From: Pelomonas caseinilytica
Lineage (GTDB): Bacteria > Pseudomonadota > Gammaproteobacteria > Burkholderiales > Burkholderiaceae_C
Direction: 5' to 3'
Assembly: GCF_021353235.1 (NCBI RefSeq)
Contig: NZ_JAJTWT010000011.1
Span: 1 to 64,000 of the forward strand
DNA length: 64,000 bases
Shown here in pieces: positions 1-64,000 of this stretch. Numbering within the stretch: position 1 is the stretch's first letter; each line of letters starts with the position of its first letter. A program made the position numbers and the translations under genes. The notes under the pieces are model-generated. The model did not search any database and was not told the origin of the DNA. It worked only from the letters and a program-made list of their open reading frames with translations.

Positions 1-118
1 TCGCGGACAGTTGACCTACCATCCGGCCCGTCACTCAGGCACCTCACTCAGGGTGTCCGCGATCGCCTGGAACACTGTCCGCGATCAGCCTGGAATGGGT
101 GTCCGCGATCAGTGGAAT
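1..118. mobile_element. Probable insertion-sequence end with repeated termini (IS21-like)
   Basis: Three direct copies of TGTCCGCGATC start at positions 54, 76 and 100, each followed by a TGGAA-type tail, with spacings of 22 and 24 bases. An inverted copy, TCGCGGACA, sits at positions 1-9. Short termini repeated two or three times are typical of IS21-family ends, where they bind the IstA transposase. No transposase gene lies in the window, so the body of the element would have to lie to the left. The RHS-like reading frame loses its repeat pattern exactly where these copies begin. Family assignment is inferred from pattern only. Confidence 0.6.
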
Positions 119-2939
119 ACGCACTCATGCCGGTGAGACGGCCCGCCCCGTCGTAGGTGTGCCCCACGGTAAGGGACTGGCCCTGGGCGCTGACAGTCTG
201 GGTCGTAAGCCGCCCGCCGGCGTCGTAGCCGAAAGCGATGCTGCCACCAGTGCCTGCCTGGTTGGTCAATCGGCCTTTGCCATATGCGTTCTGATCGTAG
301 GTGAACGTCTCACTGCTTCCTCCGGAGGTCCGTGAAGTCAGGCGGCCCAGTGCGTCATACCCGTTGGTGATCTGCTTGCCATCAGCCCTGGAGATAGAAG
401 TCAATCGACCGCCAATATCAAATCCGTAAGAGGTACTGCCGGTGTCTGGACTCGTTTGACTTGTTAGATCACCAAAGCCGTTATATCCGTAGCTGGTACT
501 CAGTGACCGCGGATCGGCAACTGACTTGAGAAAGCCCGAGGGGCTATAGACGCGCGTAATTTTCGCCCCATCCGGCAACGTTGATACCAACGGTCGATTC
601 CACGGATCGTAGGTTGTTGCCGTCTGACGATTGGCGGCGTCAGTGACGCTCAAAACGTTGCCGAGCGCGTCGTACTTTATAGTTTGCGATTGACCGTTCT
701 GGCCGGTTATCGAGGCAACCAGGCCGAGTTGGTTGTCAAAAACTTCAGTGGACGAGAATGTACCGGCGGCAGACGGACTGAACGTGGACCCATTCCATGA
801 AGCGATATTGCGGACACTGTGGGTCACTTGCGTGTTGGTACCCGGCACAAAGTCGAAACTGACGACTTCTCCGAGCCCATTCGATTGCGAGATGAGACGT
901 CCGTAGCTGGAGTAAGCGAAACCGGAAGCACTTCCATCTGATCGATTGATGGAGAGAACCTTGCCGTCACCCCGGTAGGATATCGATAGGGAACCCACAC
1001 CCGGGGTGCTCATTGAAATGGTACGGCCACGGCTATCGTAGCCCATCGAAGTTGCAACGCCGTTCGGATCCGTAATTGTCGCGGGCAATCCCAATCCATT
1101 GAAATTGGACTGGCTAGATACATTGCCGACCGCGTCGGTCACTGCAGATAGATTGCCCGTGGTGTCGTAAGCTGCAATGGTGGTCGCGCTGCCCGCTGGC
1201 AAAACACGGCTGCTCGTGATTGTCTGAATGGCCCCGTTGCCGTATGTCACGTATGAAAAGGTTGAATTTCTTGCGGGAGCGCCTGTCAAGAGATCCGTAA
1301 ACTTTGAAGTGGCAATCTCGCGACCACGCGTTGTGGAGGTGTATGTATAGTCATACTGCATCACACCTTTGCCATCGGCGCCAGTCCCGACGATCCTGGT
1401 CAAATCGAATGGATCATTGGAAGAAACGTTTGTATACGTGTACGTAGTTGTGTAGGCGGCGGAAGTTCCACTTGCGACAGTCTTGCTGAGCAATACTCCG
1501 TCAATATTGTAGGAATACGTGCTGGTGTTGTTGTTGAAATCGGTCGATTGCGAAACGAATCCGTTGGCGTCGTATGTGAGGCTGGCAGCGGCTGACGGGC
1601 AGCTATTTGTTCCCGTGGTTTGAGTGCTCGCCAGGAGCTTTTGGCCTTTGACCGTAGTGAAGTTATAGGTCGTTGATTGCCCTCGCACGTCCGTCATCGT
1701 CGTTGCGTTGGCGGTATACGAGTAGGTATCTGAAACGGTGCCGTCAGTGGACGTGACATGCGACACACGACCATCGCTCTGGTAGGAGTAGGTGGTGGCG
1801 CGAACGCCATCGACTGCATAGCCTGTTAGCCGCGTCGGTCCTGCCGGGTCTTCGTAGTAGTAAGTAAAAATGCCGTCCGACGAATTGGGCGGGGTCACCG
1901 TAGTCAAATTGCCATTGCCGTCGTAAGCATAGTTCCAGACTCGACCGTCCGGAGCGGTCACGGAGGTAACGTGCGAGCCCGTCCACCCAAATTGGACGCT
2001 GGAACCAGAAAGATTGACAATAGACGTCAATCGGCGACCCGCATCGCGATTGAAGGTATAAATCGTCTTCCCACCTCGGATAACAGAATCAATCTTGTAG
2101 GTGCCTAATGTGTTTGCGGCGCCGCCGGTCGAGAACATGTACGTCGTGCTACCTACCGCCACAGCGATGCGATTGACGCCGGCCCAAGAGGCGATGATGT
2201 GCCCCATACCTGCAGGACCTGAGTTCGGGTTATTGAGAAGCGTCCAACCGTTGGAAGTTACCCAAGGCCCCATGCCTACCGGTGGGTTGTAGTGAAAAAA
2301 GATATAGGAACTTCCGTCAGGAAGGTAGAAGACGAAGCTGTCCGGCGTGCATTGTTGCCCCCACTGCGTGCCATAGTTCCGGCACGTAAAGTTGGACACT
2401 ACCAGGTCGGGATATTCGATGTTTGCGGTCCAATTGGGCCCAAACATGCTGCCATTCGTCACTTCAGAGGCATAGGTGCGAGTTAGCGGCATTCCCAATA
2501 ACGACGCGTGTGGGAAATCGCTATGGGAGAGGCGCTTGGCGCCTGAAGAAAAGATCACCGGATGAGGTGACGACGGATTCGTAGCAGGGGCCTGTCCACT
2601 CTGACCGCAAGGCTGCGGGCCAGGCGAGCCGACGCCCGGGCCGATCTGACTCAACCCGCCTCCCGCTGGCATTGGCGGTTGCCCGAGGTTCGTGCCACCA
2701 CTGCCCCAGCCATTGAGACTTCCGCCGCACTCACTTCCGCGGCAATGCCAGCCGCCGTCGGCATCCGTCCACGTTGGTGTCGTGATCACTTGCGGGGGAC
2801 ACACAGGCTTGAGGTCCGCGCCCATAGGGCATTCGTAACCACCGGCGTATGCCGATTGGGCAAGGATGAATCCGGCCGTTACGGCAACATATCGAATCCC
2901 TCGCCGTGCAAATTGCACAGCATCAGCTATTGAAGCCAT
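48..2939 (-). CDS. Exported YD-repeat (RHS-like) protein, 3' end disrupted
   Basis: The predicted protein has 963 residues. Residues 1-32 are a signal peptide (hydrophobic VAVTAGFILAQ then AYA). A Gly/Pro-rich segment follows, then an RHS N-terminal domain, and from about residue 300 many YD repeats with GYDxxGRLT or YDANGFV cores. Such proteins form large beta-barrel-like shells that are secreted or surface-bound, often carrying a C-terminal toxin. The conserved RHS core terminus and any toxin tip are missing. The last about 25 codons translate the insertion-sequence repeats at 48-118, so the frame is truncated. An AGGGAAC sequence precedes the ATG. Codon use is less GC-biased than in the neighbours, which suggests acquisition by transfer. 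It is probably a decaying gene. Confidence 0.82.
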   Translation of the reverse strand: MASIADAVQFARRGIRYVAVTAGFILAQSAYAGGYECPMGADLKPVCPPQVITTPTWTDADGGWHCRGSECGGSLNGWGSGGTNLGQPPMPAGGGLSQIGPGVGSPGPQPCGQSGQAPATNPSSPHPVIFSSGAKRLSHSDFPHASLLGMPLTRTYASEVTNGSMFGPNWTANIEYPDLVVSNFTCRNYGTQWGQQCTPDSFVFYLPDGSSYIFFHYNPPVGMGPWVTSNGWTLLNNPNSGPAGMGHIIASWAGVNRIAVAVGSTTYMFSTGGAANTLGTYKIDSVIRGGKTIYTFNRDAGRRLTSIVNLSGSSVQFGWTGSHVTSVTAPDGRVWNYAYDGNGNLTTVTPPNSSDGIFTYYYEDPAGPTRLTGYAVDGVRATTYSYQSDGRVSHVTSTDGTVSDTYSYTANATTMTDVRGQSTTYNFTTVKGQKLLASTQTTGTNSCPSAAASLTYDANGFVSQSTDFNNNTSTYSYNIDGVLLSKTVASGTSAAYTTTYTYTNVSSNDPFDLTRIVGTGADGKGVMQYDYTYTSTTRGREIATSKFTDLLTGAPARNSTFSYVTYGNGAIQTITSSRVLPAGSATTIAAYDTTGNLSAVTDAVGNVSSQSNFNGLGLPATITDPNGVATSMGYDSRGRTISMSTPGVGSLSISYRGDGKVLSINRSDGSASGFAYSSYGRLISQSNGLGEVVSFDFVPGTNTQVTHSVRNIASWNGSTFSPSAAGTFSSTEVFDNQLGLVASITGQNGQSQTIKYDALGNVLSVTDAANRQTATTYDPWNRPLVSTLPDGAKITRVYSPSGFLKSVADPRSLSTSYGYNGFGDLTSQTSPDTGSTSYGFDIGGRLTSISRADGKQITNGYDALGRLTSRTSGGSSETFTYDQNAYGKGRLTNQAGTGGSIAFGYDAGGRLTTQTVSAQGQSLTVGHTYDGAGRLTGMSAYSTDRGHPFQADRGQCSRRSRTP

Positions 2940-3147
2940 GGCGTTCCCTGGTGGTAGTTGAAAGCATCGGGGCGTCAGACCGAATCAAACGCGACAGCAA
3001 CGGAACAACGTCACCGCGGACGTGTCCGCGAGGCCTGAGGGCAACTGGCGTGACAAGCGAGACGGCCGAGGTTGACGCGGATCGACGCCGACAAGGCGCA
3101 GCGCATACCTCGGTTGCCTTGCGAAAGGTGCTTGCGAGCGGCGTCAC
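2923..3147 (-). CDS. Possible 74-residue leader ORF upstream of the RHS-like gene
   Basis: A GTG start at 3147 follows a near-perfect Shine-Dalgarno (GGGAGGAG on the minus strand, 3153-3160) with a 5-base spacer. The frame runs into the start of the RHS-like gene and overlaps it by 17 bases in another frame. The product is Arg/Ser/Thr-rich, with no membrane segment and no family I recognise. The strong ribosome site is the main argument that it is translated. It could be a coupling leader or a fortuitous frame. Confidence 0.3.
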   Translation of the reverse strand: MTPLASTFRKATEVCAAPCRRRSASTSAVSLVTPVALRPRGHVRGDVVPLLSRLIRSDAPMLSTTTRERHGFNS

Positions 3148-3421
3148 GCTGTCTCCTCCCTTTTTGCCGGAAAGGATGCCGACTGAAAAGCTAGTTAGTT
3201 TTCTTATAAAACCAATCAGTCGCGACGTTAGATGACTGCGTTGTCAGCGGACAAGGGGGTGCTTTCCTGTCCCCAGAAGGCGGCTCGGGCACGCGCTGTG
3301 TACGCTCAGGAGGGGGGAGGCCTTTGGCGCGAGGCACTGATTTCGACGTACCCCATGGTTCTCCACGGCACGCCGACCGGTGGGAAGAATTTGAGGACGG
3401 CGCGCGTTGCGCCGCTCCGCC
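2940..3421. other. Intergenic region, mostly without recognised genes
   Basis: Apart from the possible 74-residue ORF above, I see no gene here. Positions 3190-3225 are clearly AT-richer than the surroundings (for example TTCTTATAAAACC), and this is the likely promoter area for the leftward RHS-like gene. No convincing hairpin terminator was seen for the convergent side. Confidence 0.5.
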
Positions 3422-4762
3422 TCAAGGCGCGTCGATCTGCCTGTGCCTCGGCACCAGCAGCTTCATCAGGCACCAGGCGGCCAGGTAGGCCAGGGCGCAC
3501 AGCGAGAACATGATCATGTAGCCCGTGGCCAGCTCGCCCCGAGCGCCGTAGGCATCGAAGATCGAGCCGCCGAGCTTGGAGACGACCACGCCGCCCAGGC
3601 CACCGGCCATGCCGCCGATGCCGACGACCGTGGCGACGGCATGCTTGGGGAACATGTCGGACACCGTCGTGAAGAGATTGGCCGACCACGCCTGGTGGGC
3701 CGACGCGCCGACGCCGATCAGCAGCACGGGCAGCCAGTAGCTGATGCCGCCCAACGGTTGGGCCAGCAGCACCGCCAACGGGAAGAAGGCGATGACGAGC
3801 ATGGCGCGCATGCGGCCCTCGTAGGGCGCAAGGCCGCGCGCCATGAAGAAGGCCGGGAACCAGCCACCACCGATGCTGCCCACCATGGTCATGCTGTAAA
3901 GGACGGCGAGCGGCAGCGCGATCTGCGTCGTGCTCATGCCGTACTGCCCCGCCAGGTACTTGGGCAGCCAGAACAGGTAGAACCACCAGACGCCGTCGGT
4001 CATGAACTTGCCGACGACGAAGGCCCAGGTCTGGCGATGGGCGAGCAGGCGGAACCACGGCAGCCTGGCGCCGTCGACGGCCGGCGGCGGCTCGCGGTCG
4101 CTGTCGATGTGGGCCAGCTCCGCGGCGCCAAGGCGCTTCTGGCGGCTCGGCGTGTCGTAATAGACCTGCCACAGCACCATCCACAGGAAGCCGATGGCGC
4201 CGATGGCGATGAAGGCCATCTGCCAGCCCCAGTTGACAGCGATCCAAGGAACCGTCAGCGGCGCGAGGATGGCGCCGACGTTGGCGCCGGAGTTGAAGAT
4301 GCCGGTGGCGAAGGAGCGCTCCTGCTTGGGGAAGTACTCGGCCGTGGCCTTGATGGCGGCGGGAAAGTTGCCCGCCTCGCCGACGGCCAGCACCAGGCGC
4401 GAGGCCATGAAGCCCGCGAGCGACGCCGGCAGCCCGATGCCCAGCGCCACCAGCACGCCGCCGACGGGCACGGCGAAGGCATGCATCAGCGCACCGAGCG
4501 ACCACACCGCGACGGCGATGAGGAAGGCGCGCTTGGTGCCGATGGCGTCGATGAAGCGGCCGGCGAACAACATCGAGATCGCATAGCCGAACTGGAAGAC
4601 CGCGGTGACGTTGGCGTAGTCGGAGTTGGACCAGGCGAACTCCTTGGAGAGTGCGGGCGCAAGCAGGCTCAGCACCTGACGGTCCAGGTAGTTGACCGTG
4701 GTGGCGAAGAACAGCAGCGCGCAGATCGTCCACCGGTAGTTGCCCATCGTGGCTGGAGTCAT
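3422..4762 (-). CDS. MFS transporter, ExuT/ACS (hexuronate-like) family
   Basis: This 446-residue protein has the pattern of about 12 membrane helices of the major facilitator superfamily. The N-terminal stretch WTICALLFFATTVNYLDRQV and the following GYAISMLFAGRFIDAIGTK are characteristic of the anion:cation symporter branch (ExuT, GudP, DgoT), which imports hexuronates, aldarates and related sugar acids by proton symport in the inner membrane. It starts 15 bases downstream of the GH35 gene stop on the same strand, with a GAGG ribosome site in the gap. The two genes are therefore almost surely co-transcribed, and it may import a product released by the GH35 enzyme. The exact substrate cannot be told from the sequence. 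Confidence 0.92.
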   Translation of the reverse strand: MTPATMGNYRWTICALLFFATTVNYLDRQVLSLLAPALSKEFAWSNSDYANVTAVFQFGYAISMLFAGRFIDAIGTKRAFLIAVAVWSLGALMHAFAVPVGGVLVALGIGLPASLAGFMASRLVLAVGEAGNFPAAIKATAEYFPKQERSFATGIFNSGANVGAILAPLTVPWIAVNWGWQMAFIAIGAIGFLWMVLWQVYYDTPSRQKRLGAAELAHIDSDREPPPAVDGARLPWFRLLAHRQTWAFVVGKFMTDGVWWFYLFWLPKYLAGQYGMSTTQIALPLAVLYSMTMVGSIGGGWFPAFFMARGLAPYEGRMRAMLVIAFFPLAVLLAQPLGGISYWLPVLLIGVGASAHQAWSANLFTTVSDMFPKHAVATVVGIGGMAGGLGGVVVSKLGGSIFDAYGARGELATGYMIMFSLCALAYLAAWCLMKLLVPRHRQIDAP

Positions 4763-4777
4763 CGGGATAGCCTCGGT

Positions 4778-7132
4778 TCAGTTCTGCTCGACGAGCTTGT
4801 CGCCGACGAAGATGCGGTAGTGGCGGATGCGGCCGGTCACGCCTTCCGGCCCCTGACGTGGTGTGTAGCGCAGGCCGGCGATGTCCGCCGAGGCGCCGAA
4901 ATCGATGATGAGCCGGGGCGGACCCAAGGGCCTGACCACATCGCTGTAGGCCGTGTGCCAGTAGTCGGCGGCCTGGCCGTTGATGGCGTTCAGCGCGCTG
5001 CCATCTTCCTTACGCGCCTCCTCGCTGCTGGCGTAGGCGATGGTCCACGCCGCCTGGTTCAGCGGCCTCCCCTGCCCGTCCAGCAGCGCCAGCTCGGCGA
5101 TGGCCGCATGGGGCTTGCCGTCGAAGCTGTCGAGCGCCTCGATGCAGAGCTGGCGGCCATGGGCCGCCGCCGCGAAGCGCACGTCCTGCGTCGCCGGTCC
5201 GCTGGCGAACCTACCCTCGTGCACGGGCGCCAGCCCCGCCAGGCGCGGACGCGCGGTGTTGAACGGGCGCTTCAGGTCGCGGCCGGGTTGCAGCTGGTCG
5301 AGGATGGGCGTCGTCAGGCCGGCGATGCGGTTGGCCCGCGGGCCGGTCAGGTCGAGCACGACGACCTCGTTGCGGCCAGCCCTGAGCCACGGCCCCGGCA
5401 GATACATCGTCTGCGTGGGGCCGATGCTCCAGTAGCGGCCCAGGCAACGGCCATTGACCCAGACGATGCCCTGGCCCCAGGCCGACATGTCGAGAAAGGT
5501 GTCGGCGGAGGCCGTCGCGTCGAAACTGCCACGCCAGAAGGCCGGGCCGGACGAGCGCCGAGGCTGCCAGCGAAGGGGCGGCAGCTCGGCGTCGGCGCCG
5601 AAATCGATGGCGCGGATCTCCCAGCCGGTCAGTTCCTGCGTCTCGTCCCTGGCCGTGCGCAGCGTCACCGGGCCCTGCAAGCCCTTGCGGTCATGCACCT
5701 CCATGCCGAAGTTCACGCGGGCAATCGTGTAGAGCAGGATCTCGATCACGGTGTCGCGGGGGCATGCCGGCAGGTCCACGCCGAAGCGCCGGTAGCGCGT
5801 GTCCAGGGTGCCGACCAGGCGGCCGCCGACGAACACCCAGGCCAGGTCACGTGCGTTGGCGGCTTCCAGCCGCCGGGCCGGGCCGGCGGGCAGCGTGGCG
5901 CGGTAGGCCACCAGCCCGCGGCTGATGTCGTACTGCTCGATGTTCTCTGGCGACCGTGCATGGATGGCCCGGGACGGCAGATTGGCCAGCACCGGCGCCG
6001 TCTCGTCGAGGCTGAACTCGGGAATCGCCATCACCGGCGGGCGGGCCGGCGGATCGGGCAGGACCTCGCCCTCCTCCAGATGCCGGGCCAGGCATTCGCG
6101 GTAGGTGCGGAACTTGTCGCCCACCCAGCCTGCCTCGCCAATGGGCGCGTCGTAGTCGTAGCTCGTCGTGTCGGGGCGGAAGGGCCGGTCGCAGCCGCCC
6201 CAGAGGCCGAAGCTCGTGCCGCCATGAGCCATGTAGAGGCTGAACGATCCGTTGGCATTCAGCATCGCGTCGATGTCCTGGATGGCACGCACGTTGTCGC
6301 CGCGGCGGTGCGGTGCGCCCCAGGTGTCGAACCAGCCGGAGTAGTACTCGCCGCACATCTGCGGCCCCTTTTGCAGCTCGGCCAGCGCCTTGAAGCCGCC
6401 CGCCGGGTCGCTGCCGAAGTTGGCGACCGTGAGCAGCTCCGGGATATGCGTCCTCGCGACCGCGCCGGTCGGATTGCACTGGAACAGCGGCACGTCGAAG
6501 CCGCCGTCGAGCACGGCCTGACGCATCACCTGCATGTAGGCCTTGTCGTCGCTGAGGAAGCCGTATTCGTTCTCGACCTGCACCATCAGGATAGGGCCGC
6601 CCTGCGTGACCTGCATCGACCCCAGCACGCGCCCCACCTCCTTCAACCAACGCCGCGCCGGCTGCACGAAGGCCTCATCCCTGCTGCGCAGGAAAGCATC
6701 TCCAGGATGCTTCAACAGCCACCAAGGCAGGCCTCCCATCTCCCACTCGGCGCAGGCATAGGGGCCCGGCCGCAGGATGACCCACAGGCCCTCGGCCTGG
6801 GCCTGACGGCAGAACTCCGCGGCATCGCGCTGGTCCTCCCACTGGTAGTGGCCTTCGCTCCATTCGTGGTAGTTCCAGAACAGATAGGCGCAGACCGTGT
6901 TCATGCCCATGGCCTTGATGGCCTGCAACCGGTGCTTCCAATACTCGCGGGGCACGCGGGCGAAGTGCATTTCGCCGCAGCGGATCTGCAGGGGTTTCCC
7001 GTCGAGCAGGAAGTCCGTCTCGCCGATCGCGAAGCGCTGCTGCGCTGCGCTGGCGGTGGTTGGATGGAGCAGCAAGCTCACGCCGGAGGCAGCCGCCCCG
7101 AGCAGTCGGCGACGAGGGAGGAGAACGGTCAT
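4778..7132 (-). CDS. Exported beta-galactosidase, glycoside hydrolase family 35
   Basis: The 784-residue protein begins with a Tat-like leader (RRRLLG at residues 7-12, then a hydrophobic stretch ending near ASA-A at about residue 30), so it probably acts in the periplasm. The GH35 TIM barrel follows. The motif QVENEYG carries the predicted acid/base Glu189, and CGEYYSGWFDTWG carries the predicted nucleophile Glu262. The C-terminal half contains jelly-roll segments (WVNGRCLGRYWSIGP) and a last discoidin-like part. The family removes terminal beta-galactose residues from oligosaccharides or glycans. The gene heads a two-gene unit with the ExuT-like transporter. An inverted repeat lies 45-62 bases upstream of its start. 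Confidence 0.93.
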   Translation of the reverse strand: MTVLLPRRRLLGAAASGVSLLLHPTTASAAQQRFAIGETDFLLDGKPLQIRCGEMHFARVPREYWKHRLQAIKAMGMNTVCAYLFWNYHEWSEGHYQWEDQRDAAEFCRQAQAEGLWVILRPGPYACAEWEMGGLPWWLLKHPGDAFLRSRDEAFVQPARRWLKEVGRVLGSMQVTQGGPILMVQVENEYGFLSDDKAYMQVMRQAVLDGGFDVPLFQCNPTGAVARTHIPELLTVANFGSDPAGGFKALAELQKGPQMCGEYYSGWFDTWGAPHRRGDNVRAIQDIDAMLNANGSFSLYMAHGGTSFGLWGGCDRPFRPDTTSYDYDAPIGEAGWVGDKFRTYRECLARHLEEGEVLPDPPARPPVMAIPEFSLDETAPVLANLPSRAIHARSPENIEQYDISRGLVAYRATLPAGPARRLEAANARDLAWVFVGGRLVGTLDTRYRRFGVDLPACPRDTVIEILLYTIARVNFGMEVHDRKGLQGPVTLRTARDETQELTGWEIRAIDFGADAELPPLRWQPRRSSGPAFWRGSFDATASADTFLDMSAWGQGIVWVNGRCLGRYWSIGPTQTMYLPGPWLRAGRNEVVVLDLTGPRANRIAGLTTPILDQLQPGRDLKRPFNTARPRLAGLAPVHEGRFASGPATQDVRFAAAAHGRQLCIEALDSFDGKPHAAIAELALLDGQGRPLNQAAWTIAYASSEEARKEDGSALNAINGQAADYWHTAYSDVVRPLGPPRLIIDFGASADIAGLRYTPRQGPEGVTGRIRHYRIFVGDKLVEQN

Positions 7133-7176
7133 GACGGATGCCGGGTCGCGACCGACGCCTGACTTGGCGCGACATT

Positions 7177-7194
7177 CACTGTGACAGGTCAGTG
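7177..7194. promoter_or_regulatory. Inverted repeat upstream of the GH35 gene
   Basis: CACTG-N8-CAGTG occurs 45-62 bases upstream of the GH35 start, with a nested TGAC-AG-GTCA. It differs from the TAGTCAYMRCTA motif found at the neighbouring TetR-linked promoters. This suggests that the GH35-transporter unit answers to another regulator. It may be a chance repeat. Confidence 0.3.
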
Positions 7195-7283
7195 CAGGCT
7201 AGCACCGCCGGCCTTCTCGTTCGTATGCCGTTTTGCGGACGTCGCATCCAAAGTTCATATAGCTGGGCGGCAGCGCCCTCCCC

Positions 7284-7961
7284 TCAGGCGCCCTGGCGTC
7301 TCTCCGCCGCGGCCAGCCGGTCCAGTTGGCTGGCCATCATGCCCCCCAGCATCCGGGCCACGGCCTTGGGGTCCAGCGGCTCGTCGAACAGCATCTCGAT
7401 GGACGCATAGATCATCTCCACCACGAGACGGCTGGCCAGGCGCAGTTCGGAAGGCTCGGCAGCAGGAAACGCCCCGGCCAGCAAGCGGGCCTGGGACTCC
7501 GTGACGGCTGCGTGCGATGACAACCTCACCTGCTGCAGCGCTGGCACGGCGCGCAGCGCACGCATGATCCATATCCCGGCCTCCGTGCGCCGGGTCACCT
7601 CGAAAGTGTCGAGCAGCAGCCCTTCCAGGGCTCGCGCCAGGGCCGGCGCATCCTGGGTGAATACCGCCGGGCACATCCACCTCTCGACACATGCGTTCTG
7701 GCGCTCCATGAGGCGCTGCCCCAGCTCCGACAGCAAGGCATATTTGTTCGGAAAGTAGCGGTACAGCGCCGGCGGCGTCACACCGGCCCGCTTGCACACC
7801 AGGTTGGTGGAGAGCCGCTCGATGCCGACCTCGTCCAAGGTCAGCGCCGCCGCTTGCAGGATGCGCTCGAAGGTGTCGGCAGCGCGCTGCTGGGCCGGCT
7901 GAACCTTGGTGGTCAGCTCAGGTTGCGGCCGGAGCGCTCCGGGCGCGTCGGCTTTCGTCAT
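7284..7961 (-). CDS. TetR/AcrR-family transcriptional regulator (copy 1)
   Basis: I place the start at the ATG at 7961 (MTKADAPG), giving 225 residues. An upstream in-frame start would run the coding region through the operator-like site at 8021-8032. The N-terminal helix-turn-helix reads TFERILQAAALTLDEVG...LVCKRAGVTPPALYRYFPNK, and the rest is a helical ligand-binding domain. It is clearly paralogous to the regulator at 19264-19944: both share GIE-x-LSTNL, TPPALYxYFPNKYA and LGQRLMxRQN. It is divergent from the MFS gene at 8051. The shared operator between them argues for autoregulation and control of the transporter, probably with a pathway intermediate as inducer. Confidence 0.93.
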   Translation of the reverse strand: MTKADAPGALRPQPELTTKVQPAQQRAADTFERILQAAALTLDEVGIERLSTNLVCKRAGVTPPALYRYFPNKYALLSELGQRLMERQNACVERWMCPAVFTQDAPALARALEGLLLDTFEVTRRTEAGIWIMRALRAVPALQQVRLSSHAAVTESQARLLAGAFPAAEPSELRLASRLVVEMIYASIEMLFDEPLDPKAVARMLGGMMASQLDRLAAAERRQGA

Positions 7962-8017
7962 GGTCGTTCGGGATTGCCCGGGCACACGCGCCCTCCAAAT
8001 CAGTAGCCACGACCATA

Positions 8018-8035
8018 TGATAGTCACAGCTATAT
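8018..8035. promoter_or_regulatory. Operator site A of the shared TetR-linked motif
   Basis: TAGTCACAGCTA at 8021-8032 lies between the divergent TetR copy 1 and MFS genes. It overlaps a TATATT box at 8031-8036 that could be the -10 element of the MFS promoter. The same core occurs at 9264, 9281 and 19198, each time just ahead of a gene of this cluster. Confidence 0.65.
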
Positions 8036-8050
8036 TTTTTGACGGACATC

Positions 8051-9211
8051 ATGCAACGCAAAGAGATCGATGCATCGAACCTGATGGCTGCGCTGGCCGT
8101 CGGCTCCATCGCGCTGCTCGTCCTCGGCCTGCAGCCCATCCTCCTGGGCGAATTGCTCAACGCCAGGCGGGTCAGCCTCGAAGGCGTCGGGCTCGTGGCC
8201 ATGGCCGAGATCGTGGCCGTCGGGCTCGGTGTGCTGGCGGGCGACCTGGCGCAGCCGCTGTCACGCTTGCGCTCCGTTGCAGTCCTGGCCGCGTTGGCCT
8301 CGGGTGCCATCGACATCTGCACCCTGCGAATCGAAGGCGATGTCGGCTTCGCGCTGATCCGCGCTGCGGCCGGCCTTGCCGAGGGCTTGCTGGTGTGGGT
8401 CGCCACGGCGGTGATCGTGCGGTGCGCCAAGCCCGACCGCGTGGCCGGCATCTTTTTCGTGGTGCAGACGGCGGCTCAGGCCCTGCTCGGCCTGCTGCTG
8501 GCCCGTCTGGTGATACCCGCCTTCGGCTGGTCCGGCGCGTTCATGGTCCTGGCCGGCCTCATGGCGCCAGTCGTCGTGATCGCCCTTTTTCTGCCTGGGC
8601 AGTTGGCTGCACTGGTGCCGCCGGCACTGAGCGGCTTCGTCTGGTCCGCGCGCACCGCGCTGCCGCTGCTCGCGGTCTTCCTTCAGCTGGCGACATTGGG
8701 GTCGCTCTGGGCCTATGTCGAGCCCTTGGGAAAAGATGCCGGCCTGCCGGCCCAGGCCGTCGAGACCCTGATCGCCATCTGCCTGGGCGTGCAGGTGCTG
8801 GGGGGGAGCTGCGGCTCGGCGCTGGTGAGGAAACTCCGCACGCCGACCACCCTCCTCCTCGGCTCGGGCGTGCTCGGTGTCGTGGCGCTGTCCGTGGCAG
8901 GCACCGCGGCAGGGCACACGATGGAGTTCGCGGTTCTTTGCGGCGTGTTCTCCTTCACCTGGCTGTTCATCACCCCGTTCCAGATGCGCCTGGCCTTCGA
9001 TGCCGACGGCAGCGGCCGAATCGCCTCGCTGGTCCCGGCGGCCCAGGTCTTCGGCATCGCCTTCGGCCCGCTGGCGGCCTCTTTCGTCGTCGAAGGCGAA
9101 CAAGCCCGCTCCGTTCCTCTCGTCAGCGCCGCCTTCGCGGCGGGCGCCATGGCGACGCTGGCCCTCGGCATGGCCTGGCACCGGCGCGGCCACCCGCAAG
9201 TCGACGCGTGA
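8051..9211 (+). CDS. MFS transporter
   Basis: The 386-residue protein is almost wholly hydrophobic helices with MFS-like spacing. There is an Arg-rich loop near residues 75-80 and a long series of Ala/Leu/Val/Gly helices to the end. I chose the ATG at 8051 because ACGGACATC in front of it can serve as a weak ribosome site; an in-frame TTG lies 12 bases earlier. It belongs to the superfamily by hydropathy and layout rather than by a clear signature motif, so its direction and substrate are unknown. Its place next to TetR copy 1 and the kinase operon suggests that it imports the substrate of that pathway. The shared operator motif supports joint control. Confidence 0.85.
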   Translation: MQRKEIDASNLMAALAVGSIALLVLGLQPILLGELLNARRVSLEGVGLVAMAEIVAVGLGVLAGDLAQPLSRLRSVAVLAALASGAIDICTLRIEGDVGFALIRAAAGLAEGLLVWVATAVIVRCAKPDRVAGIFFVVQTAAQALLGLLLARLVIPAFGWSGAFMVLAGLMAPVVVIALFLPGQLAALVPPALSGFVWSARTALPLLAVFLQLATLGSLWAYVEPLGKDAGLPAQAVETLIAICLGVQVLGGSCGSALVRKLRTPTTLLLGSGVLGVVALSVAGTAAGHTMEFAVLCGVFSFTWLFITPFQMRLAFDADGSGRIASLVPAAQVFGIAFGPLAASFVVEGEQARSVPLVSAAFAAGAMATLALGMAWHRRGHPQVDA

Positions 9212-9260
9212 CGGCCCGGCCGCGCCTACGGGTTTCCGCGAGCCTTTCGTACCCCTTTAA

Positions 9261-9295
9261 ATATAGTCATCGCTATATACTAGTCATCACTATGA
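9261..9295. promoter_or_regulatory. Operator sites B and C in tandem, kinase operon promoter
   Basis: Two copies of the core lie 17 bases apart. TAGTCATCGCTA at 9264-9275 is embedded in a perfect ATATAG-N6-CTATAT palindrome, and TAGTCATCACTA lies at 9281-9292. A TATACT box at 9276-9281 sits between and inside them. A repressor bound here would cover the promoter of the kinase operon that starts at 9336. Confidence 0.7.
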
Positions 9296-9333
9296 ATGAC
9301 CGACCACACCCCTCCAGCTCCCCCAAGGCCTGA
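9292..9333 (+). CDS. Possible 13-residue leader peptide ahead of the kinase
   Basis: An ATG inside operator site C opens a 13-codon frame (MNDRPHPSSSPKA) whose TGA ends two bases before the GTG start of the kinase gene. It has no clear ribosome site, so any translation would be leaderless or weak. Its tight fit to the next start would allow translational coupling. This may be chance. Confidence 0.2.
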   Translation: MNDRPHPSSSPKA

Positions 9334-9335
9334 TC

Positions 9336-10940
9336 GTGCCGACAAGCCCCGACGAACGCCTCGTCCTCGCCATCGACCTCGGCACTTCGGGCTGCAAGTG
9401 CGCCCTGGTTGCCCTGGACGGCACCGTGCAGGCGTGGGCGTTCCGGCCCGTGCCCCTGCACGTCCAGGGCGTGCAGGCCGAGCAGGATCCGGCCGACTGG
9501 TGGCAGGCCTTGCTCGGTGCGGCCGGCGAACTGCTGAACGTCGACGCGGCGCGGCGCCAGCGCGTGGTGGCTGTCTGCTGTTCGACGCAAACCGAGGTCA
9601 CCGTCTGCGTGGACCGCAACGGCAGCCCCATCGGTCGCGCCATCAGCTGGCTGGACGCGCGTGGCGCGGCGGCCATCGCGCGGCGCGCCCGAGGCCGGTT
9701 CCTCAACGTCGAAGGCTATGCGCCGCTGAAGCTGTGGCAATGGCTGCGCCTGACCGGCGGTGCGCCCTCCAGCACCGGACGCGACAGCGCCGGCCACATG
9801 GCCTACCTGCGCGACGAACGCCCCGAGGTCTATGAACGCACCCACAAGTTCCTCAACGCGCTGGACTACCTGAACCTGCGCCTTTGCGGCCGGCTGTGCG
9901 CCACGCAGGACTCCATCCTCACGGCCTGGGTGACCGACAACCGGGACGCATCGAAGGTGCGCTACGACCCGCGGCTCGTGCGCCTGCTCGGCATCGATGC
10001 CGACAAGCTGCCCGAGATCGTCAGGTCGACCGACGTGATCGGCACGCTGCTGCCCGAGGTGGCCGACACGCTGGGGCTAGCGCCGGGCACCCTCGTCGTG
10101 GCCGGCGCGGTGGACAACTCGGCGGTGGCCGTCGGGGCTTCGGTGGGCGACTACGAAACCCACCTCTACCTCGGCACCTCGTCGTGGCTGGGCGCGCACG
10201 TGCCTTTCATGAAGACGGACGTGTTCCGCAAGATCGCCGCCGTGCCCTGCGCGGTGACGGGGCGTTATCTCGCGATGGCCCTGCAGTCCACGGCAGGCGC
10301 CAACCTGTCCTTCCTGCGCGACCGCATCCTCTACCACCCCGACGAACTCGCTGGCGACGAGGAGCATCCCGAGGTCTACGACGTGCTCAACCGCATCGCC
10401 GCCCGCGTGCCGCCCGGCGCGCGCGGGCTGATCTACACGCCCTGGCTGTTCGGCGAGCGCACGCCGGTCGACGACCCGCGCCTGCGGGCGGGGCTGATCA
10501 ATCTCTCGCTCGAGCACTCCAGGGAGGACATCTTCCGCGCCTTCCTGGAAGGCGTGGCCTTGAATACGCGCTGGATGCTCGAACCCTTCGTCAAGCTGCT
10601 GGGACGCGAACCGGGCGCCCTCACCGCGGTGGGCGGCGGTGCGCAAAGCGAGGTGTGGTGCCAGATCATGGCCGACGTCACCGGGCAGGCCATCCGCCAG
10701 CCCATCGCCCCCATCCAGGCCAATGCCATCGGCGCGGCCTTCATCGCGGGCGTCGGCATGGGTGCGATGACCTTCTCCGACCTGGCGGCCCTGCGCCGCA
10801 CGCGGCGGGTCTACGAGCCGACCTCCGACCTGCGGCAGCTCTACGCCGACAAGTTCGAGGCCTTCAAGGAAGTGCGCACGCGCCTGGCGCCGCTCTACCA
10901 CCGCTTGAACGCCCCATCACCCGCCCGCCAGAGCCCATGA
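9336..10940 (+). CDS. FGGY-family carbohydrate kinase
   Basis: The 534-residue protein has the two actin-like ATPase halves of the FGGY family. The N-terminal phosphate motif is AIDLGTSGCKCALV, the predicted catalytic base is Asp260 in VAGAVDNSAVAVG, and the C-terminal adenosine-site region reads LTAVGGGAQSEVWCQIMADV. Family members phosphorylate sugars or polyols (xylulose, ribulose, glycerol, erythritol and others) in the cytoplasm; it reads most like XylB-type kinases. The start is a GTG with AAGG seven bases before it. The next gene overlaps by an ATGA, so the two products should be made together: the kinase makes a sugar phosphate and the aldolase cleaves it. Confidence 0.93.
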   Translation: MPTSPDERLVLAIDLGTSGCKCALVALDGTVQAWAFRPVPLHVQGVQAEQDPADWWQALLGAAGELLNVDAARRQRVVAVCCSTQTEVTVCVDRNGSPIGRAISWLDARGAAAIARRARGRFLNVEGYAPLKLWQWLRLTGGAPSSTGRDSAGHMAYLRDERPEVYERTHKFLNALDYLNLRLCGRLCATQDSILTAWVTDNRDASKVRYDPRLVRLLGIDADKLPEIVRSTDVIGTLLPEVADTLGLAPGTLVVAGAVDNSAVAVGASVGDYETHLYLGTSSWLGAHVPFMKTDVFRKIAAVPCAVTGRYLAMALQSTAGANLSFLRDRILYHPDELAGDEEHPEVYDVLNRIAARVPPGARGLIYTPWLFGERTPVDDPRLRAGLINLSLEHSREDIFRAFLEGVALNTRWMLEPFVKLLGREPGALTAVGGGAQSEVWCQIMADVTGQAIRQPIAPIQANAIGAAFIAGVGMGAMTFSDLAALRRTRRVYEPTSDLRQLYADKFEAFKEVRTRLAPLYHRLNAPSPARQSP

Positions 10941-11590
10941 AACACGCCCAGCAACGCCAGCACGTCGTCGACCTCTGCATCGAACTCTCGCACCGCGGCT
11001 ACTTCGCCGGCACCGGCGGCAACATCATGCTGCGCGTGGATGCCGGGCACGTCGCCGTCACGCCATCGGCCATCGACTACTTCAGCATGGCCGCGGCCGA
11101 CGTGTGCATCCTGCGCCTGTCCGACCTGCGCCAGGTCGAGGGCGACCGGGCGCCCTCGGTGGAAAGCAGCCTGCACGCGGGGGTGTTGCGCGCGCGGCCG
11201 GAGGTGGGCTGCAGCATCCACACCCATCAGCCGGTGGCCAGCGCCCTGGCATTGCTGGGCGCCGAGATCCCCGTGCCACCTGAGTGGCATGCCGCGCTGG
11301 GCCCGCGCCTGCCGCTCGTGGGCTACGCCCCGTCAGGCAGCGGCTGGCTGGCCTCGAAGTTCAGACGCGCCGTGCGCCCCGACATCAACGCCTACCTGAT
11401 GCGCAACCACGGCATCCTGTGTTGCGGGCACGACAGCGCCGCCGCCATGCGGGCCGTCGATGACCTGGAAACCCTCGCCCGACGCCTGCTGAGCCAACGC
11501 ATCGGCGCGCGGGCCGTCGGCTCGGCGGCCGGGCTGCGCCAGGCCCTGTGGCGCATGCATGACGCCTTGAACGGACGCAGCCCTTCCTGA
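10937..11590 (+). CDS. Class II aldolase/adducin-family protein
   Basis: This 217-residue protein matches the length and layout of zinc-dependent aldolases such as FucA, AraD epimerase and RhaD. The predicted zinc ligands are His95 and His97 (SIHTHQP) and His158 (MRNHG), with Glu76 (SVESSLH) as the acid/base. The family performs retro-aldol cleavage or epimerisation of sugar phosphates through a zinc-bound enediolate. The gene starts inside the kinase stop codon (ATGA overlap), so a kinase-then-aldolase order is likely. The reaction products cannot be inferred, although ketose-1-phosphates giving dihydroxyacetone phosphate are the usual case. A catalytically degenerate relative is encoded at 13115-13741. 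Confidence 0.92.
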   Translation: MKHAQQRQHVVDLCIELSHRGYFAGTGGNIMLRVDAGHVAVTPSAIDYFSMAAADVCILRLSDLRQVEGDRAPSVESSLHAGVLRARPEVGCSIHTHQPVASALALLGAEIPVPPEWHAALGPRLPLVGYAPSGSGWLASKFRRAVRPDINAYLMRNHGILCCGHDSAAAMRAVDDLETLARRLLSQRIGARAVGSAAGLRQALWRMHDALNGRSPS

Positions 11591-11615
11591 ACTCTCCCCA
11601 CACCGAGCGCACGCC

Positions 11616-13103
11616 ATGAGCAACCTCGCCTCCATCCACGCCGCGGCCGCCAATGGCGCCGCCGACTCCGCCATCTCCGCATGGCCGGACACGACCGCCC
11701 TCTACGGCCGCCTCGCCGAACTGGTGGCCCAGCCGATGCGGCCGATCCGCCCCGACGCCATGCCCAAGGTCCTGCGCTGGTTCGAGCAGAAATGCGCCGG
11801 GTCCAAGCGGCTGGCCGAACAGGCCAAGGCCGTCATCCCGGGAGGCGTGCAGCACAACCTGGCCTTCAACCACCCCTTCCCTCTGGCCATCAGGCAGGCC
11901 GAAGGCGCCTACCTGACCGACGTGGACGGCAACCGCTACATCGACTTCCTGCAGGCCGGCGGCCCCACGCTGCTGGGCAGCAACCACCCGGCGGTGCGGC
12001 AGAAGGTGCACGAGCTCATCGACGAATGCGGCCCCGTCACCGGTCTGCTGCACGAATACGAGGTCAAGCTCGCCGAGCTGGTGTGCAGCCACATGCCGGG
12101 GGTCGAGATGCTGCGGCTGCTCGGCTCGGGCACGGAAGCGGTGATGGGGGCAGTTCGGCTGGCGCGGACCTACACCCGCAAGAAGTGGATCATCAAGGTC
12201 GGCGGCGCCTATCACGGCTGGAGCGACCAACTCGTCTACGGCATGCGGCTGCCCAACACCGGCCGCATGGAGGCCACGGGCATCCCGCGCGGCGCCACGG
12301 GCCACACGCAGGAATGCCTGCCCAACGACCTCGACGCCCTGCGCCGCAAGCTGCAGCTCAACCGGCTGCGCGGAGGCACCGCGGCCGTGCTGCTGGAGCC
12401 GCTCGGCCCGGAGAGCGGCACCCGCCCGGTGCATGCCGGCTACAACGCCGAGGTGCGCAAGCTGTGCGACGAGTTCGGCGCCTTGCTGATCTTCGACGAG
12501 GTGGTCACGGGCTTTCGCATCGGCATGGGCGGCGCGCAGGCCTATTTCGGCGTCAGGCCGGACATCACCGTGCTCGGCAAATGCCTGACCGGCGGCTACC
12601 CCATGGCCGGGGCCATCGGTGGCCGGAAGGACGTGATGATGTCCCTGGTGGGCGGCATCGGCACCACCTCGCGCCGCGCCTTCGTCGGCGGCACGCTGTC
12701 GGCCAACCCGCTGTCCTGCGTGGCCGGCTACCACGCGCTCAGGGAGGCCGAGCGCAGCAACGCGGCCGTCGTGGCTGGCCGTGCCGGCGACCGGCTGCGC
12801 CTCGGCCTCGAAGAGATCATCCGCCGCCGCGGCCTGCCCTACGTCGCCTACAACATGGGCTCCATCGTCCATCTGCAGACCTCGGGCGTGCTGCTGCTGG
12901 ACACCAGCAGCCTGTGGAAGCTGTTCAAGGTCAAGGACGAGGCCAGGCGGCGCAAACACATGATGGAGGAGATGGGCGCCGCCTACACGGCGCACGGCCT
13001 CGTCACACTCGCGGGCAGCCGCATCTACACCAGCCTGGCCGACACCGACGACGTGATCGACGACGCGCTCAACCGCTTCGACGACGTGTTCGCCCTGGTC
13101 TGA
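11616..13103 (+). CDS. Class III PLP aminotransferase, GSA-aminomutase-like
   Basis: The 495-residue protein is a fold-type I PLP enzyme. It shows GSGTEAVMGAVRLAR, the cofactor-stacking GAYHGWSD, IFDEVVTGFR and the predicted Schiff-base Lys322 in LGKCLTGGYPMAG. It resembles glutamate-1-semialdehyde aminomutases but has about 60 extra N-terminal residues and lies inside a sugar operon. A role in haem synthesis is therefore unlikely, and a transamination or aminomutation of a small amino-aldehyde or keto compound is more plausible. It follows the aldolase by 25 bases. Its amino acceptor or donor is unknown. Together with the alanine-racemase-fold enzyme encoded in the opposing operon, it suggests that the substrate contains an amino group. 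Confidence 0.92.
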   Translation: MSNLASIHAAAANGAADSAISAWPDTTALYGRLAELVAQPMRPIRPDAMPKVLRWFEQKCAGSKRLAEQAKAVIPGGVQHNLAFNHPFPLAIRQAEGAYLTDVDGNRYIDFLQAGGPTLLGSNHPAVRQKVHELIDECGPVTGLLHEYEVKLAELVCSHMPGVEMLRLLGSGTEAVMGAVRLARTYTRKKWIIKVGGAYHGWSDQLVYGMRLPNTGRMEATGIPRGATGHTQECLPNDLDALRRKLQLNRLRGGTAAVLLEPLGPESGTRPVHAGYNAEVRKLCDEFGALLIFDEVVTGFRIGMGGAQAYFGVRPDITVLGKCLTGGYPMAGAIGGRKDVMMSLVGGIGTTSRRAFVGGTLSANPLSCVAGYHALREAERSNAAVVAGRAGDRLRLGLEEIIRRRGLPYVAYNMGSIVHLQTSGVLLLDTSSLWKLFKVKDEARRRKHMMEEMGAAYTAHGLVTLAGSRIYTSLADTDDVIDDALNRFDDVFALV

Positions 13104-13114
13104 AGGTGGCCGAC

Positions 13115-13741
13115 ATGGAGCAGACCCTGCGGCAGCTCTGGCTGCAATTGCGCGAGCGGCTCGTGGCCAAGCAATTGCTCGGCGGCGCGGAGCCGGCCTT
13201 GTCCCTGCGCATTCCGGGCAGCGACGCGATGTGGTTCGGCGGCGCGCAGGACGATGTGCCGCGGCGCATCGCCTGGCGCGGCACGCCGGAGGCCGGCGCG
13301 GCCTTGCACGCCGCCGTCTTCGCCGCGCGGAACGACGTCTGCGCGCTGGCCTCGGGCGGCGGCCCTTTCGGGCTCGGCCTCGCCGACTTCGGCGGCGCCC
13401 TGCCCGGCGTCTTCGACGAGCAGGTACGGCACCTGGGGCGCATGGCGCCGCCACAGGCAGGCCATGGCCTCGGCCAGGCGCTGGCCGCGGGAGGCAATGC
13501 CGTGCTGGTGCAAGGCCGGCCGCTAGTGCTCGGCATGACCGGCGCCCGCCTGGCCCTCAACGCCGAGCTGTTCGAGAAGTGCGCCAAGGCCTGCGTTCTC
13601 GCCACCGCCGCTGGCGGCAAGGTGAGGCCGCTGCCCTGGATCGTCCGGTACGTGGCCAATGGCCGCCTGATGAAGGACGAGCGCCGCGCAGCGCGGCGCG
13701 TGCGCCAGGGTCTGCTGCCCGAGGAAACCAAGGGCTACTGA
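13115..13741 (+). CDS. Degenerate class II aldolase-like protein lacking zinc ligands
   Basis: The 208-residue protein has the length and secondary pattern of a class II aldolase (ALHAAVFAARNDVCAL, VFDEQVRHLG, then a C-terminal helix LNAELFEKCAKACVLA). The metal site is gone. The HxH pair is replaced by SGGGP (residues 80-84), the NHG histidine by QGRP (133-136), and the equivalent of the catalytic Glu by Gly. It is thus likely a structural or regulatory partner of the active aldolase at 10937, or it has acquired another function. The start at 13115 has GAAGGTGG six bases before it. It is the last gene of the operon and converges on the PLP-enzyme gene with a 12-base gap. Confidence 0.75.
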   Translation: MEQTLRQLWLQLRERLVAKQLLGGAEPALSLRIPGSDAMWFGGAQDDVPRRIAWRGTPEAGAALHAAVFAARNDVCALASGGGPFGLGLADFGGALPGVFDEQVRHLGRMAPPQAGHGLGQALAAGGNAVLVQGRPLVLGMTGARLALNAELFEKCAKACVLATAAGGKVRPLPWIVRYVANGRLMKDERRAARRVRQGLLPEETKGY

Positions 13742-13753
13742 GCAGCAGCGCCC

Positions 13754-15022
13754 TCAGGCCGAGGCCGGCAGCACCGGCCAGCTGGCGCTGATGCGAGTCC
13801 CGTCGAACACCAGCAGATCGCCGAACTGCAACAGCACGGCCTCGCTCTGCTGCGGGCGAAAGAAGACGTAGTCATCGGGCCGCAGGTCCACCCGCTGCGA
13901 AGCCACCATGACCTGCTGGTTGCTGGAGTTGCCGTAGAGGCCGCTCGGCGCGATGCCGGGCGGCGAGACCGGTTCGGCCAGCCAGTGCCCGCCGTGGATG
14001 GCGAAGCCGCGTGCCTGGTTGCGGTCCCAGGCCTGGGCGGCGCGCGAGAGCCAGGTCGCGCCCTCGGGCAACCGAAAGCGCGGCCAGCTCTTGAGCACCG
14101 GCGTGGCAATGAAGGCCGCGGGCTGGAGATCGGCCAGCAGCGGCTTCTCGAAGTCCAGCGGCAGCAGCGCCGCGGAGCCGACCGACACCTCGTTGGCCGG
14201 GCCCTTGCCGTCGTGCAGGCGAAAGGTGGGCGAGCCGGCCGTGTTGAGGGTCAGGCTCTCGCGCGGCCGGGGTCCCAACGCCGCCTCGGCGGCACTCCAG
14301 GCGGCTTGCCAGCGCCGCCGGGCCTCTTCCCAGGCTGTGGCACGCATGCCCGGCAGATCGGGCAGTGCGGCGACATGGGCGTCGTAGCCCATGAAGCCGC
14401 TCCAGCGCAGCAGCGGCGCGCCACGCAGCGAGGCCAGGGCCGGTCCCAGGCTCGCGACGTCCTCGAAACCGCCACGGTGCAGGCCGACGTCGAGCTCGAA
14501 GTTGAGCTTGAGCGCCTGGCCGCGCTGCTCGGCCAGTTGCCGGTACTGAGCCAGGCGCTCGGGCGTGTCGACCAGCCATTCGATGCGGCTGCCCACCTCC
14601 ACCGGCAACTGGCCCAGCACCTGGGCGGCGGCGGCCACGGGCAGGGGCTTGCCGAGCAGGGGCTCGGCCAGCGGCCTGGCGGCCAGCAGCTGCTGCAGCT
14701 GGGCGGCGTTGAAGGCCATCACACGCGGGCTGTTCCAGGCACGGGCCACCTCGTCCATCAGCGGCAGCGAGGGCAGGCTCTTCAGCACGGCCCGCAGGGC
14801 CATGCCGGTACGGCCGCGGTGGGCGCCGATGGCGGCCAGGTTGGCACGCAGCCGCGGCAGGTCGATGACCATGCGGGCCTGCGCGACGCCGGCCTCGTGC
14901 AGCGCCCGGCCCAGGCCGGCGAAGTATGGCGAGTGGGGACCGCCCCGTTCGGACGGGCGCGCCAGCCAGGCGCCGAGCGGGGCGGCGACGGCCGCGCCGA
15001 GCATCAGCCGCCGCTTAGCCAT
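13754..15022 (-). CDS. Tat-exported PLP enzyme, alanine-racemase-fold (D-threonine aldolase-like)
   Basis: The protein has 422 residues. A leader KRRLMLGAAVAAPLGAWLA at residues 3-21 has a twin-Arg-like start, so a cofactor-loaded protein may be exported to the periplasm. The body follows the fold-type III layout of DSD1/D-threonine aldolase: RMVIDLPRLRANLAAI, the predicted PLP Lys81 in LRAVLKSLP, then GLHRGGFE, and a C-terminal beta domain with FAIHGGHWLAEP that may hold a metal site. This family cleaves or dehydrates D-beta-hydroxy amino acids. I chose the ATG at 15022, which overlaps the stop of the oxidase gene by eight bases. It is the last gene of the TonB-receptor operon. The substrate is unknown. 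Confidence 0.85.
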   Translation of the reverse strand: MAKRRLMLGAAVAAPLGAWLARPSERGGPHSPYFAGLGRALHEAGVAQARMVIDLPRLRANLAAIGAHRGRTGMALRAVLKSLPSLPLMDEVARAWNSPRVMAFNAAQLQQLLAARPLAEPLLGKPLPVAAAAQVLGQLPVEVGSRIEWLVDTPERLAQYRQLAEQRGQALKLNFELDVGLHRGGFEDVASLGPALASLRGAPLLRWSGFMGYDAHVAALPDLPGMRATAWEEARRRWQAAWSAAEAALGPRPRESLTLNTAGSPTFRLHDGKGPANEVSVGSAALLPLDFEKPLLADLQPAAFIATPVLKSWPRFRLPEGATWLSRAAQAWDRNQARGFAIHGGHWLAEPVSPPGIAPSGLYGNSSNQQVMVASQRVDLRPDDYVFFRPQQSEAVLLQFGDLLVFDGTRISASWPVLPASA

Positions 15023-16391
15023 GGGCGCCGCCGAAGAGTTGACCGAGATGGGCGTTGAGCATCTTTCCCTCGGGGTCCAGGCGGCGGCGCAGCGCCTGGA
15101 AGTCGGCGAAGCGCGGGTACAGGGCCTGCAGCTGCGCCGCGCCGAGGTCGTGCAGCTTGCCCCAGTGCGGCCGGCCGGCGTGGCGGCGGAACACCGGGCC
15201 GAGCTCGCTGACGAGGTAGTCGTAGGCCTCGCCGTGGGCGGCATGGCAGGCGACGGAACAGCTGTCGCGGCCATGGAAAGGGCTGAGCCAGGCGGTGTCG
15301 CCCTTGACGTGGCGGAACTCGATGGGGAAGAACACCTCGTTGCGCCGCTCCAGCGTCTGCACGATCTCGCGCAGGCAGGCGATGCCCTGCTCGCGCGGCA
15401 GGTGGTATTCGCTTTCGTTGAAGCGGGTGGGCCGAACGGTGCTGAGCAGCCGCCACGACCAGTCCGTCGCGTTCTCCGGCGCCGCGCGGCGGACCAGCTT
15501 GGCGGCGGCCCAGCGCCGCAGCTCGGGCCACCGGCCCAGCCAGTCCCGCAGCTTGCGCAGGTCGGCGAGCACGTCCTCGTCGGGGGCCTTGGACACGTCG
15601 GCGGCACCCGGGGCGACCTCGTCGTGCGTGACCGCGGCAGCGTAGCCGGTGAAGGGCAGCACGAACATCTCGAAATGGCGGTGCTTGCTCGCCAGCTCGG
15701 GCGCCTGCTGCAGCAGCTCGTCGGTGGGAGCCACCCACAGCCTGCGGCGCAGCATGAAGCGGGGCCGCACGGCCAGCGTGAACTCGCTGATGACCCCCAG
15801 GGCCCCGAGCGAGACCTGGGCGGCGGCCAGCAGCTCCGGGTCGCGGTCGCGGCTGATCTCCAGCACCTCGCCGGCCGGGGTCACGAGGCGCAGTCCCTGC
15901 ACATGGGCGTGCAGGGCCGGCAGCTCCGCCCCGGTGCCGTGGGTGCCGGTGGCCAGCGCACCGGCGAGGCTTTGCACGTCGACGTCCGGCTGGTTGTGCA
16001 GGGCGAGGTCCTGGGCGTCGAGCAGGCGGGCGAGCTGGCCCAGGCGCGTGCCGGCCCGCACGCGCACGAGGTGGCGCGCCTTGTCCACGGACACGAGGCC
16101 GCTCACCCGATCCAGCGACAGCAGGCTGCCGGCGGTGGGCACCAGGGCAGTGAAGGAGTGGCCCGCACCGACGCAGCGCAGCGGGGCCGGGCTCTGAGGC
16201 AGCAGCCGTGCAAGCTCGCCCTCGTCGGCCGGCAGCAGCCACCGGTTGGGCTGGCACTGCGCACTGCCCGACCAGTTCTGCCACTTGCGCGGGGCGGGGG
16301 CGGCCGGCGGGCTGGGCTGAGCGTGGCCCGGCAGGCCGCTCGCCAGCCCCAGCGCCGCGGCGCCCTTGAGCACGTCGCGCCGGGCCGTCAT
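15015..16391 (-). CDS. FAD-linked sugar lactone/alditol oxidase, Tat-exported
   Basis: With the start at 16391 the protein has 458 residues. It begins with a Tat leader (ARRDVLKGAAALGLASGLPG, about residues 3-22) and is probably periplasmic. The VAO-type FAD domain shows CVGAGHSFT, where His78 is the predicted covalent flavin anchor, and GALATGTHGTG. The C-terminal HWGK motif (residues 409-412) is diagnostic of D-arabinono-/L-gulono-1,4-lactone and alditol oxidases. The gene overlaps the cytochrome gene by an ATGA, so electrons from substrate oxidation probably pass to that cytochrome rather than to oxygen. The substrate could be an aldonolactone, a polyol or an amino sugar derivative. Confidence 0.92.
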   Translation of the reverse strand: MTARRDVLKGAAALGLASGLPGHAQPSPPAAPAPRKWQNWSGSAQCQPNRWLLPADEGELARLLPQSPAPLRCVGAGHSFTALVPTAGSLLSLDRVSGLVSVDKARHLVRVRAGTRLGQLARLLDAQDLALHNQPDVDVQSLAGALATGTHGTGAELPALHAHVQGLRLVTPAGEVLEISRDRDPELLAAAQVSLGALGVISEFTLAVRPRFMLRRRLWVAPTDELLQQAPELASKHRHFEMFVLPFTGYAAAVTHDEVAPGAADVSKAPDEDVLADLRKLRDWLGRWPELRRWAAAKLVRRAAPENATDWSWRLLSTVRPTRFNESEYHLPREQGIACLREIVQTLERRNEVFFPIEFRHVKGDTAWLSPFHGRDSCSVACHAAHGEAYDYLVSELGPVFRRHAGRPHWGKLHDLGAAQLQALYPRFADFQALRRRLDPEGKMLNAHLGQLFGGAHG

Positions 16392-16762
16392 GGCTGGCGT
16401 GGCGCCGGCGGGGCGCTCATGAAGACGATCAGCGCGCGCAGGTCCGCCTCGCTGCAGTCGGCGCACATGCCCAGGGCCGGCATGCCGCCGACGCCGTCAC
16501 GCGCGCTGGCCACGAGCTGGTCGAGCCCCTTGGCCAGGCGCGGCGCCCAGGCGGCGGCGTCGCCGGTGGTGGGAGCGCCGCTGCCGGCACGGCCATGGCA
16601 CAGCAGGCAGGAGCGCTCGTAGGCGGCGGCCAAGCGGGCATCCGCCGGCCGCAGCTGTTCCGCATCCTGGGTCAGCCGGGGGGCCGGCGCCGACGAGTCG
16701 CCGCAGCCGCCGAGCAGGGCGAGCAGCCCCGACAAGGCCACCGGGGTCAGGGCTGGTCGCAT
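16388..16762 (-). CDS. Lipoprotein cytochrome c5-type
   Basis: The 124-residue protein has a lipoprotein signal (LLALLGGC, lipid-modified Cys20), a single haem site CLLCH (Cys52, Cys55, His56), and the predicted axial Met94 in GGMPALGMCADC. The Cys pair 100/103 is typical of the c5 subgroup. It would be anchored facing the periplasm and carry single electrons. Its start overlaps the TonB-receptor stop (TGATG), and its stop overlaps the oxidase start. This is good evidence that it is the dedicated electron acceptor of the FAD-linked oxidase. Confidence 0.93.
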   Translation of the reverse strand: MRPALTPVALSGLLALLGGCGDSSAPAPRLTQDAEQLRPADARLAAAYERSCLLCHGRAGSGAPTTGDAAAWAPRLAKGLDQLVASARDGVGGMPALGMCADCSEADLRALIVFMSAPPAPRQP

Positions 16763-19176
16763 CAATACCCCACGTGCAGTTCGAGCGAGGCGCTGCGCCC
16801 CGGGCTGACGGTGGCATAGGCGCTGCCCAGCGGGGCGGCTTCGTACCAGAGCTTGTGGACGTAGCGGCGGTCCTGCAGGTTGGTCACGAGCAAGGCCAGG
16901 CCCCAGGCGCGGTCGGCGCGGTCCCAGCCGAGCCGGGCGTCGAGGCGGCTGCGCGGACCGCCCACACGAAAGCTCGCCGTGCTGAGGCATTGGCCCTGCA
17001 CATAGGACTCCGGGTTGCAGCGCTGCGCGCTCTGGTAGGCAGCCTGCAGGTTGGCGCCGGCGCGTCCGCCGAACGCGGCGAAGCCATAGTCCACGCCGAT
17101 GCTGGCTCGGCTGCGCGGCGTGCCCACGGGCAGGCCTGCCAGGTCTTCGCCGCCGCTGGCGCGGCCGTGGCGGTAGGTCTGGTCCAGCAGCTCCAGCGCG
17201 CCGTTCAGCCGCAGCCCCGCGCTGAGCTGCCAACGGGCCTCGAGGTCCAGGCCGGTGCCGCGCTGGTCGCTGACGGTGACCTGGTAGGCCGGAATGGCGC
17301 CCGGCGTGCTGGCCGGCACGAGCTGCAGCGTCTGCAGGTTGTCGAAGCGGTACTGGAACAGCGACGCGCCCCAGCTCAGCGCCTGGTCGGCCAGCTGGCC
17401 CTTGAGGCCGAGTTCGAAGTTGGTGACGCGCTCGGGCTGGTAGCTGGAGGCCACCTGCAAGGTGTTGAAGCCGCCGGCCTGGTAGCCGCGCGTCACGGAG
17501 GCGTAGACCATCAGGTCGCGGCTGTAGCGGTGGTCCAGCACCAGGCGCGGGCTGGTGTCGGTCCAGCGCTTGCGCAGGCTCAGCGGCGCCTGCGTGGCGC
17601 CTTGCGTGGCGATCAGGGAGTTCTGGCTCATGCCGCCGCGCAGCTGGTCGGCCTGGTCCTGGCTCAACGCGCCCATCGCCACCAGCCCCGGGAAGAGGCC
17701 GGCGGCGTCCAGGGCCGCGAGCTGCGCGTCCAGCGCGCCCGCCTCGCGCAGCGGATTGAACCAGCTGAAGCGCTTGTCGTCGCGCGTGAAGCGCAGGCCG
17801 GTGGTGAGGCGGGTGGCCGGGCTCAGGTGCCAGATCACGTCGCCATAGACGGCCAGGGCGCGGTTGCGCGCCACGTTGCTCATGAGCTCCTGCCACGGCA
17901 GGCCCAGCAGGTCGACACCCGTCAGGCCCGCCGCGGCCGAGAGCTGGTTGACGGTGCTGAACAGAGGCAGGCCCAGCAGGTTGCCGCTCAGGGTGTCCAG
18001 CGAGGTGGTGGTGGCATCCGCCGAGGCCGTCTGGGTGGCGCGCTCGTCGTAGAGGCTCAGGCCGGCCAGCCAGTCGGCCATGCCCTGCTTGCCGGTCAGG
18101 CGGAACTCCTGCTGGAAGCTGCGGTTGCCTTCCAGGTTGGTGGTGGACAGGTAGATGGCCGGGTTGTTGGTGCCGTCGTTGTCCTGGCGGTTGAGGCTGC
18201 TGAAGTGGCGGTAGGCGGTGGTCGAGCTGAACTCCGCCCACGGCAGGCTGTGCTCGATGCGCAAGGTGAGGCCGTCGAAGTCGCGCTTCTCGCGGTCGCC
18301 GGCCACGTCGTTGAGCAAGGGCGCATGCAGTGGGTCCAGGTACTGGGCGGGGTCGGCCGGGAAGGGCGGCGGAGTGCCGGGCGCGCCGGCCTTCACGAGG
18401 CCGATGGCGGGGCGGGCGCGCTGGTCGAGCCTTTCATGCTCGTAGGTCAGAAAAGCCTGCGTGTCTTCGCTGGGTTGCCAGCGCAGGGCCAGGCGGGCGC
18501 CCCAGCTGTGGTCGCCACCGGCGCGCTGTCCGGTAGCCGCGTCGCGCAGTTCGCCGTTCGAACTGCGGGTCACGAGGCTGGCCCGTAGCGCCAGGCCGTC
18601 CCCCAAGGGCTGGTTGACGAGGGCCTCCGCCTGGCGCAGGCCGTGCTCGCCCAGGCGTAGCAGTCCACGGCCGCTCGCGCGGAACTCGGGCTCCTGCGTC
18701 ACGATGGAGATGGCGCCACCCGCGCTGTTGCGTCCGAACAGCGTGCCCTGCGGGCCCTTGAGCACTTCGATGCGCTTCACGTCGTTGAAGTTCAGCAGCG
18801 CGCCGCCCGTCTTGCCAGCGTACACGCCATCGACATACATGCCCACCGGCGAGTCCGTGCCGATGCCGAAGTCCGAAGTGCCGATGCCCCGCAAGGACAT
18901 GCGCGGCTGGGTCGGCTGGTTGGCGTCGACGTCCAGGCCGGGGATGTGGGCGTCCAGGTCGCCGAGGTTGGCGGCGCCCAGCTTGCGCACCTGGTCGGCA
19001 CCGAGCACCTGGATGGCGATGGGCACGCTTTGCAGTTGCTGCGTGCGCCCCTGGCCGGAGACCACCACGGTCTCGAGCTTCTGCGAGGCCTCGCCCTCCG
19101 AGGTCTGCGCCTGGGCGCACCAGGCCAGGACGGACAGGGCGATGACGCTGCGGCGCGGGCTGCGAAGGCGAGGCAT
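16762..19176 (-). CDS. TonB-dependent outer-membrane receptor
   Basis: The 804-residue protein starts with a signal peptide (cleavage near AQAQ, about residues 20-24), then TonB-box-like ETVVVSGQ. The plug domain contains SLRGIGTSDFGIGTDSPVG and VLKGPQGTLFGRNSAGGAI, and a 22-strand-type barrel ends in Tyr. It resembles the receptors of sphingomonads and related bacteria that import plant- or microbe-derived organic compounds rather than siderophores. It is first in a four-gene operon with every junction overlapping. An AGGAGA ribosome site precedes the ATG, and operator site D lies 22 bases upstream. It is therefore the likely entry point of the substrate for this pathway. Confidence 0.95.
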   Translation of the reverse strand: MPRLRSPRRSVIALSVLAWCAQAQTSEGEASQKLETVVVSGQGRTQQLQSVPIAIQVLGADQVRKLGAANLGDLDAHIPGLDVDANQPTQPRMSLRGIGTSDFGIGTDSPVGMYVDGVYAGKTGGALLNFNDVKRIEVLKGPQGTLFGRNSAGGAISIVTQEPEFRASGRGLLRLGEHGLRQAEALVNQPLGDGLALRASLVTRSSNGELRDAATGQRAGGDHSWGARLALRWQPSEDTQAFLTYEHERLDQRARPAIGLVKAGAPGTPPPFPADPAQYLDPLHAPLLNDVAGDREKRDFDGLTLRIEHSLPWAEFSSTTAYRHFSSLNRQDNDGTNNPAIYLSTTNLEGNRSFQQEFRLTGKQGMADWLAGLSLYDERATQTASADATTTSLDTLSGNLLGLPLFSTVNQLSAAAGLTGVDLLGLPWQELMSNVARNRALAVYGDVIWHLSPATRLTTGLRFTRDDKRFSWFNPLREAGALDAQLAALDAAGLFPGLVAMGALSQDQADQLRGGMSQNSLIATQGATQAPLSLRKRWTDTSPRLVLDHRYSRDLMVYASVTRGYQAGGFNTLQVASSYQPERVTNFELGLKGQLADQALSWGASLFQYRFDNLQTLQLVPASTPGAIPAYQVTVSDQRGTGLDLEARWQLSAGLRLNGALELLDQTYRHGRASGGEDLAGLPVGTPRSRASIGVDYGFAAFGGRAGANLQAAYQSAQRCNPESYVQGQCLSTASFRVGGPRSRLDARLGWDRADRAWGLALLVTNLQDRRYVHKLWYEAAPLGSAYATVSPGRSASLELHVGY

Positions 19177-19194
19177 GAGTGTCTCCTGGTCAAA

Positions 19195-19212
19195 ATGTAG
19201 CGATGACTATAT
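19195..19212. promoter_or_regulatory. Operator site D between TonB receptor and TetR copy 2
   Basis: TAGCGATGACTA at 19198-19209 is the exact reverse complement of the core at 9264-9275. It lies 22 bases before the TonB-receptor start and 55 bases before the TetR copy 2 start, so one site can control both divergent genes. Confidence 0.68.
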
Positions 19213-19263
19213 TGACTCGAATGGCCGTCGCGATCAGGTAAATCCCGCAGCTAGACTCGGCCC

Positions 19264-19944
19264 ATGCCCACCCCTCTTCCCCGCAAGCCACGCGCCCGCC
19301 CCGCCACCGCCGCGCCGCCGGACGTGGCCCCCAAGAAGGCGCCGACCCAGCCGCGCGCGGTCGAGACCTACGAGCGCATCCTCGCCATGGCGGCCGAATT
19401 GCTGGGCGAGGTCGGCATCGAGCAGCTGTCCACCAACCTGATCTGCCGCCGCCTCGCCATCACGCCGCCGGCGCTCTACCAGTACTTCCCCAACAAGTAC
19501 GCCATCCTTCACGAGCTGGGCCAGCGCCTCATGCAGCGCCAGAACGAATTGCTGGAGCCCTGGGCCACGCCGGCCACCATGGCCCTGCCCGAGGCGCGCT
19601 ATGCCAAGAGCGTCGCCAAGCTCTTCCTGGAGACTCTGCGGCTGACCGAGCAGATGCCGGCCGGCGTCTGGGTCACGCGCGCCCTGCGTGCCGTGCCCTC
19701 GTTGAAGGACGTCCGCATCCGCTCGCATGACGCGGTGACCGATCTGCTGCTGCAGGCCTTCATGGCGGCGCATCCCAACGTCGACCCGGCGCGCGCACGG
19801 GTCAGCATCCGGCTCGCCATCGATGCGCAGTACGCGGCGCTGGAATTGCTGTTCGACGATCCCAGCCAGTCTCCCGAAGCCGTGGCCGAGGTGATGGCCG
19901 AGATGGTGGCCGGGGAGCTGGCCCGCCTGCGCCGCAAATACTGA
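19264..19944 (+). CDS. TetR/AcrR-family transcriptional regulator (copy 2)
   Basis: The 226-residue protein has a Pro/Arg/Ala-rich N-terminal tail of about 35 residues. The helix-turn-helix follows (ETYERILAMAAELLGEVG, then RRLAITPPALYQYFPNKYA) and then a helical sensor domain. It is a paralogue of the regulator at 7284-7961, with a nearly identical recognition helix. Both could therefore bind the same TAGTCAYMRCTA operators. It is divergent from the TonB-receptor operon. No good ribosome site precedes the ATG. Two related regulators flanking one cluster may sense different intermediates or form mixed control. The ligand is unknown. Confidence 0.94.
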   Translation: MPTPLPRKPRARPATAAPPDVAPKKAPTQPRAVETYERILAMAAELLGEVGIEQLSTNLICRRLAITPPALYQYFPNKYAILHELGQRLMQRQNELLEPWATPATMALPEARYAKSVAKLFLETLRLTEQMPAGVWVTRALRAVPSLKDVRIRSHDAVTDLLLQAFMAAHPNVDPARARVSIRLAIDAQYAALELLFDDPSQSPEAVAEVMAEMVAGELARLRRKY

Positions 19945-20098
19945 GGCCCGCTGGCGACCAGCCCGAGTCCCGCGCGCAGCGCCTCGGCGCCCAGCCAGCC
20001 GGCGCCCGCGTTGCCGAGGTTGAGGGCCCTGCCAACCGCTACCCGCTACCGCATCAACAGTGCGGCGGCGCTGCTGGACGCGGGGCGCGACGGCGCGG

Positions 20099-21874
20099 TC
20101 ACCCCCGCCCCAACTGCGCCCGGATGGACTGAGGAATCAGCGTCCAGTCCACCTCGTCACCGTAGACGTCGAAATAGGACCGGGGCTCCACGTCGACGTG
20201 GATGTTGATGCGGCTGCCGCGCCAGCGGACGCAGAAATTGGCCTGAATCTCGGCGCGGACGAAGTTCTTCTCCCACTTGGCCTGCGGGCGACCGCCGCCG
20301 GGCACGTGGAAGTTGCTCAACACGCCCGAGTTGGCCGTACTGCGCCACGCATCGATCGCGCCCTCCACCGTCGACAACGGCCAGACGCCACCGATGGAAC
20401 CGTTCGGCGGGTTGTCGCCCTGCGCCTTGACGGCGGCCTTCCAGATGTCCTTCAGCATGCCGCTGGTGAAGTGCTGGTTGCCGTAGGCGACGGCGGCGGC
20501 ATCCTCGGTGGCGGACTGGTTCATCGCCGCTTCGAGTTCGGCGCTCTCGTTGGCGAGCTTCTCCGACAGCGCATTGCGCGCCTGGAGCTCGGCGGTGACG
20601 ATCTCGACGACCTGCCGGCAGGCGACGGCGGCGTTCTTGAACGCCTTGGCGATCTGGCCCGCTTCAGCCTTGGTCTTGGCTTCGCCCATCAACTTGCCGG
20701 CGTTCTGGAACGCGGCCCTGGCCTTCTTCTCGGCGGGGTCCCGCAGGTTGTACTGCTGATCGGTCCACGAGGTTTCGGCCCGCTCGTAGGCGAGCTCGGC
20801 GAGCTGCCTCTGGCGGCGCGCATTGGCCAGCGCCTGGACCGTCGTCTCGAAGGCACCCAGCGCGCTCTCGATCCTGGCGACGTCGAGCTTGGCGATCTGC
20901 TCCTCGACCGCGGTGGCGCGCGCCTTCAGCAGCGCGGTCTCGCCTTCGGTGGGCGAGCCGAGCTGGGCGGCCGCACCCTCCTGTTCCTGCTTCAGCTGCT
21001 CCTTCCAGGCGTCGCGCGCAGCGCGCTCGGCGGCGTCCAGCAGGCCGGGCAGCGCAGCAAGCAGCTTGCCGGCCTCGGCGTACTCGTCCTTGGCCGCGAA
21101 CTGGGCGGCGCCACTCCAGGCGGTCATCGCCTTCTTGAACAAGGCCGCCGGCACCGCGGCCTGCGCCGTCTCGTAGCGGCCCTGCAGTTTCTTGACCAGC
21201 TGGGCATGGATGCCTTGCTGCTTGTCGCGCTCCTCCAGGCGCTTCTCGACCGCGGCCACCGCCTTGTCCACGGGATCGAGCAGCGCCTTGACGGCGACGT
21301 AGTCCTTGTCCTCCCACTCGCTGCCGATCTTGCACCGGAGCTGGGTGAGGGTGGTGCGCTCCTTCATGTCGCGAGTACGCGTCTCGGCCTCTTCCAGCCG
21401 CTCGACCAGCTTGGGATAACTCGCGGCCACCGCCTTGTGCGCCGCGTCCTGCGCCGCGTTGGCCACCGGTGCGCCTTGCACCTGGGTCTGGGCGCGGGCC
21501 CCGGCCTGGACGCCTGCGTCCAGGTCCGCCCCCTTGCCCACCACGTCCACCTCGGCTGCAATCTTGGCGATCTTCAGGGCCGTGCTGATGGCGTTGGCGC
21601 TCAGGCTGTTCTCCGGCTTGAACACCAGCTTGCGTCCGATGGCCCGGCACTTGCCGAAGCCCAGCTTGTGCGCGCCGTTGTCGGCGATCTTGCGGATGAG
21701 GGAGTTCTCGATGGACTTGGCCACGATGATGAGCTGGGCCGTCTGCTCGGAGAACGGGAAGGCCTGCCACACCATGAACTCCATGGTCTCGGTCTGGGCC
21801 TCGAGCAGCGCCGCGCGCAGGTTGCGCTGGTAGACCGCGCTGTCCTTGATGTCCTTCAATTCCCGAAATGCCAT
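20099..21874 (-). CDS. Large Ala/Glu-rich helical protein of unknown function
   Basis: The 591-residue protein has no signal peptide or membrane segment. Residues 1-100 look globular (METMEFMV-like region, then FGKCRAIGRKLVFKPENSLS). The middle, about 130-450, is rich in Ala, Glu, Lys and Gln with heptad-like patterns (KLVERLEEAETRTRDMKER), so coiled coil is likely. The last 150 residues look like a globular domain with several Trp residues and beta-rich ends (RINIHVDVEPRSYFDVYGDE). I do not recognise a family. Such proteins sometimes accompany contractile or effector systems, but no such genes are nearby. It stands alone and converges on TetR copy 2. Confidence 0.75.
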   Translation of the reverse strand: MAFRELKDIKDSAVYQRNLRAALLEAQTETMEFMVWQAFPFSEQTAQLIIVAKSIENSLIRKIADNGAHKLGFGKCRAIGRKLVFKPENSLSANAISTALKIAKIAAEVDVVGKGADLDAGVQAGARAQTQVQGAPVANAAQDAAHKAVAASYPKLVERLEEAETRTRDMKERTTLTQLRCKIGSEWEDKDYVAVKALLDPVDKAVAAVEKRLEERDKQQGIHAQLVKKLQGRYETAQAAVPAALFKKAMTAWSGAAQFAAKDEYAEAGKLLAALPGLLDAAERAARDAWKEQLKQEQEGAAAQLGSPTEGETALLKARATAVEEQIAKLDVARIESALGAFETTVQALANARRQRQLAELAYERAETSWTDQQYNLRDPAEKKARAAFQNAGKLMGEAKTKAEAGQIAKAFKNAAVACRQVVEIVTAELQARNALSEKLANESAELEAAMNQSATEDAAAVAYGNQHFTSGMLKDIWKAAVKAQGDNPPNGSIGGVWPLSTVEGAIDAWRSTANSGVLSNFHVPGGGRPQAKWEKNFVRAEIQANFCVRWRGSRINIHVDVEPRSYFDVYGDEVDWTLIPQSIRAQLGRG

Positions 21875-22264
21875 CGCTCCCTCCAGAGCCTCCTCAGTGG
21901 CGCGGGATTCTGGGGCGGCCGGCCGGTTCCGTCATGGAGCGGGAACCGGCGACGGGAATGTCCCATGTCGCAACGGCGGTGCGTTTGTCGTCCTGAACGT
22001 CCCGTCGCGCCGCTGCCGCACGACCGTTGACTTAAGATCGCCCGCCTTCAATCGTGCGCCGCACGGCCGCCGCGGCCCCGGGCAGCGCCACGGCGGTGCG
22101 TCCAAGCCTGCGGCGAAGGCACAACCTGGAATTGCAAGTTCCCCCGGCCGGCGCGGCCCGACGGCCCGCCGCGGGGAGGAAACGCGGATGCTGAAAAACA
22201 AGATCAGACGTTGGACCGGGGCGTTCGCACGCCCGGGTGATGCCTTCGCAGCGGGAGCCGGCCG
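21875..22264. other. Intergenic region upstream of lpxL
   Basis: These 390 bases between the divergent genes hold a TTGACT box at 22027-22032 that could be a -35 element for the rightward lpxL operon, with only a weak -10 match. A possible 28-residue frame at 22189-22275 is described separately. Nothing else was recognised. Confidence 0.4.
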
Positions 22265-22275
22265 GTGGGACTGAA
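22189..22275 (+). CDS. Possible 28-residue leader ORF overlapping lpxL start
   Basis: An ATG at 22189 is preceded by GGGGAGGAAA, a strong ribosome-site candidate. The basic 28-residue product (MLKNKIRRWTGAF at the start) ends 11 bases inside lpxL in a different frame, which would permit translational coupling. No homology is recognised, and it may be fortuitous. Confidence 0.3.
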
Positions 22276-23134
22276 GCTGCTCGTGGGCCTGGTGTGGCTG
22301 CTGAGCTGGCTGCCCTTTCGCGCGGTCTCGGCGCTAGGCTGGGTGGCCGGGCAGTTGATCGCCAGCCTGCCCTCCTCTCGCCGGCACATCGGCGAGGTCA
22401 ACCTGCGGCTGTGCCTGCCTGACTGGACGCCGGCCCAGCGTCGCCGCCTGCTGCGGCGCCATTTCGTCGCCATGGTGCAGATGCTGCTGGAGTACGGCTA
22501 CTGCTGGTTCGCCTCGCCCGAGCGGCTGCGGCGGCTGATGCGCATCCAAGGCCTGCAGCACCTGAAGGCCCTCGAAGGCCGCCCGGTCATCCTCATGATG
22601 CCGCACTTCACCGGACTGGACCTCGCCGGCCTGCGCATCTCGATGGAGACGCCGGTCGTCAGCATCTATTCGCGGCAGAAAGATGCCTGGCTGGACGAAT
22701 TCTTCCGCACCCGGCGGCTGCGCCTGGGCACGGGCATCATCTTCTCGCGCCAGCAGGGCACCCGCTCGGTGATCCGGGCGCTGCGCGACGGCTACCGGCT
22801 CTACTACCTGCCCGACCAGGACTTCGGGCACCGGGACTCCGTCTTCGTGCCCTTCTTCGGCGTCAATGCCGCCACCATCACGGGCCTGTCGCGCATGGCG
22901 GCCGTGGCCAACGCCGCCGTGCTGCCCTGCTACCCGCGCCGTGAGGCGGATGGCTACACCCTCGTCATCGAGCCTGCCCTCGACGACTTCCCAACGGCCG
23001 ACGCCACCGCCGATGCCGCGCGGATGAACGCCGTCATCGAAGCCCAGGCGCGCCGACAATTGCACCAATACTTCTGGCTGCACAAGCGCTTCAAGTCCCG
23101 CCTGCCGGGCGAGGCGGATTTCTACGCAAGATGA
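22265..23134 (+). CDS. lpxL: Lipid A acyltransferase (LpxL/HtrB family)
   Basis: The 289-residue protein has one N-terminal hydrophobic helix (residues 3-20) and the family catalytic motif HFTGLD (His114, Asp119). It also has the conserved EYGYCW, SRQQGTRSVIRAL and LPDQDFG stretches of late lipid A acyltransferases. These inner-membrane enzymes add a secondary acyl chain from acyl-ACP to Kdo2-lipid IVA. The GTG start follows GGGAG with seven bases between. The stop overlaps the next gene (ATGA). Together with the LpxO-like gene it forms a lipid A modification pair. I cannot tell LpxL from LpxM function by sequence alone. Confidence 0.92.
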   Translation: MGLKLLVGLVWLLSWLPFRAVSALGWVAGQLIASLPSSRRHIGEVNLRLCLPDWTPAQRRRLLRRHFVAMVQMLLEYGYCWFASPERLRRLMRIQGLQHLKALEGRPVILMMPHFTGLDLAGLRISMETPVVSIYSRQKDAWLDEFFRTRRLRLGTGIIFSRQQGTRSVIRALRDGYRLYYLPDQDFGHRDSVFVPFFGVNAATITGLSRMAAVANAAVLPCYPRREADGYTLVIEPALDDFPTADATADAARMNAVIEAQARRQLHQYFWLHKRFKSRLPGEADFYAR

Positions 23135-24051
23135 CTTCCAACATTCCGTACATCAAGATCGCCATCGTGGCGGTCTTCGTCGCGAGTACCGTCTACGTGC
23201 ACTACCGCGGCCGCGTGCGCCTGGGGTTCTGGCGCCAGCTGATGGACCACTCCACTTTCATGGCGCCCATCAACTGCCTGATGTACATGTTCTCGCGGCT
23301 GCCGGCCAAGCCCTATCTGCCGGTGTCGGGCTTCCCGGAGCTGAAGCTGCTGGAGGACCATTGGCAGGACATCCGCGAGGAGGCCTACAAGCTCGCGCAG
23401 GCCGGCGAGATCAAGAAGTCCGACAAGTACAACGACGCCGGCTTCAACAGCTTCTTCAAGACCGGTTGGACGCGCTTTCACCTGAAGTGGTACGGCGACG
23501 CCCACCCCTCCGCCCGCGCCCTCTGCCCGGTGACGACCGGCCTGCTGCAGCGCATCCCGACCGTGAAGGCGGCCATGTTCGCCGCCCTGCCCCCCGGCGG
23601 CCGGCTGGTGACCCACCGCGACCCTTTCGCCGGCTCGGTGCGCTACCACCTCGGCCTCGTCACGCCCAACGACGACCGCTGCTACATCTCGGTCGACGGC
23701 GAGCGCTATTCCTGGCGCGACGGCCAGGGCGTCATCTTCGACGAGACCTACCTGCACTACGCCGAGAACCAGTCGGACAAGATGCGCATCATCCTGTTCT
23801 GCGACGTCGAGCGCCCGCTGACCAACCCGCTGGCCCGGGCCTTCAACCACTTCATCAGCCACACCCTCATCCGGGCCGCCGCGGCACCCAACTCGGACAC
23901 CGACCGCACCGGCGGCATCAACAAGCTGTTCGCCTACGTGCAGCAGGTGCGGCTGTTCGGCAAGCGCATCAAGGCGCGCAGCCGCTTCGCCTACTACGGG
24001 CTGCAGTGGCTGATCTTCGGCGGCCTGCTGCTGTGGTGGCTCTGGCCCTGA
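23131..24051 (+). CDS. lpxO: LpxO-type lipid A acyl-chain 2-hydroxylase
   Basis: The 306-residue protein has a membrane segment at each end (about residues 7-22 and 288-305) around an aspartyl/asparaginyl beta-hydroxylase domain. The iron ligands are His162 and Asp164 (THRDPF) and His209 (YLHYAEN). Arg219 (KMRIILF) is the likely 2-oxoglutarate contact. LpxO enzymes hydroxylate the 2-position of a secondary fatty acid of lipid A, facing the cytoplasm. The gene overlaps lpxL by four bases, which fits the hydroxylation of the chain that lpxL adds. Confidence 0.93.
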   Translation: MTSNIPYIKIAIVAVFVASTVYVHYRGRVRLGFWRQLMDHSTFMAPINCLMYMFSRLPAKPYLPVSGFPELKLLEDHWQDIREEAYKLAQAGEIKKSDKYNDAGFNSFFKTGWTRFHLKWYGDAHPSARALCPVTTGLLQRIPTVKAAMFAALPPGGRLVTHRDPFAGSVRYHLGLVTPNDDRCYISVDGERYSWRDGQGVIFDETYLHYAENQSDKMRIILFCDVERPLTNPLARAFNHFISHTLIRAAAAPNSDTDRTGGINKLFAYVQQVRLFGKRIKARSRFAYYGLQWLIFGGLLLWWLWP

Positions 24052-24155
24052 GCCGCTGCTAGCCGCCTGTCCACCGGCACACGCCGGCGTGACGAATGAT
24101 GGGGCGACAAGCCGTCGCTAGCATCGAAGGTTTTGGTCACACCAAACCCAAGGTC

Positions 24156-27100
24156 ATGCCCCGACTGCACGCCGCACCCGCCCTGCTCCTGGCCGCCGCC
24201 CTGGCCGCCCACGCCCAGGACGCCGCCAAGGAATCCGCCCGCGACGCGTCCAAACCCGCCGCCTGGAACGTGAACGCAGCGCCGGGTAAGGCCCGCACGG
24301 CGAACATCGACGTCAGGACCGGCACGTGGATGAGCGTGGACGTGAGCCCGGATGGCAAGACCCTGGTCTTCGACATGCTTGGCGACCTCTACACCCTGCC
24401 CATCGCGGGCGGCGAGGCCCGGCCGCTGACGCATTCCATCGCCTGGGAGCAGCAGGCCCGCTTTTCGCCGGACGGCAGGCGCATCGCCTTCCTGAGCGAC
24501 GCCGGCGGCGGCGACAACCTCTGGGTGATGGACGTGGACGGCAGCCACGCACGCGCCGTCACGAAGGAGGACTTCCGGCTGCTGAACAACCCCGTCTGGC
24601 ATCCGAGCGGCAAGTTCCTGCTGGCCCGCAAGCACTACACCGGCACCCGCAGCGCCGGCTCGGGCGAGATCTGGCTCTACGCCGTGGATGCCGACGCCGC
24701 CAAGAACAAGGGCGTGCAGCTCAACGACAAGCCCAACTGGCAGAAGGACCTGGGCGAACCGGCCATCTCACCGGACGGCAAGCACCTCTACTACAGCCAG
24801 GACACGACGCCCGGCCGCGTCTTCCAGTACAACAAGGACGGCAACGGCGAGATCTACAGGATCTTCCGCCAGGACCTGTCCGACGGCTCGGTCGAGCCCT
24901 TCGTGCAGGGTCCCGGCGGCGCGGTGCGCCCCACGCCGTCACCCGACGGCAAATACCTCGCCTTCGTGCGCCGCGTGCGCAACCAGAGCACCCTCTTCCT
25001 CAAGGACCTGGCCACCGGCCGCGAAACGCCCGCCTGGGGCGGCCTCTCCCGCGACCTGCAGGAGATCTGGGCCATGTGGGGCGTCTACCCCGCCTTCGCC
25101 TGGATGCCCGACAGCAAAGAGATCGTCGTCTGGGCCGAGGGGCGGATCTGGCGCGTCGCCCCCTTCAAGGGCACCGCCGCCGAGATTCCTTTCCACGTCA
25201 AGGACAGCCGCGAACTGCGCGAGCCCATGCGCTTCGTGCAGGAGGTGGCGCCGGACAAGTTCGCCGTGCACCAGTTGCGCGGCGCCCAGGTTTCGCCGGA
25301 CGGCAAACGGGTGGTCTATTCAGCGTTGGGCGCGCTCTACGTCAAGGACCTGCCCGACGGCACGCCTCGCCGCCTGACCCGGCAGAACGAGGCCTTCGAG
25401 TTCGCGCCGAGCTGGGCCCGTGACGGCCGCAGCCTGGTCTACGCCACCTGGCGCGACGACACCCAGGGCAGCATCCGCCGGCTGGAGCTGGCGTCAGGCA
25501 AGGAGACGGTCCTCGTCAAGGAACCCGGCAAATACCTCGAGCCCCGGCTCTCGCCGGATGGGCGCCAGCTCGTCTACCGCAAGGTCAAGGGCGGCGGGCT
25601 GACCAGCCCCTGGCACAGCCTGGACACCGGCCTCTACCTCGTCGCCGCGGACGGTTCCGGCAAGCCCGAGCGCATCGGCAAGGAGGGCAGCGGCGCCCAG
25701 TTCGGCGCACGCAGCGACGAGGTGTTCTTCACCCGGGCCACCGACCCCAGCGAGGTGGACCAGCGCTTCTCGCTGACCCGCCTGAACCTGCGCGACCGCA
25801 GCGAGACCGAGGTGGCCCGCAGCGACTTCGCCAGCGAGTACAGCGTCTCGCCCGACGGCCTGTGGCTGGGTTTCGTGGAGCGCTCCCACGCCTACGTCAT
25901 GCCCCTGCCCAACGTGCAGGGCCAGGCCGGCAAGGCCATCGTGGTGGGCGCCAAGATGGACGCCCTGCCCGCCCGGCAGCTCGACGTCGACGGCGGCCAC
26001 GACCTGCACTGGAGCGGCGGCGGCGCTCGCCTGCACTTCAGCCTCGGCGACGAACTCTTCACGGCACCTGCCGACGGCCAGGACAAGGCGACCGGCCAGA
26101 AGATCGGCTTCGAGCAGGCCAGTCACCGGCCTGCCGGCAAGATCGCGCTGACCGGCGCGCGCCTCGTGACGATGAAGGGCCAAGGTGACGAAGGGGTCAT
26201 CGAGGGCGGCACGGTGCTGGTGGACGGCAACCGCATCGTGGCCGTCGGCCGGGACGTCGCCATCCCGGCCGAGGCGCGGCGCATCGACGTGTCCGGCAAG
26301 ACCATCGTCCCGGGCTTCATCGACGCCCACTGGCACGGCGCCATGAACGACTCGGGGCTGATCCCGCAGCAGAGCTGGGTCAACCTCGCCTCGCTGGCCT
26401 TCGGCGTGACGACGCTGCACGACCCGTCCAACCTCAACTCGGCCATCTTCACTCAGGCCGAGATGCAGCGCGCCGGCCTGGTGCTGGGCCCGCGCATCTA
26501 CTCGACGGGCACCATCCTCTACGGCGCCCGCACGCCCTACACCGCCGTCGTCGACGGCCTGGACGACGCCCTGGCCCACCTGCGCCGCCAGAAGGCGGAA
26601 GGGGCCATCAGCGTCAAGAGCTACCAGCAGCCCCGCCGCGACCAGCGCCAGCAGATCCTCGAGGCCGCCCGCCAGACCGGAATGATGGTGGTGCCCGAGG
26701 GCGGCGCCCTGTTCCAGAACAACATGACCATGGTGGTCGACGGCCACACGACGGTGGAGCACGCCCTGCCCATCGCCGAGGTCTGGGACGACGTCAAGCA
26801 GTTGTGGGGCCAGCAGGCCACTGGCTACACGCCGACGCTCAACGTCGGCTACGGCGGCCTGGACGGCGAGCACTACTGGTACGCCCACACGGAGGTCTGG
26901 AAGCACCCGCTGCTGTCCCGCTACGTGCCTCGCACCGTGCTGGAGCCGCGCGCGGTGCGCCGCGAGACGGCGCCGGACGAGGACTTCAACATCCTGCGCG
27001 TGGCGCGCACCGCGACCCAGCTCTCGCGGGCCGGCGTCAACACGATGATCGGCGCCCACGGCCAGCGCGAAGGCCTGGGCACCCACTGGGAGATGTGGAT

Positions 27101-27431
27101 GTTCGTGCTCGGCGGCATGACGCCGATGGAGGCCTTGCGCACGGCCACCATCAACCCCGCCCGCAACTTCGGCTTCGACAAGGACCTGGGCTCCATCGAG
27201 CCCGGCAAGCTGGCCGACCTCGTCGTCATCGACGGCAACCCGTTGGCCGACATCCGCCAAAGCGACCGCGTCGTCCAGGTCATGCAGAACGGCCGGCTCT
27301 TCGACGCGGCGACGATGAACCAGCTCGCCCCCGAGGCCAGGGCACGCAAGCCGCTGTTCTTCGAGGGCCCCGACGGCAAGACCATGCCCATCGACGGCGA
27401 AGCGCTGGAGGCCGGGCACTTGGGCGATTAG
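24156..27431 (+). CDS. Exported PD40 beta-propeller/amidohydrolase fusion
   Basis: With the ATG at 24156 (preceded by AAGG) the protein has 1091 residues and a signal peptide (residues 1-20, ending AHA). Residues about 50-650 contain repeated TolB/DPP-IV-like blades with SPDGK or SPDGR turns. An amidohydrolase domain follows: the metal-binding HWH at 725-727 in FIDAHWHG, a predicted carbamylated Lys821 in ISVKSYQQ, and the late PGKLADLVVIDGNPL typical of imidazolonepropionase/dihydroorotase-like enzymes. Family members of this length are annotated only as amidohydrolases. It likely hydrolyses a cyclic amide or peptide-like bond in the periplasm. It appears to be a single transcription unit. 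Confidence 0.92.
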   Translation: MPRLHAAPALLLAAALAAHAQDAAKESARDASKPAAWNVNAAPGKARTANIDVRTGTWMSVDVSPDGKTLVFDMLGDLYTLPIAGGEARPLTHSIAWEQQARFSPDGRRIAFLSDAGGGDNLWVMDVDGSHARAVTKEDFRLLNNPVWHPSGKFLLARKHYTGTRSAGSGEIWLYAVDADAAKNKGVQLNDKPNWQKDLGEPAISPDGKHLYYSQDTTPGRVFQYNKDGNGEIYRIFRQDLSDGSVEPFVQGPGGAVRPTPSPDGKYLAFVRRVRNQSTLFLKDLATGRETPAWGGLSRDLQEIWAMWGVYPAFAWMPDSKEIVVWAEGRIWRVAPFKGTAAEIPFHVKDSRELREPMRFVQEVAPDKFAVHQLRGAQVSPDGKRVVYSALGALYVKDLPDGTPRRLTRQNEAFEFAPSWARDGRSLVYATWRDDTQGSIRRLELASGKETVLVKEPGKYLEPRLSPDGRQLVYRKVKGGGLTSPWHSLDTGLYLVAADGSGKPERIGKEGSGAQFGARSDEVFFTRATDPSEVDQRFSLTRLNLRDRSETEVARSDFASEYSVSPDGLWLGFVERSHAYVMPLPNVQGQAGKAIVVGAKMDALPARQLDVDGGHDLHWSGGGARLHFSLGDELFTAPADGQDKATGQKIGFEQASHRPAGKIALTGARLVTMKGQGDEGVIEGGTVLVDGNRIVAVGRDVAIPAEARRIDVSGKTIVPGFIDAHWHGAMNDSGLIPQQSWVNLASLAFGVTTLHDPSNLNSAIFTQAEMQRAGLVLGPRIYSTGTILYGARTPYTAVVDGLDDALAHLRRQKAEGAISVKSYQQPRRDQRQQILEAARQTGMMVVPEGGALFQNNMTMVVDGHTTVEHALPIAEVWDDVKQLWGQQATGYTPTLNVGYGGLDGEHYWYAHTEVWKHPLLSRYVPRTVLEPRAVRRETAPDEDFNILRVARTATQLSRAGVNTMIGAHGQREGLGTHWEMWMFVLGGMTPMEALRTATINPARNFGFDKDLGSIEPGKLADLVVIDGNPLADIRQSDRVVQVMQNGRLFDAATMNQLAPEARARKPLFFEGPDGKTMPIDGEALEAGHLGD

Positions 27432-27483
27432 GGACTGCTCGCACTGCGGCAGCAGGCCGCACCGTCGTGCGAACAGGCCCTAG
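27429..27483. repeat. Imperfect palindrome at the amidohydrolase stop codon
   Basis: The arms TTAGGGACTGCTCGCAC (from 27429) and GTGCGAACAGGCCCTA (ending at 27482) pair over about 17 positions with few mismatches and begin on the stop codon itself. One arm recurs at 43749-43774, also right after a stop codon. It is a REP-like intergenic repeat that may double as a terminator. Confidence 0.6.
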
Positions 27484-27493
27484 AATGCCGCCC

Positions 27494-27575
27494 GTCAGGA
27501 GAGCGCCCCGTCGATGTTGGGGGCCGCCGAAGGCGCAGGGTCCCAAGACTCGAACGCTCAGGCAAAAGGACTGAC
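27494..27575 (+). promoter_or_regulatory. Glycine riboswitch, aptamer 1
   Basis: The closing stem GTCAG (27494) pairs with CTGAC (27571). Inside are the conserved GGAGAGC, GCCGAAGGCGCA and CGCTCAGGCAAAAGGAC boxes of the glycine aptamer. It is the first of a tandem pair ahead of gcvT. Confidence 0.95.
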
Positions 27576-27608
27576 AAAACGCCGTCCGTGGCAGACACTG
27601 GCGGCGTT

Positions 27609-27711
27609 CCTCACTGGAGAGAGGCTGGCCCCAGGCCAGCCCACCGAAGGGGCAAGCTTGCGCGGGACAGCCACCGCCTTGTCAATCTCTCAGGTACCCG
27701 GGACAGCGAGG
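27609..27711 (+). promoter_or_regulatory. Glycine riboswitch, aptamer 2
   Basis: The closing stem CCTC (27609) pairs with GAGG (27708). The boxes CTGGAGAGAGG, CCACCGAAGGGGCAAGC and TCTCTCAGGTACCCGGGAC match the glycine aptamer. In known cases, tandem glycine riboswitches turn on gcv genes when glycine is in excess. The gcvT ribosome site (CGGAG, 27733-27737) lies 22 bases after the aptamer. Confidence 0.95.
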
Positions 27712-27743
27712 ACATCCAAACCCGAATTCCGTCGGAGCCCTCG

Positions 27744-28856
27744 ATGTCCTCATTGCTGAAAACACCTCTTAACGCCCTCCACGTCGAACTCGGCGCCAAG
27801 ATGGTGCCCTTCGCCGGCTACGACATGCCGGTGCAATACCCCACCGGCGTCATGGCCGAGCACAAGCACACGCGTGCCGCGGCCGGCCTGTTCGACGTGT
27901 CGCACATGGGCCAGGTGCGCCTCGTGGGCCCCGATGCCGCAGCGGCGCTCGAGACCCTGGTGCCCGTCGACATCATCGACCTGGGCGTCTTCAAGCAGCG
28001 CTACGCCCTCTTCACCAACGACCAGGGCGGCCTGCTCGACGACCTGATGGTCTGCAAGCGGCCCGACGACCTCTTCGTCGTGGTCAATGCCGGCTGCAAG
28101 GAGCAGGACATCGCCCACATGCGCCAGCACATCGGCTCGCGCTGCGACGTGGTTCCCATGCCCGAGCGTGCCCTGCTCGCGCTGCAGGGCCCCGAGGCCG
28201 TGACGGTGCTGTCGCGCCTGAATGCCGACGTCGCCAAGCTGACATTCATGACCGGCGGCTTCTTCCAGCTCGACGGCATCGACACCTTCCTGACCCGCTC
28301 CGGCTACACCGGCGAAGACGGCTTCGAGATCTCCGTCCACGAGGACGACGCCGTGGCCCTGGCCCGCAAGCTGCTGGCACATGCCGAGGTCAAGCCCATC
28401 GGCCTGGGCGCCCGCGACTCCCTGCGCCTGGAGGCCGGCCTGTGCCTCTACGGCCATGACATCGACGCGACCACCACGCCCGTCGAGGCCTCCATCACCT
28501 GGGCCATCCAGAAGGTCCGTCGCGCCGGCGGTGCACGCGCCGGTGGCTACCCTGGTGCGGCCGTCATCGACGCGCAACTGGCCAACGGCCCGGCCCGCAA
28601 GCGCGTCGGCCTCGTCGGCAAGGAGCGCATGCCGGTGCGCGAAGGCGCCCGGATCGTGACGGCCGACGGCACCGAGATCGGCGTCGTCACCAGCGGCACC
28701 CTCGGCCCCACGGTCAACCAGCCCGTGGCCCTGGCCTACGTCGGCACGCCGCATGCCGCCCTTGGCACCGAAGTCTTCGCCATCGTGCGCGACAAGCGCA
28801 CGCCCATGGTCGTCTCCGCCACCCCCTTCACCCCCAACCGCTACTACAGAGGCTGA
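27744..28856 (+). CDS. gcvT: Aminomethyltransferase, glycine cleavage T protein
   Basis: The 370-residue T protein shows [32 protein letters not shown] and the folate-binding [12 protein letters not shown]. It transfers the aminomethyl group's methylene from the lipoyl arm of GcvH to tetrahydrofolate and releases ammonia. I chose the ATG at 27744 because earlier in-frame codons lie inside the riboswitch, and CGGAG stands six bases before it. It is the first gene of gcvT-gcvH-gcvP-sdaA and the direct target of the glycine riboswitch. Confidence 0.97.
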
Positions 28857-28873
28857 ATTTGGCCCACCCCCTA

Positions 28874-28942
28874 CCGGCTTCGCCGGCCCCCTCCAGGGGG
28901 CGCACCCGATGGCCCGGCAAAGCCGGTTCCATGGGTGCCGCT
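28874..28942. repeat. REP-like triple-hairpin repeat, copy 1
   Basis: Three successive small hairpins (CCGGCTTCGCCGG at 28874-28886, CCCCCTCCAGGGGG at 28887-28900, and an ACCCGATGG...CCATGGGT stem at 28904-28936) fill the gcvT-gcvH gap and end in GCCGCTGG. The same layout recurs at 32396-32466. Confidence 0.75.
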
Positions 28943-28998
28943 GGGTTTGATACGGTTTCCGCTGAGTCCTTCATCTCTTTCACCTGAGGAGTTTCCGA

Positions 28999-29373
28999 AT
29001 GTCCGTCAAGTACACCCCCGACCACGAATGGATCGAAGTCCACGGCGACGGCACCGCCACGGTCGGCATTACCGTGCACGCCCAGGACGCGCTGGGTGAC
29101 GTGGTCTTCGTGGACCTGCCCGAAGTGGGCAAGGCCTATGCCGAGAAGGAAGTCGCCGGCGTGGTCGAGTCCGTCAAGGCCGCCGCCGACGTCTACATGC
29201 CCGTGGACGGCGAGATCACCGAGGTCAACGAGGCCCTGCGCGACGACCCGGCCCTGGCCAACTCCGACCCGCTCAAGGCCGGCTGGTTCTTCAAGGTCAA
29301 GCTGAGCAACCCCGCCCAGCTCGACGGCCTGATGGACTCCACGGCCTACGACGCGCTGTTGAAGACGCTCTGA
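28999..29373 (+). CDS. gcvH: Glycine cleavage H protein (lipoyl carrier)
   Basis: The 124-residue carrier has the lipoylation motif GVVESVKAAADVY with the predicted lipoyl Lys60, and the typical start KYTPDHEWIEV. It shuttles the aminomethyl group between GcvP, GcvT and lipoamide dehydrogenase. A GAGGAG ribosome site precedes the ATG. The gene lies between repeats in an otherwise ordinary gcv operon. The L protein (lpd) is not in this window. Confidence 0.97.
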   Translation: MSVKYTPDHEWIEVHGDGTATVGITVHAQDALGDVVFVDLPEVGKAYAEKEVAGVVESVKAAADVYMPVDGEITEVNEALRDDPALANSDPLKAGWFFKVKLSNPAQLDGLMDSTAYDALLKTL

Positions 29374-29397
29374 CCCGCGCCCCCTTTCCAGAAAAGG

Positions 29398-29470
29398 CAA
29401 CCACAGAGGCACAGAGACGCAGAGCAGGCCTGGAGACCGGACTCTCCGTGCCTCTGTGGCTCTGTGGTTG
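29398..29470. repeat. Palindromic CACAGAGGCACAGAG repeat, copy 1
   Basis: A left arm at 29398-29424 (CAACCACAGAGGCACAGAG...) pairs with a right arm at 29442-29470 (...CTCTGTGGCTCTGTGGTTG) across a short loop, filling most of the gcvH-gcvP gap. The same arm sequence is found at 46132-46202 inside the thiamine operon. Confidence 0.8.
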
Positions 29471-29501
29471 CATTTGATTCTCCCCAGACACCTGCCCCGC
29501 C

Positions 29502-32387
<2,886 letters not shown>

Positions 32388-32395
32388 GCCCCCAA

Positions 32396-32466
32396 CCGGC
32401 TTCACCGGCCCCTTCGACGGGGCGCTGCCCGTGGCCTGGAAAAGCCAGGTCCACGGCAGCCGCTGG
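32396..32466. repeat. REP-like triple-hairpin repeat, copy 2
   Basis: This has the same order of hairpins as copy 1: CCGGCTTCACCGG at 32396-32408, CCCCTTCGACGGGG at 32409-32422, and a CTGCCCGTGGCC...GTCCACGGCAG stem at 32425-32459, again followed by CCGCTGG. Loop and stem changes compensate each other, which suggests selection on structure. It occupies the gcvP-sdaA gap. Confidence 0.75.
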
Positions 32467-32512
32467 ATGAGTCGGGCGGCCACAAGCCGCCCTCTGCTGA
32501 ATCGAGGTTCCC

Positions 32513-33901
32513 ATGGCCGTTTCCGTTTTCGACCTCTTCAAGATCGGCATCGGCCCGAGCAGTTCGCACACGGTCGGGCCGATGCGGGCCGCGCGCCTGT
32601 TCGGACTGCGGCTGCAGCATGACGGCCTGCTCGAGCGCACGGCGCGCGTGCAGGTCATCCTCTACGGGTCGCTGGGTGCCACCGGCAAGGGCCACGGCAG
32701 CGACAAGGCCGTGCTGCTCGGCCTGGCGGGGCACGAGCCGGACACGGTGGACGTCGAGGCCATCCCGGCGCTGCTGGAAGGCATACGCAGCGGCGACCTG
32801 AACCTCGTCGGCCAGCACAAGATCGCCTTCGACGAGGCCCGTGACCTCGTCTTCAAGCGCCGCGAGACCCTGCCCTTCCACGCCAACGGCATGCGCTGCA
32901 TCGCCTTCGACGCCGAAGGCGCCGAGATCGCCAACCGCGTCTACTACTCGGTCGGCGGCGGCTTCGTCGTCAGCGACGAGGTGGCGGCGGACGGCAGCAA
33001 GCAGAAGGTCATCGCGCCCGACACCACCGTCCTGCCCTATCCATTCAAGACCGGCGACGAACTGCTCGCCCTCGCCAAGCGCCACGGCCTGCCCATCGCC
33101 GAGCTGATGCGCCGCAACGAATGCCACTGGCGCACCGAGGCCGAGATCGACGCCGGGCTGCTGAAGATCTGGGCCGTGATGCAGGCCTGCGTGCAGCGCG
33201 GCTGCCGCACCGAAGGCATCCTGCCCGGCGGCTTCAAGGTCAAGCGCCGCGCACCCGAACTCTTCCGTGCCTTGACCGCCAACCCCGAGGCCGCCCTGCG
33301 CGACCCGCTGCAGGTGATGGACTGGGTCAACCTCTACGCCCTCGCGGTGAACGAGGAGAACGCCGCGGGCGGACGCGTCGTCACGGCGCCCACCAACGGC
33401 GCCGCCGGCATCGTGCCGGCCGTGCTGCACTACTACTCCCGCTTCGTCCACGGCAGCACGCAAAAGGGCGTCATCGACTTCCTGCTCACGGCCGCGGCCA
33501 TTGGCATCCTCTACAAGGAAAACGCCTCCATCAGCGGCGCCGAGGTCGGCTGCCAGGGCGAGGTGGGCGTGGCCTGCTCCATGGCGGCTGGCGCCCTGTG
33601 CGCCGTCATGGGCGGCACGCCGGAGCAGGTCGAGAACGCCGCCGAGATCGGCATGGAGCACCATCTCGGCCTGACCTGCGACCCCGTCGGCGGCCTGGTG
33701 CAGATCCCCTGCATCGAGCGCAACGCCATCGCCTCGGTCAAGGCCATCAACGCCGCGCGCATGGCGCTGCGCGGCGACGGCACCCACTTCGTCAGCCTCG
33801 ACAAGGTCATCAAGACCATGCGCGACACCGGCGCCGACATGATGACCAAGTACAAGGAAACCGCCCGCGGCGGCCTGGCGGTCAACATCGTCGAATGCTG
33901 A
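32513..33901 (+). CDS. sdaA: L-serine ammonia-lyase (iron-sulfur type)
   Basis: The 462-residue single-chain enzyme has [20 protein letters not shown] at its start, then [39 protein letters not shown] and the Cys positions near CDPVGG and IPCIERN that hold the Fe-S cluster. It deaminates L-serine to pyruvate. It is the last gene after gcvP on the same strand. Glycine cleavage gives methylene-folate, and serine hydroxymethyltransferase makes serine from it, so sdaA completes glycine to pyruvate catabolism under glycine-riboswitch control. Confidence 0.97.
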
Positions 33902-33921
33902 TGTGAGCGGCAAGCACATCG

Positions 33922-33941
33922 CCCAAGCGGGCCGGCTTGGG
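33922..33941 (+). terminator. Hairpin after sdaA
   Basis: CCCAAGC and GCTTGGG are separated by six bases, 20 bases after the sdaA stop. No U-run follows, so it would be at most a weak or Rho-assisted terminator. Confidence 0.3.
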
Positions 33942-33988
33942 AGCGGCCCTGCGCTCGGCCCGCAGCTGAATCGAGCACGGAGACGGCC

Positions 33989-34795
33989 ATGTGCCTTGCC
34001 GCCTTCGCGCTGAACGCCCACCCACGCTTCCCGCTCGTCATCGCGGCCAACCGCGACGAGTTCTTCGCGCGCCCTGCCGCGCCCATGGCCTGGTGGCAGG
34101 TTGCGGGCACCGAGGTGCTGGCCGGGCGCGACCTCTCGGCCGGCGGCACCTGGTTCGGGCTCACCCGTGCCGGCCGCCTGGCCTTGCTGACCAACATCCG
34201 CGAGCCGGGCCGCCAGCGCGCCGACGCGCCGTCGCGGGGCGCCCTCGTCGTCGACTGGCTGCGCCGGGACGACGATGCCACGCGCTTCGCAGCCTCCCTG
34301 GCGCCGGGCTACAACGGCTTCAACCTGATCACGGCGGATCTGGCGCGCCGGGACTGGCACTGGATCAGCAACCGCACGCCCTCGGCCCAGCGACTGCCCG
34401 ACGGCATCCACGGCCTATCCAACGCCGCCCTCGACACTCCGTGGCCCAAGACCCTGGGCCTGAAGGCCGCGCTGGCCAGCGCCCTCGCCGCCGATCCGGC
34501 GCCTGACGTCTTGATCGAGCGCCTCTTCCAAGCCCTGGCAGACCCCACGCCCGCCCCCGACGCCGCGCTGCCGGACACCGGCGTCGGCCTGGCGCGCGAG
34601 CGCCTGCTCTCCCCGCGCTTCGTGCGCCTGCCCGACCCGGACGCCCCGGACCTCGCCGTCTACGGCACGCGCTGCTCCACCGTCCTCGTGCAGGAGGCGG
34701 ACGGGCGACTGACGGTGGTGGAGCGCAGCGTCGCTGCGGACGGGCGCGGCACGGGCGAGGTGAGCCATCGGATCGAGCCCGCGGGTCATCCGTAA
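33989..34795 (+). CDS. NRDE-family (TANGO2-like) protein
   Basis: The 268-residue protein begins MCLAAFALNAHPRFPLV and has the family signature AANRDEFFARP near residue 25, then GGTWFGLTRAGRLALLTN and a C-terminal CSTVLVQE. It belongs to the Ntn-like NRDE/TANGO2 group, where Cys2 may be a nucleophile. The bacterial role is not settled, although eukaryotic TANGO2 is linked to lipid and haem handling. It lies 87 bases after sdaA with its own ribosome-site region and may be independently expressed. Confidence 0.9.
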   Translation: MCLAAFALNAHPRFPLVIAANRDEFFARPAAPMAWWQVAGTEVLAGRDLSAGGTWFGLTRAGRLALLTNIREPGRQRADAPSRGALVVDWLRRDDDATRFAASLAPGYNGFNLITADLARRDWHWISNRTPSAQRLPDGIHGLSNAALDTPWPKTLGLKAALASALAADPAPDVLIERLFQALADPTPAPDAALPDTGVGLARERLLSPRFVRLPDPDAPDLAVYGTRCSTVLVQEADGRLTVVERSVAADGRGTGEVSHRIEPAGHP

Positions 34796-34832
34796 CATCC
34801 GGCAGCCCGCCCCGGGCCACAATCCGCCCGCC

Positions 34833-36260
34833 GTGACCGCCGCCGTCGTCGCCCCCCGCCGCCAGCCGCCCGACCCGCGCCTGCTGCAGCGCTGCCTGCT
34901 GCTCGCGGTGCTGCTGCACATCTGGCTGGTGCTCGTCTTCGGCAACGCCACCGGCACCGCCGCCCCGGGCCAGGGCGTCTGGGGGAGCCTGACGGTCCGG
35001 CTGCTGGGCCGCAGCGGCGCGGAGCGTGAAGCGCCACCCTCCCCCGCCGACCGCAGCGGGCCGGTCGACCCGACGCCCCGCACCGAGCCCGCAGCCACGG
35101 CCACCCCGGCGCCCCCGGCCGGCGAACCCGGCACGGCCACGCTCAAGCTCCCCGAGGGCTTCCGCCCCGTCGAGCGCCAGGAGGTCTCCCGCCCCTCGGC
35201 CACCGCGCCCACGCCGCTGCAGTTGCCGACCGCCGACCTGCCCGCCGCCGTCGGGCGCCTGGACAGCCGGGCCGACGGCATCACGCCGCTGCCCTCGCCC
35301 GCCCGGCTGCGCCCCGCCGACCGGCCGCCCGAACTCGCCACCCTGCCCGCCGACCTGCCCGCGCCTGTGAACCGGCTGGACGGCCCCACCGCCCCGGCGC
35401 CCGCCACACCCCTGCCACGCGCGACGGCGCTACGGCCTCCCGCGGCCACGGCGGCCGAAAGCCTGCCTACCGCTGACCTGCCCCCGGCCGTCAGCCGCCT
35501 GGAGGCGCCGGCCGGCGCACCGGCCACGCCGGCCCTGCCCCGGCCGGCCGAGCTGCGCGCGGCCCCGGCTCCCACCCCGGCCGGCGCAGCCCTGCCCGAC
35601 ACCGCCCTGCCGCCCGCCGTGCAGCGCCTGGAAACGCCCGCGGCGGATGCGGGGCGCGTGGCGCCGCTACCGCGCGCCGGCGAACTCCGCACGCCCGCCG
35701 CCCCATCCACGGCGGCCGCCCTGCCCAGCGGGCAGGACCTCCCGGCCCCGGTGCAGCGGCTCGAGCCGGCCGAAGCCGCCGCCCCCGTGGCGCCACTGCC
35801 CTCGACCGCCCGGCCGGGCCGCGAACTGGCCGCGCCCGGTGCCTCGGCGCTGCCGGACCTGTCGACGGCCCTGCCCGGCCAAGTCAGCGCACCGGCAGCC
35901 CCTGCCGGGCCCGCCCGCGGCGATCCGCTCGCCAGCCCGGTTGCGCAGCCGGGCACGGCCACCGGCACGCCCGACGCCACGCCGCGGCTCGGGCCCAACG
36001 TGCCGCTGCCGCCCTCGGCCGCCGCCAGCGCGCCGCGCCCGCCGTTGAACCTCTCGCTGCCCCGGGGCGACCTGGCCGCCCGGCGCGGTCCTGGCCTCGT
36101 GGAGCTGCTGCCGCAACCGCCGGAGCACAAGTCCAAGCTGGAGCAGTCCATCGAGGACGCCGCCAACAAGGACTGCCGCAAGGCCTATGCCGGGGCCGGC
36201 CTGCTGGCCGCCGTGCCGCTGGCCATCGACGCGGTGCGGGGCAAGGGCTGCAAGTGGTGA
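34833..36260 (+). CDS. Membrane-anchored Pro/Ala-rich repeat protein
   Basis: The 475-residue protein has one membrane helix (about residues 18-36, RCLLLAVLLHIWLVLVFG) with a short cytoplasmic tail, so most of it faces the periplasm. Residues 131 to about 340 contain five degenerate 40-residue repeats with the pattern LPxxDLPxAVxRLE...PLPRxxxLR. The C-terminal 60 residues are less repetitive, with a conserved-looking SKLEQSIEDAANKDCRKAY and two Cys. It resembles in layout a TonB-like spacer protein but lacks a TonB C-terminal domain. Function is unknown; spanning or tethering in the periplasm is an inference. Confidence 0.75.
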   Translation: MTAAVVAPRRQPPDPRLLQRCLLLAVLLHIWLVLVFGNATGTAAPGQGVWGSLTVRLLGRSGAEREAPPSPADRSGPVDPTPRTEPAATATPAPPAGEPGTATLKLPEGFRPVERQEVSRPSATAPTPLQLPTADLPAAVGRLDSRADGITPLPSPARLRPADRPPELATLPADLPAPVNRLDGPTAPAPATPLPRATALRPPAATAAESLPTADLPPAVSRLEAPAGAPATPALPRPAELRAAPAPTPAGAALPDTALPPAVQRLETPAADAGRVAPLPRAGELRTPAAPSTAAALPSGQDLPAPVQRLEPAEAAAPVAPLPSTARPGRELAAPGASALPDLSTALPGQVSAPAAPAGPARGDPLASPVAQPGTATGTPDATPRLGPNVPLPPSAAASAPRPPLNLSLPRGDLAARRGPGLVELLPQPPEHKSKLEQSIEDAANKDCRKAYAGAGLLAAVPLAIDAVRGKGCKW

Positions 36261-36361
36261 TGCCGGCGCCGGTTTCGCCTCCATAGTTCACGCCGCCCAG
36301 CCGGCGCCCCCTCCAGCCCGGCCCGCTCCGACCCGAAGATGCCTGCACAAGGAGTGTCCTC

Positions 36362-37057
36362 GTGCTGCGCCGCTTTGTTTCCACCGCCCTCGCCCTGCTG
36401 GCCGCCGCGCTCACGCCGACCGCCCACGCCGCCGACCTGACCCCGCTCGAGACCCGCTGGCTGCAAGGCATCCGGCCGGTGGTGGAGCAGGCGCGCCAGG
36501 CCCTGTCCCTGCCGCTCGACCTGGTCGTTCAACCCCAGGACGCGCCGGGCGCCGCGCCGCTGGCCCTGGGCTTCGTCGATGGCCGTTGCAAGCTCGTGCT
36601 GTCCATGCGCGGCAATCCCGAAGCCCTGCGGCAGATCGACGCCCTGGATGCCGCGCTGCGCGGCCCCGCGCTGGAGCTGATGGCGGCCCATGAGATCGGC
36701 CACTGCCGGCGCTATCTCGACGGTGCCTGGTACAGCGTGCCGGCCGGCTTCGTCGCCGCCAAGGTGCCTGAAGGCCTCGCGCCCGACCTGCGGCAGGCCT
36801 GGCTGGACATGCGGTCCACTCGCCGGGAGGAGGCCTATGGCGACCTCGTCGGCCTGGCCTGGACGCAGGAGCACCACCCCGAGCTCTATGCCCGGCTGCA
36901 TGCCTGGCTGGTGGCCGAGCGCTCGGCCGACCTCATTCCTGGCAGCCATCACGACACGCTGGAATGGCTCGCCCTGGCCGCCGACCCGGCCCGCCTGGGC
37001 GGGGTGCCGCTCTTCGACGCCGCCGGCCGAGCCTGGCTCCAGGGGCTGAAGGAATAA
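36362..37057 (+). CDS. Exported small HExxH metallopeptidase-like protein
   Basis: The 231-residue protein has a signal peptide (residues 1-23, ending AHAA) and the zinc signature HEIGH (His110, Glu111, His114) in a helix. A second helix REEAYGDLVGLAW about 40 residues later could give the third ligand. There is no long pro-region and the family is not recognised by name. The GTG start follows AAGGAG. It lies 101 bases after the repeat protein and could act on it or on cell-wall proteins in the periplasm, but that is a guess. Confidence 0.8.
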   Translation: MLRRFVSTALALLAAALTPTAHAADLTPLETRWLQGIRPVVEQARQALSLPLDLVVQPQDAPGAAPLALGFVDGRCKLVLSMRGNPEALRQIDALDAALRGPALELMAAHEIGHCRRYLDGAWYSVPAGFVAAKVPEGLAPDLRQAWLDMRSTRREEAYGDLVGLAWTQEHHPELYARLHAWLVAERSADLIPGSHHDTLEWLALAADPARLGGVPLFDAAGRAWLQGLKE

Positions 37058-37089
37058 AAAGTGCCCCGGCCCTTTGCAGGAGCCGGGGC
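37055..37089 (-). terminator. Rho-independent terminator between convergent genes
   Basis: The stem GCCCCGGC/GCCGGGGC (37063-37089) is followed on the minus strand by ACTTTTT. It can end transcripts of the leftward quinone reductase gene. The rightward gene also ends next to it, but without a U-run. Confidence 0.75.
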
Positions 37090-37263
37090 CTCAACGTCGC
37101 TGACCCCATGTCATCGACGCCTGCCGAGGGACATCGGACAGGGAGCGGGTGCTCAGGCGCCATTCAAGCCGGCTCCCCGGCGGGGCGCGCGACGCTGCGA
37201 CGAGTCGGCTCCTGCCGGTCATGAACGGCCTGCCCGGCGGCCTGTCTGGCGTTGACGGCCGCC

Positions 37264-38295
37264 TCAGGCACCCGGCGTGCCGAAACCGCCGCCGAGCACC
37301 ACCTTCCCCCGCATCCGCCCGCTCTCCACGAGGGCGTGGGCGCGCCTGAGCTGGGCGGCGTCGATGGGCTGCAGGCGTTCGCTCACGGTGCTGCGCAGGC
37401 GACCTTGGTCCACCAGGGCCGCCACGCGGGCCAGCAGCCGGCCTTGGGCGGCGACGTCGGCCGTGCCGAACATCGGCCGCGTGAACATCATTTCCCAATG
37501 CAGGGACAGGGCCTTGCGCTTGAGCTGCATCACGTCGACCGGGCCGGACAGGTCGTCGATGATGCCCACGCGGCCCTGAGGCGCGGCGGCGTCGATGAGG
37601 CCGGTCCAATGCTGTTCGGTGTGGCTCAGGCTGGCCACGAACGCCACCTCGGCCACCCCGGCGGCGACGAGCTGAGGCCGCAGCGGCTGGCCGTGGTCGA
37701 TGACGGCATGGGCGCCCAGCTCCCGGACCCAGGCCTGGGTCTCGGGCCGGCTGGCCGTGCCGATGACGCGCAGCTGGGTCAGCTGCCGGGCCAGTTGCAC
37801 GAGGACGGAGCCGACGCCGCCCGCGGCGCCGATGACGAGCAGGCTCTGGCCCGCCCCACCGCCCTCGGGCACGCCCAGGCGATCGAACAGCAGCTCCCAG
37901 GCCGTGATGGCGGTCAGCGGCAGGCCGGCGGCCTCGGCATCCGGCAGGCTGCGCGGCGCGTGGGCGGCGATGCGGTGGTCCACCACCTGCAGCTCGGCAT
38001 TGGAGCCCGGCCGGTTGATGGCGCCGGCGTAATAGACCCGGTCGCCGACCGCGAAGCCTTCGACCGCCTCGCCCAGCGCCTCGACGGTGCCGACGGCGTC
38101 CCAGCCCAGCACCTCCGGCTGGCCCGGCTGCGGCGCCCGGCTCCTGCGCACCTTGGTGTCCACCGGGTTCACGGACACGGCGCTCACGCGCACCAGCAGG
38201 TCGCGCGGGCCGGGTGCCGGCGGCGGCAGCTCCAGGTCCACCAGGGACTCGGGATGCTCGATGGGCAGGGATTGCAGGTAGCCGATGGCTTTCAT
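37264..38295 (-). CDS. NADPH:quinone oxidoreductase, zinc-free MDR family
   Basis: The 343-residue protein is a medium-chain reductase of the quinone oxidoreductase type. It has VNPVDTKVR, VLGWDAVGTVEALG and the nucleotide-binding LVIGAAGGVGSVLVQLAR near residue 155, with no structural zinc Cys cluster. It likely reduces quinones or alpha,beta-unsaturated carbonyls with NADPH. It is divergent from a LysR regulator with a clear LysR-type inverted repeat between them, so that regulator probably controls it. Confidence 0.92.
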   Translation of the reverse strand: MKAIGYLQSLPIEHPESLVDLELPPPAPGPRDLLVRVSAVSVNPVDTKVRRSRAPQPGQPEVLGWDAVGTVEALGEAVEGFAVGDRVYYAGAINRPGSNAELQVVDHRIAAHAPRSLPDAEAAGLPLTAITAWELLFDRLGVPEGGGAGQSLLVIGAAGGVGSVLVQLARQLTQLRVIGTASRPETQAWVRELGAHAVIDHGQPLRPQLVAAGVAEVAFVASLSHTEQHWTGLIDAAAPQGRVGIIDDLSGPVDVMQLKRKALSLHWEMMFTRPMFGTADVAAQGRLLARVAALVDQGRLRSTVSERLQPIDAAQLRRAHALVESGRMRGKVVLGGGFGTPGA

Positions 38296-38344
38296 GGGGC
38301 GTCCTTTCGACGTCAGTCAACGATGGCGTCATGGTCCCGGGTCC

Positions 38345-38361
38345 GCTTTCATTCAGAAAGC
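38345..38361. promoter_or_regulatory. LysR-type operator, quinone reductase/LysR gap
   Basis: GCTTTC-ATTCA-GAAAGC is a perfect inverted repeat containing a T-N11-A box, about 50 bases from the divergent starts on the left and 32 bases on the right. Confidence 0.6.
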
Positions 38362-38392
38362 CTAGGATTGGCGAATCAGTTTCACGGTTCGC

Positions 38393-39334
38393 ATGAAAAT
38401 CGATCGCCTCGCGCCCTTGCAACTTTTCATCGCCGCCGCGGAGGCCGGCAGCTTCTCGGCCGCTGCCCGGCGCCTGGACCTCGGGGCCGTGCAGGCCAGC
38501 GCCACCATCGCGCGGCTGGAACGCGAGCTGGGCGTGCGGCTGTTCGAGCGCTCCACGCGCCGCCTGCGCCTGACCGAGGCGGGCGAACAGTGGCTGCCGC
38601 ATGCCCGGCAGCTCCTGGCCGCCTGGGAGTCCGGGCAAGCCGCCCTGCGTGACGCGGCACAGGGCGAACGGCCGCTGTCGGGCCGGCTGCGGGTCAGCCT
38701 GCCCAGCGACCTCGGCCGCCAGCATCTGTGGCGCTGGATGGAGGATTTCATCGCCACCGAACCGCCGGCCCCGGGCGGCGGGGCCCTGCGGCTGGAGGTG
38801 CGGCTGAGCGACCGCGTCGCCGACCTCGTCCAGGAGCCGGTGGACTACGCGGTGCGCTACGGCGAGCCGCCCGATTCCAGCCTCGTGGCCCTGCCGCTGG
38901 TGCCGGACAACCGGCGCGTGCTGTGCGCCAGCCCCGCCTACCTGGCGCGGCACGGCCATCCCCAGGCGCCCGAGGACCTGCGGGGCCACGACTGCCTGCG
39001 CTACGTCCTCGGCGACAGCCTGCATGCCCGCTGGCGCTTCGAGGCCGCCGACGGCACGGCCACAGCCGTCGAGGTGCGCGGCAGCCGCATTGCCGACGAC
39101 GGCGGCCTGGTACGCGAATGGGCGGTGGCCGGGTTGGGGCTGGCCTACAAGAGCGCGCTGGACGTGGCCGACGACCTGGCCGCAGGCCGTCTCGTGGCCC
39201 TGCTGCCGGGCTGGCGCGGCGAGGCGGCGCCGCTGCACTGGATGGCCGTCGGGCGGCACCGCATCACACCTGCGCTGCGACGCCTGGCGGCCCACCTGCG
39301 GCTGGGTTGCGAGGCGCTGGCCCGGCGAAGCTGA
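38393..39334 (+). CDS. LysR-family transcriptional regulator
   Basis: The 313-residue regulator has the N-terminal winged helix-turn-helix (LQLFIAAAEAGSFSAAARRL, ATIARLERELGVRLFER) and a periplasmic-binding-like sensor domain with VDYAVRYGEPPDSSLVA. It belongs to the common CrgA/DsdC-like branch that often controls a neighbouring oxidoreductase. It is divergent from the quinone reductase gene. Confidence 0.95.
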   Translation: MKIDRLAPLQLFIAAAEAGSFSAAARRLDLGAVQASATIARLERELGVRLFERSTRRLRLTEAGEQWLPHARQLLAAWESGQAALRDAAQGERPLSGRLRVSLPSDLGRQHLWRWMEDFIATEPPAPGGGALRLEVRLSDRVADLVQEPVDYAVRYGEPPDSSLVALPLVPDNRRVLCASPAYLARHGHPQAPEDLRGHDCLRYVLGDSLHARWRFEAADGTATAVEVRGSRIADDGGLVREWAVAGLGLAYKSALDVADDLAAGRLVALLPGWRGEAAPLHWMAVGRHRITPALRRLAAHLRLGCEALARRS

Positions 39335-39437
39335 GCGACCGCGCCGCCGGATCAGGTCTGCAAACCCGCCGTTATTGCGGGCATGGCCGCCGCCGCAGCG
39401 CCCGCATGATGGGCCACCTCCCTCTTCGGCTCGCCAC

Positions 39438-40010
39438 GTGGTTGCTTCCGTCAACAGCTCACTCGTCAGCCTGCTGACCTCCAAAGGCCAGGACGCCACC
39501 GGCGGCGGCACCATCGCCTCCGCAGCCAAGGCCCGCCTGAGCCCGGCGGCACTGCGCCACGCCGCCGCTTCCACCGGCGCCGCCTCGGCCGCGCAGGCGC
39601 TCGAGACCAGCCAGCGAAAGCTCGGCAGCGAGCTGCGCGCCGCTCTCGCCAAGGCGGGCGTCAAGCTCGGCGGCGCGGTCGAGTTCTCGGTGTCGGGCAC
39701 CGGCGCCGTCGACATCAAGGCCACGGCGGCCGACAAGGCCGCCATGCAGGCCTTTCTCAAGGCTGACACCAGCAAGCCGAGCTTTGCCAGCCGCATCGCC
39801 ACCCAGGCCCGGGATGCGCTCAAGCTGTCCGGCAGCATCCAGCAGAGCGCCGCCATCTCGCAGGCCGCCAAGGCGGGCAAGAGCGCCGCGGGCGTCATGT
39901 CCCTCTACACCTCGCTGATGCAGCAACCGGCCTCGGCCCAGGTCGTGTTCTCGCTCTCGGCCTCCGCCAGCACCCTCAGCTACCCCGGCTCGCTGACCGC
40001 CAGCGCCTGA
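39438..40010 (+). CDS. Small Ala/Ser-rich protein of unknown function
   Basis: The frame gives 190 residues if the GTG at 39438 is used; no good ribosome site marks it, so the start is uncertain. The product is rich in Ala, Ser, Lys and Gln, with no signal peptide or membrane helix. It has a middle segment that looks ordered (GVKLGGAVEFSVSGTGAVDI) and mostly helical ends. No family was recognised. The opposite strand also carries a long open frame, as expected at this GC content, so the coding call rests on codon pattern and position. Confidence 0.55.
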   Translation: MVASVNSSLVSLLTSKGQDATGGGTIASAAKARLSPAALRHAAASTGAASAAQALETSQRKLGSELRAALAKAGVKLGGAVEFSVSGTGAVDIKATAADKAAMQAFLKADTSKPSFASRIATQARDALKLSGSIQQSAAISQAAKAGKSAAGVMSLYTSLMQQPASAQVVFSLSASASTLSYPGSLTASA

Positions 40011-40088
40011 GGCACCCCCGAGCGCGCGGAGGCTCGGGCGGCCTGGCTCGATGACCTGCGGCCACCCGCCAGCGGTTAGCCTTCGCCC

Positions 40089-41309
40089 ATGGACTCCCTC
40101 ATCTCGGCCGCCGCCCGCGCGCTGGCCCAGGGCGACTCGCTCGCGGCCCTGAAGCGCGTGGCCCTGCGCGACGACCCGCCGGCCCTGGCGCTGCGCGGCA
40201 TCGCCCTGGCCCAGCTGGGCGAGCTCCCGCGTGCCCGCGAGCTGCTGCGCCAGGCGGCGCGCAGCTTCGGGCCGCGGGAGGCGCTGGCGCGGGCGCGCTG
40301 CGTGGTGGCCGAGGCCGAGGTGGCCCTGGCGCTGCGCGAACTGGCCGAGCCGCCGCGCACCCTCGACGCCGCCCGCGCCACGCTGGAGGCCCGCGGCGAC
40401 CACGCCAATGCCTTGCAGGCGCGGCTCATCGGCACCCGGCGCCTGCTGTTGCTGGGCCGGCTCGATGCGGCGCGCGCCCTGCTTGCGCCCCTGGAAGGCC
40501 AGGCGCTGCCGCCCCTGCCGGGCGCCGTCGCCGCCCTCGCCGCGGCCGAACTGGCCCTGCGCGGCCTGCGGCTGGATGAGGCCCGCGCCGCCCTGGCGCG
40601 GGCCGAGGCGGCGGCGGCACGGACCGGCATCGCGGCGCTGCAGGCCGAGGTCGCCCAGGCGCGGGCGCTGCTGGAACAGCCCGCGGCCCGGCGCATCGCA
40701 CAGGGCCGGGCTGAGGCCCTGCGGCTGGACGAAGTGGCCGCCTGCCTGGACTCCGGCGCCCTGGTCGTCGATGCCTGCCGCCATGGCCTGCGGGCCGGCG
40801 CCGCCTGGCTGCCGCTGGCCCGCCGGCCCATCCTCTTCACGCTGCTGCGCGTGCTGGCCCAGGCCTGGCCGGGCGAGGCCGAACGCGACGCCCTGATCGC
40901 CCAGGCCTTCCGCATCCGCCACGTCGACGAAACGCACCGTGCGCGGCTGCGTGTGGAGATCGGCCGGCTGCGCGCCCTGGCCGGCGGCCTGGCCGGCATC
41001 GAGGCGACGGCGCGTGGCTTCCGCCTCGCGCCGCTGCAGCAGCGCCCGGTGGTGCTGATCGCCCCGCCCGTGGACGGCGGCGCCGGCGAACTCACCGCCT
41101 TGCTGGCCGACGGCGCCGCCTGGTCCACCTCGGCTCTGGCCCTGGCCCTGGGCGCCAGCCAGCGCACCGTGCAGCGGTCGCTGGCCGAACTGGAGGGCCA
41201 GGGCCTCGTCCGTGCCGTCGGCCAGGGGCGCTCGCGCCGCTGGGTGGCGCCGCCGCTGACCGGATTCACGACGATCTTGTTACTCCCTGCCGCGCTGCCG
41301 ATTCCCTAG
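40089..41309 (+). CDS. TPR-like protein with C-terminal helix-turn-helix
   Basis: The 406-residue protein begins with helical repeats of TPR type (about residues 1-210, for example GDSLAALKRVALRDDPPALAL). A middle part resembles a response-domain-like helical region. The winged helix-turn-helix at about residues 340-395 reads TSALALALGASQRTVQRSLAELEGQGLV, and the end is hydrophobic. It is likely a transcription factor that senses through the repeat region. It lies 40 bases upstream of the SRPBCC gene on the same strand and may regulate that small cluster. Confidence 0.75.
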   Translation: MDSLISAAARALAQGDSLAALKRVALRDDPPALALRGIALAQLGELPRARELLRQAARSFGPREALARARCVVAEAEVALALRELAEPPRTLDAARATLEARGDHANALQARLIGTRRLLLLGRLDAARALLAPLEGQALPPLPGAVAALAAAELALRGLRLDEARAALARAEAAAARTGIAALQAEVAQARALLEQPAARRIAQGRAEALRLDEVAACLDSGALVVDACRHGLRAGAAWLPLARRPILFTLLRVLAQAWPGEAERDALIAQAFRIRHVDETHRARLRVEIGRLRALAGGLAGIEATARGFRLAPLQQRPVVLIAPPVDGGAGELTALLADGAAWSTSALALALGASQRTVQRSLAELEGQGLVRAVGQGRSRRWVAPPLTGFTTILLLPAALPIP

Positions 41310-41349
41310 AGTGCCTTCACCGCTTCACATCCCACGAGGGAATCACACG

Positions 41350-41805
41350 ATGAACATCATTCACCGGGTCGGCATCCAGGCGCCCGTCTCCAAGGTCTAT
41401 GCCGCGCTCACCACCATCGATGGCCTGTCCGGCTGGTGGACGCGCGACACCACCGGCGACGCCCGCCCCGGCGGCGCCATCGAGTTCCGCTTCCGCTCCG
41501 CGGATGGGAAGGACATCGGCGGCTTCGGCATGGACGTGCTGGAGCAGGCCCCCGGGCAACGGGTGCGCTGGCGCGTCAAGGAGGGGCCGGCGGAGTGGCT
41601 GGGCACCGAGATCGACTTCGAACTCACGCAGGAAGACGGCTTCACCATCGTGCGCTTCGGGCATCGCGGCTGGCCGGCGGACGGCGACTTCATGGCCCAC
41701 TGCAGCACCAAGTGGGCGACCTTCCTGCTCAGCCTTCGCGACATGGTCGAGAGCGGCCAGGGCCGGCCCGCGCCGAACGACCTGAAGATCAGCAACTGGC
41801 ATTAG
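41350..41805 (+). CDS. SRPBCC (START-like) domain protein
   Basis: The 151-residue protein has the AHSA1/SRPBCC fold signature: VYAALTTIDGLSGWWT near the start, EFRF, VRWRV and a last helix KWATFLLSLRDMVE. Such proteins bind hydrophobic ligands in a deep cavity. The ATG at 41350 was preferred to an earlier in-frame codon because it matches the usual family start. It is followed after nine bases by the beta-propeller gene, so they are probably co-transcribed. Confidence 0.9.
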   Translation: MNIIHRVGIQAPVSKVYAALTTIDGLSGWWTRDTTGDARPGGAIEFRFRSADGKDIGGFGMDVLEQAPGQRVRWRVKEGPAEWLGTEIDFELTQEDGFTIVRFGHRGWPADGDFMAHCSTKWATFLLSLRDMVESGQGRPAPNDLKISNWH

Positions 41806-41814
41806 GACTGCGCC

Positions 41815-42462
41815 ATGACCGACACCTCCTGCGCCGAGATCCTCCGGGAGTACGGCCCCTTCGCCGGCGCCGGGCACATCCACGGCATCAGCTTCGACGG
41901 CAGTCACGTATGGGCGGCCACCGGGGCGCAGCTGCTCGCCATCGAGCCCGAGGGCGGCTCGGTCGCGCGAACGCTGGCCGCGGCCTGCGACGCCGGCACC
42001 GCGTTCGATGGCAGCCACCTGTGGCAGATCACCGAGTCGCGCATCGACAAGATCGACCCGCACAGCGGCGAAGTGCTGGCCTCCATTCCCGCGCCGGGGC
42101 ACGGCGGCGATTCGGGGCTGGCCTGGGCCGAAGGCAGCCTCTGGGTCGGCCAGTACCGCGAACGGAAGATCCACCGCATCGACCCGGCCACGGGCGCCAT
42201 CCTGCGCACCATCGAGTCGGACCGCTTCGTCACCGGCGTCACCTGGGTCGACGGCGAACTCTGGCACGGCACCTGGGAAGGCGAGGAAAGCGACCTGCGC
42301 CGCATCGACCCGCAAAGCGGCGCGGTGCGCGAGCGCCTCGCCATGCCACCGGGCATGGGCGTCAGCGGGCTGGAGTCCGACGGCGCCGACACCTTCTACT
42401 GCGGCGGCGGACCGAGCGGCAAGGTGCGTGCGGTCAAGCGCCCCGTCAGGGCGGGACGCTAG
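41815..42462 (+). CDS. Beta-propeller protein, glutamine-cyclotransferase/Vgb-like
   Basis: The 215-residue protein consists of about five repeats with DGxxLW or GSLWVGQY and RIDPxTGAIL cores, typical of small cytoplasmic propellers. No signal peptide is present. It resembles glutaminyl-peptide cyclotransferase-like and streptogramin-lyase-like proteins; the catalytic residues of either cannot be confirmed. It is linked by nine bases to the SRPBCC gene. Confidence 0.82.
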   Translation: MTDTSCAEILREYGPFAGAGHIHGISFDGSHVWAATGAQLLAIEPEGGSVARTLAAACDAGTAFDGSHLWQITESRIDKIDPHSGEVLASIPAPGHGGDSGLAWAEGSLWVGQYRERKIHRIDPATGAILRTIESDRFVTGVTWVDGELWHGTWEGEESDLRRIDPQSGAVRERLAMPPGMGVSGLESDGADTFYCGGGPSGKVRAVKRPVRAGR

Positions 42463-42845
42463 CGCTGCACCGGCCCTGGCCAGAGCAGCCGACGCAGGGC
42501 CGGCTGCCGCAGCGCCAGCCCGACCCACATCGCCACGCCGACATAGACGCCGAAGAGCACGTGCGTGGCGAGCGGCGAGCCGATGCGGTAGTGGGTCGCC
42601 ACCGCGCCGCCGAGGAAGGCCGTGAGGTAGATGGCGCCCAGCAGCGCGGTGCGCGGCCAGGCGTGGAGCACGGTACCGATCGCCAGCAGCACGCCGAGCG
42701 GGAACACGGAGGCCGCAGGCCAGCCCAGCGCCTGCGTGCCACGCAGCACGGGCTCGACCTCGAGCAGCTTGCCCAGGGCGTCGAGCCCGAAGAAGAGCGT
42801 GGCCAATGCCGACAGGCCGATGCCGGCCTTGCGCGCCGCCGTCAT
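42459..42845 (-). CDS. DoxX-like membrane protein
   Basis: The 128-residue protein has four predicted membrane helices. The first is GIGLSALATLFFGLDALGKL and the last is HVLFGVYVGVAMWVGLAL, which is the DoxX/DUF layout. The start at 42845 overlaps the stop of the DUF4287 gene by four bases. It is convergent with the propeller gene, sharing four bases. Function is unknown; DoxX-like proteins have been linked to redox or thiol stress. Confidence 0.88.
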   Translation of the reverse strand: MTAARKAGIGLSALATLFFGLDALGKLLEVEPVLRGTQALGWPAASVFPLGVLLAIGTVLHAWPRTALLGAIYLTAFLGGAVATHYRIGSPLATHVLFGVYVGVAMWVGLALRQPALRRLLWPGPVQR

Positions 42846-43075
42846 TGCCCGGCTCCCTGGCCTTTCAGCGGCAGCCAGCCGTTGCGCTTGAACGCCTCCC
42901 ACACTGCCATCGCATGGCCATGACCCAGGCCAGCGAACCCCTTGATCCAGCTGACGAACTCCGTCGCCCGGGTGTCGGGCCGCAGGACGCCGGCCTTCAC
43001 CGCGTCGTCGAAGAACTCCTGCGGGCCCTTGCCCGTCTTGGCGCGGATGGTGGTCATGTAGGCTTCGAACGTCAT
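42842..43075 (-). CDS. DUF4287-type small protein
   Basis: The 77-residue protein carries the family core FEAYMTTIRAKTGKGPQEFF and the short WIKGFAGLGHGHAMAVW helix. Such proteins are soluble and of unknown function, often encoded next to SRPBCC proteins. It overlaps the DoxX gene, forming a small leftward operon divergent from the TetR gene at 43119. Confidence 0.88.
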   Translation of the reverse strand: MTFEAYMTTIRAKTGKGPQEFFDDAVKAGVLRPDTRATEFVSWIKGFAGLGHGHAMAVWEAFKRNGWLPLKGQGAGQ

Positions 43076-43098
43076 GCAGGCATCCCGTCTGAATTGGA

Positions 43099-43112
43099 TA
43101 TAGTTCACTATA
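43099..43112. promoter_or_regulatory. TetR-type palindrome ahead of the third TetR gene
   Basis: TATAGTTCACTATA is a perfect inverted repeat (TATAGT-N2-ACTATA) seven bases before the TetR start and 24 bases from the divergent DUF4287 start. This is where a repressor would block both promoters. Confidence 0.6.
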
Positions 43113-43118
43113 GTTAAT

Positions 43119-43748
43119 ATGGCATCACCGGGCAAGCGGAACTATCGTTCGGAGGCACGCTCCGAGGCCGCCGAGCGCACGCGGCAGCGAATCCTCGACG
43201 CGGGCAAATCGCTGTTCTCGCGCAAGGGCATCGACGCCACCACCGTCGCCCAGATCGCCGAGCGTGCCGGCGTGTCGGAGCCCACGGTCTACGCGACGGT
43301 GAAGTCCAAGGCGGGGCTGCTGGACGCGCTGATCCGCGACGCCATCTTCGGCCCGCGCTTCCAGCAGGCCCAGAGCCGGCTCGACGGCGTCGACGACCCC
43401 GTCCGCCGCATCGCGCTGACCGCCCACGTGGCGCGCGCCATCTACGAGGCGGAGAGCAAGGAACTGAGCGTGCTGATGAAGTCGTCCGCGTTCTCGCCGG
43501 AGCTGCGCAAGACCCAGCAGAGCTTCGAAACGCTGCGCCGCACGATGCAGCAGGAGCGCATCGAGGCCCTGTTCGCGGCCGGACGTGCGCGAGCCGGGCT
43601 CGACCCCGACCGCGCGGCTGCGCTCCTTTGGATGTACACGAGCCGGGAGCTGTATCAAAAGCTCGTGCGGGAGTCCGGCTGGACGCCCGACGCCTACCAG
43701 GCCTGGCTGGAGCAGACGCTGCTCGAGACGCTCACGCAGGGTTCCTGA
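43119..43748 (+). CDS. TetR-family transcriptional regulator (third)
   Basis: The 209-residue protein has the helix-turn-helix RQRILDAGKSLFSRKGIDATT and AERAGVSEPTVYATVKSKA, then a helical ligand domain. It is not close to the two paralogues at 7284 and 19264; its recognition helix and its operator differ. Control of the divergent DUF4287-DoxX pair and of itself is inferred from the palindrome in between. Confidence 0.92.
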   Translation: MASPGKRNYRSEARSEAAERTRQRILDAGKSLFSRKGIDATTVAQIAERAGVSEPTVYATVKSKAGLLDALIRDAIFGPRFQQAQSRLDGVDDPVRRIALTAHVARAIYEAESKELSVLMKSSAFSPELRKTQQSFETLRRTMQQERIEALFAAGRARAGLDPDRAAALLWMYTSRELYQKLVRESGWTPDAYQAWLEQTLLETLTQGS

Positions 43749-43774
43749 CTAGGGCCTGTTCACACTACGGCAGG
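43749..43774. repeat. Half copy of the palindromic repeat at 27429
   Basis: CTAGGGCCTGTTCACACTAC and the following bases match the right arm of the 27429-27483 palindrome (in reverse complement) and start right after the TetR stop codon. It fills the convergent gap to the thiDE gene. Confidence 0.5.
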
Positions 43775-43781
43775 GGTCGCG

Positions 43782-45305
43782 TCAGAGGCTGGGGCGGGGC
43801 CAGCCCGGCACTCCGGGCGCGTGGCGTTCCGAGCCCCGACGCCAGGCCTCGGCCCAGGCCTGCACCGGATGCGCGAGCAGGCCGCGCACGACACAGCCGG
43901 CGGCGGCGCCCGTCGCCGCCACGTCGGCCAGCTGCCCGGGCTCCAGCACGCCGCCGATACCCACCACCGGCACCGGCGCCATCGCCGCCCACCAGGCGAG
44001 ATTGCCCAGCCCCTGCGGTCGCCAGGGCATGGCCTTGATCAGCGTCGGCCAGACGGGGCCGCAGGCCACGTAGTCGGGCGCCCAGGCGACGGCGCGGGCC
44101 AGCTCCCACAGGCTGTGAGAGCTCAGGCCCAGCCGCAGGCCGCGGCGGCGGGCCTCGGCGAGGTCGTGGCGGTCGGCCGGCGTCAGGGCCGCCAGGTCCT
44201 CCTGGCCGAGGTGGACGAAGTCGACGCCCAGCGCCAGGGCCTCGCGCCAGTGGTCGTTGACGACCAGCGTCGCCCCCGGCCGCCGGGCCGCGTCGACCTC
44301 GCCGGCCAGCCGCGCCTGCCAGGCCGCCTCTGCCTCTCCCGCCGCGCGCTTGAGCCGCAGCTGCACGGTGCGCAGGCCGGCATCGAAGAGCGCCGCCGCA
44401 TGGGCGCCGCGGTCCGTGATGCCGTAGACGCCCTGCACCGCCGCCCGGCCGGCGGCGCGCTGTGGCCAGGCCTGCGGCAACTCGTCGAAGGCGGCGGGCA
44501 GCAGCGCCGGGTCGGTGACGAAGCCGGGCGACGGATGCACCGGCCCGGCGCCCGCGCCAGGGGTGGCGTGGCCGCCTCCCAGCGCCGACGTGGTCAGCAT
44601 CTTGGCCAGCACGGCGGCGTCGGCCACGGTGAAGCCGCGGGCCAGGCCGGCGGCCAGGGCCGTGGCGAAGCAGCAGCCGGTGCCGTGGTGGTGGCGCGCA
44701 TCGCGGCGCGGCAGGGCCAGCCAGCCGCGGCCCTGCGGGGCCTCGAGCCAGTCCAGCGCCAGCGCGCCGGCCGCGTCCCCGCCGGTGACGCAGGCGGCGC
44801 CGACGCCCAGGCGCCGCAACGCTTGGGCCTGGGCAGGCGCCTCGCCAGCGCCCGCCAGGCGGGCCGCCTCGTCGCGATTGGGTGTGACGACCGTGGCCCG
44901 CGGCAGCAGCTCCTCGCGGTAGGCTCGCAGCAGCGCCTCGCCCGCGAAACCGGCGCCGGTCGACGCGCGCAGCACCGGGTCGACGACCAGGGCCACCTCG
45001 CCGCCCTCGCGCAACCGGTCGATCCAGCGCACGACGACGCGCAGCGCCTCGACGCTGCCCAGCAACCCCGTCTTGACGGCACGCGGCGGCAGGTCGCCGG
45101 CCAGGGCAGCGAGCTGGGCCTCGATCTGGAGGGTGGGCAAGGGGAAGATGCCCTCCACCGCCACGCTGTTCTGCGCCGTCACGGCCGCCGCGACGGCGCA
45201 CAGGTGCACGCCCATGGCGTCGGCAGCGCGCTGGTCGGCCGACAGGCCGGCCCCGCCGCCGCTGTCCAGGCCGGCGATGCTCCAGACGATGGGTGGGCGC
45301 GTCAT
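43782..45305 (-). CDS. thiDE: ThiD-ThiE fusion: HMP-P kinase and thiamine-phosphate synthase
   Basis: The 507-residue protein joins two enzymes. Residues 1 to about 250 are the hydroxymethylpyrimidine (phosphate) kinase (SIAGLDSGGGAGLSADQRA, VDPVLRASTGAGF, HHHGTGCCFATALAAGLA). From about residue 300 onward lies a ThiE barrel (GVYGITDRG, TLVVNDHW, HLGQEDLAAL, VVGIGGV). The fusion makes HMP-PP and couples it to the thiazole phosphate made by ThiG. The start at 45305 overlaps the thiG stop by four bases. Residue changes in the ThiE Ser/Thr positions were not examined in detail. Confidence 0.95.
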   Translation of the reverse strand: MTRPPIVWSIAGLDSGGGAGLSADQRAADAMGVHLCAVAAAVTAQNSVAVEGIFPLPTLQIEAQLAALAGDLPPRAVKTGLLGSVEALRVVVRWIDRLREGGEVALVVDPVLRASTGAGFAGEALLRAYREELLPRATVVTPNRDEAARLAGAGEAPAQAQALRRLGVGAACVTGGDAAGALALDWLEAPQGRGWLALPRRDARHHHGTGCCFATALAAGLARGFTVADAAVLAKMLTTSALGGGHATPGAGAGPVHPSPGFVTDPALLPAAFDELPQAWPQRAAGRAAVQGVYGITDRGAHAAALFDAGLRTVQLRLKRAAGEAEAAWQARLAGEVDAARRPGATLVVNDHWREALALGVDFVHLGQEDLAALTPADRHDLAEARRRGLRLGLSSHSLWELARAVAWAPDYVACGPVWPTLIKAMPWRPQGLGNLAWWAAMAPVPVVGIGGVLEPGQLADVAATGAAAGCVVRGLLAHPVQAWAEAWRRGSERHAPGVPGWPRPSL

Positions 45306-46090
45306 GGCAGGACGAAGGGCCGGCCGCCCACGGGCGTGCTGGGCACGGCCATGTCCTGCGGGGCCATGACGCCGGCCTCGAAGCCGGCCCTTCCGCCCGC
45401 GATGGCCTGCGCGAACGCCGCCGCCATGCGCACCGGGTCGCCGGCCTGGGCCACGGCGGAGTTCAACAGCACGCCGTCCATGCCCAGCTCCATGGCCGCC
45501 GCCGCATGCGAGGGCGCGCCGATGCCGGCGTCGACGATCAGCGGCACGCCCGGCAGGCGCTCGCGCAGCACGCGCAAGGCGAAGGGGTTGAGCAGGCCCT
45601 GCCCCGAGCCTATGGGTGCGCCCCAGGGCATCAGCACCTCGCAGCCAGCGTCGAGCAGGCGCCGGCAGGTGACGAGGTCGTCGGTGCAGTAGGGGAAGAC
45701 CTGGAAACCGTCGCGAGCCAACTGTGCGGCTGCGCTGACCAGCTCCCAGGGGTCGGGCTGCAGCGTGTGTTCGTCGCCGACGACCTCGAGCTTGACCCAG
45801 GGCGTGTCGTAGAGCTCGCGCGCCATGTGGGCCAGGGTGACGGCCTCCGCCGCCGTGCGGCAGCCGGCGGTGTTGGGCAGCAGGTGGCCGCCCGTGGCCT
45901 TCAGGGTCTCGCGGATGGCGGCGACGAAGCCGTTGTCGCCCGCCGCGGCCAGCGTGCGCTTGAGCCCGACGGTGAGCACCTGGGCGCCGCTGGCGATGAC
46001 GGCCTGCCGCAGCACCTCGGGCGAGGGATAGCCGGCCGTGCCGAGCAGGAAGCGGCTGGCCAGCGGTCGGCCGTAGAGGGTCCAGGTCAT
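45302..46090 (-). CDS. thiG: Thiazole synthase
   Basis: The 262-residue TIM-barrel protein has RFLLGTAGYPSPEVL, TVGLKR, the predicted Schiff-base Lys100 in WVKLEVVGDE, and GVLLNSAVAQAGDP. It condenses deoxyxylulose phosphate, dehydroglycine from ThiO and sulfur from ThiS thiocarboxylate into the thiazole. It follows thiS by 145 bases occupied by a palindromic repeat, an unusual gap in an otherwise overlapping operon. Confidence 0.97.
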   Translation of the reverse strand: MTWTLYGRPLASRFLLGTAGYPSPEVLRQAVIASGAQVLTVGLKRTLAAAGDNGFVAAIRETLKATGGHLLPNTAGCRTAAEAVTLAHMARELYDTPWVKLEVVGDEHTLQPDPWELVSAAAQLARDGFQVFPYCTDDLVTCRRLLDAGCEVLMPWGAPIGSGQGLLNPFALRVLRERLPGVPLIVDAGIGAPSHAAAAMELGMDGVLLNSAVAQAGDPVRMAAAFAQAIAGGRAGFEAGVMAPQDMAVPSTPVGGRPFVLP

Positions 46091-46131
46091 GCGTCACCAT
46101 TCCGTTCGGGGTTTTTTACAAGGATGCGAAA

Positions 46132-46202
46132 CACGGCCACAGAGGCACAGAGACACCGAGAGGACACCAGCCTCTCTGTGTCTCTGTGCCTCTGTGGCTG
46201 TG
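46132..46202. repeat. Palindromic CACAGAGGCACAGAG repeat, copy 2
   Basis: The arms at 46132-46163 and 46171-46202 match in about 30 of 32 positions, with a 7-base loop. The sequence is the same family as 29398-29470. It lies between thiS and thiG, where the hairpin would be part of the thiamine mRNA. Confidence 0.85.
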
Positions 46203-46235
46203 TCCTTGAACTTGGGCAGAAAGACGCTCGTCACG

Positions 46236-46439
46236 TCAGCCTCCTGTGATGGGTTGGATCAGGGTCAGCTCGTCGCCGGGCTGCACGAGGGTCGCCTCGC
46301 GCCGGGCACGCGGCACGAAGGCGCCGTTGAGCGCCGTGGCGACCGACTCTGGCGGCCGGCCCTGCTCCGCGAGCACGGCGGCGATGCTCAGGCCTTCCCG
46401 CCAGGGCTGCGGTTGGTGGTTCACGGTGTAGTCAGACAT
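46236..46439 (-). CDS. thiS: Sulfur carrier protein ThiS
   Basis: The 67-residue ubiquitin-like protein has the pattern SIAAVLAEQG, VATALNGAFVPR and the essential C-terminal Gly-Gly (ITGG). It is adenylated by ThiF and carries sulfur to ThiG. It overlaps the thiO stop region by eight bases. thiF is not in the window. Confidence 0.95.
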   Translation of the reverse strand: MSDYTVNHQPQPWREGLSIAAVLAEQGRPPESVATALNGAFVPRARREATLVQPGDELTLIQPITGG

Positions 46440-47438
46440 GGCCGAGCGCCTTCTCCGCCAGGGCCGGCGCCAGCAGCCAGCCGTGGCGGAACAGGCCGTT
46501 GATGCGCAGCAGGCCGGGCTGGTGGTCCAGGCGCGGCCGGTGATCTGCGAAGGCGGGGCGCAGGTTGGTGTCCAGCCGCACGATGCGCGCCTCGGCGAGG
46601 CCGGGCAGCACGCTGTGGGCCGCCGCCATCAGCTCGACGGCGCTGCGCAGGCTCACGCCCGAGCGGTCCTCGCTTTCGATCTCGGAGGCGCCGACGACCA
46701 CGACGTCGCCGGGCCGGGGCACGACGTAGACGCGGTGCCGCGCATGCATCAGCCGCACCGGCCGGTGCAGCGCCACGCCGGGCGCGTGCAGCCAGACCAC
46801 CTCGCCGCGCACGCCGCGCAGCCCGGGCAGCTCGGCCTTGGCGCCATGGCCGCGGGTGTCGATGACGACATCGGCATCGAGGCGGCTACCGTCATCCAGC
46901 TCCAGGCGGTGGGGCTGCACCGCCACCGCGCGCCGACCCCAGAGCCACTCGACGGCCCGCGCCTCCCGTGCAAGGGCGGCCAGCATCTCGGCGGGCAGCA
47001 CCTGGCCTTCGCCCGGCAGCAGCCAGGCGTGCAGGTCCGGCGCCAGCGCCGGTTCGAGGGCATGGCGCGCGGCCACGTCGAGCATCGGCGGCGGTGACGG
47101 CAGCCGGGCCAGCACGCGGCGGGCCGCGCCCAGGTCGCCGCCATGGGCCAGCAGCAGGCTGCCTTCGGTGCGCACCAGCCCGGGCTGTCCGAGGTCGGCG
47201 GCGATCAGCGGCCACAGCTGCAGCGAGCGCCAGCCCAGGGCGGCGATCTCGGGCTCGGCATGTTCCTGCTCGGCGACGGGACTGAGCATGCCGGCTGCCG
47301 TGAAGCCCGCCGCCCCGGGCGCCTCGGGCCCGGCGGCCGGGTCGATGACCTGCACGCGATGACCGATGCGGGCGAGCTGCCAGGCCAGCAGCCGACCCAT
47401 CACGCCGGCCCCGGCGATGGCGATGGCGAGGGTGGCCA

Positions 47439-47439
<1 letters not shown>
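46432..47439 (-). CDS. thiO: Glycine oxidase ThiO
   Basis: The 335-residue flavoprotein has the FAD-binding IAIAGAGVMGRLLAWQLA at the start, GFTAAGMLSPVAE and the C-terminal INGLFRHGWLLAPALA. It oxidises glycine to dehydroglycine for ThiG. The start at 47439 was chosen because it shares one base with the thiC stop (TGATG), while longer in-frame starts would run into thiC. The use of ThiO, not ThiH, implies an oxygen-dependent thiazole route. Confidence 0.95.
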
Positions 47440-49547
<2,108 letters not shown>

Positions 49548-50873
49548 TCAAGCCGCCCGCTTGGCAAGGGCCAGCGCGAACAAGGCCAGGCCAGTGGCGA
49601 CGGCAAAGGTGGCGCCCAGGCCTGCCGCCGCGAAGAGCGCGCCCATGGCCGAGGCGCCGGTGACCAGGCCCAGGTTGCGCGAAAGCGTGAGCAGCCCCGC
49701 GACCACACCTCGTTCATCCCCCGCCACGCCGGCCATGACGGCTGTGTTGTTGGCCGCCTGGAAGAGCGCATAACCGGGCGTCACGATGACCAGCGGACCG
49801 ACGTAGGCCAGAACGCCCAGCGCGGCCGGCAGCACCCCGATGAGGGCGCAACCCGCCGCGACGGCCATGAGGCCCAGCCGCGCCATCGACTGAGGCCCGA
49901 AGCGGTCCACCAGGCGCCCGGCCGGAATGCCGCTCAAGGCCGACGTCAGCGGGCCGACCGACATCCATGCCCCCACCGCCGCCGCGCCCAGGCCAAGTTG
50001 CCGCGAGAGATGGAAGGGACCGACGACCAGGGTCGCCATCATCACCGTGGAGACCAGGGCGTTCATCGCGAGGCCGGCGCTGAGCGCCCGGTCGCGCAGC
50101 CGCTCGAGCTTGAGCAGGGGCGAGGCGGCGCGGGCTTCCACGCCGATGAAGGCCGCCAGGCCCAGCGCCGCCAGCGGGAGCAGGCCAAGGTGGCGGGTCA
50201 TCGCCAAGGCGTAGACCGCGAGCGTGAGGGCCAGCAGGGCGGCGCCGGGGAGGTCGAGGCCAGCGCGGCGCGGCGCCGTCGACGCGGCAGGCAACACCCG
50301 CCAAGCGAGGCCGAGGGCCAGCAGGCCCAACGGCAGGTTGACGGCGAAGAGGGCCCGCCAGCCGAGGCCGGCGATCAGCAAGCCGCCGAGGGACGGCCCC
50401 AGGGCCGTGCCCACGGCCGACATGGTGCCCAGCAGGCCCATCGCCCGACCGGTGTGCGCCTTGGGCACGGCGTCGCCGACGAAGGCGAGGGTCAAGGCCA
50501 TCATGGCCGCAGCGCCCACACCCTGGGCAGCGCGCGCGGCGATCAGCGTCGGCAGGCCGGGCGCCACGGCGCAGGCGGCCGAAGCGAGCGTGAACAGCGC
50601 GATGCCAGCCAGCAGCAGGCGCCGCCGGCCCACCAGGTCGCCGAGCCGGCCGGCCGCGACGATGAGGGCCGTGGTGGCCAGCAGGAAGGCCAGCACCACC
50701 CACTGCACGGCCCCGAAAGGCTCGCCGAAGGCCTGCGCCAGCGTCGGCAAGGCCACGTTGGCGCTGCTCACGGCCAGTGACGGCAGCAGCATGCACAAGG
50801 CCAGGCTGGGCAGCACCCAGGCGGGCGCCGGCGAGTTGGTGGAAGGGGTGTTGGCGGCGGTCGTGGTGGTCAT
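49548..50873 (-). CDS. MFS drug-efflux-like transporter (DHA2 type)
   Basis: The 441-residue protein has many helices with DHA2 marks: VVLAFLLATTALIVAAGRLGDLVGRRRLLL and TLAFVGDAVPKAHTGRAMGLL. It probably exports toxic compounds with proton entry in the inner membrane. It is divergent from a LysR regulator that likely controls it. Its 3' end lies only 18 bases before the TPP riboswitch, so the thiC promoter must lie inside its last codons or thiC also receives read-through. Confidence 0.92.
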   Translation of the reverse strand: MTTTTAANTPSTNSPAPAWVLPSLALCMLLPSLAVSSANVALPTLAQAFGEPFGAVQWVVLAFLLATTALIVAAGRLGDLVGRRRLLLAGIALFTLASAACAVAPGLPTLIAARAAQGVGAAAMMALTLAFVGDAVPKAHTGRAMGLLGTMSAVGTALGPSLGGLLIAGLGWRALFAVNLPLGLLALGLAWRVLPAASTAPRRAGLDLPGAALLALTLAVYALAMTRHLGLLPLAALGLAAFIGVEARAASPLLKLERLRDRALSAGLAMNALVSTVMMATLVVGPFHLSRQLGLGAAAVGAWMSVGPLTSALSGIPAGRLVDRFGPQSMARLGLMAVAAGCALIGVLPAALGVLAYVGPLVIVTPGYALFQAANNTAVMAGVAGDERGVVAGLLTLSRNLGLVTGASAMGALFAAAGLGATFAVATGLALFALALAKRAA

Positions 50874-50919
50874 GCCCAGACCTTAGGCGGGCGGCGGGCA
50901 TGGCGGAAGACGCATGATC

Positions 50920-50936
50920 TGCACTCCATAACTGCA
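50920..50936. promoter_or_regulatory. Possible LysR operator between DHA2 transporter and LysR
   Basis: TGCA-N9-TGCA lies between the divergent genes, 9 bases before the LysR start. It is small and could be chance. Confidence 0.3.
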
Positions 50937-50945
50937 CGCAACGCC

Positions 50946-51866
50946 ATGTCAGACCCCGACCTCAACCTGCTCGCGACGCTGGATGCCCTGCTGGCCGAAG
51001 GCAGCGTCGCGGGAGCGGCCCGGCGGCTGCGGCTCAGCGCCTCGGCCATGAGCCGGGCTCTGGCCCGGCTGCGCGAGGCCACGGGCGACCCGCTGCTGGT
51101 GCGCGCCGGCCGCGGCCTGGTGCCTTCGCCGCGGGCGCTGGAGCTGCGCGAGCGCATCGGGCCCCTCGTGGAGGAAGCTCGAGCGGCACTGCGGCCGGCG
51201 GCGGCGCTGAAGCTCGACCGCCTGGAGCGGCGCTTCACGCTGCGCACGCGCGAGGGCTTCGTCGAGAACTTCGGCGCCGCCCTGCTGGCCCGCGTGGCGA
51301 GCGAGGCGCCCGGCGTGCGGCTGCGCTTCGTCCCCAAACCGGACAAGGACAGTGCCCCGCTGCGCGACGGCAGCGTGGACCTGGAAACGGGCGTCGTCGG
51401 CGCGGCGACGGGGCTCGAGCTGCGCGCGCAGGCCTTGTTCCGCGACCGCTTCGTCGGCGTCGTCCGTGCGGGGCATGCGCTGGCGGACGGCACCGTCACG
51501 GCCGGGCGTTATGCGGCGGCGGGCCACGTCGCCATGTCGCGCCGCGGGCTGGACCGCGGCCCGGTCGACGAGGCCCTGACGGCCCTGGGCCTGGCACGCG
51601 ACATCGTGGCGACGGTGGCCGGCTTCTCCGAGGCCCTGGCGCTGGCGCGCGGCACCGACCTCGTCGCCACCGTCCCCGAGCGCCACACCGCCCGGCTGCG
51701 CGAGGGCCTGCACAGCTTCGCCCTGCCGCGGGAGCTGGCGCTGCAGGACTTCACCGTCTCGCTGTTGTGGCATCCGCGGATGGATGGCGACGCGGCTCAC
51801 CGCTGGTTGCGGGGGTGTGTGAGGGAGGTGTGCGCCGCAGAGATCGGCGCGTGCGGCGACGCTTGA
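50946..51866 (+). CDS. LysR-family transcriptional regulator
   Basis: The 306-residue protein has the NodD-like start SDPDLNLLATLDALLAEGSV, AARRLRLSASAMSRALARLR, then a sensor domain with RLRFVPKPDKDSAPLRDG. It is likely to control the divergent DHA2 transporter. Confidence 0.94.
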   Translation: MSDPDLNLLATLDALLAEGSVAGAARRLRLSASAMSRALARLREATGDPLLVRAGRGLVPSPRALELRERIGPLVEEARAALRPAAALKLDRLERRFTLRTREGFVENFGAALLARVASEAPGVRLRFVPKPDKDSAPLRDGSVDLETGVVGAATGLELRAQALFRDRFVGVVRAGHALADGTVTAGRYAAAGHVAMSRRGLDRGPVDEALTALGLARDIVATVAGFSEALALARGTDLVATVPERHTARLREGLHSFALPRELALQDFTVSLLWHPRMDGDAAHRWLRGCVREVCAAEIGACGDA

Positions 51867-51914
51867 TCGGGCGCGTGTGCGGGTCTCGGCCGTCGCTGCA
51901 GACCAGGCAGCCGC

Positions 51915-52319
51915 TCAAGCCTTGGCCAGCAGGCGCGCGCCGTCCACCTTCGAAGCCGCCTTGTCGAAGGTCCACAGTGGCAGCTCGCCGGCCTGGGCGG
52001 CCAGCGCGATGTGCAGGCAGTCGGCAAAGTCCGCGGTCCCCTGCCGATAGAGCTGCAATGCCACTTCGAGCGCGCGCTCCGATTCGATGCGGAGTTCCGC
52101 TGCCGAGAACAGCGACGACAAGGCACGCAGCACGCTGTCCTTGTCGAAGCCGAAGCTCTTGCGCAGCACCCATTCGAGTTCGAGGATGACGGTCGCCGGT
52201 ACGAAAAGCTGGGCACCTTCGCTCGTGAGCCGCGTCACCAGCTCGCGTGCCGCCGCAGCCTGTGCTGCGTCGTCCTGGACCAGGTAGCGCACCAGGACGT
52301 TGGTATCGAGCGCGGGCAT
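51915..52319 (-). CDS. PIN-domain toxin, VapC-type
   Basis: The 134-residue PIN nuclease carries the acidic residues Asp5 (MPALDTNVLVRYL), Glu47 (ILELEWV), Asp97/Asp100 (TADFADCLH) and Asp119 (TFDKAA) expected for a metal-dependent RNase. It follows the antitoxin gene after three bases, the usual vapBC order. The target, likely tRNA or rRNA in the family, is not predictable. Confidence 0.92.
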   Translation of the reverse strand: MPALDTNVLVRYLVQDDAAQAAAARELVTRLTSEGAQLFVPATVILELEWVLRKSFGFDKDSVLRALSSLFSAAELRIESERALEVALQLYRQGTADFADCLHIALAAQAGELPLWTFDKAASKVDGARLLAKA

Positions 52320-52322
52320 GCG

Positions 52323-52544
52323 TCAGCGCCAGGGGTTCATCTCGTCGATGCCGACACGCTTGCCTTTGGGGGCCTTGAGCATGCCCGCCATGTCGAGGAT
52401 GGACTTGCTCTTGACCCGCACGATGAGCGTTCCATCGGGCATGGCGGACCACACCAGACGCGTGCCGGGCTTGGCGTCGACGAGGGCACGGATTTCCGCG
52501 GGCACGGTGGTCTGGCCCTTGGCCGTGACGGTGGACTGCATCAT
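52323..52544 (-). CDS. AbrB/SpoVT-type antitoxin, VapB-like
   Basis: The 73-residue protein has the swapped-hairpin AbrB DNA-binding start (QSTVTAKGQTTVPAEIR) and a toxin-binding tail (LKAPKGKRVGIDEMNPW). Two consecutive ATGs are possible; GGAG lies five bases before the first. It would bind the PIN toxin and repress its own promoter. Confidence 0.92.
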   Translation of the reverse strand: MMQSTVTAKGQTTVPAEIRALVDAKPGTRLVWSAMPDGTLIVRVKSKSILDMAGMLKAPKGKRVGIDEMNPWR

Positions 52545-52586
52545 GTCTACTCCTTACTTCTTCTTGGATTGTAATTCGCCCTTTCC

Positions 52587-52620
52587 AAAAAAAGGGCCGG
52601 CCACTCGACGCAGCCGGCCC
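52587..52620 (-). terminator. Rho-independent terminator of the RND operon
   Basis: The stem GGGCCGGC/GCCGGCCC (52594-52620) is followed on the minus strand by seven T residues, 26 bases after the RND gene stop. It insulates the vapBC-like pair that follows. Confidence 0.92.
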
Positions 52621-52646
52621 GGGCGCAGGAGCGCGCTCGAGGGAGA

Positions 52647-55600
52647 TCAGTCCTTGTCCGCCGGCATCGCGCCGGGCATGCCGTGCAGCGGCAGCGCGGT
52701 GGCACCTTGCTCCGCCGGCCGCGCCGCGGGCTTCTTGTCGCGCACCAGGTAGCTGTAGAGCACGGGCACGACGACCAGGGTCAGCAGCGTGGAGGTGATG
52801 ACGCCGCCGATGATGGCCCGGCCCATGGGCGCCTGGATCTCGCCGCCGTCATTCAGCGCGATGGCCATGGGCAGCATGCCGAAGACCATGGCGGCCGTCG
52901 TCATGATGATGGGCCGCATGCGGATGAGGCCCGCCTCGCGCAGGGCCTCGGCCACGGTGGCACCGGCCTTGCGGGCATGGTTGGCGAAGTCGACGAGCAG
53001 GATGGCGTTCTTGGTGACAAGGCCCATCAACATGACCAGGCCGATCATCGAGAACACGTTCAGCGTCGAGCGCCACAGCAGCAGGGCCAGCATCACGCCG
53101 ATGAGGGCCAGCGGCAGCGAGGCCATGATGGCGATGGGCTGCAAGAAGCTGCCGAACTGGCTGGCCAGCACGATGTAGATGAAGATGACCGCCAGGCCCA
53201 TGGCCGCCAGCAGGCCGTTGAAGGCCTCGGCCTGCTGCTTGCCGGCGCCGTCGAGCTTGAAGCTGGTGCCGGGGGGCAACTGGGTGGCCTTGATGAGCTT
53301 CTGCACGTCGGCGTTGACGTCGCCGCCCGGGCGCCCCTGCACGCCGGCGAACACGGCCTCGCGGCGCTGGAGGTTCTCGCGGCGGATGACCTCGGGGTTG
53401 AACACCGGCTCGATGGTGGCGACCTGGTCCAGCGTGATGGGCGCACCGTCCTTGGAGAAGGCCACCGGCAGCTTGCTCATCTGCTCGATGCGCTCGCGCT
53501 GCTCGCGCGGCAGGCGCAGCAGCACCTCGACCTGGTTGCCGTCGGGCGTCGTCCAGTAGGTGGCGACCTCGCCATTGACGTAGGCACGCAGGCTGGAGGC
53601 CACCTGCGGCGCGGTGAGGCCCAGCTCACGGATGGCCGAGTCCTTCAGGCGCACGGCGAAGGCCGGCAGGCCGGGCTTGACGGTGGTGTCCACGTCCACG
53701 GCACCGGGGATCTTCCTGATCTTCTCGACCAGGTCCTTGGCGGTCTGGTTCAGCACCTCGGGGTCGGTGCCCAGGATGGTGATCCAGATCGGGCGGTTGA
53801 AGCCCACGCTGACCTCCACGCCGGGGATCTTGGCGATGTCGGCGCGGATGGCGTCCTCGATCTCCTTCTGGCTGCGCTTGCGCTCGCTGCGGTCGACGAG
53901 GGAAATGTTGAGCGAGGCCTGGTTGCGGCCGGTGGCCAGGCCTTCGCCGGTGCTGCCGACCACGGTCGACACCGTCTTGATCTCGGGGTAGTGCTGGAGG
54001 ATCTCTTCCACCTGGGCGACCTTGGCGCTGCCGCGCTCGACGCTGGAGGCGACCGGCATGCGCAGGTTGACCTGGGTGAAGCTGTTGTCCGTCTCGGGCA
54101 CGAACTCGCTGCCCACCAGGGGCGCCAGCATCAGCGCCGCGACGAAGCTGGCGAAGGCGCCCCACAGTACGAGGCCGCGCGGCGTGAGGGTGGCAAAGCG
54201 CAGCACGCGCGGGGCCGTCTTGTCGCGCATGCCGTGGGCGTCGAAGGGTCGGCCGTAGGCAGGGATGGGCGGCACGAAGACGCGGTAGCGGCGCCCGGAG
54301 AAGGCCCAGTCGATGAGCCGCTCGTAGGCGTCGTGCAGGTGCTCCATGCACCAGTCGGTCGCGCGGATGGCGTGGCCGACGACGGGCAGGCGCTTGACGC
54401 GCTCGTTCACGGGGTCGTGCCAGACCGAGGACAGCATGGGGTCGAGCGTGAAGCTGACGAAGAGGCTGACCAGCACCGCCACCGCCACCGTGATGCCGAA
54501 GGGATAGAAGAACTTGCCGATGATGCCGCCCATGAAGGCCACGGGCACGAAGACGGCGCAGATGGCGAAGGTGGTGGCCATCACGGCCAGGCCGATCTCG
54601 TTGGTGCCGTCGGCCGCCGCGGTGTGGTGGTCCTTGCCCATGCCGACGTGGCGCACGATGTTCTCTCGCACGACGATGGCGTCGTCGATGAGCAGGCCGA
54701 TGCACAGCGACAGCGCCATCATGGTCATGAAGTTCAGCGTGAAGCCGAAGGCATGCACGGCGATGAAGCTGGAGATGACGGCGATGGGCAGGGTCAGGCC
54801 GGTGATGATGGTCGAGCGCCAGCTGTGCAGGAACAGGAAGACGATGGCCACGGTCAGCAGCGCGCCTTCGATGAGGGTGTGCCTGAGGCCCGTTAGCGAG
54901 CCTTTGACGAAATCGCTGTTCGCATAGATGAGGCGCAGCTCCACGTCCTTGGGCAGCTGCTTGCGCAGCTCCTCCATGGCCTCCTTGATGGCGTCGCCGG
55001 TGGCGACGATGTTGGCGTCCTGCTGCTTGAAGATGTTGAAGCTCACGGCCGGCTGGCCGTTGATGCGGGCGATGCTGTCGACCTCGCGCTCGCGCTCGAC
55101 CAGGGTACCGAGGTCATTGAGCGTCAGCGCCAGGCTGCCGCGGCGCGCGACGACCATGTTGCCGAAGGCCTTGGGGTCCTTGACCCGGCCTTCGACGCGC
55201 AGGATGGCGTCCGCCGTCCGGTCGGACAGCAGGCCCACGGGCTGGTCGGAGTTGGCATCGGCCAGGGCCTTGGCAATCTCGGCCGGCGTCACGCCATAGG
55301 CGCGCAGCCGCATGGGATCGAGGTCGATGCGCACCTCGCGCGTCGTCATGCCGCCCACGTCGACCTTGGCCACGCCTTCCACCCGCGCCAGGCGCTTGGA
55401 GACGATGAGGTCGGCCATCATGGACAGCTCGCGCGAGCCGCGCGTGCCACTCAGCAGCGCCATGACGACGACGGGCTGCGCGTTGTCGTTCTGGAAGCGC
55501 GACACCGACGGCGGCTTGACCTCCTTGGGAAAGGCCGCCTGGGCCGCAGCGACCCGGTCGCGCAGGTCCTGCATCGCCCGGCCCATGTCGGTGTTCAGGC

Positions 55601-55886
55601 CGAACTCGACGCTGGCCTGCACCCGGCCCTCGAAGCTGCGCGACTGGATGCGCTCCACGCCAGCGATGCTGTTGAGCGCTTCTTCCAGCGGCTTGGCCAC
55701 CTCGCGCTCCACGGCCTCGGGCGAGGCGCCGGGATAGCGGATGTCGATGCCGGCGCCGGGGAAGTTGATGTCGGGCATCTGCTCGACCCCGAGCCTGGCG
55801 TAGGAGAACAGGCCCAGCACGCACAAGGCCACCATCACCATGGTCGCGAAGACCGGGTTCTGGATGGAAACGCGGGTCATCCACAT
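52647..55886 (-). CDS. RND efflux transporter, inner-membrane pump (HAE1/AcrB family)
   Basis: The 1079-residue pump has the family start WMTRVSIQNPVFATMVMVALCVLG, two large periplasmic loops and 12 helices. The proton-relay pair Asp401-Asp402 lies in GLLIDDAIVVRENIVRH. It is driven by the proton gradient and exports drugs or other hydrophobics with the adaptor encoded upstream. An extra cytoplasmic segment of about 60 residues (WCMEHLHDAYERLIDWAFSG, then RVFVPPIPAYGRPFD) is longer than in AcrB. An outer-membrane factor is not encoded here, so an unlinked one is needed. Confidence 0.95.
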   Translation of the reverse strand: MWMTRVSIQNPVFATMVMVALCVLGLFSYARLGVEQMPDINFPGAGIDIRYPGASPEAVEREVAKPLEEALNSIAGVERIQSRSFEGRVQASVEFGLNTDMGRAMQDLRDRVAAAQAAFPKEVKPPSVSRFQNDNAQPVVVMALLSGTRGSRELSMMADLIVSKRLARVEGVAKVDVGGMTTREVRIDLDPMRLRAYGVTPAEIAKALADANSDQPVGLLSDRTADAILRVEGRVKDPKAFGNMVVARRGSLALTLNDLGTLVEREREVDSIARINGQPAVSFNIFKQQDANIVATGDAIKEAMEELRKQLPKDVELRLIYANSDFVKGSLTGLRHTLIEGALLTVAIVFLFLHSWRSTIITGLTLPIAVISSFIAVHAFGFTLNFMTMMALSLCIGLLIDDAIVVRENIVRHVGMGKDHHTAAADGTNEIGLAVMATTFAICAVFVPVAFMGGIIGKFFYPFGITVAVAVLVSLFVSFTLDPMLSSVWHDPVNERVKRLPVVGHAIRATDWCMEHLHDAYERLIDWAFSGRRYRVFVPPIPAYGRPFDAHGMRDKTAPRVLRFATLTPRGLVLWGAFASFVAALMLAPLVGSEFVPETDNSFTQVNLRMPVASSVERGSAKVAQVEEILQHYPEIKTVSTVVGSTGEGLATGRNQASLNISLVDRSERKRSQKEIEDAIRADIAKIPGVEVSVGFNRPIWITILGTDPEVLNQTAKDLVEKIRKIPGAVDVDTTVKPGLPAFAVRLKDSAIRELGLTAPQVASSLRAYVNGEVATYWTTPDGNQVEVLLRLPREQRERIEQMSKLPVAFSKDGAPITLDQVATIEPVFNPEVIRRENLQRREAVFAGVQGRPGGDVNADVQKLIKATQLPPGTSFKLDGAGKQQAEAFNGLLAAMGLAVIFIYIVLASQFGSFLQPIAIMASLPLALIGVMLALLLWRSTLNVFSMIGLVMLMGLVTKNAILLVDFANHARKAGATVAEALREAGLIRMRPIIMTTAAMVFGMLPMAIALNDGGEIQAPMGRAIIGGVITSTLLTLVVVPVLYSYLVRDKKPAARPAEQGATALPLHGMPGAMPADKD

Positions 55887-55896
55887 GGCACGGCCC

Positions 55897-57066
55897 TCAC
55901 TGCTGGGTGGTTGCCGCCGACGCGGCGGCGCTGGCCACCTTGGCGGACTTGGCGGCCACGATCACGGCCTTGTCGCCTTCGCGGAGGTTGTCGAAGCGCG
56001 CGGCCAGCACCTGGGCCTCGGGCTTCAAGCCGTTGAGGATCTCGACGCGGCCCTCGCGGGCATCGCTGCGGCCAGTCGTCACGATGCGCCGCACCAGGGC
56101 GCCGTCCTCGATCATCCAGACCTGCTCCTGACCGGAGTTGCGCGTGATGGCCGCCATGGGCACGGTCAGGCGCTGGATGTCGTCCTGGAGCACCACCTTG
56201 GCAACGGCGTACTGGCCAGCGCGGTAGAGCTCCTTGGGGTTGTCCAGCACCAGGGTCACGCCGATGGAGCGGGTGCCGGGCTCAGCCGCGGGAGCGATGC
56301 GGGCGATCTTGGCCTGGACCGGCTGGTCCACGCCCTCGACCTGCACCTGCACGGCCATGCCCGGCTGCAGCCGGCTCACCTCGTGGGTGCCGACCAGGCC
56401 GGCGAGTTCGAGCTTGCTCAGGTCGACGATGGTGAGGATCTGCTGCTCGGCGGCCAGCTTCTCGCCGGGCAGCGCGTGGCGCTTGGCGACGATGCCGCTG
56501 ATGGGCGAGACGAGAGCGGCCTGGCGCATGGTCACCTGGCTGGTGTCGAGCTGGGCCTTGGCGGCGTTCCAGTTCGCCCGCGCCGCCTCATAGGCCGCAC
56601 GGGAGGTATCCAGCGCGGTCTGGGCGATGAAGTTCCTGGCCGCCAGGCCCTCGTTGGCCTTGTAGGTGCGCTCGGCCTGCTCCATCTGCGCGCGCATGGC
56701 TTCGACGCTGGCATTGCGCTCGGCGATGCGGTAGCGCAGCTCCTCCAGGTCCACCTGGCCGAGGGCCTGGCCGGCCCGGACCCGGCTGCCTTCGCCAACG
56801 GCGAGATTGAGCAGAGTCCCGTTGGACTTGGCCCGCACGACCACCGTGCCCGGCGCCACCAGCGGGCCGCTGAACTCGATGACCGCCGGCATGGCGGCGA
56901 GCGTCGGCCTGGCGACTTCGCCCGACACGAACTCCAGCACGGCCTGCGGCTTGGCGTCGCCCGGCTTCTTGGGGCCATCGCCCTTGCTCGCCATCACTGC
57001 CACGCCGGCTCCGCCGATCAGCAGCACCACCGCTGCGATGCCGCCCAACTTCCAAGTCTTGCGCAT
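55897..57066 (-). CDS. RND efflux periplasmic adaptor (MFP)
   Basis: The 389-residue protein has an N-terminal membrane anchor (residues 6-26), the barrel-sandwich/lipoyl half-motifs (VVRAKSNGTLLNLAVGEGSRV and GIVAKRHALPGEKL) flanking a helical hairpin, and a beta-barrel domain. It bridges the pump and an outer-membrane channel. The stop lies 10 bases before the pump start, so they form one operon. A GGGGGAG ribosome site precedes the ATG. Confidence 0.95.
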   Translation of the reverse strand: MRKTWKLGGIAAVVLLIGGAGVAVMASKGDGPKKPGDAKPQAVLEFVSGEVARPTLAAMPAVIEFSGPLVAPGTVVVRAKSNGTLLNLAVGEGSRVRAGQALGQVDLEELRYRIAERNASVEAMRAQMEQAERTYKANEGLAARNFIAQTALDTSRAAYEAARANWNAAKAQLDTSQVTMRQAALVSPISGIVAKRHALPGEKLAAEQQILTIVDLSKLELAGLVGTHEVSRLQPGMAVQVQVEGVDQPVQAKIARIAPAAEPGTRSIGVTLVLDNPKELYRAGQYAVAKVVLQDDIQRLTVPMAAITRNSGQEQVWMIEDGALVRRIVTTGRSDAREGRVEILNGLKPEAQVLAARFDNLREGDKAVIVAAKSAKVASAAASAATTQQ

Positions 57067-57212
57067 GGCTCCCCCAGTGCTCTCAGATTCACAGACCTTT
57101 GCAGTCTAGAAATCGAGGCGATGGCACGCAGCCGGCGTGAGACGAAACGCGGAATGCGAGGGCTGAGCTGCACCGGCCGGCGATCGGGCCGGAGGCGGGA
57201 TGGGCGGCAGGC

Positions 57213-58310
57213 CTACCGGTGGGCGGGGATCGGGTCTATCGGCAGGGCCACATCCCCGCACTGCGCCCTGTGACGAAGGGCATGGTCCATCAGCACCAGG
57301 GCGAGCATGGCCTCGGCGATGGGCGTGGCGCGGATGCCCACGCAGGGGTCGTGGCGGCCGAAGGTCTCGACCGTCGTCGGCTGGCCGGCGCGGTCGATGC
57401 TGGCCTTGGGGCTGCGGATGGAGCTGGTCGGCTTGATGGCGATGCTGGCCACGACGTCCTGGCCGGTGGAGATGCCGCCCAGCACGCCGCCGGCGTTGTT
57501 GCTCGCGAAGCCCTCGGGCGTGAGTTCGTCGCCATGCTCGGTGCCGCGCTGGGCGACCGACCGGAAGCCGGCGCCGATCTCGACGCCCTTGACGGCATTG
57601 ATGCCCATCAGCGCGTAGGCGATGTCGGCGTCGAGCTTGTCGAACAGCGGCTCGCCCAGGCCGACCGGCACGCCGGTGGCTTCGACCCGGATGCGCGCGC
57701 CGACGGAGTCGCCGGCCTTGCGCAGGCTGTCCATGTAGTCTTCGAGTTGGGCGATCTGGCTGGCGTTGGCCGCGAAGAAGGGGTTATGGCCGACGTGCTC
57801 CCAGCCTTCGAAGGCGATGTCGATCTCGCCGAGCTGGGTCATGCAGCCGCGGAACTCGGTGCCGTAGGCTTGCCGCAGCCATTTGCGGGCCACGGCACCG
57901 GCGCCCACCATCGGCGCCGTGAGCCGTGCCGAGGAGCGCCCGCCGCCGCGCGGGTCGCGCAGGCCGTACTTGCGCCAGTAGGTGTAGTCGGCGTGGCCGG
58001 GGCGGAAGGTGTCGAGGATGTTGCCGTAGTCCTTGCTGCGCTGGTCGGTGTTGCGGATCAGCAGGCAGATGGGCGTTCCGGTCGTCAGGCCCTCGTAGAC
58101 GCCGGAGAGGATCTCGACGGTGTCGGGCTCGTTGCGCTGGGTGACGTGGCGGCTGGTGCCGGGGCGGCGGCGGTCCAGCTCCGGCTGGATGTCGGCTTCG
58201 GTCAGGGCCAGGCCGGGCGGGCAGCCGTCGATGACGCAGCCGATGGCCGGGCCATGGCTTTCGCCGAAGTTGGTGACGCGGAAGAGTTCGCCGAAGGTGC
58301 TGCCTGCCAT
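57213..58310 (-). CDS. aroC: Chorismate synthase
   Basis: The 365-residue enzyme shows all family signatures: [43 protein letters not shown] and [19 protein letters not shown]. It converts EPSP to chorismate, using reduced FMN, as the last step of the shikimate pathway. It lies downstream of the CBS-domain gene with a terminator between, so it probably has its own promoter. Confidence 0.98.
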
Positions 58311-58334
58311 CCGGCGATTCTAAGGAGGGCACAC

Positions 58335-58360
58335 AAGCAAAAGCGGCCCCGCAAGGCCGC
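58335..58360 (-). terminator. Rho-independent terminator after the CBS-domain gene
   Basis: On the minus strand GCGGCC-N6-GGCCGC is followed by TTTTGCTT, between the CBS-gene stop and the aroC start. Confidence 0.75.
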
Positions 58361-58386
58361 CTTCATGGAGCACGAACCGAGGCGGC

Positions 58387-58854
58387 TCAGCCGGTCTTGG
58401 CCGGGTCTTCGGTGGGCTCCTCCACCGGCCAGTCGCGGATGTAGGCCTTGAGCATGCGGTTCTCGAAGTCCTGGCTGTCGACGACCGCCTTGGCCACGTC
58501 GTAGAACGAGATGACGCCCATCAGCGTGCGGCCGTTCATGACGGGCATGTAGCGCGCATGCCGGCCCAGCATCATGCGGCGCACCTCGTCGATCTCGGTC
58601 TCGGGCGTGCAGGTGAGCGGGTGGTCGTCCATGACGCTGCGCACGATGGTCGTGCCCACGCTGCCGCCGTTCTTGACGATGGCCTGGATGACCTCGCGGA
58701 AGGTCAGCATGCCGACCAGTTCGCCATGGTCCATGACGACCAGGGAGCCGATGTCGCGCTCGGCCATGAGGGTGAGCGAATCCTTCAAGGGCTCGTCGGG
58801 CGAAACGGTGAACAGGGTGCCGCCTTTGACACGCAGGATATCGACGACTTTCAT
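58387..58854 (-). CDS. CBS-domain pair protein
   Basis: The 155-residue protein consists of two CBS domains (DSLTLMAERDIGSLVVMDHG and MMLGRHARYMPVMNGRTL) with a C-terminal tail YIRDWPVEEP. Such pairs bind adenine nucleotides and report energy state. I chose the ATG at 58854, since GGAGG lies five bases before it. It is divergent from the metY-like gene. Confidence 0.92.
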   Translation of the reverse strand: MKVVDILRVKGGTLFTVSPDEPLKDSLTLMAERDIGSLVVMDHGELVGMLTFREVIQAIVKNGGSVGTTIVRSVMDDHPLTCTPETEIDEVRRMMLGRHARYMPVMNGRTLMGVISFYDVAKAVVDSQDFENRMLKAYIRDWPVEEPTEDPAKTG

Positions 58855-58914
58855 GGCTGCCTCCACGGGAAAACGCCCAGCCAACATAGCACACAATGCC
58901 CGCGCATCCACCCC

Positions 58915-60219
58915 ATGAAAAACACCATGCCGGGATTCGACACCCTCGCTTTGCATGCCGGCGCCGTGCCCGACCCGGCCACCGGCGCGCGCGCCACGCC
59001 GCTGCACCTGAGCACCTCCTTCGTCTTCGAGAACAGCGAGCACGCCGCGTCGCTGTTCAACATGGAGCGCTCGGGCCACGTCTACAGCCGGCTGTCCAAC
59101 CCGACGACGGCGGTCTTCGAGGAGCGCATGGCGGCCCTGGACGCCGGCATCGGCGCGATCGCCACCGCCAGCGGCCAGGCCGCCCTGCACCTGGCCATCG
59201 TCACGCTGATGGGGGCCGGCGGCCACGTCGTCGCCAGCACCGCCCTGTACGGCGGCAGCCACAACCTGTTGCATTACACGCTGCGCCGTTTCGGCATCGA
59301 GACCAGCTTCGTCGACCCGCGCGACCTGGACGCCTGGCGCGCCGCCATCCGGCCCGAGACGCGGCTGCTGTTCGGCGAGTCGCTCGGCAACCCCGGGCTG
59401 GACGTGCTGGACATCCCGGCCGTGGCGGCCCTGGCCCACGAGGCCGGCCTGCCGCTGCTCGTGGACGCCACCTTCGCCACGCCCTACCTGCAGCGCCCGG
59501 CCGAGCTCGGCGCCGACCTCGTCTATCACTCCGCCACCAAGTTCCTGTGCGGCCACGGCACGGTGGTCGGCGGCGTGCTGGTGGATGCCGGCAGCTTCGA
59601 CTGGGATGCCGCCCACGCCGCCAGCGGCCGGTTTGCGACGCTGGCCGAGCCGTATGACGGCTTCCACGGCATGGTCTTCAGCGAGGAGAGCACCGTGGGC
59701 GCCTTCCTGCTGCGAGCACGCCGCGAGGGCCTGCGCGACTTCGGCGCCTGCATGAGCCCGCACACCGCCTGGCTGATGCTGCAGGGCCTGGAGACGCTGC
59801 CGCTGCGCATGGCGCGGCACGTGGCCAACGCCCAGGCGGTGGCCGAGTTCCTGGCCGCCCAGCCCCTGGTGGGCCGGGTGGCCTATCCGGGGCTGGAGTC
59901 CCACCCCGACCACGCCCTCGCCCAGCGCCTGCTGCCCCGAGGCGCCGGGGCCGTCTTTTCCTTCGACCTGAAGGGCTCCCGCGAGCAGGGCCGCGCCTTC
60001 ATCGAGTCGCTCAAGCTCTTCTCGCACCTGGCCAATGTCGGCGACGCCAAGTCCCTGGTCATCCATCCGGCCAGCACCACCCATTTCCGGATGGACGACG
60101 CCGCCCTGCAGCGCGCGGGCATCGGTCCCGGCACCATCCGCCTGTCCATCGGCCTGGAAGACCCGGCCGACCTGATCGACGACCTCAAGCGGGCACTCAA
60201 GCTGGCGGGCAAGGCATGA
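58915..60219 (+). CDS. O-acetylhomoserine/O-succinylhomoserine sulfhydrylase-type PLP enzyme
   Basis: The 434-residue Cys/Met-metabolism PLP enzyme has HLSTSFVFENSEHAA, SGQAALHLAIVTLMGAG, and Lys209 in HSATKFLCGHGTVVGG. The length and the ATASGQAA pattern favour the MetY branch (homocysteine from O-acetylhomoserine and sulfide). The start at 58915 was preferred, as earlier in-frame starts would overlap the divergent CBS gene. A four-base overlap joins it to the hydrolase gene. Confidence 0.93.
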   Translation: MKNTMPGFDTLALHAGAVPDPATGARATPLHLSTSFVFENSEHAASLFNMERSGHVYSRLSNPTTAVFEERMAALDAGIGAIATASGQAALHLAIVTLMGAGGHVVASTALYGGSHNLLHYTLRRFGIETSFVDPRDLDAWRAAIRPETRLLFGESLGNPGLDVLDIPAVAALAHEAGLPLLVDATFATPYLQRPAELGADLVYHSATKFLCGHGTVVGGVLVDAGSFDWDAAHAASGRFATLAEPYDGFHGMVFSEESTVGAFLLRARREGLRDFGACMSPHTAWLMLQGLETLPLRMARHVANAQAVAEFLAAQPLVGRVAYPGLESHPDHALAQRLLPRGAGAVFSFDLKGSREQGRAFIESLKLFSHLANVGDAKSLVIHPASTTHFRMDDAALQRAGIGPGTIRLSIGLEDPADLIDDLKRALKLAGKA

Positions 60220-61007
60220 AACTCATCGTCGACCACCACGAGGCCTATGCCTACACGGGCGGCAAGCCCTTCGACGCCACCCTGCCCTGCATCGTCTTCG
60301 TCCATGGCGCCCTCAACGACCACAGCGTCTGGACCCTGCTGGCCCGCTGGTTCGCCCATCATGGGTACGCGGTGCTGGCCGTGGACCTGCCCGGCCACGG
60401 CCGCAGCGGCGGCGCGCCGCTGGCGAGCGTCGAGGCCCTGGGCGCCTGGCTGCACCGTCTGATGGACGCGGCCGGCGTGGCGCAGGCAACCCTCGTCGGC
60501 CACAGCATGGGCTCGCTGATCGCCCTGGAGGCTGCCGGGCGGGCATCGACCCTGATCATGGTGGGCACCGCCTACCCGATGAAAGTGTCGGAGGCCCTGC
60601 TCGCCACGGCGCGCGACAAGCCCGAGGCGGCCATGGCCATGGTCACCGCCTTCTCGCATTCGCTGGCCAGCGCCAAGCCCGGCTATCCGGGGCCGGGCAG
60701 TTGGCTGCGCGGAGGCTCGATGGCGCTGATGCGCCGGCTGCAGGCCCGCCAGACGGCCGTGAACCTGTTCGAGAACGACTTCCAGGTCTGTGACCGCTAT
60801 GCCGGCGGCGAGGCGGCGGCGGCCCGCGTGGCCTGCCCGGTGCATTTCGTCCTCGGCGCCCTCGACCAGATGACCCTGCCCCGGCATAACGCCGTCCTCG
60901 GCGGCCTGCTCAAGCCGGCCATCCACACCGTGCCGGCCGGCCATGCCCTCATGGCCGAGGCGCCGGATGCCGTGCTGGCGGCCCTGCGCAAGGCCGTCGG
61001 CGCCTGA
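60216..61007 (+). CDS. Alpha/beta-hydrolase
   Basis: The 263-residue protein has the nucleophile elbow GHSMGS (Ser97), the oxyanion region VFVHGALNDHSVW and the probable catalytic His in PAGHALMAEAP. Its substrate is unknown. The ATGA overlap with the metY-like gene suggests a linked role; some such hydrolases act on activated homoserine esters, but the sequence does not show this. Confidence 0.9.
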   Translation: MKLIVDHHEAYAYTGGKPFDATLPCIVFVHGALNDHSVWTLLARWFAHHGYAVLAVDLPGHGRSGGAPLASVEALGAWLHRLMDAAGVAQATLVGHSMGSLIALEAAGRASTLIMVGTAYPMKVSEALLATARDKPEAAMAMVTAFSHSLASAKPGYPGPGSWLRGGSMALMRRLQARQTAVNLFENDFQVCDRYAGGEAAAARVACPVHFVLGALDQMTLPRHNAVLGGLLKPAIHTVPAGHALMAEAPDAVLAALRKAVGA

Positions 61008-61057
61008 CCCGGGATTGCGCGCTTGCCGCCGGCGCGGCGGCGCGCTTGAATCGGCCC

Positions 61058-61366
61058 ATGGCCACCGACCGCTTCACGCGCTTCGCCGACTTCTACCCCT
61101 TCTACCTCGGCGAGCACAGCAACCCGACCTGCCGCCGCCTGCACTTCATCGGCTCGACGCTCGTGCTGGTGTGCCTGTTCAAGCTCGTCGCCACGGGCAG
61201 CCTGGCCTGGCTGCTGTACGCGCTGCTCTGCGGTTATGGCTTCGCCTGGGTCGGCCACTTCTTCTTCGAGAAGAACCGGCCGGCGACGTTCAAGTACCCG
61301 CTCTACAGCCTGATGGGCGACTGGGTGATGTACGCGGACATCTGGCGGGGCCGCGTCAAGTTCTGA
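61058..61366 (+). CDS. Mpo1-like/DUF962 membrane protein
   Basis: The 102-residue protein has two to three hydrophobic helices and the family pattern FYPFYLGEHSNPTCRRLHFIG, then GYGFAWVGHFFFEKNRPATF and LMGDWVMYADIW. Yeast Mpo1 is an iron-dependent dioxygenase of hydroxy fatty acids, and the His residues here fit such a site. The bacterial substrate is unknown. The ATG at 61058 was chosen over a TTG four codons earlier. Confidence 0.9.
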   Translation: MATDRFTRFADFYPFYLGEHSNPTCRRLHFIGSTLVLVCLFKLVATGSLAWLLYALLCGYGFAWVGHFFFEKNRPATFKYPLYSLMGDWVMYADIWRGRVKF

Positions 61367-61370
61367 GGCT

Positions 61371-62177
61371 TCAGTTGCGCCAGGCCAGGCCCACCGAGGC
61401 CGACGTGCCGGTGCGCCTTTCGACGAGCGGGCTGTCGGCCGCCGGGCCGAGCAGGCGGCTGGCGCCGGCCGAGCCGTAGACCAGCCAGTGCTTGGTGATG
61501 GGGCGGATGAAGCCGACGCCCATGTGCAGGTCGCGCAGGCCCGAGCCCGGCTCGTAGGCCGGCTTGCCGCTGGCCTCGACGGCCGACTCCGGCACGCCGA
61601 AATAGCTGCGCAGGTTCTGGGCATTGGCCGCGGAGATGCCGATGCCGCTGGTCCATTGCAAGGTCTCGCTGCGGTAGATGCGCCAGCCGAGGTCGGCGCT
61701 GACCGTCATGCCGCCCTTGCGGCCGAGGAGATCCTGGGACAGGGTCACGCCGAGGTTGAAGTCCTTGGTGTAGCTGTAGTTGGCGTACAGCCGGGCACGC
61801 AAGGTGCGTTTCACGTCGGGCAGGCCGCGCGTGGTGCTCGCGTCGCCGCTGCTGCGGCCGCTGTCCACCCGCAACGCAATGCCGGCGCGCAGCCTGTCGG
61901 TGTCGATGAGCTGGGTGCTGGCGCCGCCCGCCGCCTCCTCCTGGCCGAAGCCGAGCAGGCCACCCGCCCCGGAGGTGCTGATGCGCACACGCCCGAACTT
62001 CAGCGCCCACAGCGGCTTGAACTTGACCTCGCGGCGGCTGGCGCCGTCGTACTCGGGCTGGGAGACGACGGCGCCGCCGAGCAGGTAGCGGGCCGTCGGG
62101 TCTTCCACCGGCTGCCTCTGGGCGTGGGCCGGGGCCCCGGCGGCGGCGGCCAGGGCGGTGATCAGCAGGACTCTCAT
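61371..62177 (-). CDS. MipA/OmpV-family outer-membrane protein
   Basis: The 268-residue protein has a signal peptide (residues 1-19, ending AHA) and then amphipathic beta strands with the family pattern ARYLLGGAVVSQPEYDG near the start and VGLAWRN at the end. MipA-type proteins scaffold murein hydrolases, and OmpV types are porin-like. It converges on the Mpo1-like gene with a four-base gap. Confidence 0.9.
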   Translation of the reverse strand: MRVLLITALAAAAGAPAHAQRQPVEDPTARYLLGGAVVSQPEYDGASRREVKFKPLWALKFGRVRISTSGAGGLLGFGQEEAAGGASTQLIDTDRLRAGIALRVDSGRSSGDASTTRGLPDVKRTLRARLYANYSYTKDFNLGVTLSQDLLGRKGGMTVSADLGWRIYRSETLQWTSGIGISAANAQNLRSYFGVPESAVEASGKPAYEPGSGLRDLHMGVGFIRPITKHWLVYGSAGASRLLGPAADSPLVERRTGTSASVGLAWRN

Positions 62178-62212
62178 GGCTGAAGCCTAGCAGCCCCGTC
62201 GCGGGCCGTCTG

Positions 62213-63169
62213 TCATCCGACCTTCAATTCGCGCGCCAGCTCGGTCAGCATGTCGTCGACCATGGCGTCGAGGTCGTAATGCAGACGCCAGCCCCAGTCG
62301 GCCTGGGCCTCGCGGTCGTCGATGCGCCGGGGCCAGCTTGCGGCGATGGCCTGCCGGAAGTCGGGTACGCAGTCCATCGTGAAGCCGGGCAGGCGCCGGC
62401 GGATGGACGCGGCGATCTGCTCCGGCGTGAAGCTGACGCCGGCGAGGTTGTAGCTGCCGCGCTGGCGGACGGACTCGGCCGGGGCATTCATCAGCTCGAG
62501 GGTGGCCCGCAGGGCGTCGGGCATGTACATCATGGGCAGGGCCTGGCCGGCTTCGAGGAAGCAGGTGTAGCGACCCTCCTTGAGCGCGGCGTGGAAGATC
62601 TCGACGGCGTAGTCCGTCGTGCCGCCGCCGGGCGGCGTCTTCCAGCTGATGAGGCCCGGATAGCGCAGGCTGCGGACGTCCACGCCGTGCTTGGCGTGGT
62701 ACCAGGCGCACCAGCGCTCGCCGGCCAGCTTGGAGATGCCGTAGACCGTGGTCGGGTCCATGACGGTGGTCTGGGGCGTGTCGACGGCCGGCGTGTTCGG
62801 GCCGAAGGCGGCGATGGAGCTGGGCCAGAAGATCTTGTCCAGCTTCTCGTGGCGGGCCAGCTCCAGCACGTTGAGCAGGCCCTTCATGTTCAGGTCCCAG
62901 GCCCACATCGGGTGCTTCTCGCCGTTGGCGGAGAGGGCCGCGGCGAGGTGGTAGATCTGCGTGATGTGATGGCGCTTGACGACCGTGGCCAGGGCGCCCG
63001 CGTCGGTGACGTCCAGCGCCTCGTGCTGCAGGGTACGGATGCGGCCCTGCGGGCTCAGGTCGCTGGTGATGACGGCGTCTTCGCCATGCTGCCGGGCCAG
63101 TTCGGCGGCCAGCTCGGTGCCGATCTGGCCGTTGGCGCCGATGATGAGGATGCGGGTCGGCCGGGTCAT
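62213..63169 (-). CDS. NAD-dependent L-threonine 3-dehydrogenase, epimerase-like SDR type
   Basis: The 318-residue short-chain reductase has the NAD-binding [13 protein letters not shown], the SSIAAFG serine and Tyr143-x3-Lys147 in [13 protein letters not shown]. This SDR form of threonine dehydrogenase makes 2-amino-3-ketobutyrate. The gene overlaps kbl by four bases in the known tdh-kbl arrangement, which strongly supports the role. The start at 63169 fits the overlap. Confidence 0.92.
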
Positions 63170-64000
63170 TTCACCAGCCCCAGCTCGCGGCCGGCCTGGG
63201 CGAAGGCGGCCACGGCCTTCTCCAGGTGCTCGCGCTCGTGCACGGCCGAGATCTGCACGCGGATGCGCGCCTGGCCCTTGGGCACCACGGGGAAGAAGAA
63301 GCCGACCGCGTAGATGCCCAGCTCCAGGATGCGCTTGGACAGTTCCTGGGCCTTGACGGCGTCGTAGACCATGATGGGCACGATGGGATGGGTGCCCGGC
63401 TTGATCTCGAAGCCGGCCGCCTGGATGGCCTGGCGGAACCAGGCGGTGTTGGCTTCCAGCTTGTCGCGCAGTTCGGTCGAGCCTTCGAGCAGGTCCAGCA
63501 CGGCCAGCGACGCGCCGGCGATGGCTGGCGCCAGCGTGTTGCTGAAGAGGTAGGGCCGGGAGCGCTGGCGCAGCAGCTCGACGACCTCCCTGCGGGCCGC
63601 CGTGAAGCCGCCGCTGGCGCCGCCCAGGGCCTTGCCGAAAGTGCCGGTGATGATGTCGATCTTGCCGAACACGCCGCGGTATTCGGGCGTGCCGCGGCCG
63701 GTCTTGCCGAGGAAGCCGCTGGCATGGCATTCGTCGATGCCCAGCAGCGCGTCGTAGCGGTCGCAGAGCTCACGGATCTTGTCGAGCTGGGCGATGGTGC
63801 CGTCCATGGAGAACACGCCGTCGGTGAAGACCAGCTTGAAGCGCGCGCCCTTCTCGCTCGCTTCCTTCAGGCAGCGCTCCAGGTCGGCCAGGTCGTTGTG
63901 CTCGTAGCGCCAGCGCTGCGCCTTGCACAGGCGGATGCCGTCGATGATGGAGGCGTGGTTGAGGGCGTCGCTGATGATGGCGTCCTGCTCGCCCAGCAGG
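63166..64000 (-). CDS. kbl: 2-amino-3-ketobutyrate CoA ligase (glycine C-acetyltransferase), 5' part outside window
   Basis: The visible reading frame runs open through the right edge, so the N-terminal part is missing. It shows [20 protein letters not shown] and the predicted PLP lysine in [13 protein letters not shown], and ends in GRELGLVK. It cleaves aminoketobutyrate with CoA to glycine and acetyl-CoA, so its glycine can enter the Gcv/SdaA route encoded at 27744-33901. It is upstream of and overlaps the threonine dehydrogenase gene. Confidence 0.96.

Follow-up and report, generated by a model that had tools for sequence, protein, structure and literature searches.

The gene cluster at 7284–19944 of the 64,000-nucleotide stretch of DNA analysed here (the window) probably serves the uptake and breakdown of sphingoid bases, as one regulon with two paralogous TetR-type regulators and two functional modules (Table 1). 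The left half, module A (13754–19944), encodes a TonB-dependent receptor and homologues of SphB, SphC and SphD of Pseudomonas aeruginosa. The right half, module B, consists of the enzymes and the MFS transporter at 8039–13741. Gene calls and Pfam and NCBIfam matches recovered every gene that an earlier sequence-only reading had named, in the place and family given there. The substrate proposed in that reading, an amino sugar or lactone, was wrong in kind – sphBCD homology and the ceramidase and operator links described below make it very probable that the substrate is a lipid amino-polyol, namely a sphingoid base. The reaction types that it foresaw (periplasmic oxidation or cleavage, import, phosphorylation, splitting and transamination) were well guessed, and all of them are among the steps predicted here.

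Table 1. Genes and operator sites of the cluster, in window coordinates.
Feature	Coordinates	Strand	Family match or remark
TetR1	7284..7961	-	PF00440
Operator, TetR1/MFS divergent promoter	8020..8033	+	2 mismatches to consensus
MFS transporter	8039..9211	+	PF07690; first ATG at 8051
Operator, perfect consensus ATAGTCATCGCTAT	9263..9276	+	
Operator, second copy, 17-bp period from the 9263 copy	9280..9293	+	2 mismatches
FGGY kinase	9336..10940	+	PF00370/PF02782
ALD1, FucA/ribulose-1-phosphate-aldolase-like class II aldolase	10937..11590	+	PF00596
AT3, class III (HemL/GSAM-like) aminotransferase	11616..13103	+	PF00202
ALD2, predicted class II aldolase fold without metal ligands, 208 aa	13115..13741	+	no Pfam/NCBIfam match
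SphD homologue, alanine-racemase-fold PLP protein	13754..15022	-	PF01168; Tat-type leader (by eye)
SphC homologue, Tat-type ALO-type FAD oxidase	15015..16391	-	TIGR01679, 488 bits (cut-off 292)
SphB homologue, c-type cytochrome lipoprotein	16388..16762	-	PF13442; lipobox by eye
TonB-dependent receptor	16762..19176	-	PF00593/PF07715
Operator, TonB receptor/TetR2 divergent promoter	19197..19210	-	1 mismatch
TetR2	19264..19944	+	PF00440

Judged by sequence, module A is homologous to the sphBCD sphingosine system described in P. aeruginosa (PMC3900636, PMC11893366). The same three types of gene, for a cytochrome c, an FAD oxidase and a PLP protein, lie in the same order, and the counterparts found beside sphR in a P. 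aeruginosa record are 55% identical for SphB, 43% for SphC and 42% for SphD, there named DSD1. The surroundings differ. The P. aeruginosa genes are controlled by the AraC-type regulator SphR and accompanied by a predicted porin, SphA, while module A has TetR2 at its divergent promoter and a TonB receptor. In Pseudomonas loci such as L089, module B and sphDCB have an AraC gene between them. Linkage and co-regulation with a module B go unmentioned in the available text of the two papers. The sequence-only reading knew of no named pathway with this gene set, and none was found for the set as a whole.

The TonB receptor, whose gene precedes those for the cytochrome, oxidase and PLP protein in loci L014–L019, is proposed to admit sphingolipids or sphingoid bases, which module A as a whole would take up. 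In the periplasm, SphC would oxidise C1 and hand the electrons on to SphB, the cytochrome; cleavage of the C2–C3 bond would follow, with SphD as the candidate enzyme. In the available text of the two P. aeruginosa papers, sphingosine builds up in the absence of sphBC (PMC3900636, PMC11893366); the 2025 sphBCD study could not identify the product, sphD is dispensable, and dependence of sphingosine consumption on sphBC is known from P. aeruginosa only.

The SphD homologue has the N-terminal PF01168 domain, and K81, presumably the PLP lysine, is invariant in 11 of 11 sequences. The C-terminal domain of the DSD1/D-threonine aldolase family, PF14031, gave no match to it at E 0.01, and it lacks the His/Cys motif of DSD-type enzymes, which we take to be the metal-binding motif of that domain. 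The sole PF14031 match in the genome is a different gene, whose PSHPC stretch aligns with Pxx-S-E in all 11 SphD homologues. With both the metal motif and the domain missing, ordinary D-threonine-aldolase chemistry was dropped as a settled account of the SphD step.

In module B, the FGGY kinase scored below the NCBIfam cut-offs of known kinases (240 of the 380 bits required for XylB/xylulokinase, TIGR01312), and is proposed to be the C1-kinase of a 2-keto sphingoid base. The best matches of ALD1 are ribulose-1-phosphate and L-fuculose-phosphate aldolases. Its residues E76, H95, H97 and H158, presumably the Glu base and three metal-binding His, are invariant in 10 of 10 sequences and align with those of FucA, as in a FucA-type aldolase. 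AT3, proposed to be a sphingoid-base transaminase, has a lysine, K322, conserved without exception in 20 of 20 sequences from different phyla, and scored below the curated levels for HemL (289 of 527 bits for TIGR00713, 309 of 398 for NF000818). It matches the aminopentol aminotransferase structure 6hbs at 3.5e-28. This structure was identified by molecule name as FumI, a related PLP aminotransferase that, in the available text of its description, takes the amino group off C2 of hydrolysed fumonisin, itself an analogue of sphingoid bases (PMC2933618). The relationship is distant – the nearest solved relatives of AT3 are GSA aminomutases, to which it is closer than to FumI – and AT3, unlike FumI, has a kinase and an aldolase as neighbours. 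The Pfam and NCBIfam searches assigned none of the cluster proteins to a PLP lyase family.

The degenerate aldolase noticed in the sequence-only reading was borne out as ALD2. Beyond having no profile match, ALD2 has no direct BLASTP match to ALD1. Profile comparison with hhalign placed it with the ALD1 family (probability 96.6), and its AlphaFold2 model (pLDDT 95.8) found pyruvic oxime dioxygenase and FucA entries in Foldseek at about 1e-8 to 1e-7, which predicts a class II aldolase superfamily fold. In the profile alignment, ALD2 has different residues at all four of the FucA-type Glu/His positions; it is probably a non-catalytic partner subunit.

The mechanism that we favour for module B, at about even chances, is a widespread phytosphingosine route of C2 transamination, FGGY C1-kinase and FucA-type aldolase with degenerate partner, ending in DHAP and a C15 aldehyde, and in part of its hosts sharing one operator code with SphBCD and ceramidase/endoglycoceramidase genes. 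Module B would act in the cytoplasm following import by the MFS transporter. AT3 would transfer the C2 amino group of phytosphingosine (a 2-amino-1,3,4-triol) to a keto acid, leaving a 2-keto-1,3,4-trihydroxy lipid – a ketose head with an alkyl tail. The FGGY kinase would phosphorylate C1 of this lipid ketose of D-ribulose configuration, and ALD1 would cut the C3–C4 bond by a retro-aldol reaction of the FucA type, giving DHAP and pentadecanal, which a fatty-aldehyde dehydrogenase could oxidise to the acid. A gene for an aldehyde dehydrogenase related to the copy in L060, whose second-best PDB match is a fatty aldehyde dehydrogenase (4qgk), was found near AT3 in 26 of the 80 loci sampled below, though the cut-off was lax and the family is large.

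Oxidation of D-ribo phytosphingosine at C2 leaves a (3R,4R) configuration, as also found in D-ribulose and L-fuculose; FucA-type aldolases split both of these sugars as 1-phosphates. In the L-fucose/D-arabinose (D-ribulose-1-phosphate) pathway, an FGGY kinase phosphorylates a ketose at C1 and the class II aldolase FucA then splits it to DHAP and an aldehyde; the proposed route has the same kinase-then-aldolase logic and head configuration. It differs in that the ketose would come from a transaminated lipid amino-polyol, not from an isomerase, and in the extra degenerate aldolase and linked sphingolipid genes. The sphingosine kinase/sphingosine-1-phosphate lyase pathway yields, from sphingoid bases, a fatty aldehyde together with a small phosphorylated compound, as module B would; the lyase cuts C2–C3 to yield phosphoethanolamine, while the cut proposed here is C3–C4, to yield DHAP. 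The sequence gives no proof that AT3, the FGGY kinase or ALD1 has a pocket large enough for a lipid.

Class II DHAP aldolases need a 4-hydroxyl, therefore neither sphingosine nor sphinganine is expected to go through module B, and sphingosine was dropped as its substrate, although it is the base associated with SphBCD and the linked ceramidases. It is unlikely, in our estimate, that module B degrades sphingoid bases by a different sequence of steps or a different cut, phytosphingosine not being the main substrate. The kinase might act first, with transamination of the 1-phosphate, or AT3 might be a GSAM-like aminomutase working on the SphC product, a 2-amino aldehyde. GSA aminomutases, the nearest solved relatives of AT3, act on a 2-amino aldehyde, modules A and B have a common operator and sometimes a common locus, and the available published accounts of SphBCD and of the ceramidase CerN concern sphingosine. 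These points are countered by the need for a 4-hydroxyl and by the substrates of FGGY kinases – sugars and polyols – which favour a ketose-like compound formed by prior transamination. Neither sphC nor sphD was found near 69 of the 80 module-B loci, therefore module B need not use the SphC product.

The distribution of module B was examined in the best 80 of at least 575 loci. Neighbours were sought by tblastn within about 10 kb of AT3 (less at contig ends) at 90 bits, or 60 bits for the cytochrome, Mpo1-like and DUF2147 queries; the simple gene caller used misses genes. Genes for the FGGY kinase, ALD1 and AT3 occurred together in 68 of these 80 loci, from Pseudomonas to Chloroflexi, and an MFS transporter homologue of at least 90 bits in 32. 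In 14 loci, AT3 had sphC or sphD (11 loci) or a neutral ceramidase gene (7 loci) nearby; 66 had neither. A weaker SphD-like gene in L053, L066, L068, L069, L074 and L075 fell below the cut-off and was not counted. Of the ceramidase-linked loci, five are from Pseudomonas and two from spirochaete MAGs, and PF04734 was confirmed at L099, L101 and L103. This family was found in 2 of 398 Pseudomonadota genomes, and the genome of the window has no PF04734 match.

Among 199 relatives, the genome of the window included, the SphD homologue was found in 13 and the aminotransferase in 8, with both in 4 (Fisher p 7e-4) and adjacent in 3. Most of these genomes with one half lack the other. Modules A and B are therefore separable, and not the one linear pathway of the sequence-only reading.

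Its claim of a single co-regulated cluster was right. TetR1 and TetR2, the two related regulators, are 49% identical. TetR1 is 62–66% identical to the TetR adjoining module B in L042, L044 and L047, and copies of TetR2 that are 71–83% identical adjoin module A in L014–L019, which suggests that each regulator travels with its own module. The shared operator of the sequence-only reading is present at all four sites in Table 1. With up to 3 mismatches, the window has five matches (at 8020, 9263, 9280, 19197 and 58838) where 0.74 are expected, a number reached by none of 100 shuffles. The sequence WTAGTCANNGCTAY has three copies in the whole 5.98-Mb genome, all within the cluster, and the control has none. 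We infer that the two paralogous regulators recognise the same operator.

The operator lies between TetR2 and the TonB receptor gene in L014 and L016–L019, whose genomes lack AT3, and ahead of module B in loci where no sphC or sphD reached the cut-off, among them L042, L044, L047, L054 and the Pseudomonas loci L068–L076. In Albitalea terrae, exact copies occur only as a 17-bp tandem, some 75 bp ahead of an unlinked operon with ceramidase and endoglycoceramidase-like genes, and the A/B cluster of this species has only sites with 2 mismatches. The 17-bp spacing is also found in L042, L054, L066 and L082. Because the operator fronts sphBCD and module-B clusters in different genomes as well as the Albitalea ceramidase operon, both halves very probably form one sphingoid-base regulon. 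The code is not universal – of 48 module-B loci examined (L053–L100), 24 have the operator before the module and 24 lack it at up to 2 mismatches. Those without it include the TetR1-bearing L053, L058, L062, L065, L077 and L080, and at the same threshold the AraC-controlled loci, including the five Pseudomonas ceramidase loci, are without it. An operator-only scan of 299 family genomes gave 25 new sites, 6 fronting module A, 3 module B and 14 at unrelated places; a reversed-pattern control gave 6 in the same genomes. At three weaker sites (L172–L174), no query protein matched, and the simple caller called few or no genes.

These operator and ceramidase links bear on whether module B handles a small water-soluble amino-polyol or amino sugar, its sphingolipid connection being secondary or due to chance, which we regard as improbable. 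FGGY kinases and aldolases of the FucA type belong to sugar metabolism, PF04734 is absent from 34 of the 36 module-B genomes searched whole, a GH27 gene adjoins module B in L045, and a GH35 gene lies near the window cluster. This reading does not account for the ceramidase adjacency in Pseudomonas and spirochaete MAGs, or for an operator found before the unlinked Albitalea ceramidase operon and common to sphBCD-only loci; the GH35 gene and its MFS neighbour recur in none of the 80 module-B loci. Galactosyl-amino compounds, suggested by GH27 and GH35, were dropped on this last count. An amino-sugar acid such as D-glucosaminate suited the fold of SphD and the nearby GH35 gene; it was dropped because the links to ceramidase, to sphBCD and through the operator did not agree with it.

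The kind of system represented by module A is already published, while no description of module B was found in the open-access literature, as judged by titles, abstract openings and term counts. If the proposed phytosphingosine route is true, it is a second, independent and apparently widespread route for sphingoid bases, connected with SphBCD by a common operator, and it has a carbohydrate kinase/aldolase pair turned to a lipid, which would be unusual. It would also suggest a way in which bacteria could both neutralise phytosphingosine, a plant lipid with antimicrobial action, and feed on it. A purpose of detoxification, in which both modules only inactivate antimicrobial sphingoid bases with no benefit to growth, is compatible with the main mechanism and seems to us possible but rather doubtful. 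In the available published text, sphBC guard P. aeruginosa against growth inhibition, and phytosphingosine inhibits plant-associated bacteria. The end products DHAP and fatty aldehyde, the aldehyde dehydrogenase, the uptake receptor and the ceramidase look catabolic instead. Several module-B hosts are Pseudomonas species that we take to be plant-associated, a point for detoxification. In favour of the main sphingoid-base reading, an Mpo1-like gene (PF06127) was found near the Albitalea ceramidase gene and in the module-B locus of Burkholderia ambifaria.

The sequence-only reading gave the gene content of the cluster accurately, as gene maps and Pfam and NCBIfam families bear out for both halves. 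In module A (the left half), genes for a TonB receptor, a c-type cytochrome lipoprotein, a Tat-type FAD oxidase (gulonolactone-oxidase family; TIGR01679, 488 bits, cut-off 292) and a Tat-type PLP protein of alanine-racemase fold almost abut and are divergent from the regulator TetR2. In module B (the right half), genes for an MFS transporter, an FGGY kinase, a FucA-like class II aldolase (ALD1), a class III aminotransferase (AT3) and a 208-aa protein (ALD2) are divergent from TetR1, which is 49% identical to TetR2. Signal and lipoprotein motifs were judged by eye. It is quite probable that both halves constitute a sphingoid-base regulon.

An undescribed pathway had been proposed for the whole cluster. 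This does not hold for module A, which by its sequence is homologous to the published sphBCD system and hence known in kind. In a P. aeruginosa record, a relative of the PLP gene (42% identical) lies behind an FAD oxidase (43%) and a cytochrome (55%), and a single transporter gene separates it from sphR – the arrangement of sphBCD described in the available excerpts of PMC3900636. According to excerpts of the published work (PMC11893366, PMC3900636), sphBC are important for growth with sphingosine, phytosphingosine and sphinganine, sphingosine removal depends on them too, sphD is dispensable, and the reaction product was not identifiable. A 2014 proposal, as excerpted, was C1 oxidation followed by a cleavage that yields glycine together with a long aldehyde (PMC3900636).

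The PLP gene, the SphD homologue, is found in 13 of 199 relatives (own genome counted). The full receptor-cytochrome-oxidase-PLP block is present in six of 12 other loci mapped (L014-L019), and module B stands alongside the PLP gene in two of the 12 (L015, L022; L020 is a short contig). Unlike D-threonine aldolase and D-serine dehydratase, SphD had no PF14031 domain in a Pfam search, and it has Pxx-S-E where this genome's one PF14031 protein has PSHPC; residues of the PSHPC type bind metal in the DSD family. Next after module B in Paraburkholderia ferrariae (L053) come alanine-racemase-fold-like and FAD-oxidase genes; judged by eye, their products seem to have no signal peptides, and the pair may be a cytoplasmic form of SphC/SphD.

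For module B the claim stands as far as we found: the module is conserved, and no description of it was found in the open-access literature on sphingoid-base breakdown. An alignment search of genome_contigs gave at least 575 AT3 relatives, of which the best 80 loci were analysed. FGGY, ALD1 and AT3 are all present in 68 of these 80; the other 12, without recognisable FGGY or ALD1, are 11 Chloroflexota-type MAG contigs and one Thermoleophilia MAG, several of them short contigs. Hosts among the best 80 include Pseudomonas, Xanthomonas, Dyella, Rhizobium, Paraburkholderia, Leptospiraceae/Spirochaetaceae MAGs and Chloroflexi; Burkholderia ambifaria (84% identity) and Butyrivibrio fibrisolvens (58%) are further hosts known from plasmid records. 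AT3 of the window is 66-68% identical to that of Anaerolineae. It occurs in 6 of 398 genomes sampled from the phylum; among 199 relatives, 8 have AT3 and the identical 8 have ALD2.

ALD1 residues E76, H95, H97 and H158, which we take to be catalytic, are invariant (alignment of 10), as is AT3 lysine K322 (20 of 20 sequences). ALD2 adopts the class II aldolase fold in an AlphaFold2 model (mean pLDDT 95.8), with pyruvic oxime dioxygenase (2.7e-8) and FucA (3.7e-8) as best Foldseek matches. The metal ligands of class II aldolases were not found in ALD2, and invariant FDEQxRxxG and NxxxxEKC stretches are peculiar to it (38 sequences). In many Chloroflexi-type loci among L102-L132, the ALD2 query matches the gene directly 5' of AT3, the position of the ALD1 homologue, and no second aldolase gene is labelled; ALD2 may hence be a later duplicate.

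FucA-type aldolases cleave ketose 1-phosphates between C3 and C4 and require a C4 hydroxyl, and to our knowledge phytosphingosine is the only common sphingoid base that has one. It was therefore preferred as the candidate substrate, and sphingosine was rejected. Phytosphingosine is D-ribo (2S,3S,4R), and conversion of C2 to a ketone gives (3R,4R) – the C3 descriptor changes because priorities swap, while the geometry is unchanged. D-ribulose and L-fuculose have this same configuration, and the aldolases most like ALD1 (NCBIfam and PDB matches) are those acting on the 1-phosphates of these sugars. The transaminase would first convert the C2 amino group to a ketone, the kinase would then form the 1-phosphate, and the aldolase would last cut between C3 and C4, yielding DHAP and pentadecanal. 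We infer substrate, step order and products from sequence, and rate the chance that module B cuts phytosphingosine in this way as barely better than even. The scheme transfers the principle of ketose-1-phosphate aldolase pathways to a lipid, the established fucose and D-arabinose pathways being the basis of comparison; if true, module B would be a new route for sphingolipid biology. A precedent for the transamination is the FumI aminotransferase, which, in the excerpt available, takes the C2 amino group off hydrolysed fumonisin (PMC2933618).

The two halves are tied together by the operator, a short promoter sequence that TetR1 and TetR2 would bind. In the window, ATAGTCATCGCTAT (at most two mismatches) lies before TetR1/MFS, MFS/FGGY and TonB receptor/TetR2, and WTAGTCANNGCTAY is confined to this cluster within the whole genome. 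At the same threshold, L014 and L016-L019, from genomes without AT3, have the operator in the gap separating TetR2 from the TonB receptor gene; module-A loci L021 and L023 lack it. For module B, all loci from L053 to L100 were covered, with L101-L132 outside the test. The operator precedes the module in L042, L044 and L047. Of the 48 loci L053-L100, 24 have it there, including Pseudomonas L066 and L068-L076; Marinobacterium L060 is another of these and also has sphBCD. The remaining 24 lack it; they include TetR1-bearing L053, L058, L062, L065, L077 and L080 as well as AraC-controlled L085-L100, where L091 has one site remote from the module. This absence from half of the loci tested slightly lowers the weight of the combined reading, regulon plus module-B mechanism, which we consider fairly likely.

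The looser pattern RTAGYSATSRCTAY gave 42 sites in 29 chosen genomes, against 17 for the reversed control. By our tally 27 are at A/B loci, two precede an unlinked Albitalea terrae operon, and 13, about the control level, are elsewhere. The Albitalea pair is the sole exact match in that genome and has the 17-bp period seen in the window. About 75 bp after it comes a neutral ceramidase gene and then the gene for a GH5 protein, the catalytic part of which has PDB matches to endoglycosylceramidases; Albitalea's own A/B cluster has 2-mismatch sites only. A search of 299 family genomes with the strict pattern ATAGTCATSRCTAY found 34 sites, spread over 32 genomes; the control found six. Among 25 previously unseen sites, six precede module A, three precede module B, two adjoin a TetR2-like gene that is accompanied by a TonB receptor gene and others, and the remaining 14 are seemingly unrelated. 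Thus one regulatory code is shared by sphBCD and module B where these stand apart, in many hosts though not in every one, and once by a ceramidase operon.

In L221 and L222, which have the operator, a TetR2-like gene and a TonB receptor, a parallel-beta-helix-like and a cytochrome-like lipoprotein (by eye) take the place of SphBCD; in L045, genes resembling these come after module B. These are possible further regulon members.

Within ~10 kb of AT3 (less at contig ends), 14 of the best 80 of at least 575 loci have a sphC/sphD homologue, a neutral ceramidase or both. Eleven have sphC or sphD (10 have both; the Paraburkholderia locus has sphC alone at the cut-off used), in differing arrangements in Albitalea, Marinobacterium, Rhodoferax, Pseudoduganella, Rhizobium, Paraburkholderia and Pseudomonas. 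Seven have the ceramidase, five in Pseudomonas and two in spirochaete MAGs; PF04734 was confirmed by Pfam in L099 and by genome search in L101 and L103, the other four being BLAST matches to the L099 copy. Few genomes have a neutral ceramidase (2 of 398 in Pseudomonadota, 0 of 14 controls). Counting against the association, it was absent from 34 of 36 module-B genomes searched whole, the two positives being the known L101 and L103; the other 44 of the 80, including the five positive Pseudomonas and Albitalea, were outside that search. A relative of the L060 aldehyde dehydrogenase (whose best PDB match is 6k0z, aldehyde dehydrogenase, and second 4qgk, fatty aldehyde dehydrogenase) is near AT3 in 26 of the 80, a weak link because the family is large. 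A Mpo1-like protein (PF06127, "2-hydroxy-palmitic acid dioxygenase Mpo1-like") lies beside a transposase gene in the Burkholderia ambifaria locus, and a second ~5 kb from the Albitalea ceramidase.

Of the same 80 loci, 26 have a gene for a Gcw_chp (TorF-type) protein close to module B, and 27 have one for a DUF2147 protein. In two Burkholderiales MAGs (L045, L046), a GH27 alpha-galactosidase (Pfam in L045, by eye in L046) and a TonB receptor that shares 46% identity with that of the window adjoin module B, and could point to glycosphingolipids.

Within the window, the GH35 and MFS genes left of TetR1 were set apart from the cluster because neither is conserved at the 80 module-B loci (best 80 of at least 575) or the 12 module-A loci. 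Two open frames of 591 and 935 aa had zero Pfam matches at the cut-offs used. Genes for glycine cleavage T protein and serine dehydratase lie ~8-14 kb from the cluster; this nearness may be by chance, though glycine is the published proposal for the SphD product.

Coordinates of features in the window and in compared loci (numbered within each locus)
Feature	Location	Coordinates	Strand
Cluster	window	7284-19944	
Module A	window	13754-19944	
ALD2	window	13115-13741	+
GH35 beta-galactosidase-family protein (Tat-like leader) and MFS transporter	window	3422-7132	
591-aa open frame	window	20099-21874	-
Lipid A acyltransferase-family gene, then aspartyl/asparaginyl beta-hydroxylase-family gene (PF05118)	window	22265-24051	
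Glycine cleavage T protein, serine dehydratase genes	window	27588-28856, 32513-33901	
935-aa open frame	window	37094-39898	-
GH27 alpha-galactosidase	L045	1015-2199	
Genes similar to L221/L222 lipoprotein genes	L045	11736-14187	
Alanine-racemase-fold-like and FAD-oxidase genes after module B	L053	16581-19121	
Gcw_chp, DUF2147 examples	L066, L069	6744-7634, 6312-6737	
Operator locus with TetR2-like gene, TonB receptor and the two lipoprotein genes	L221	5672-6994, 4523-5662	-, -
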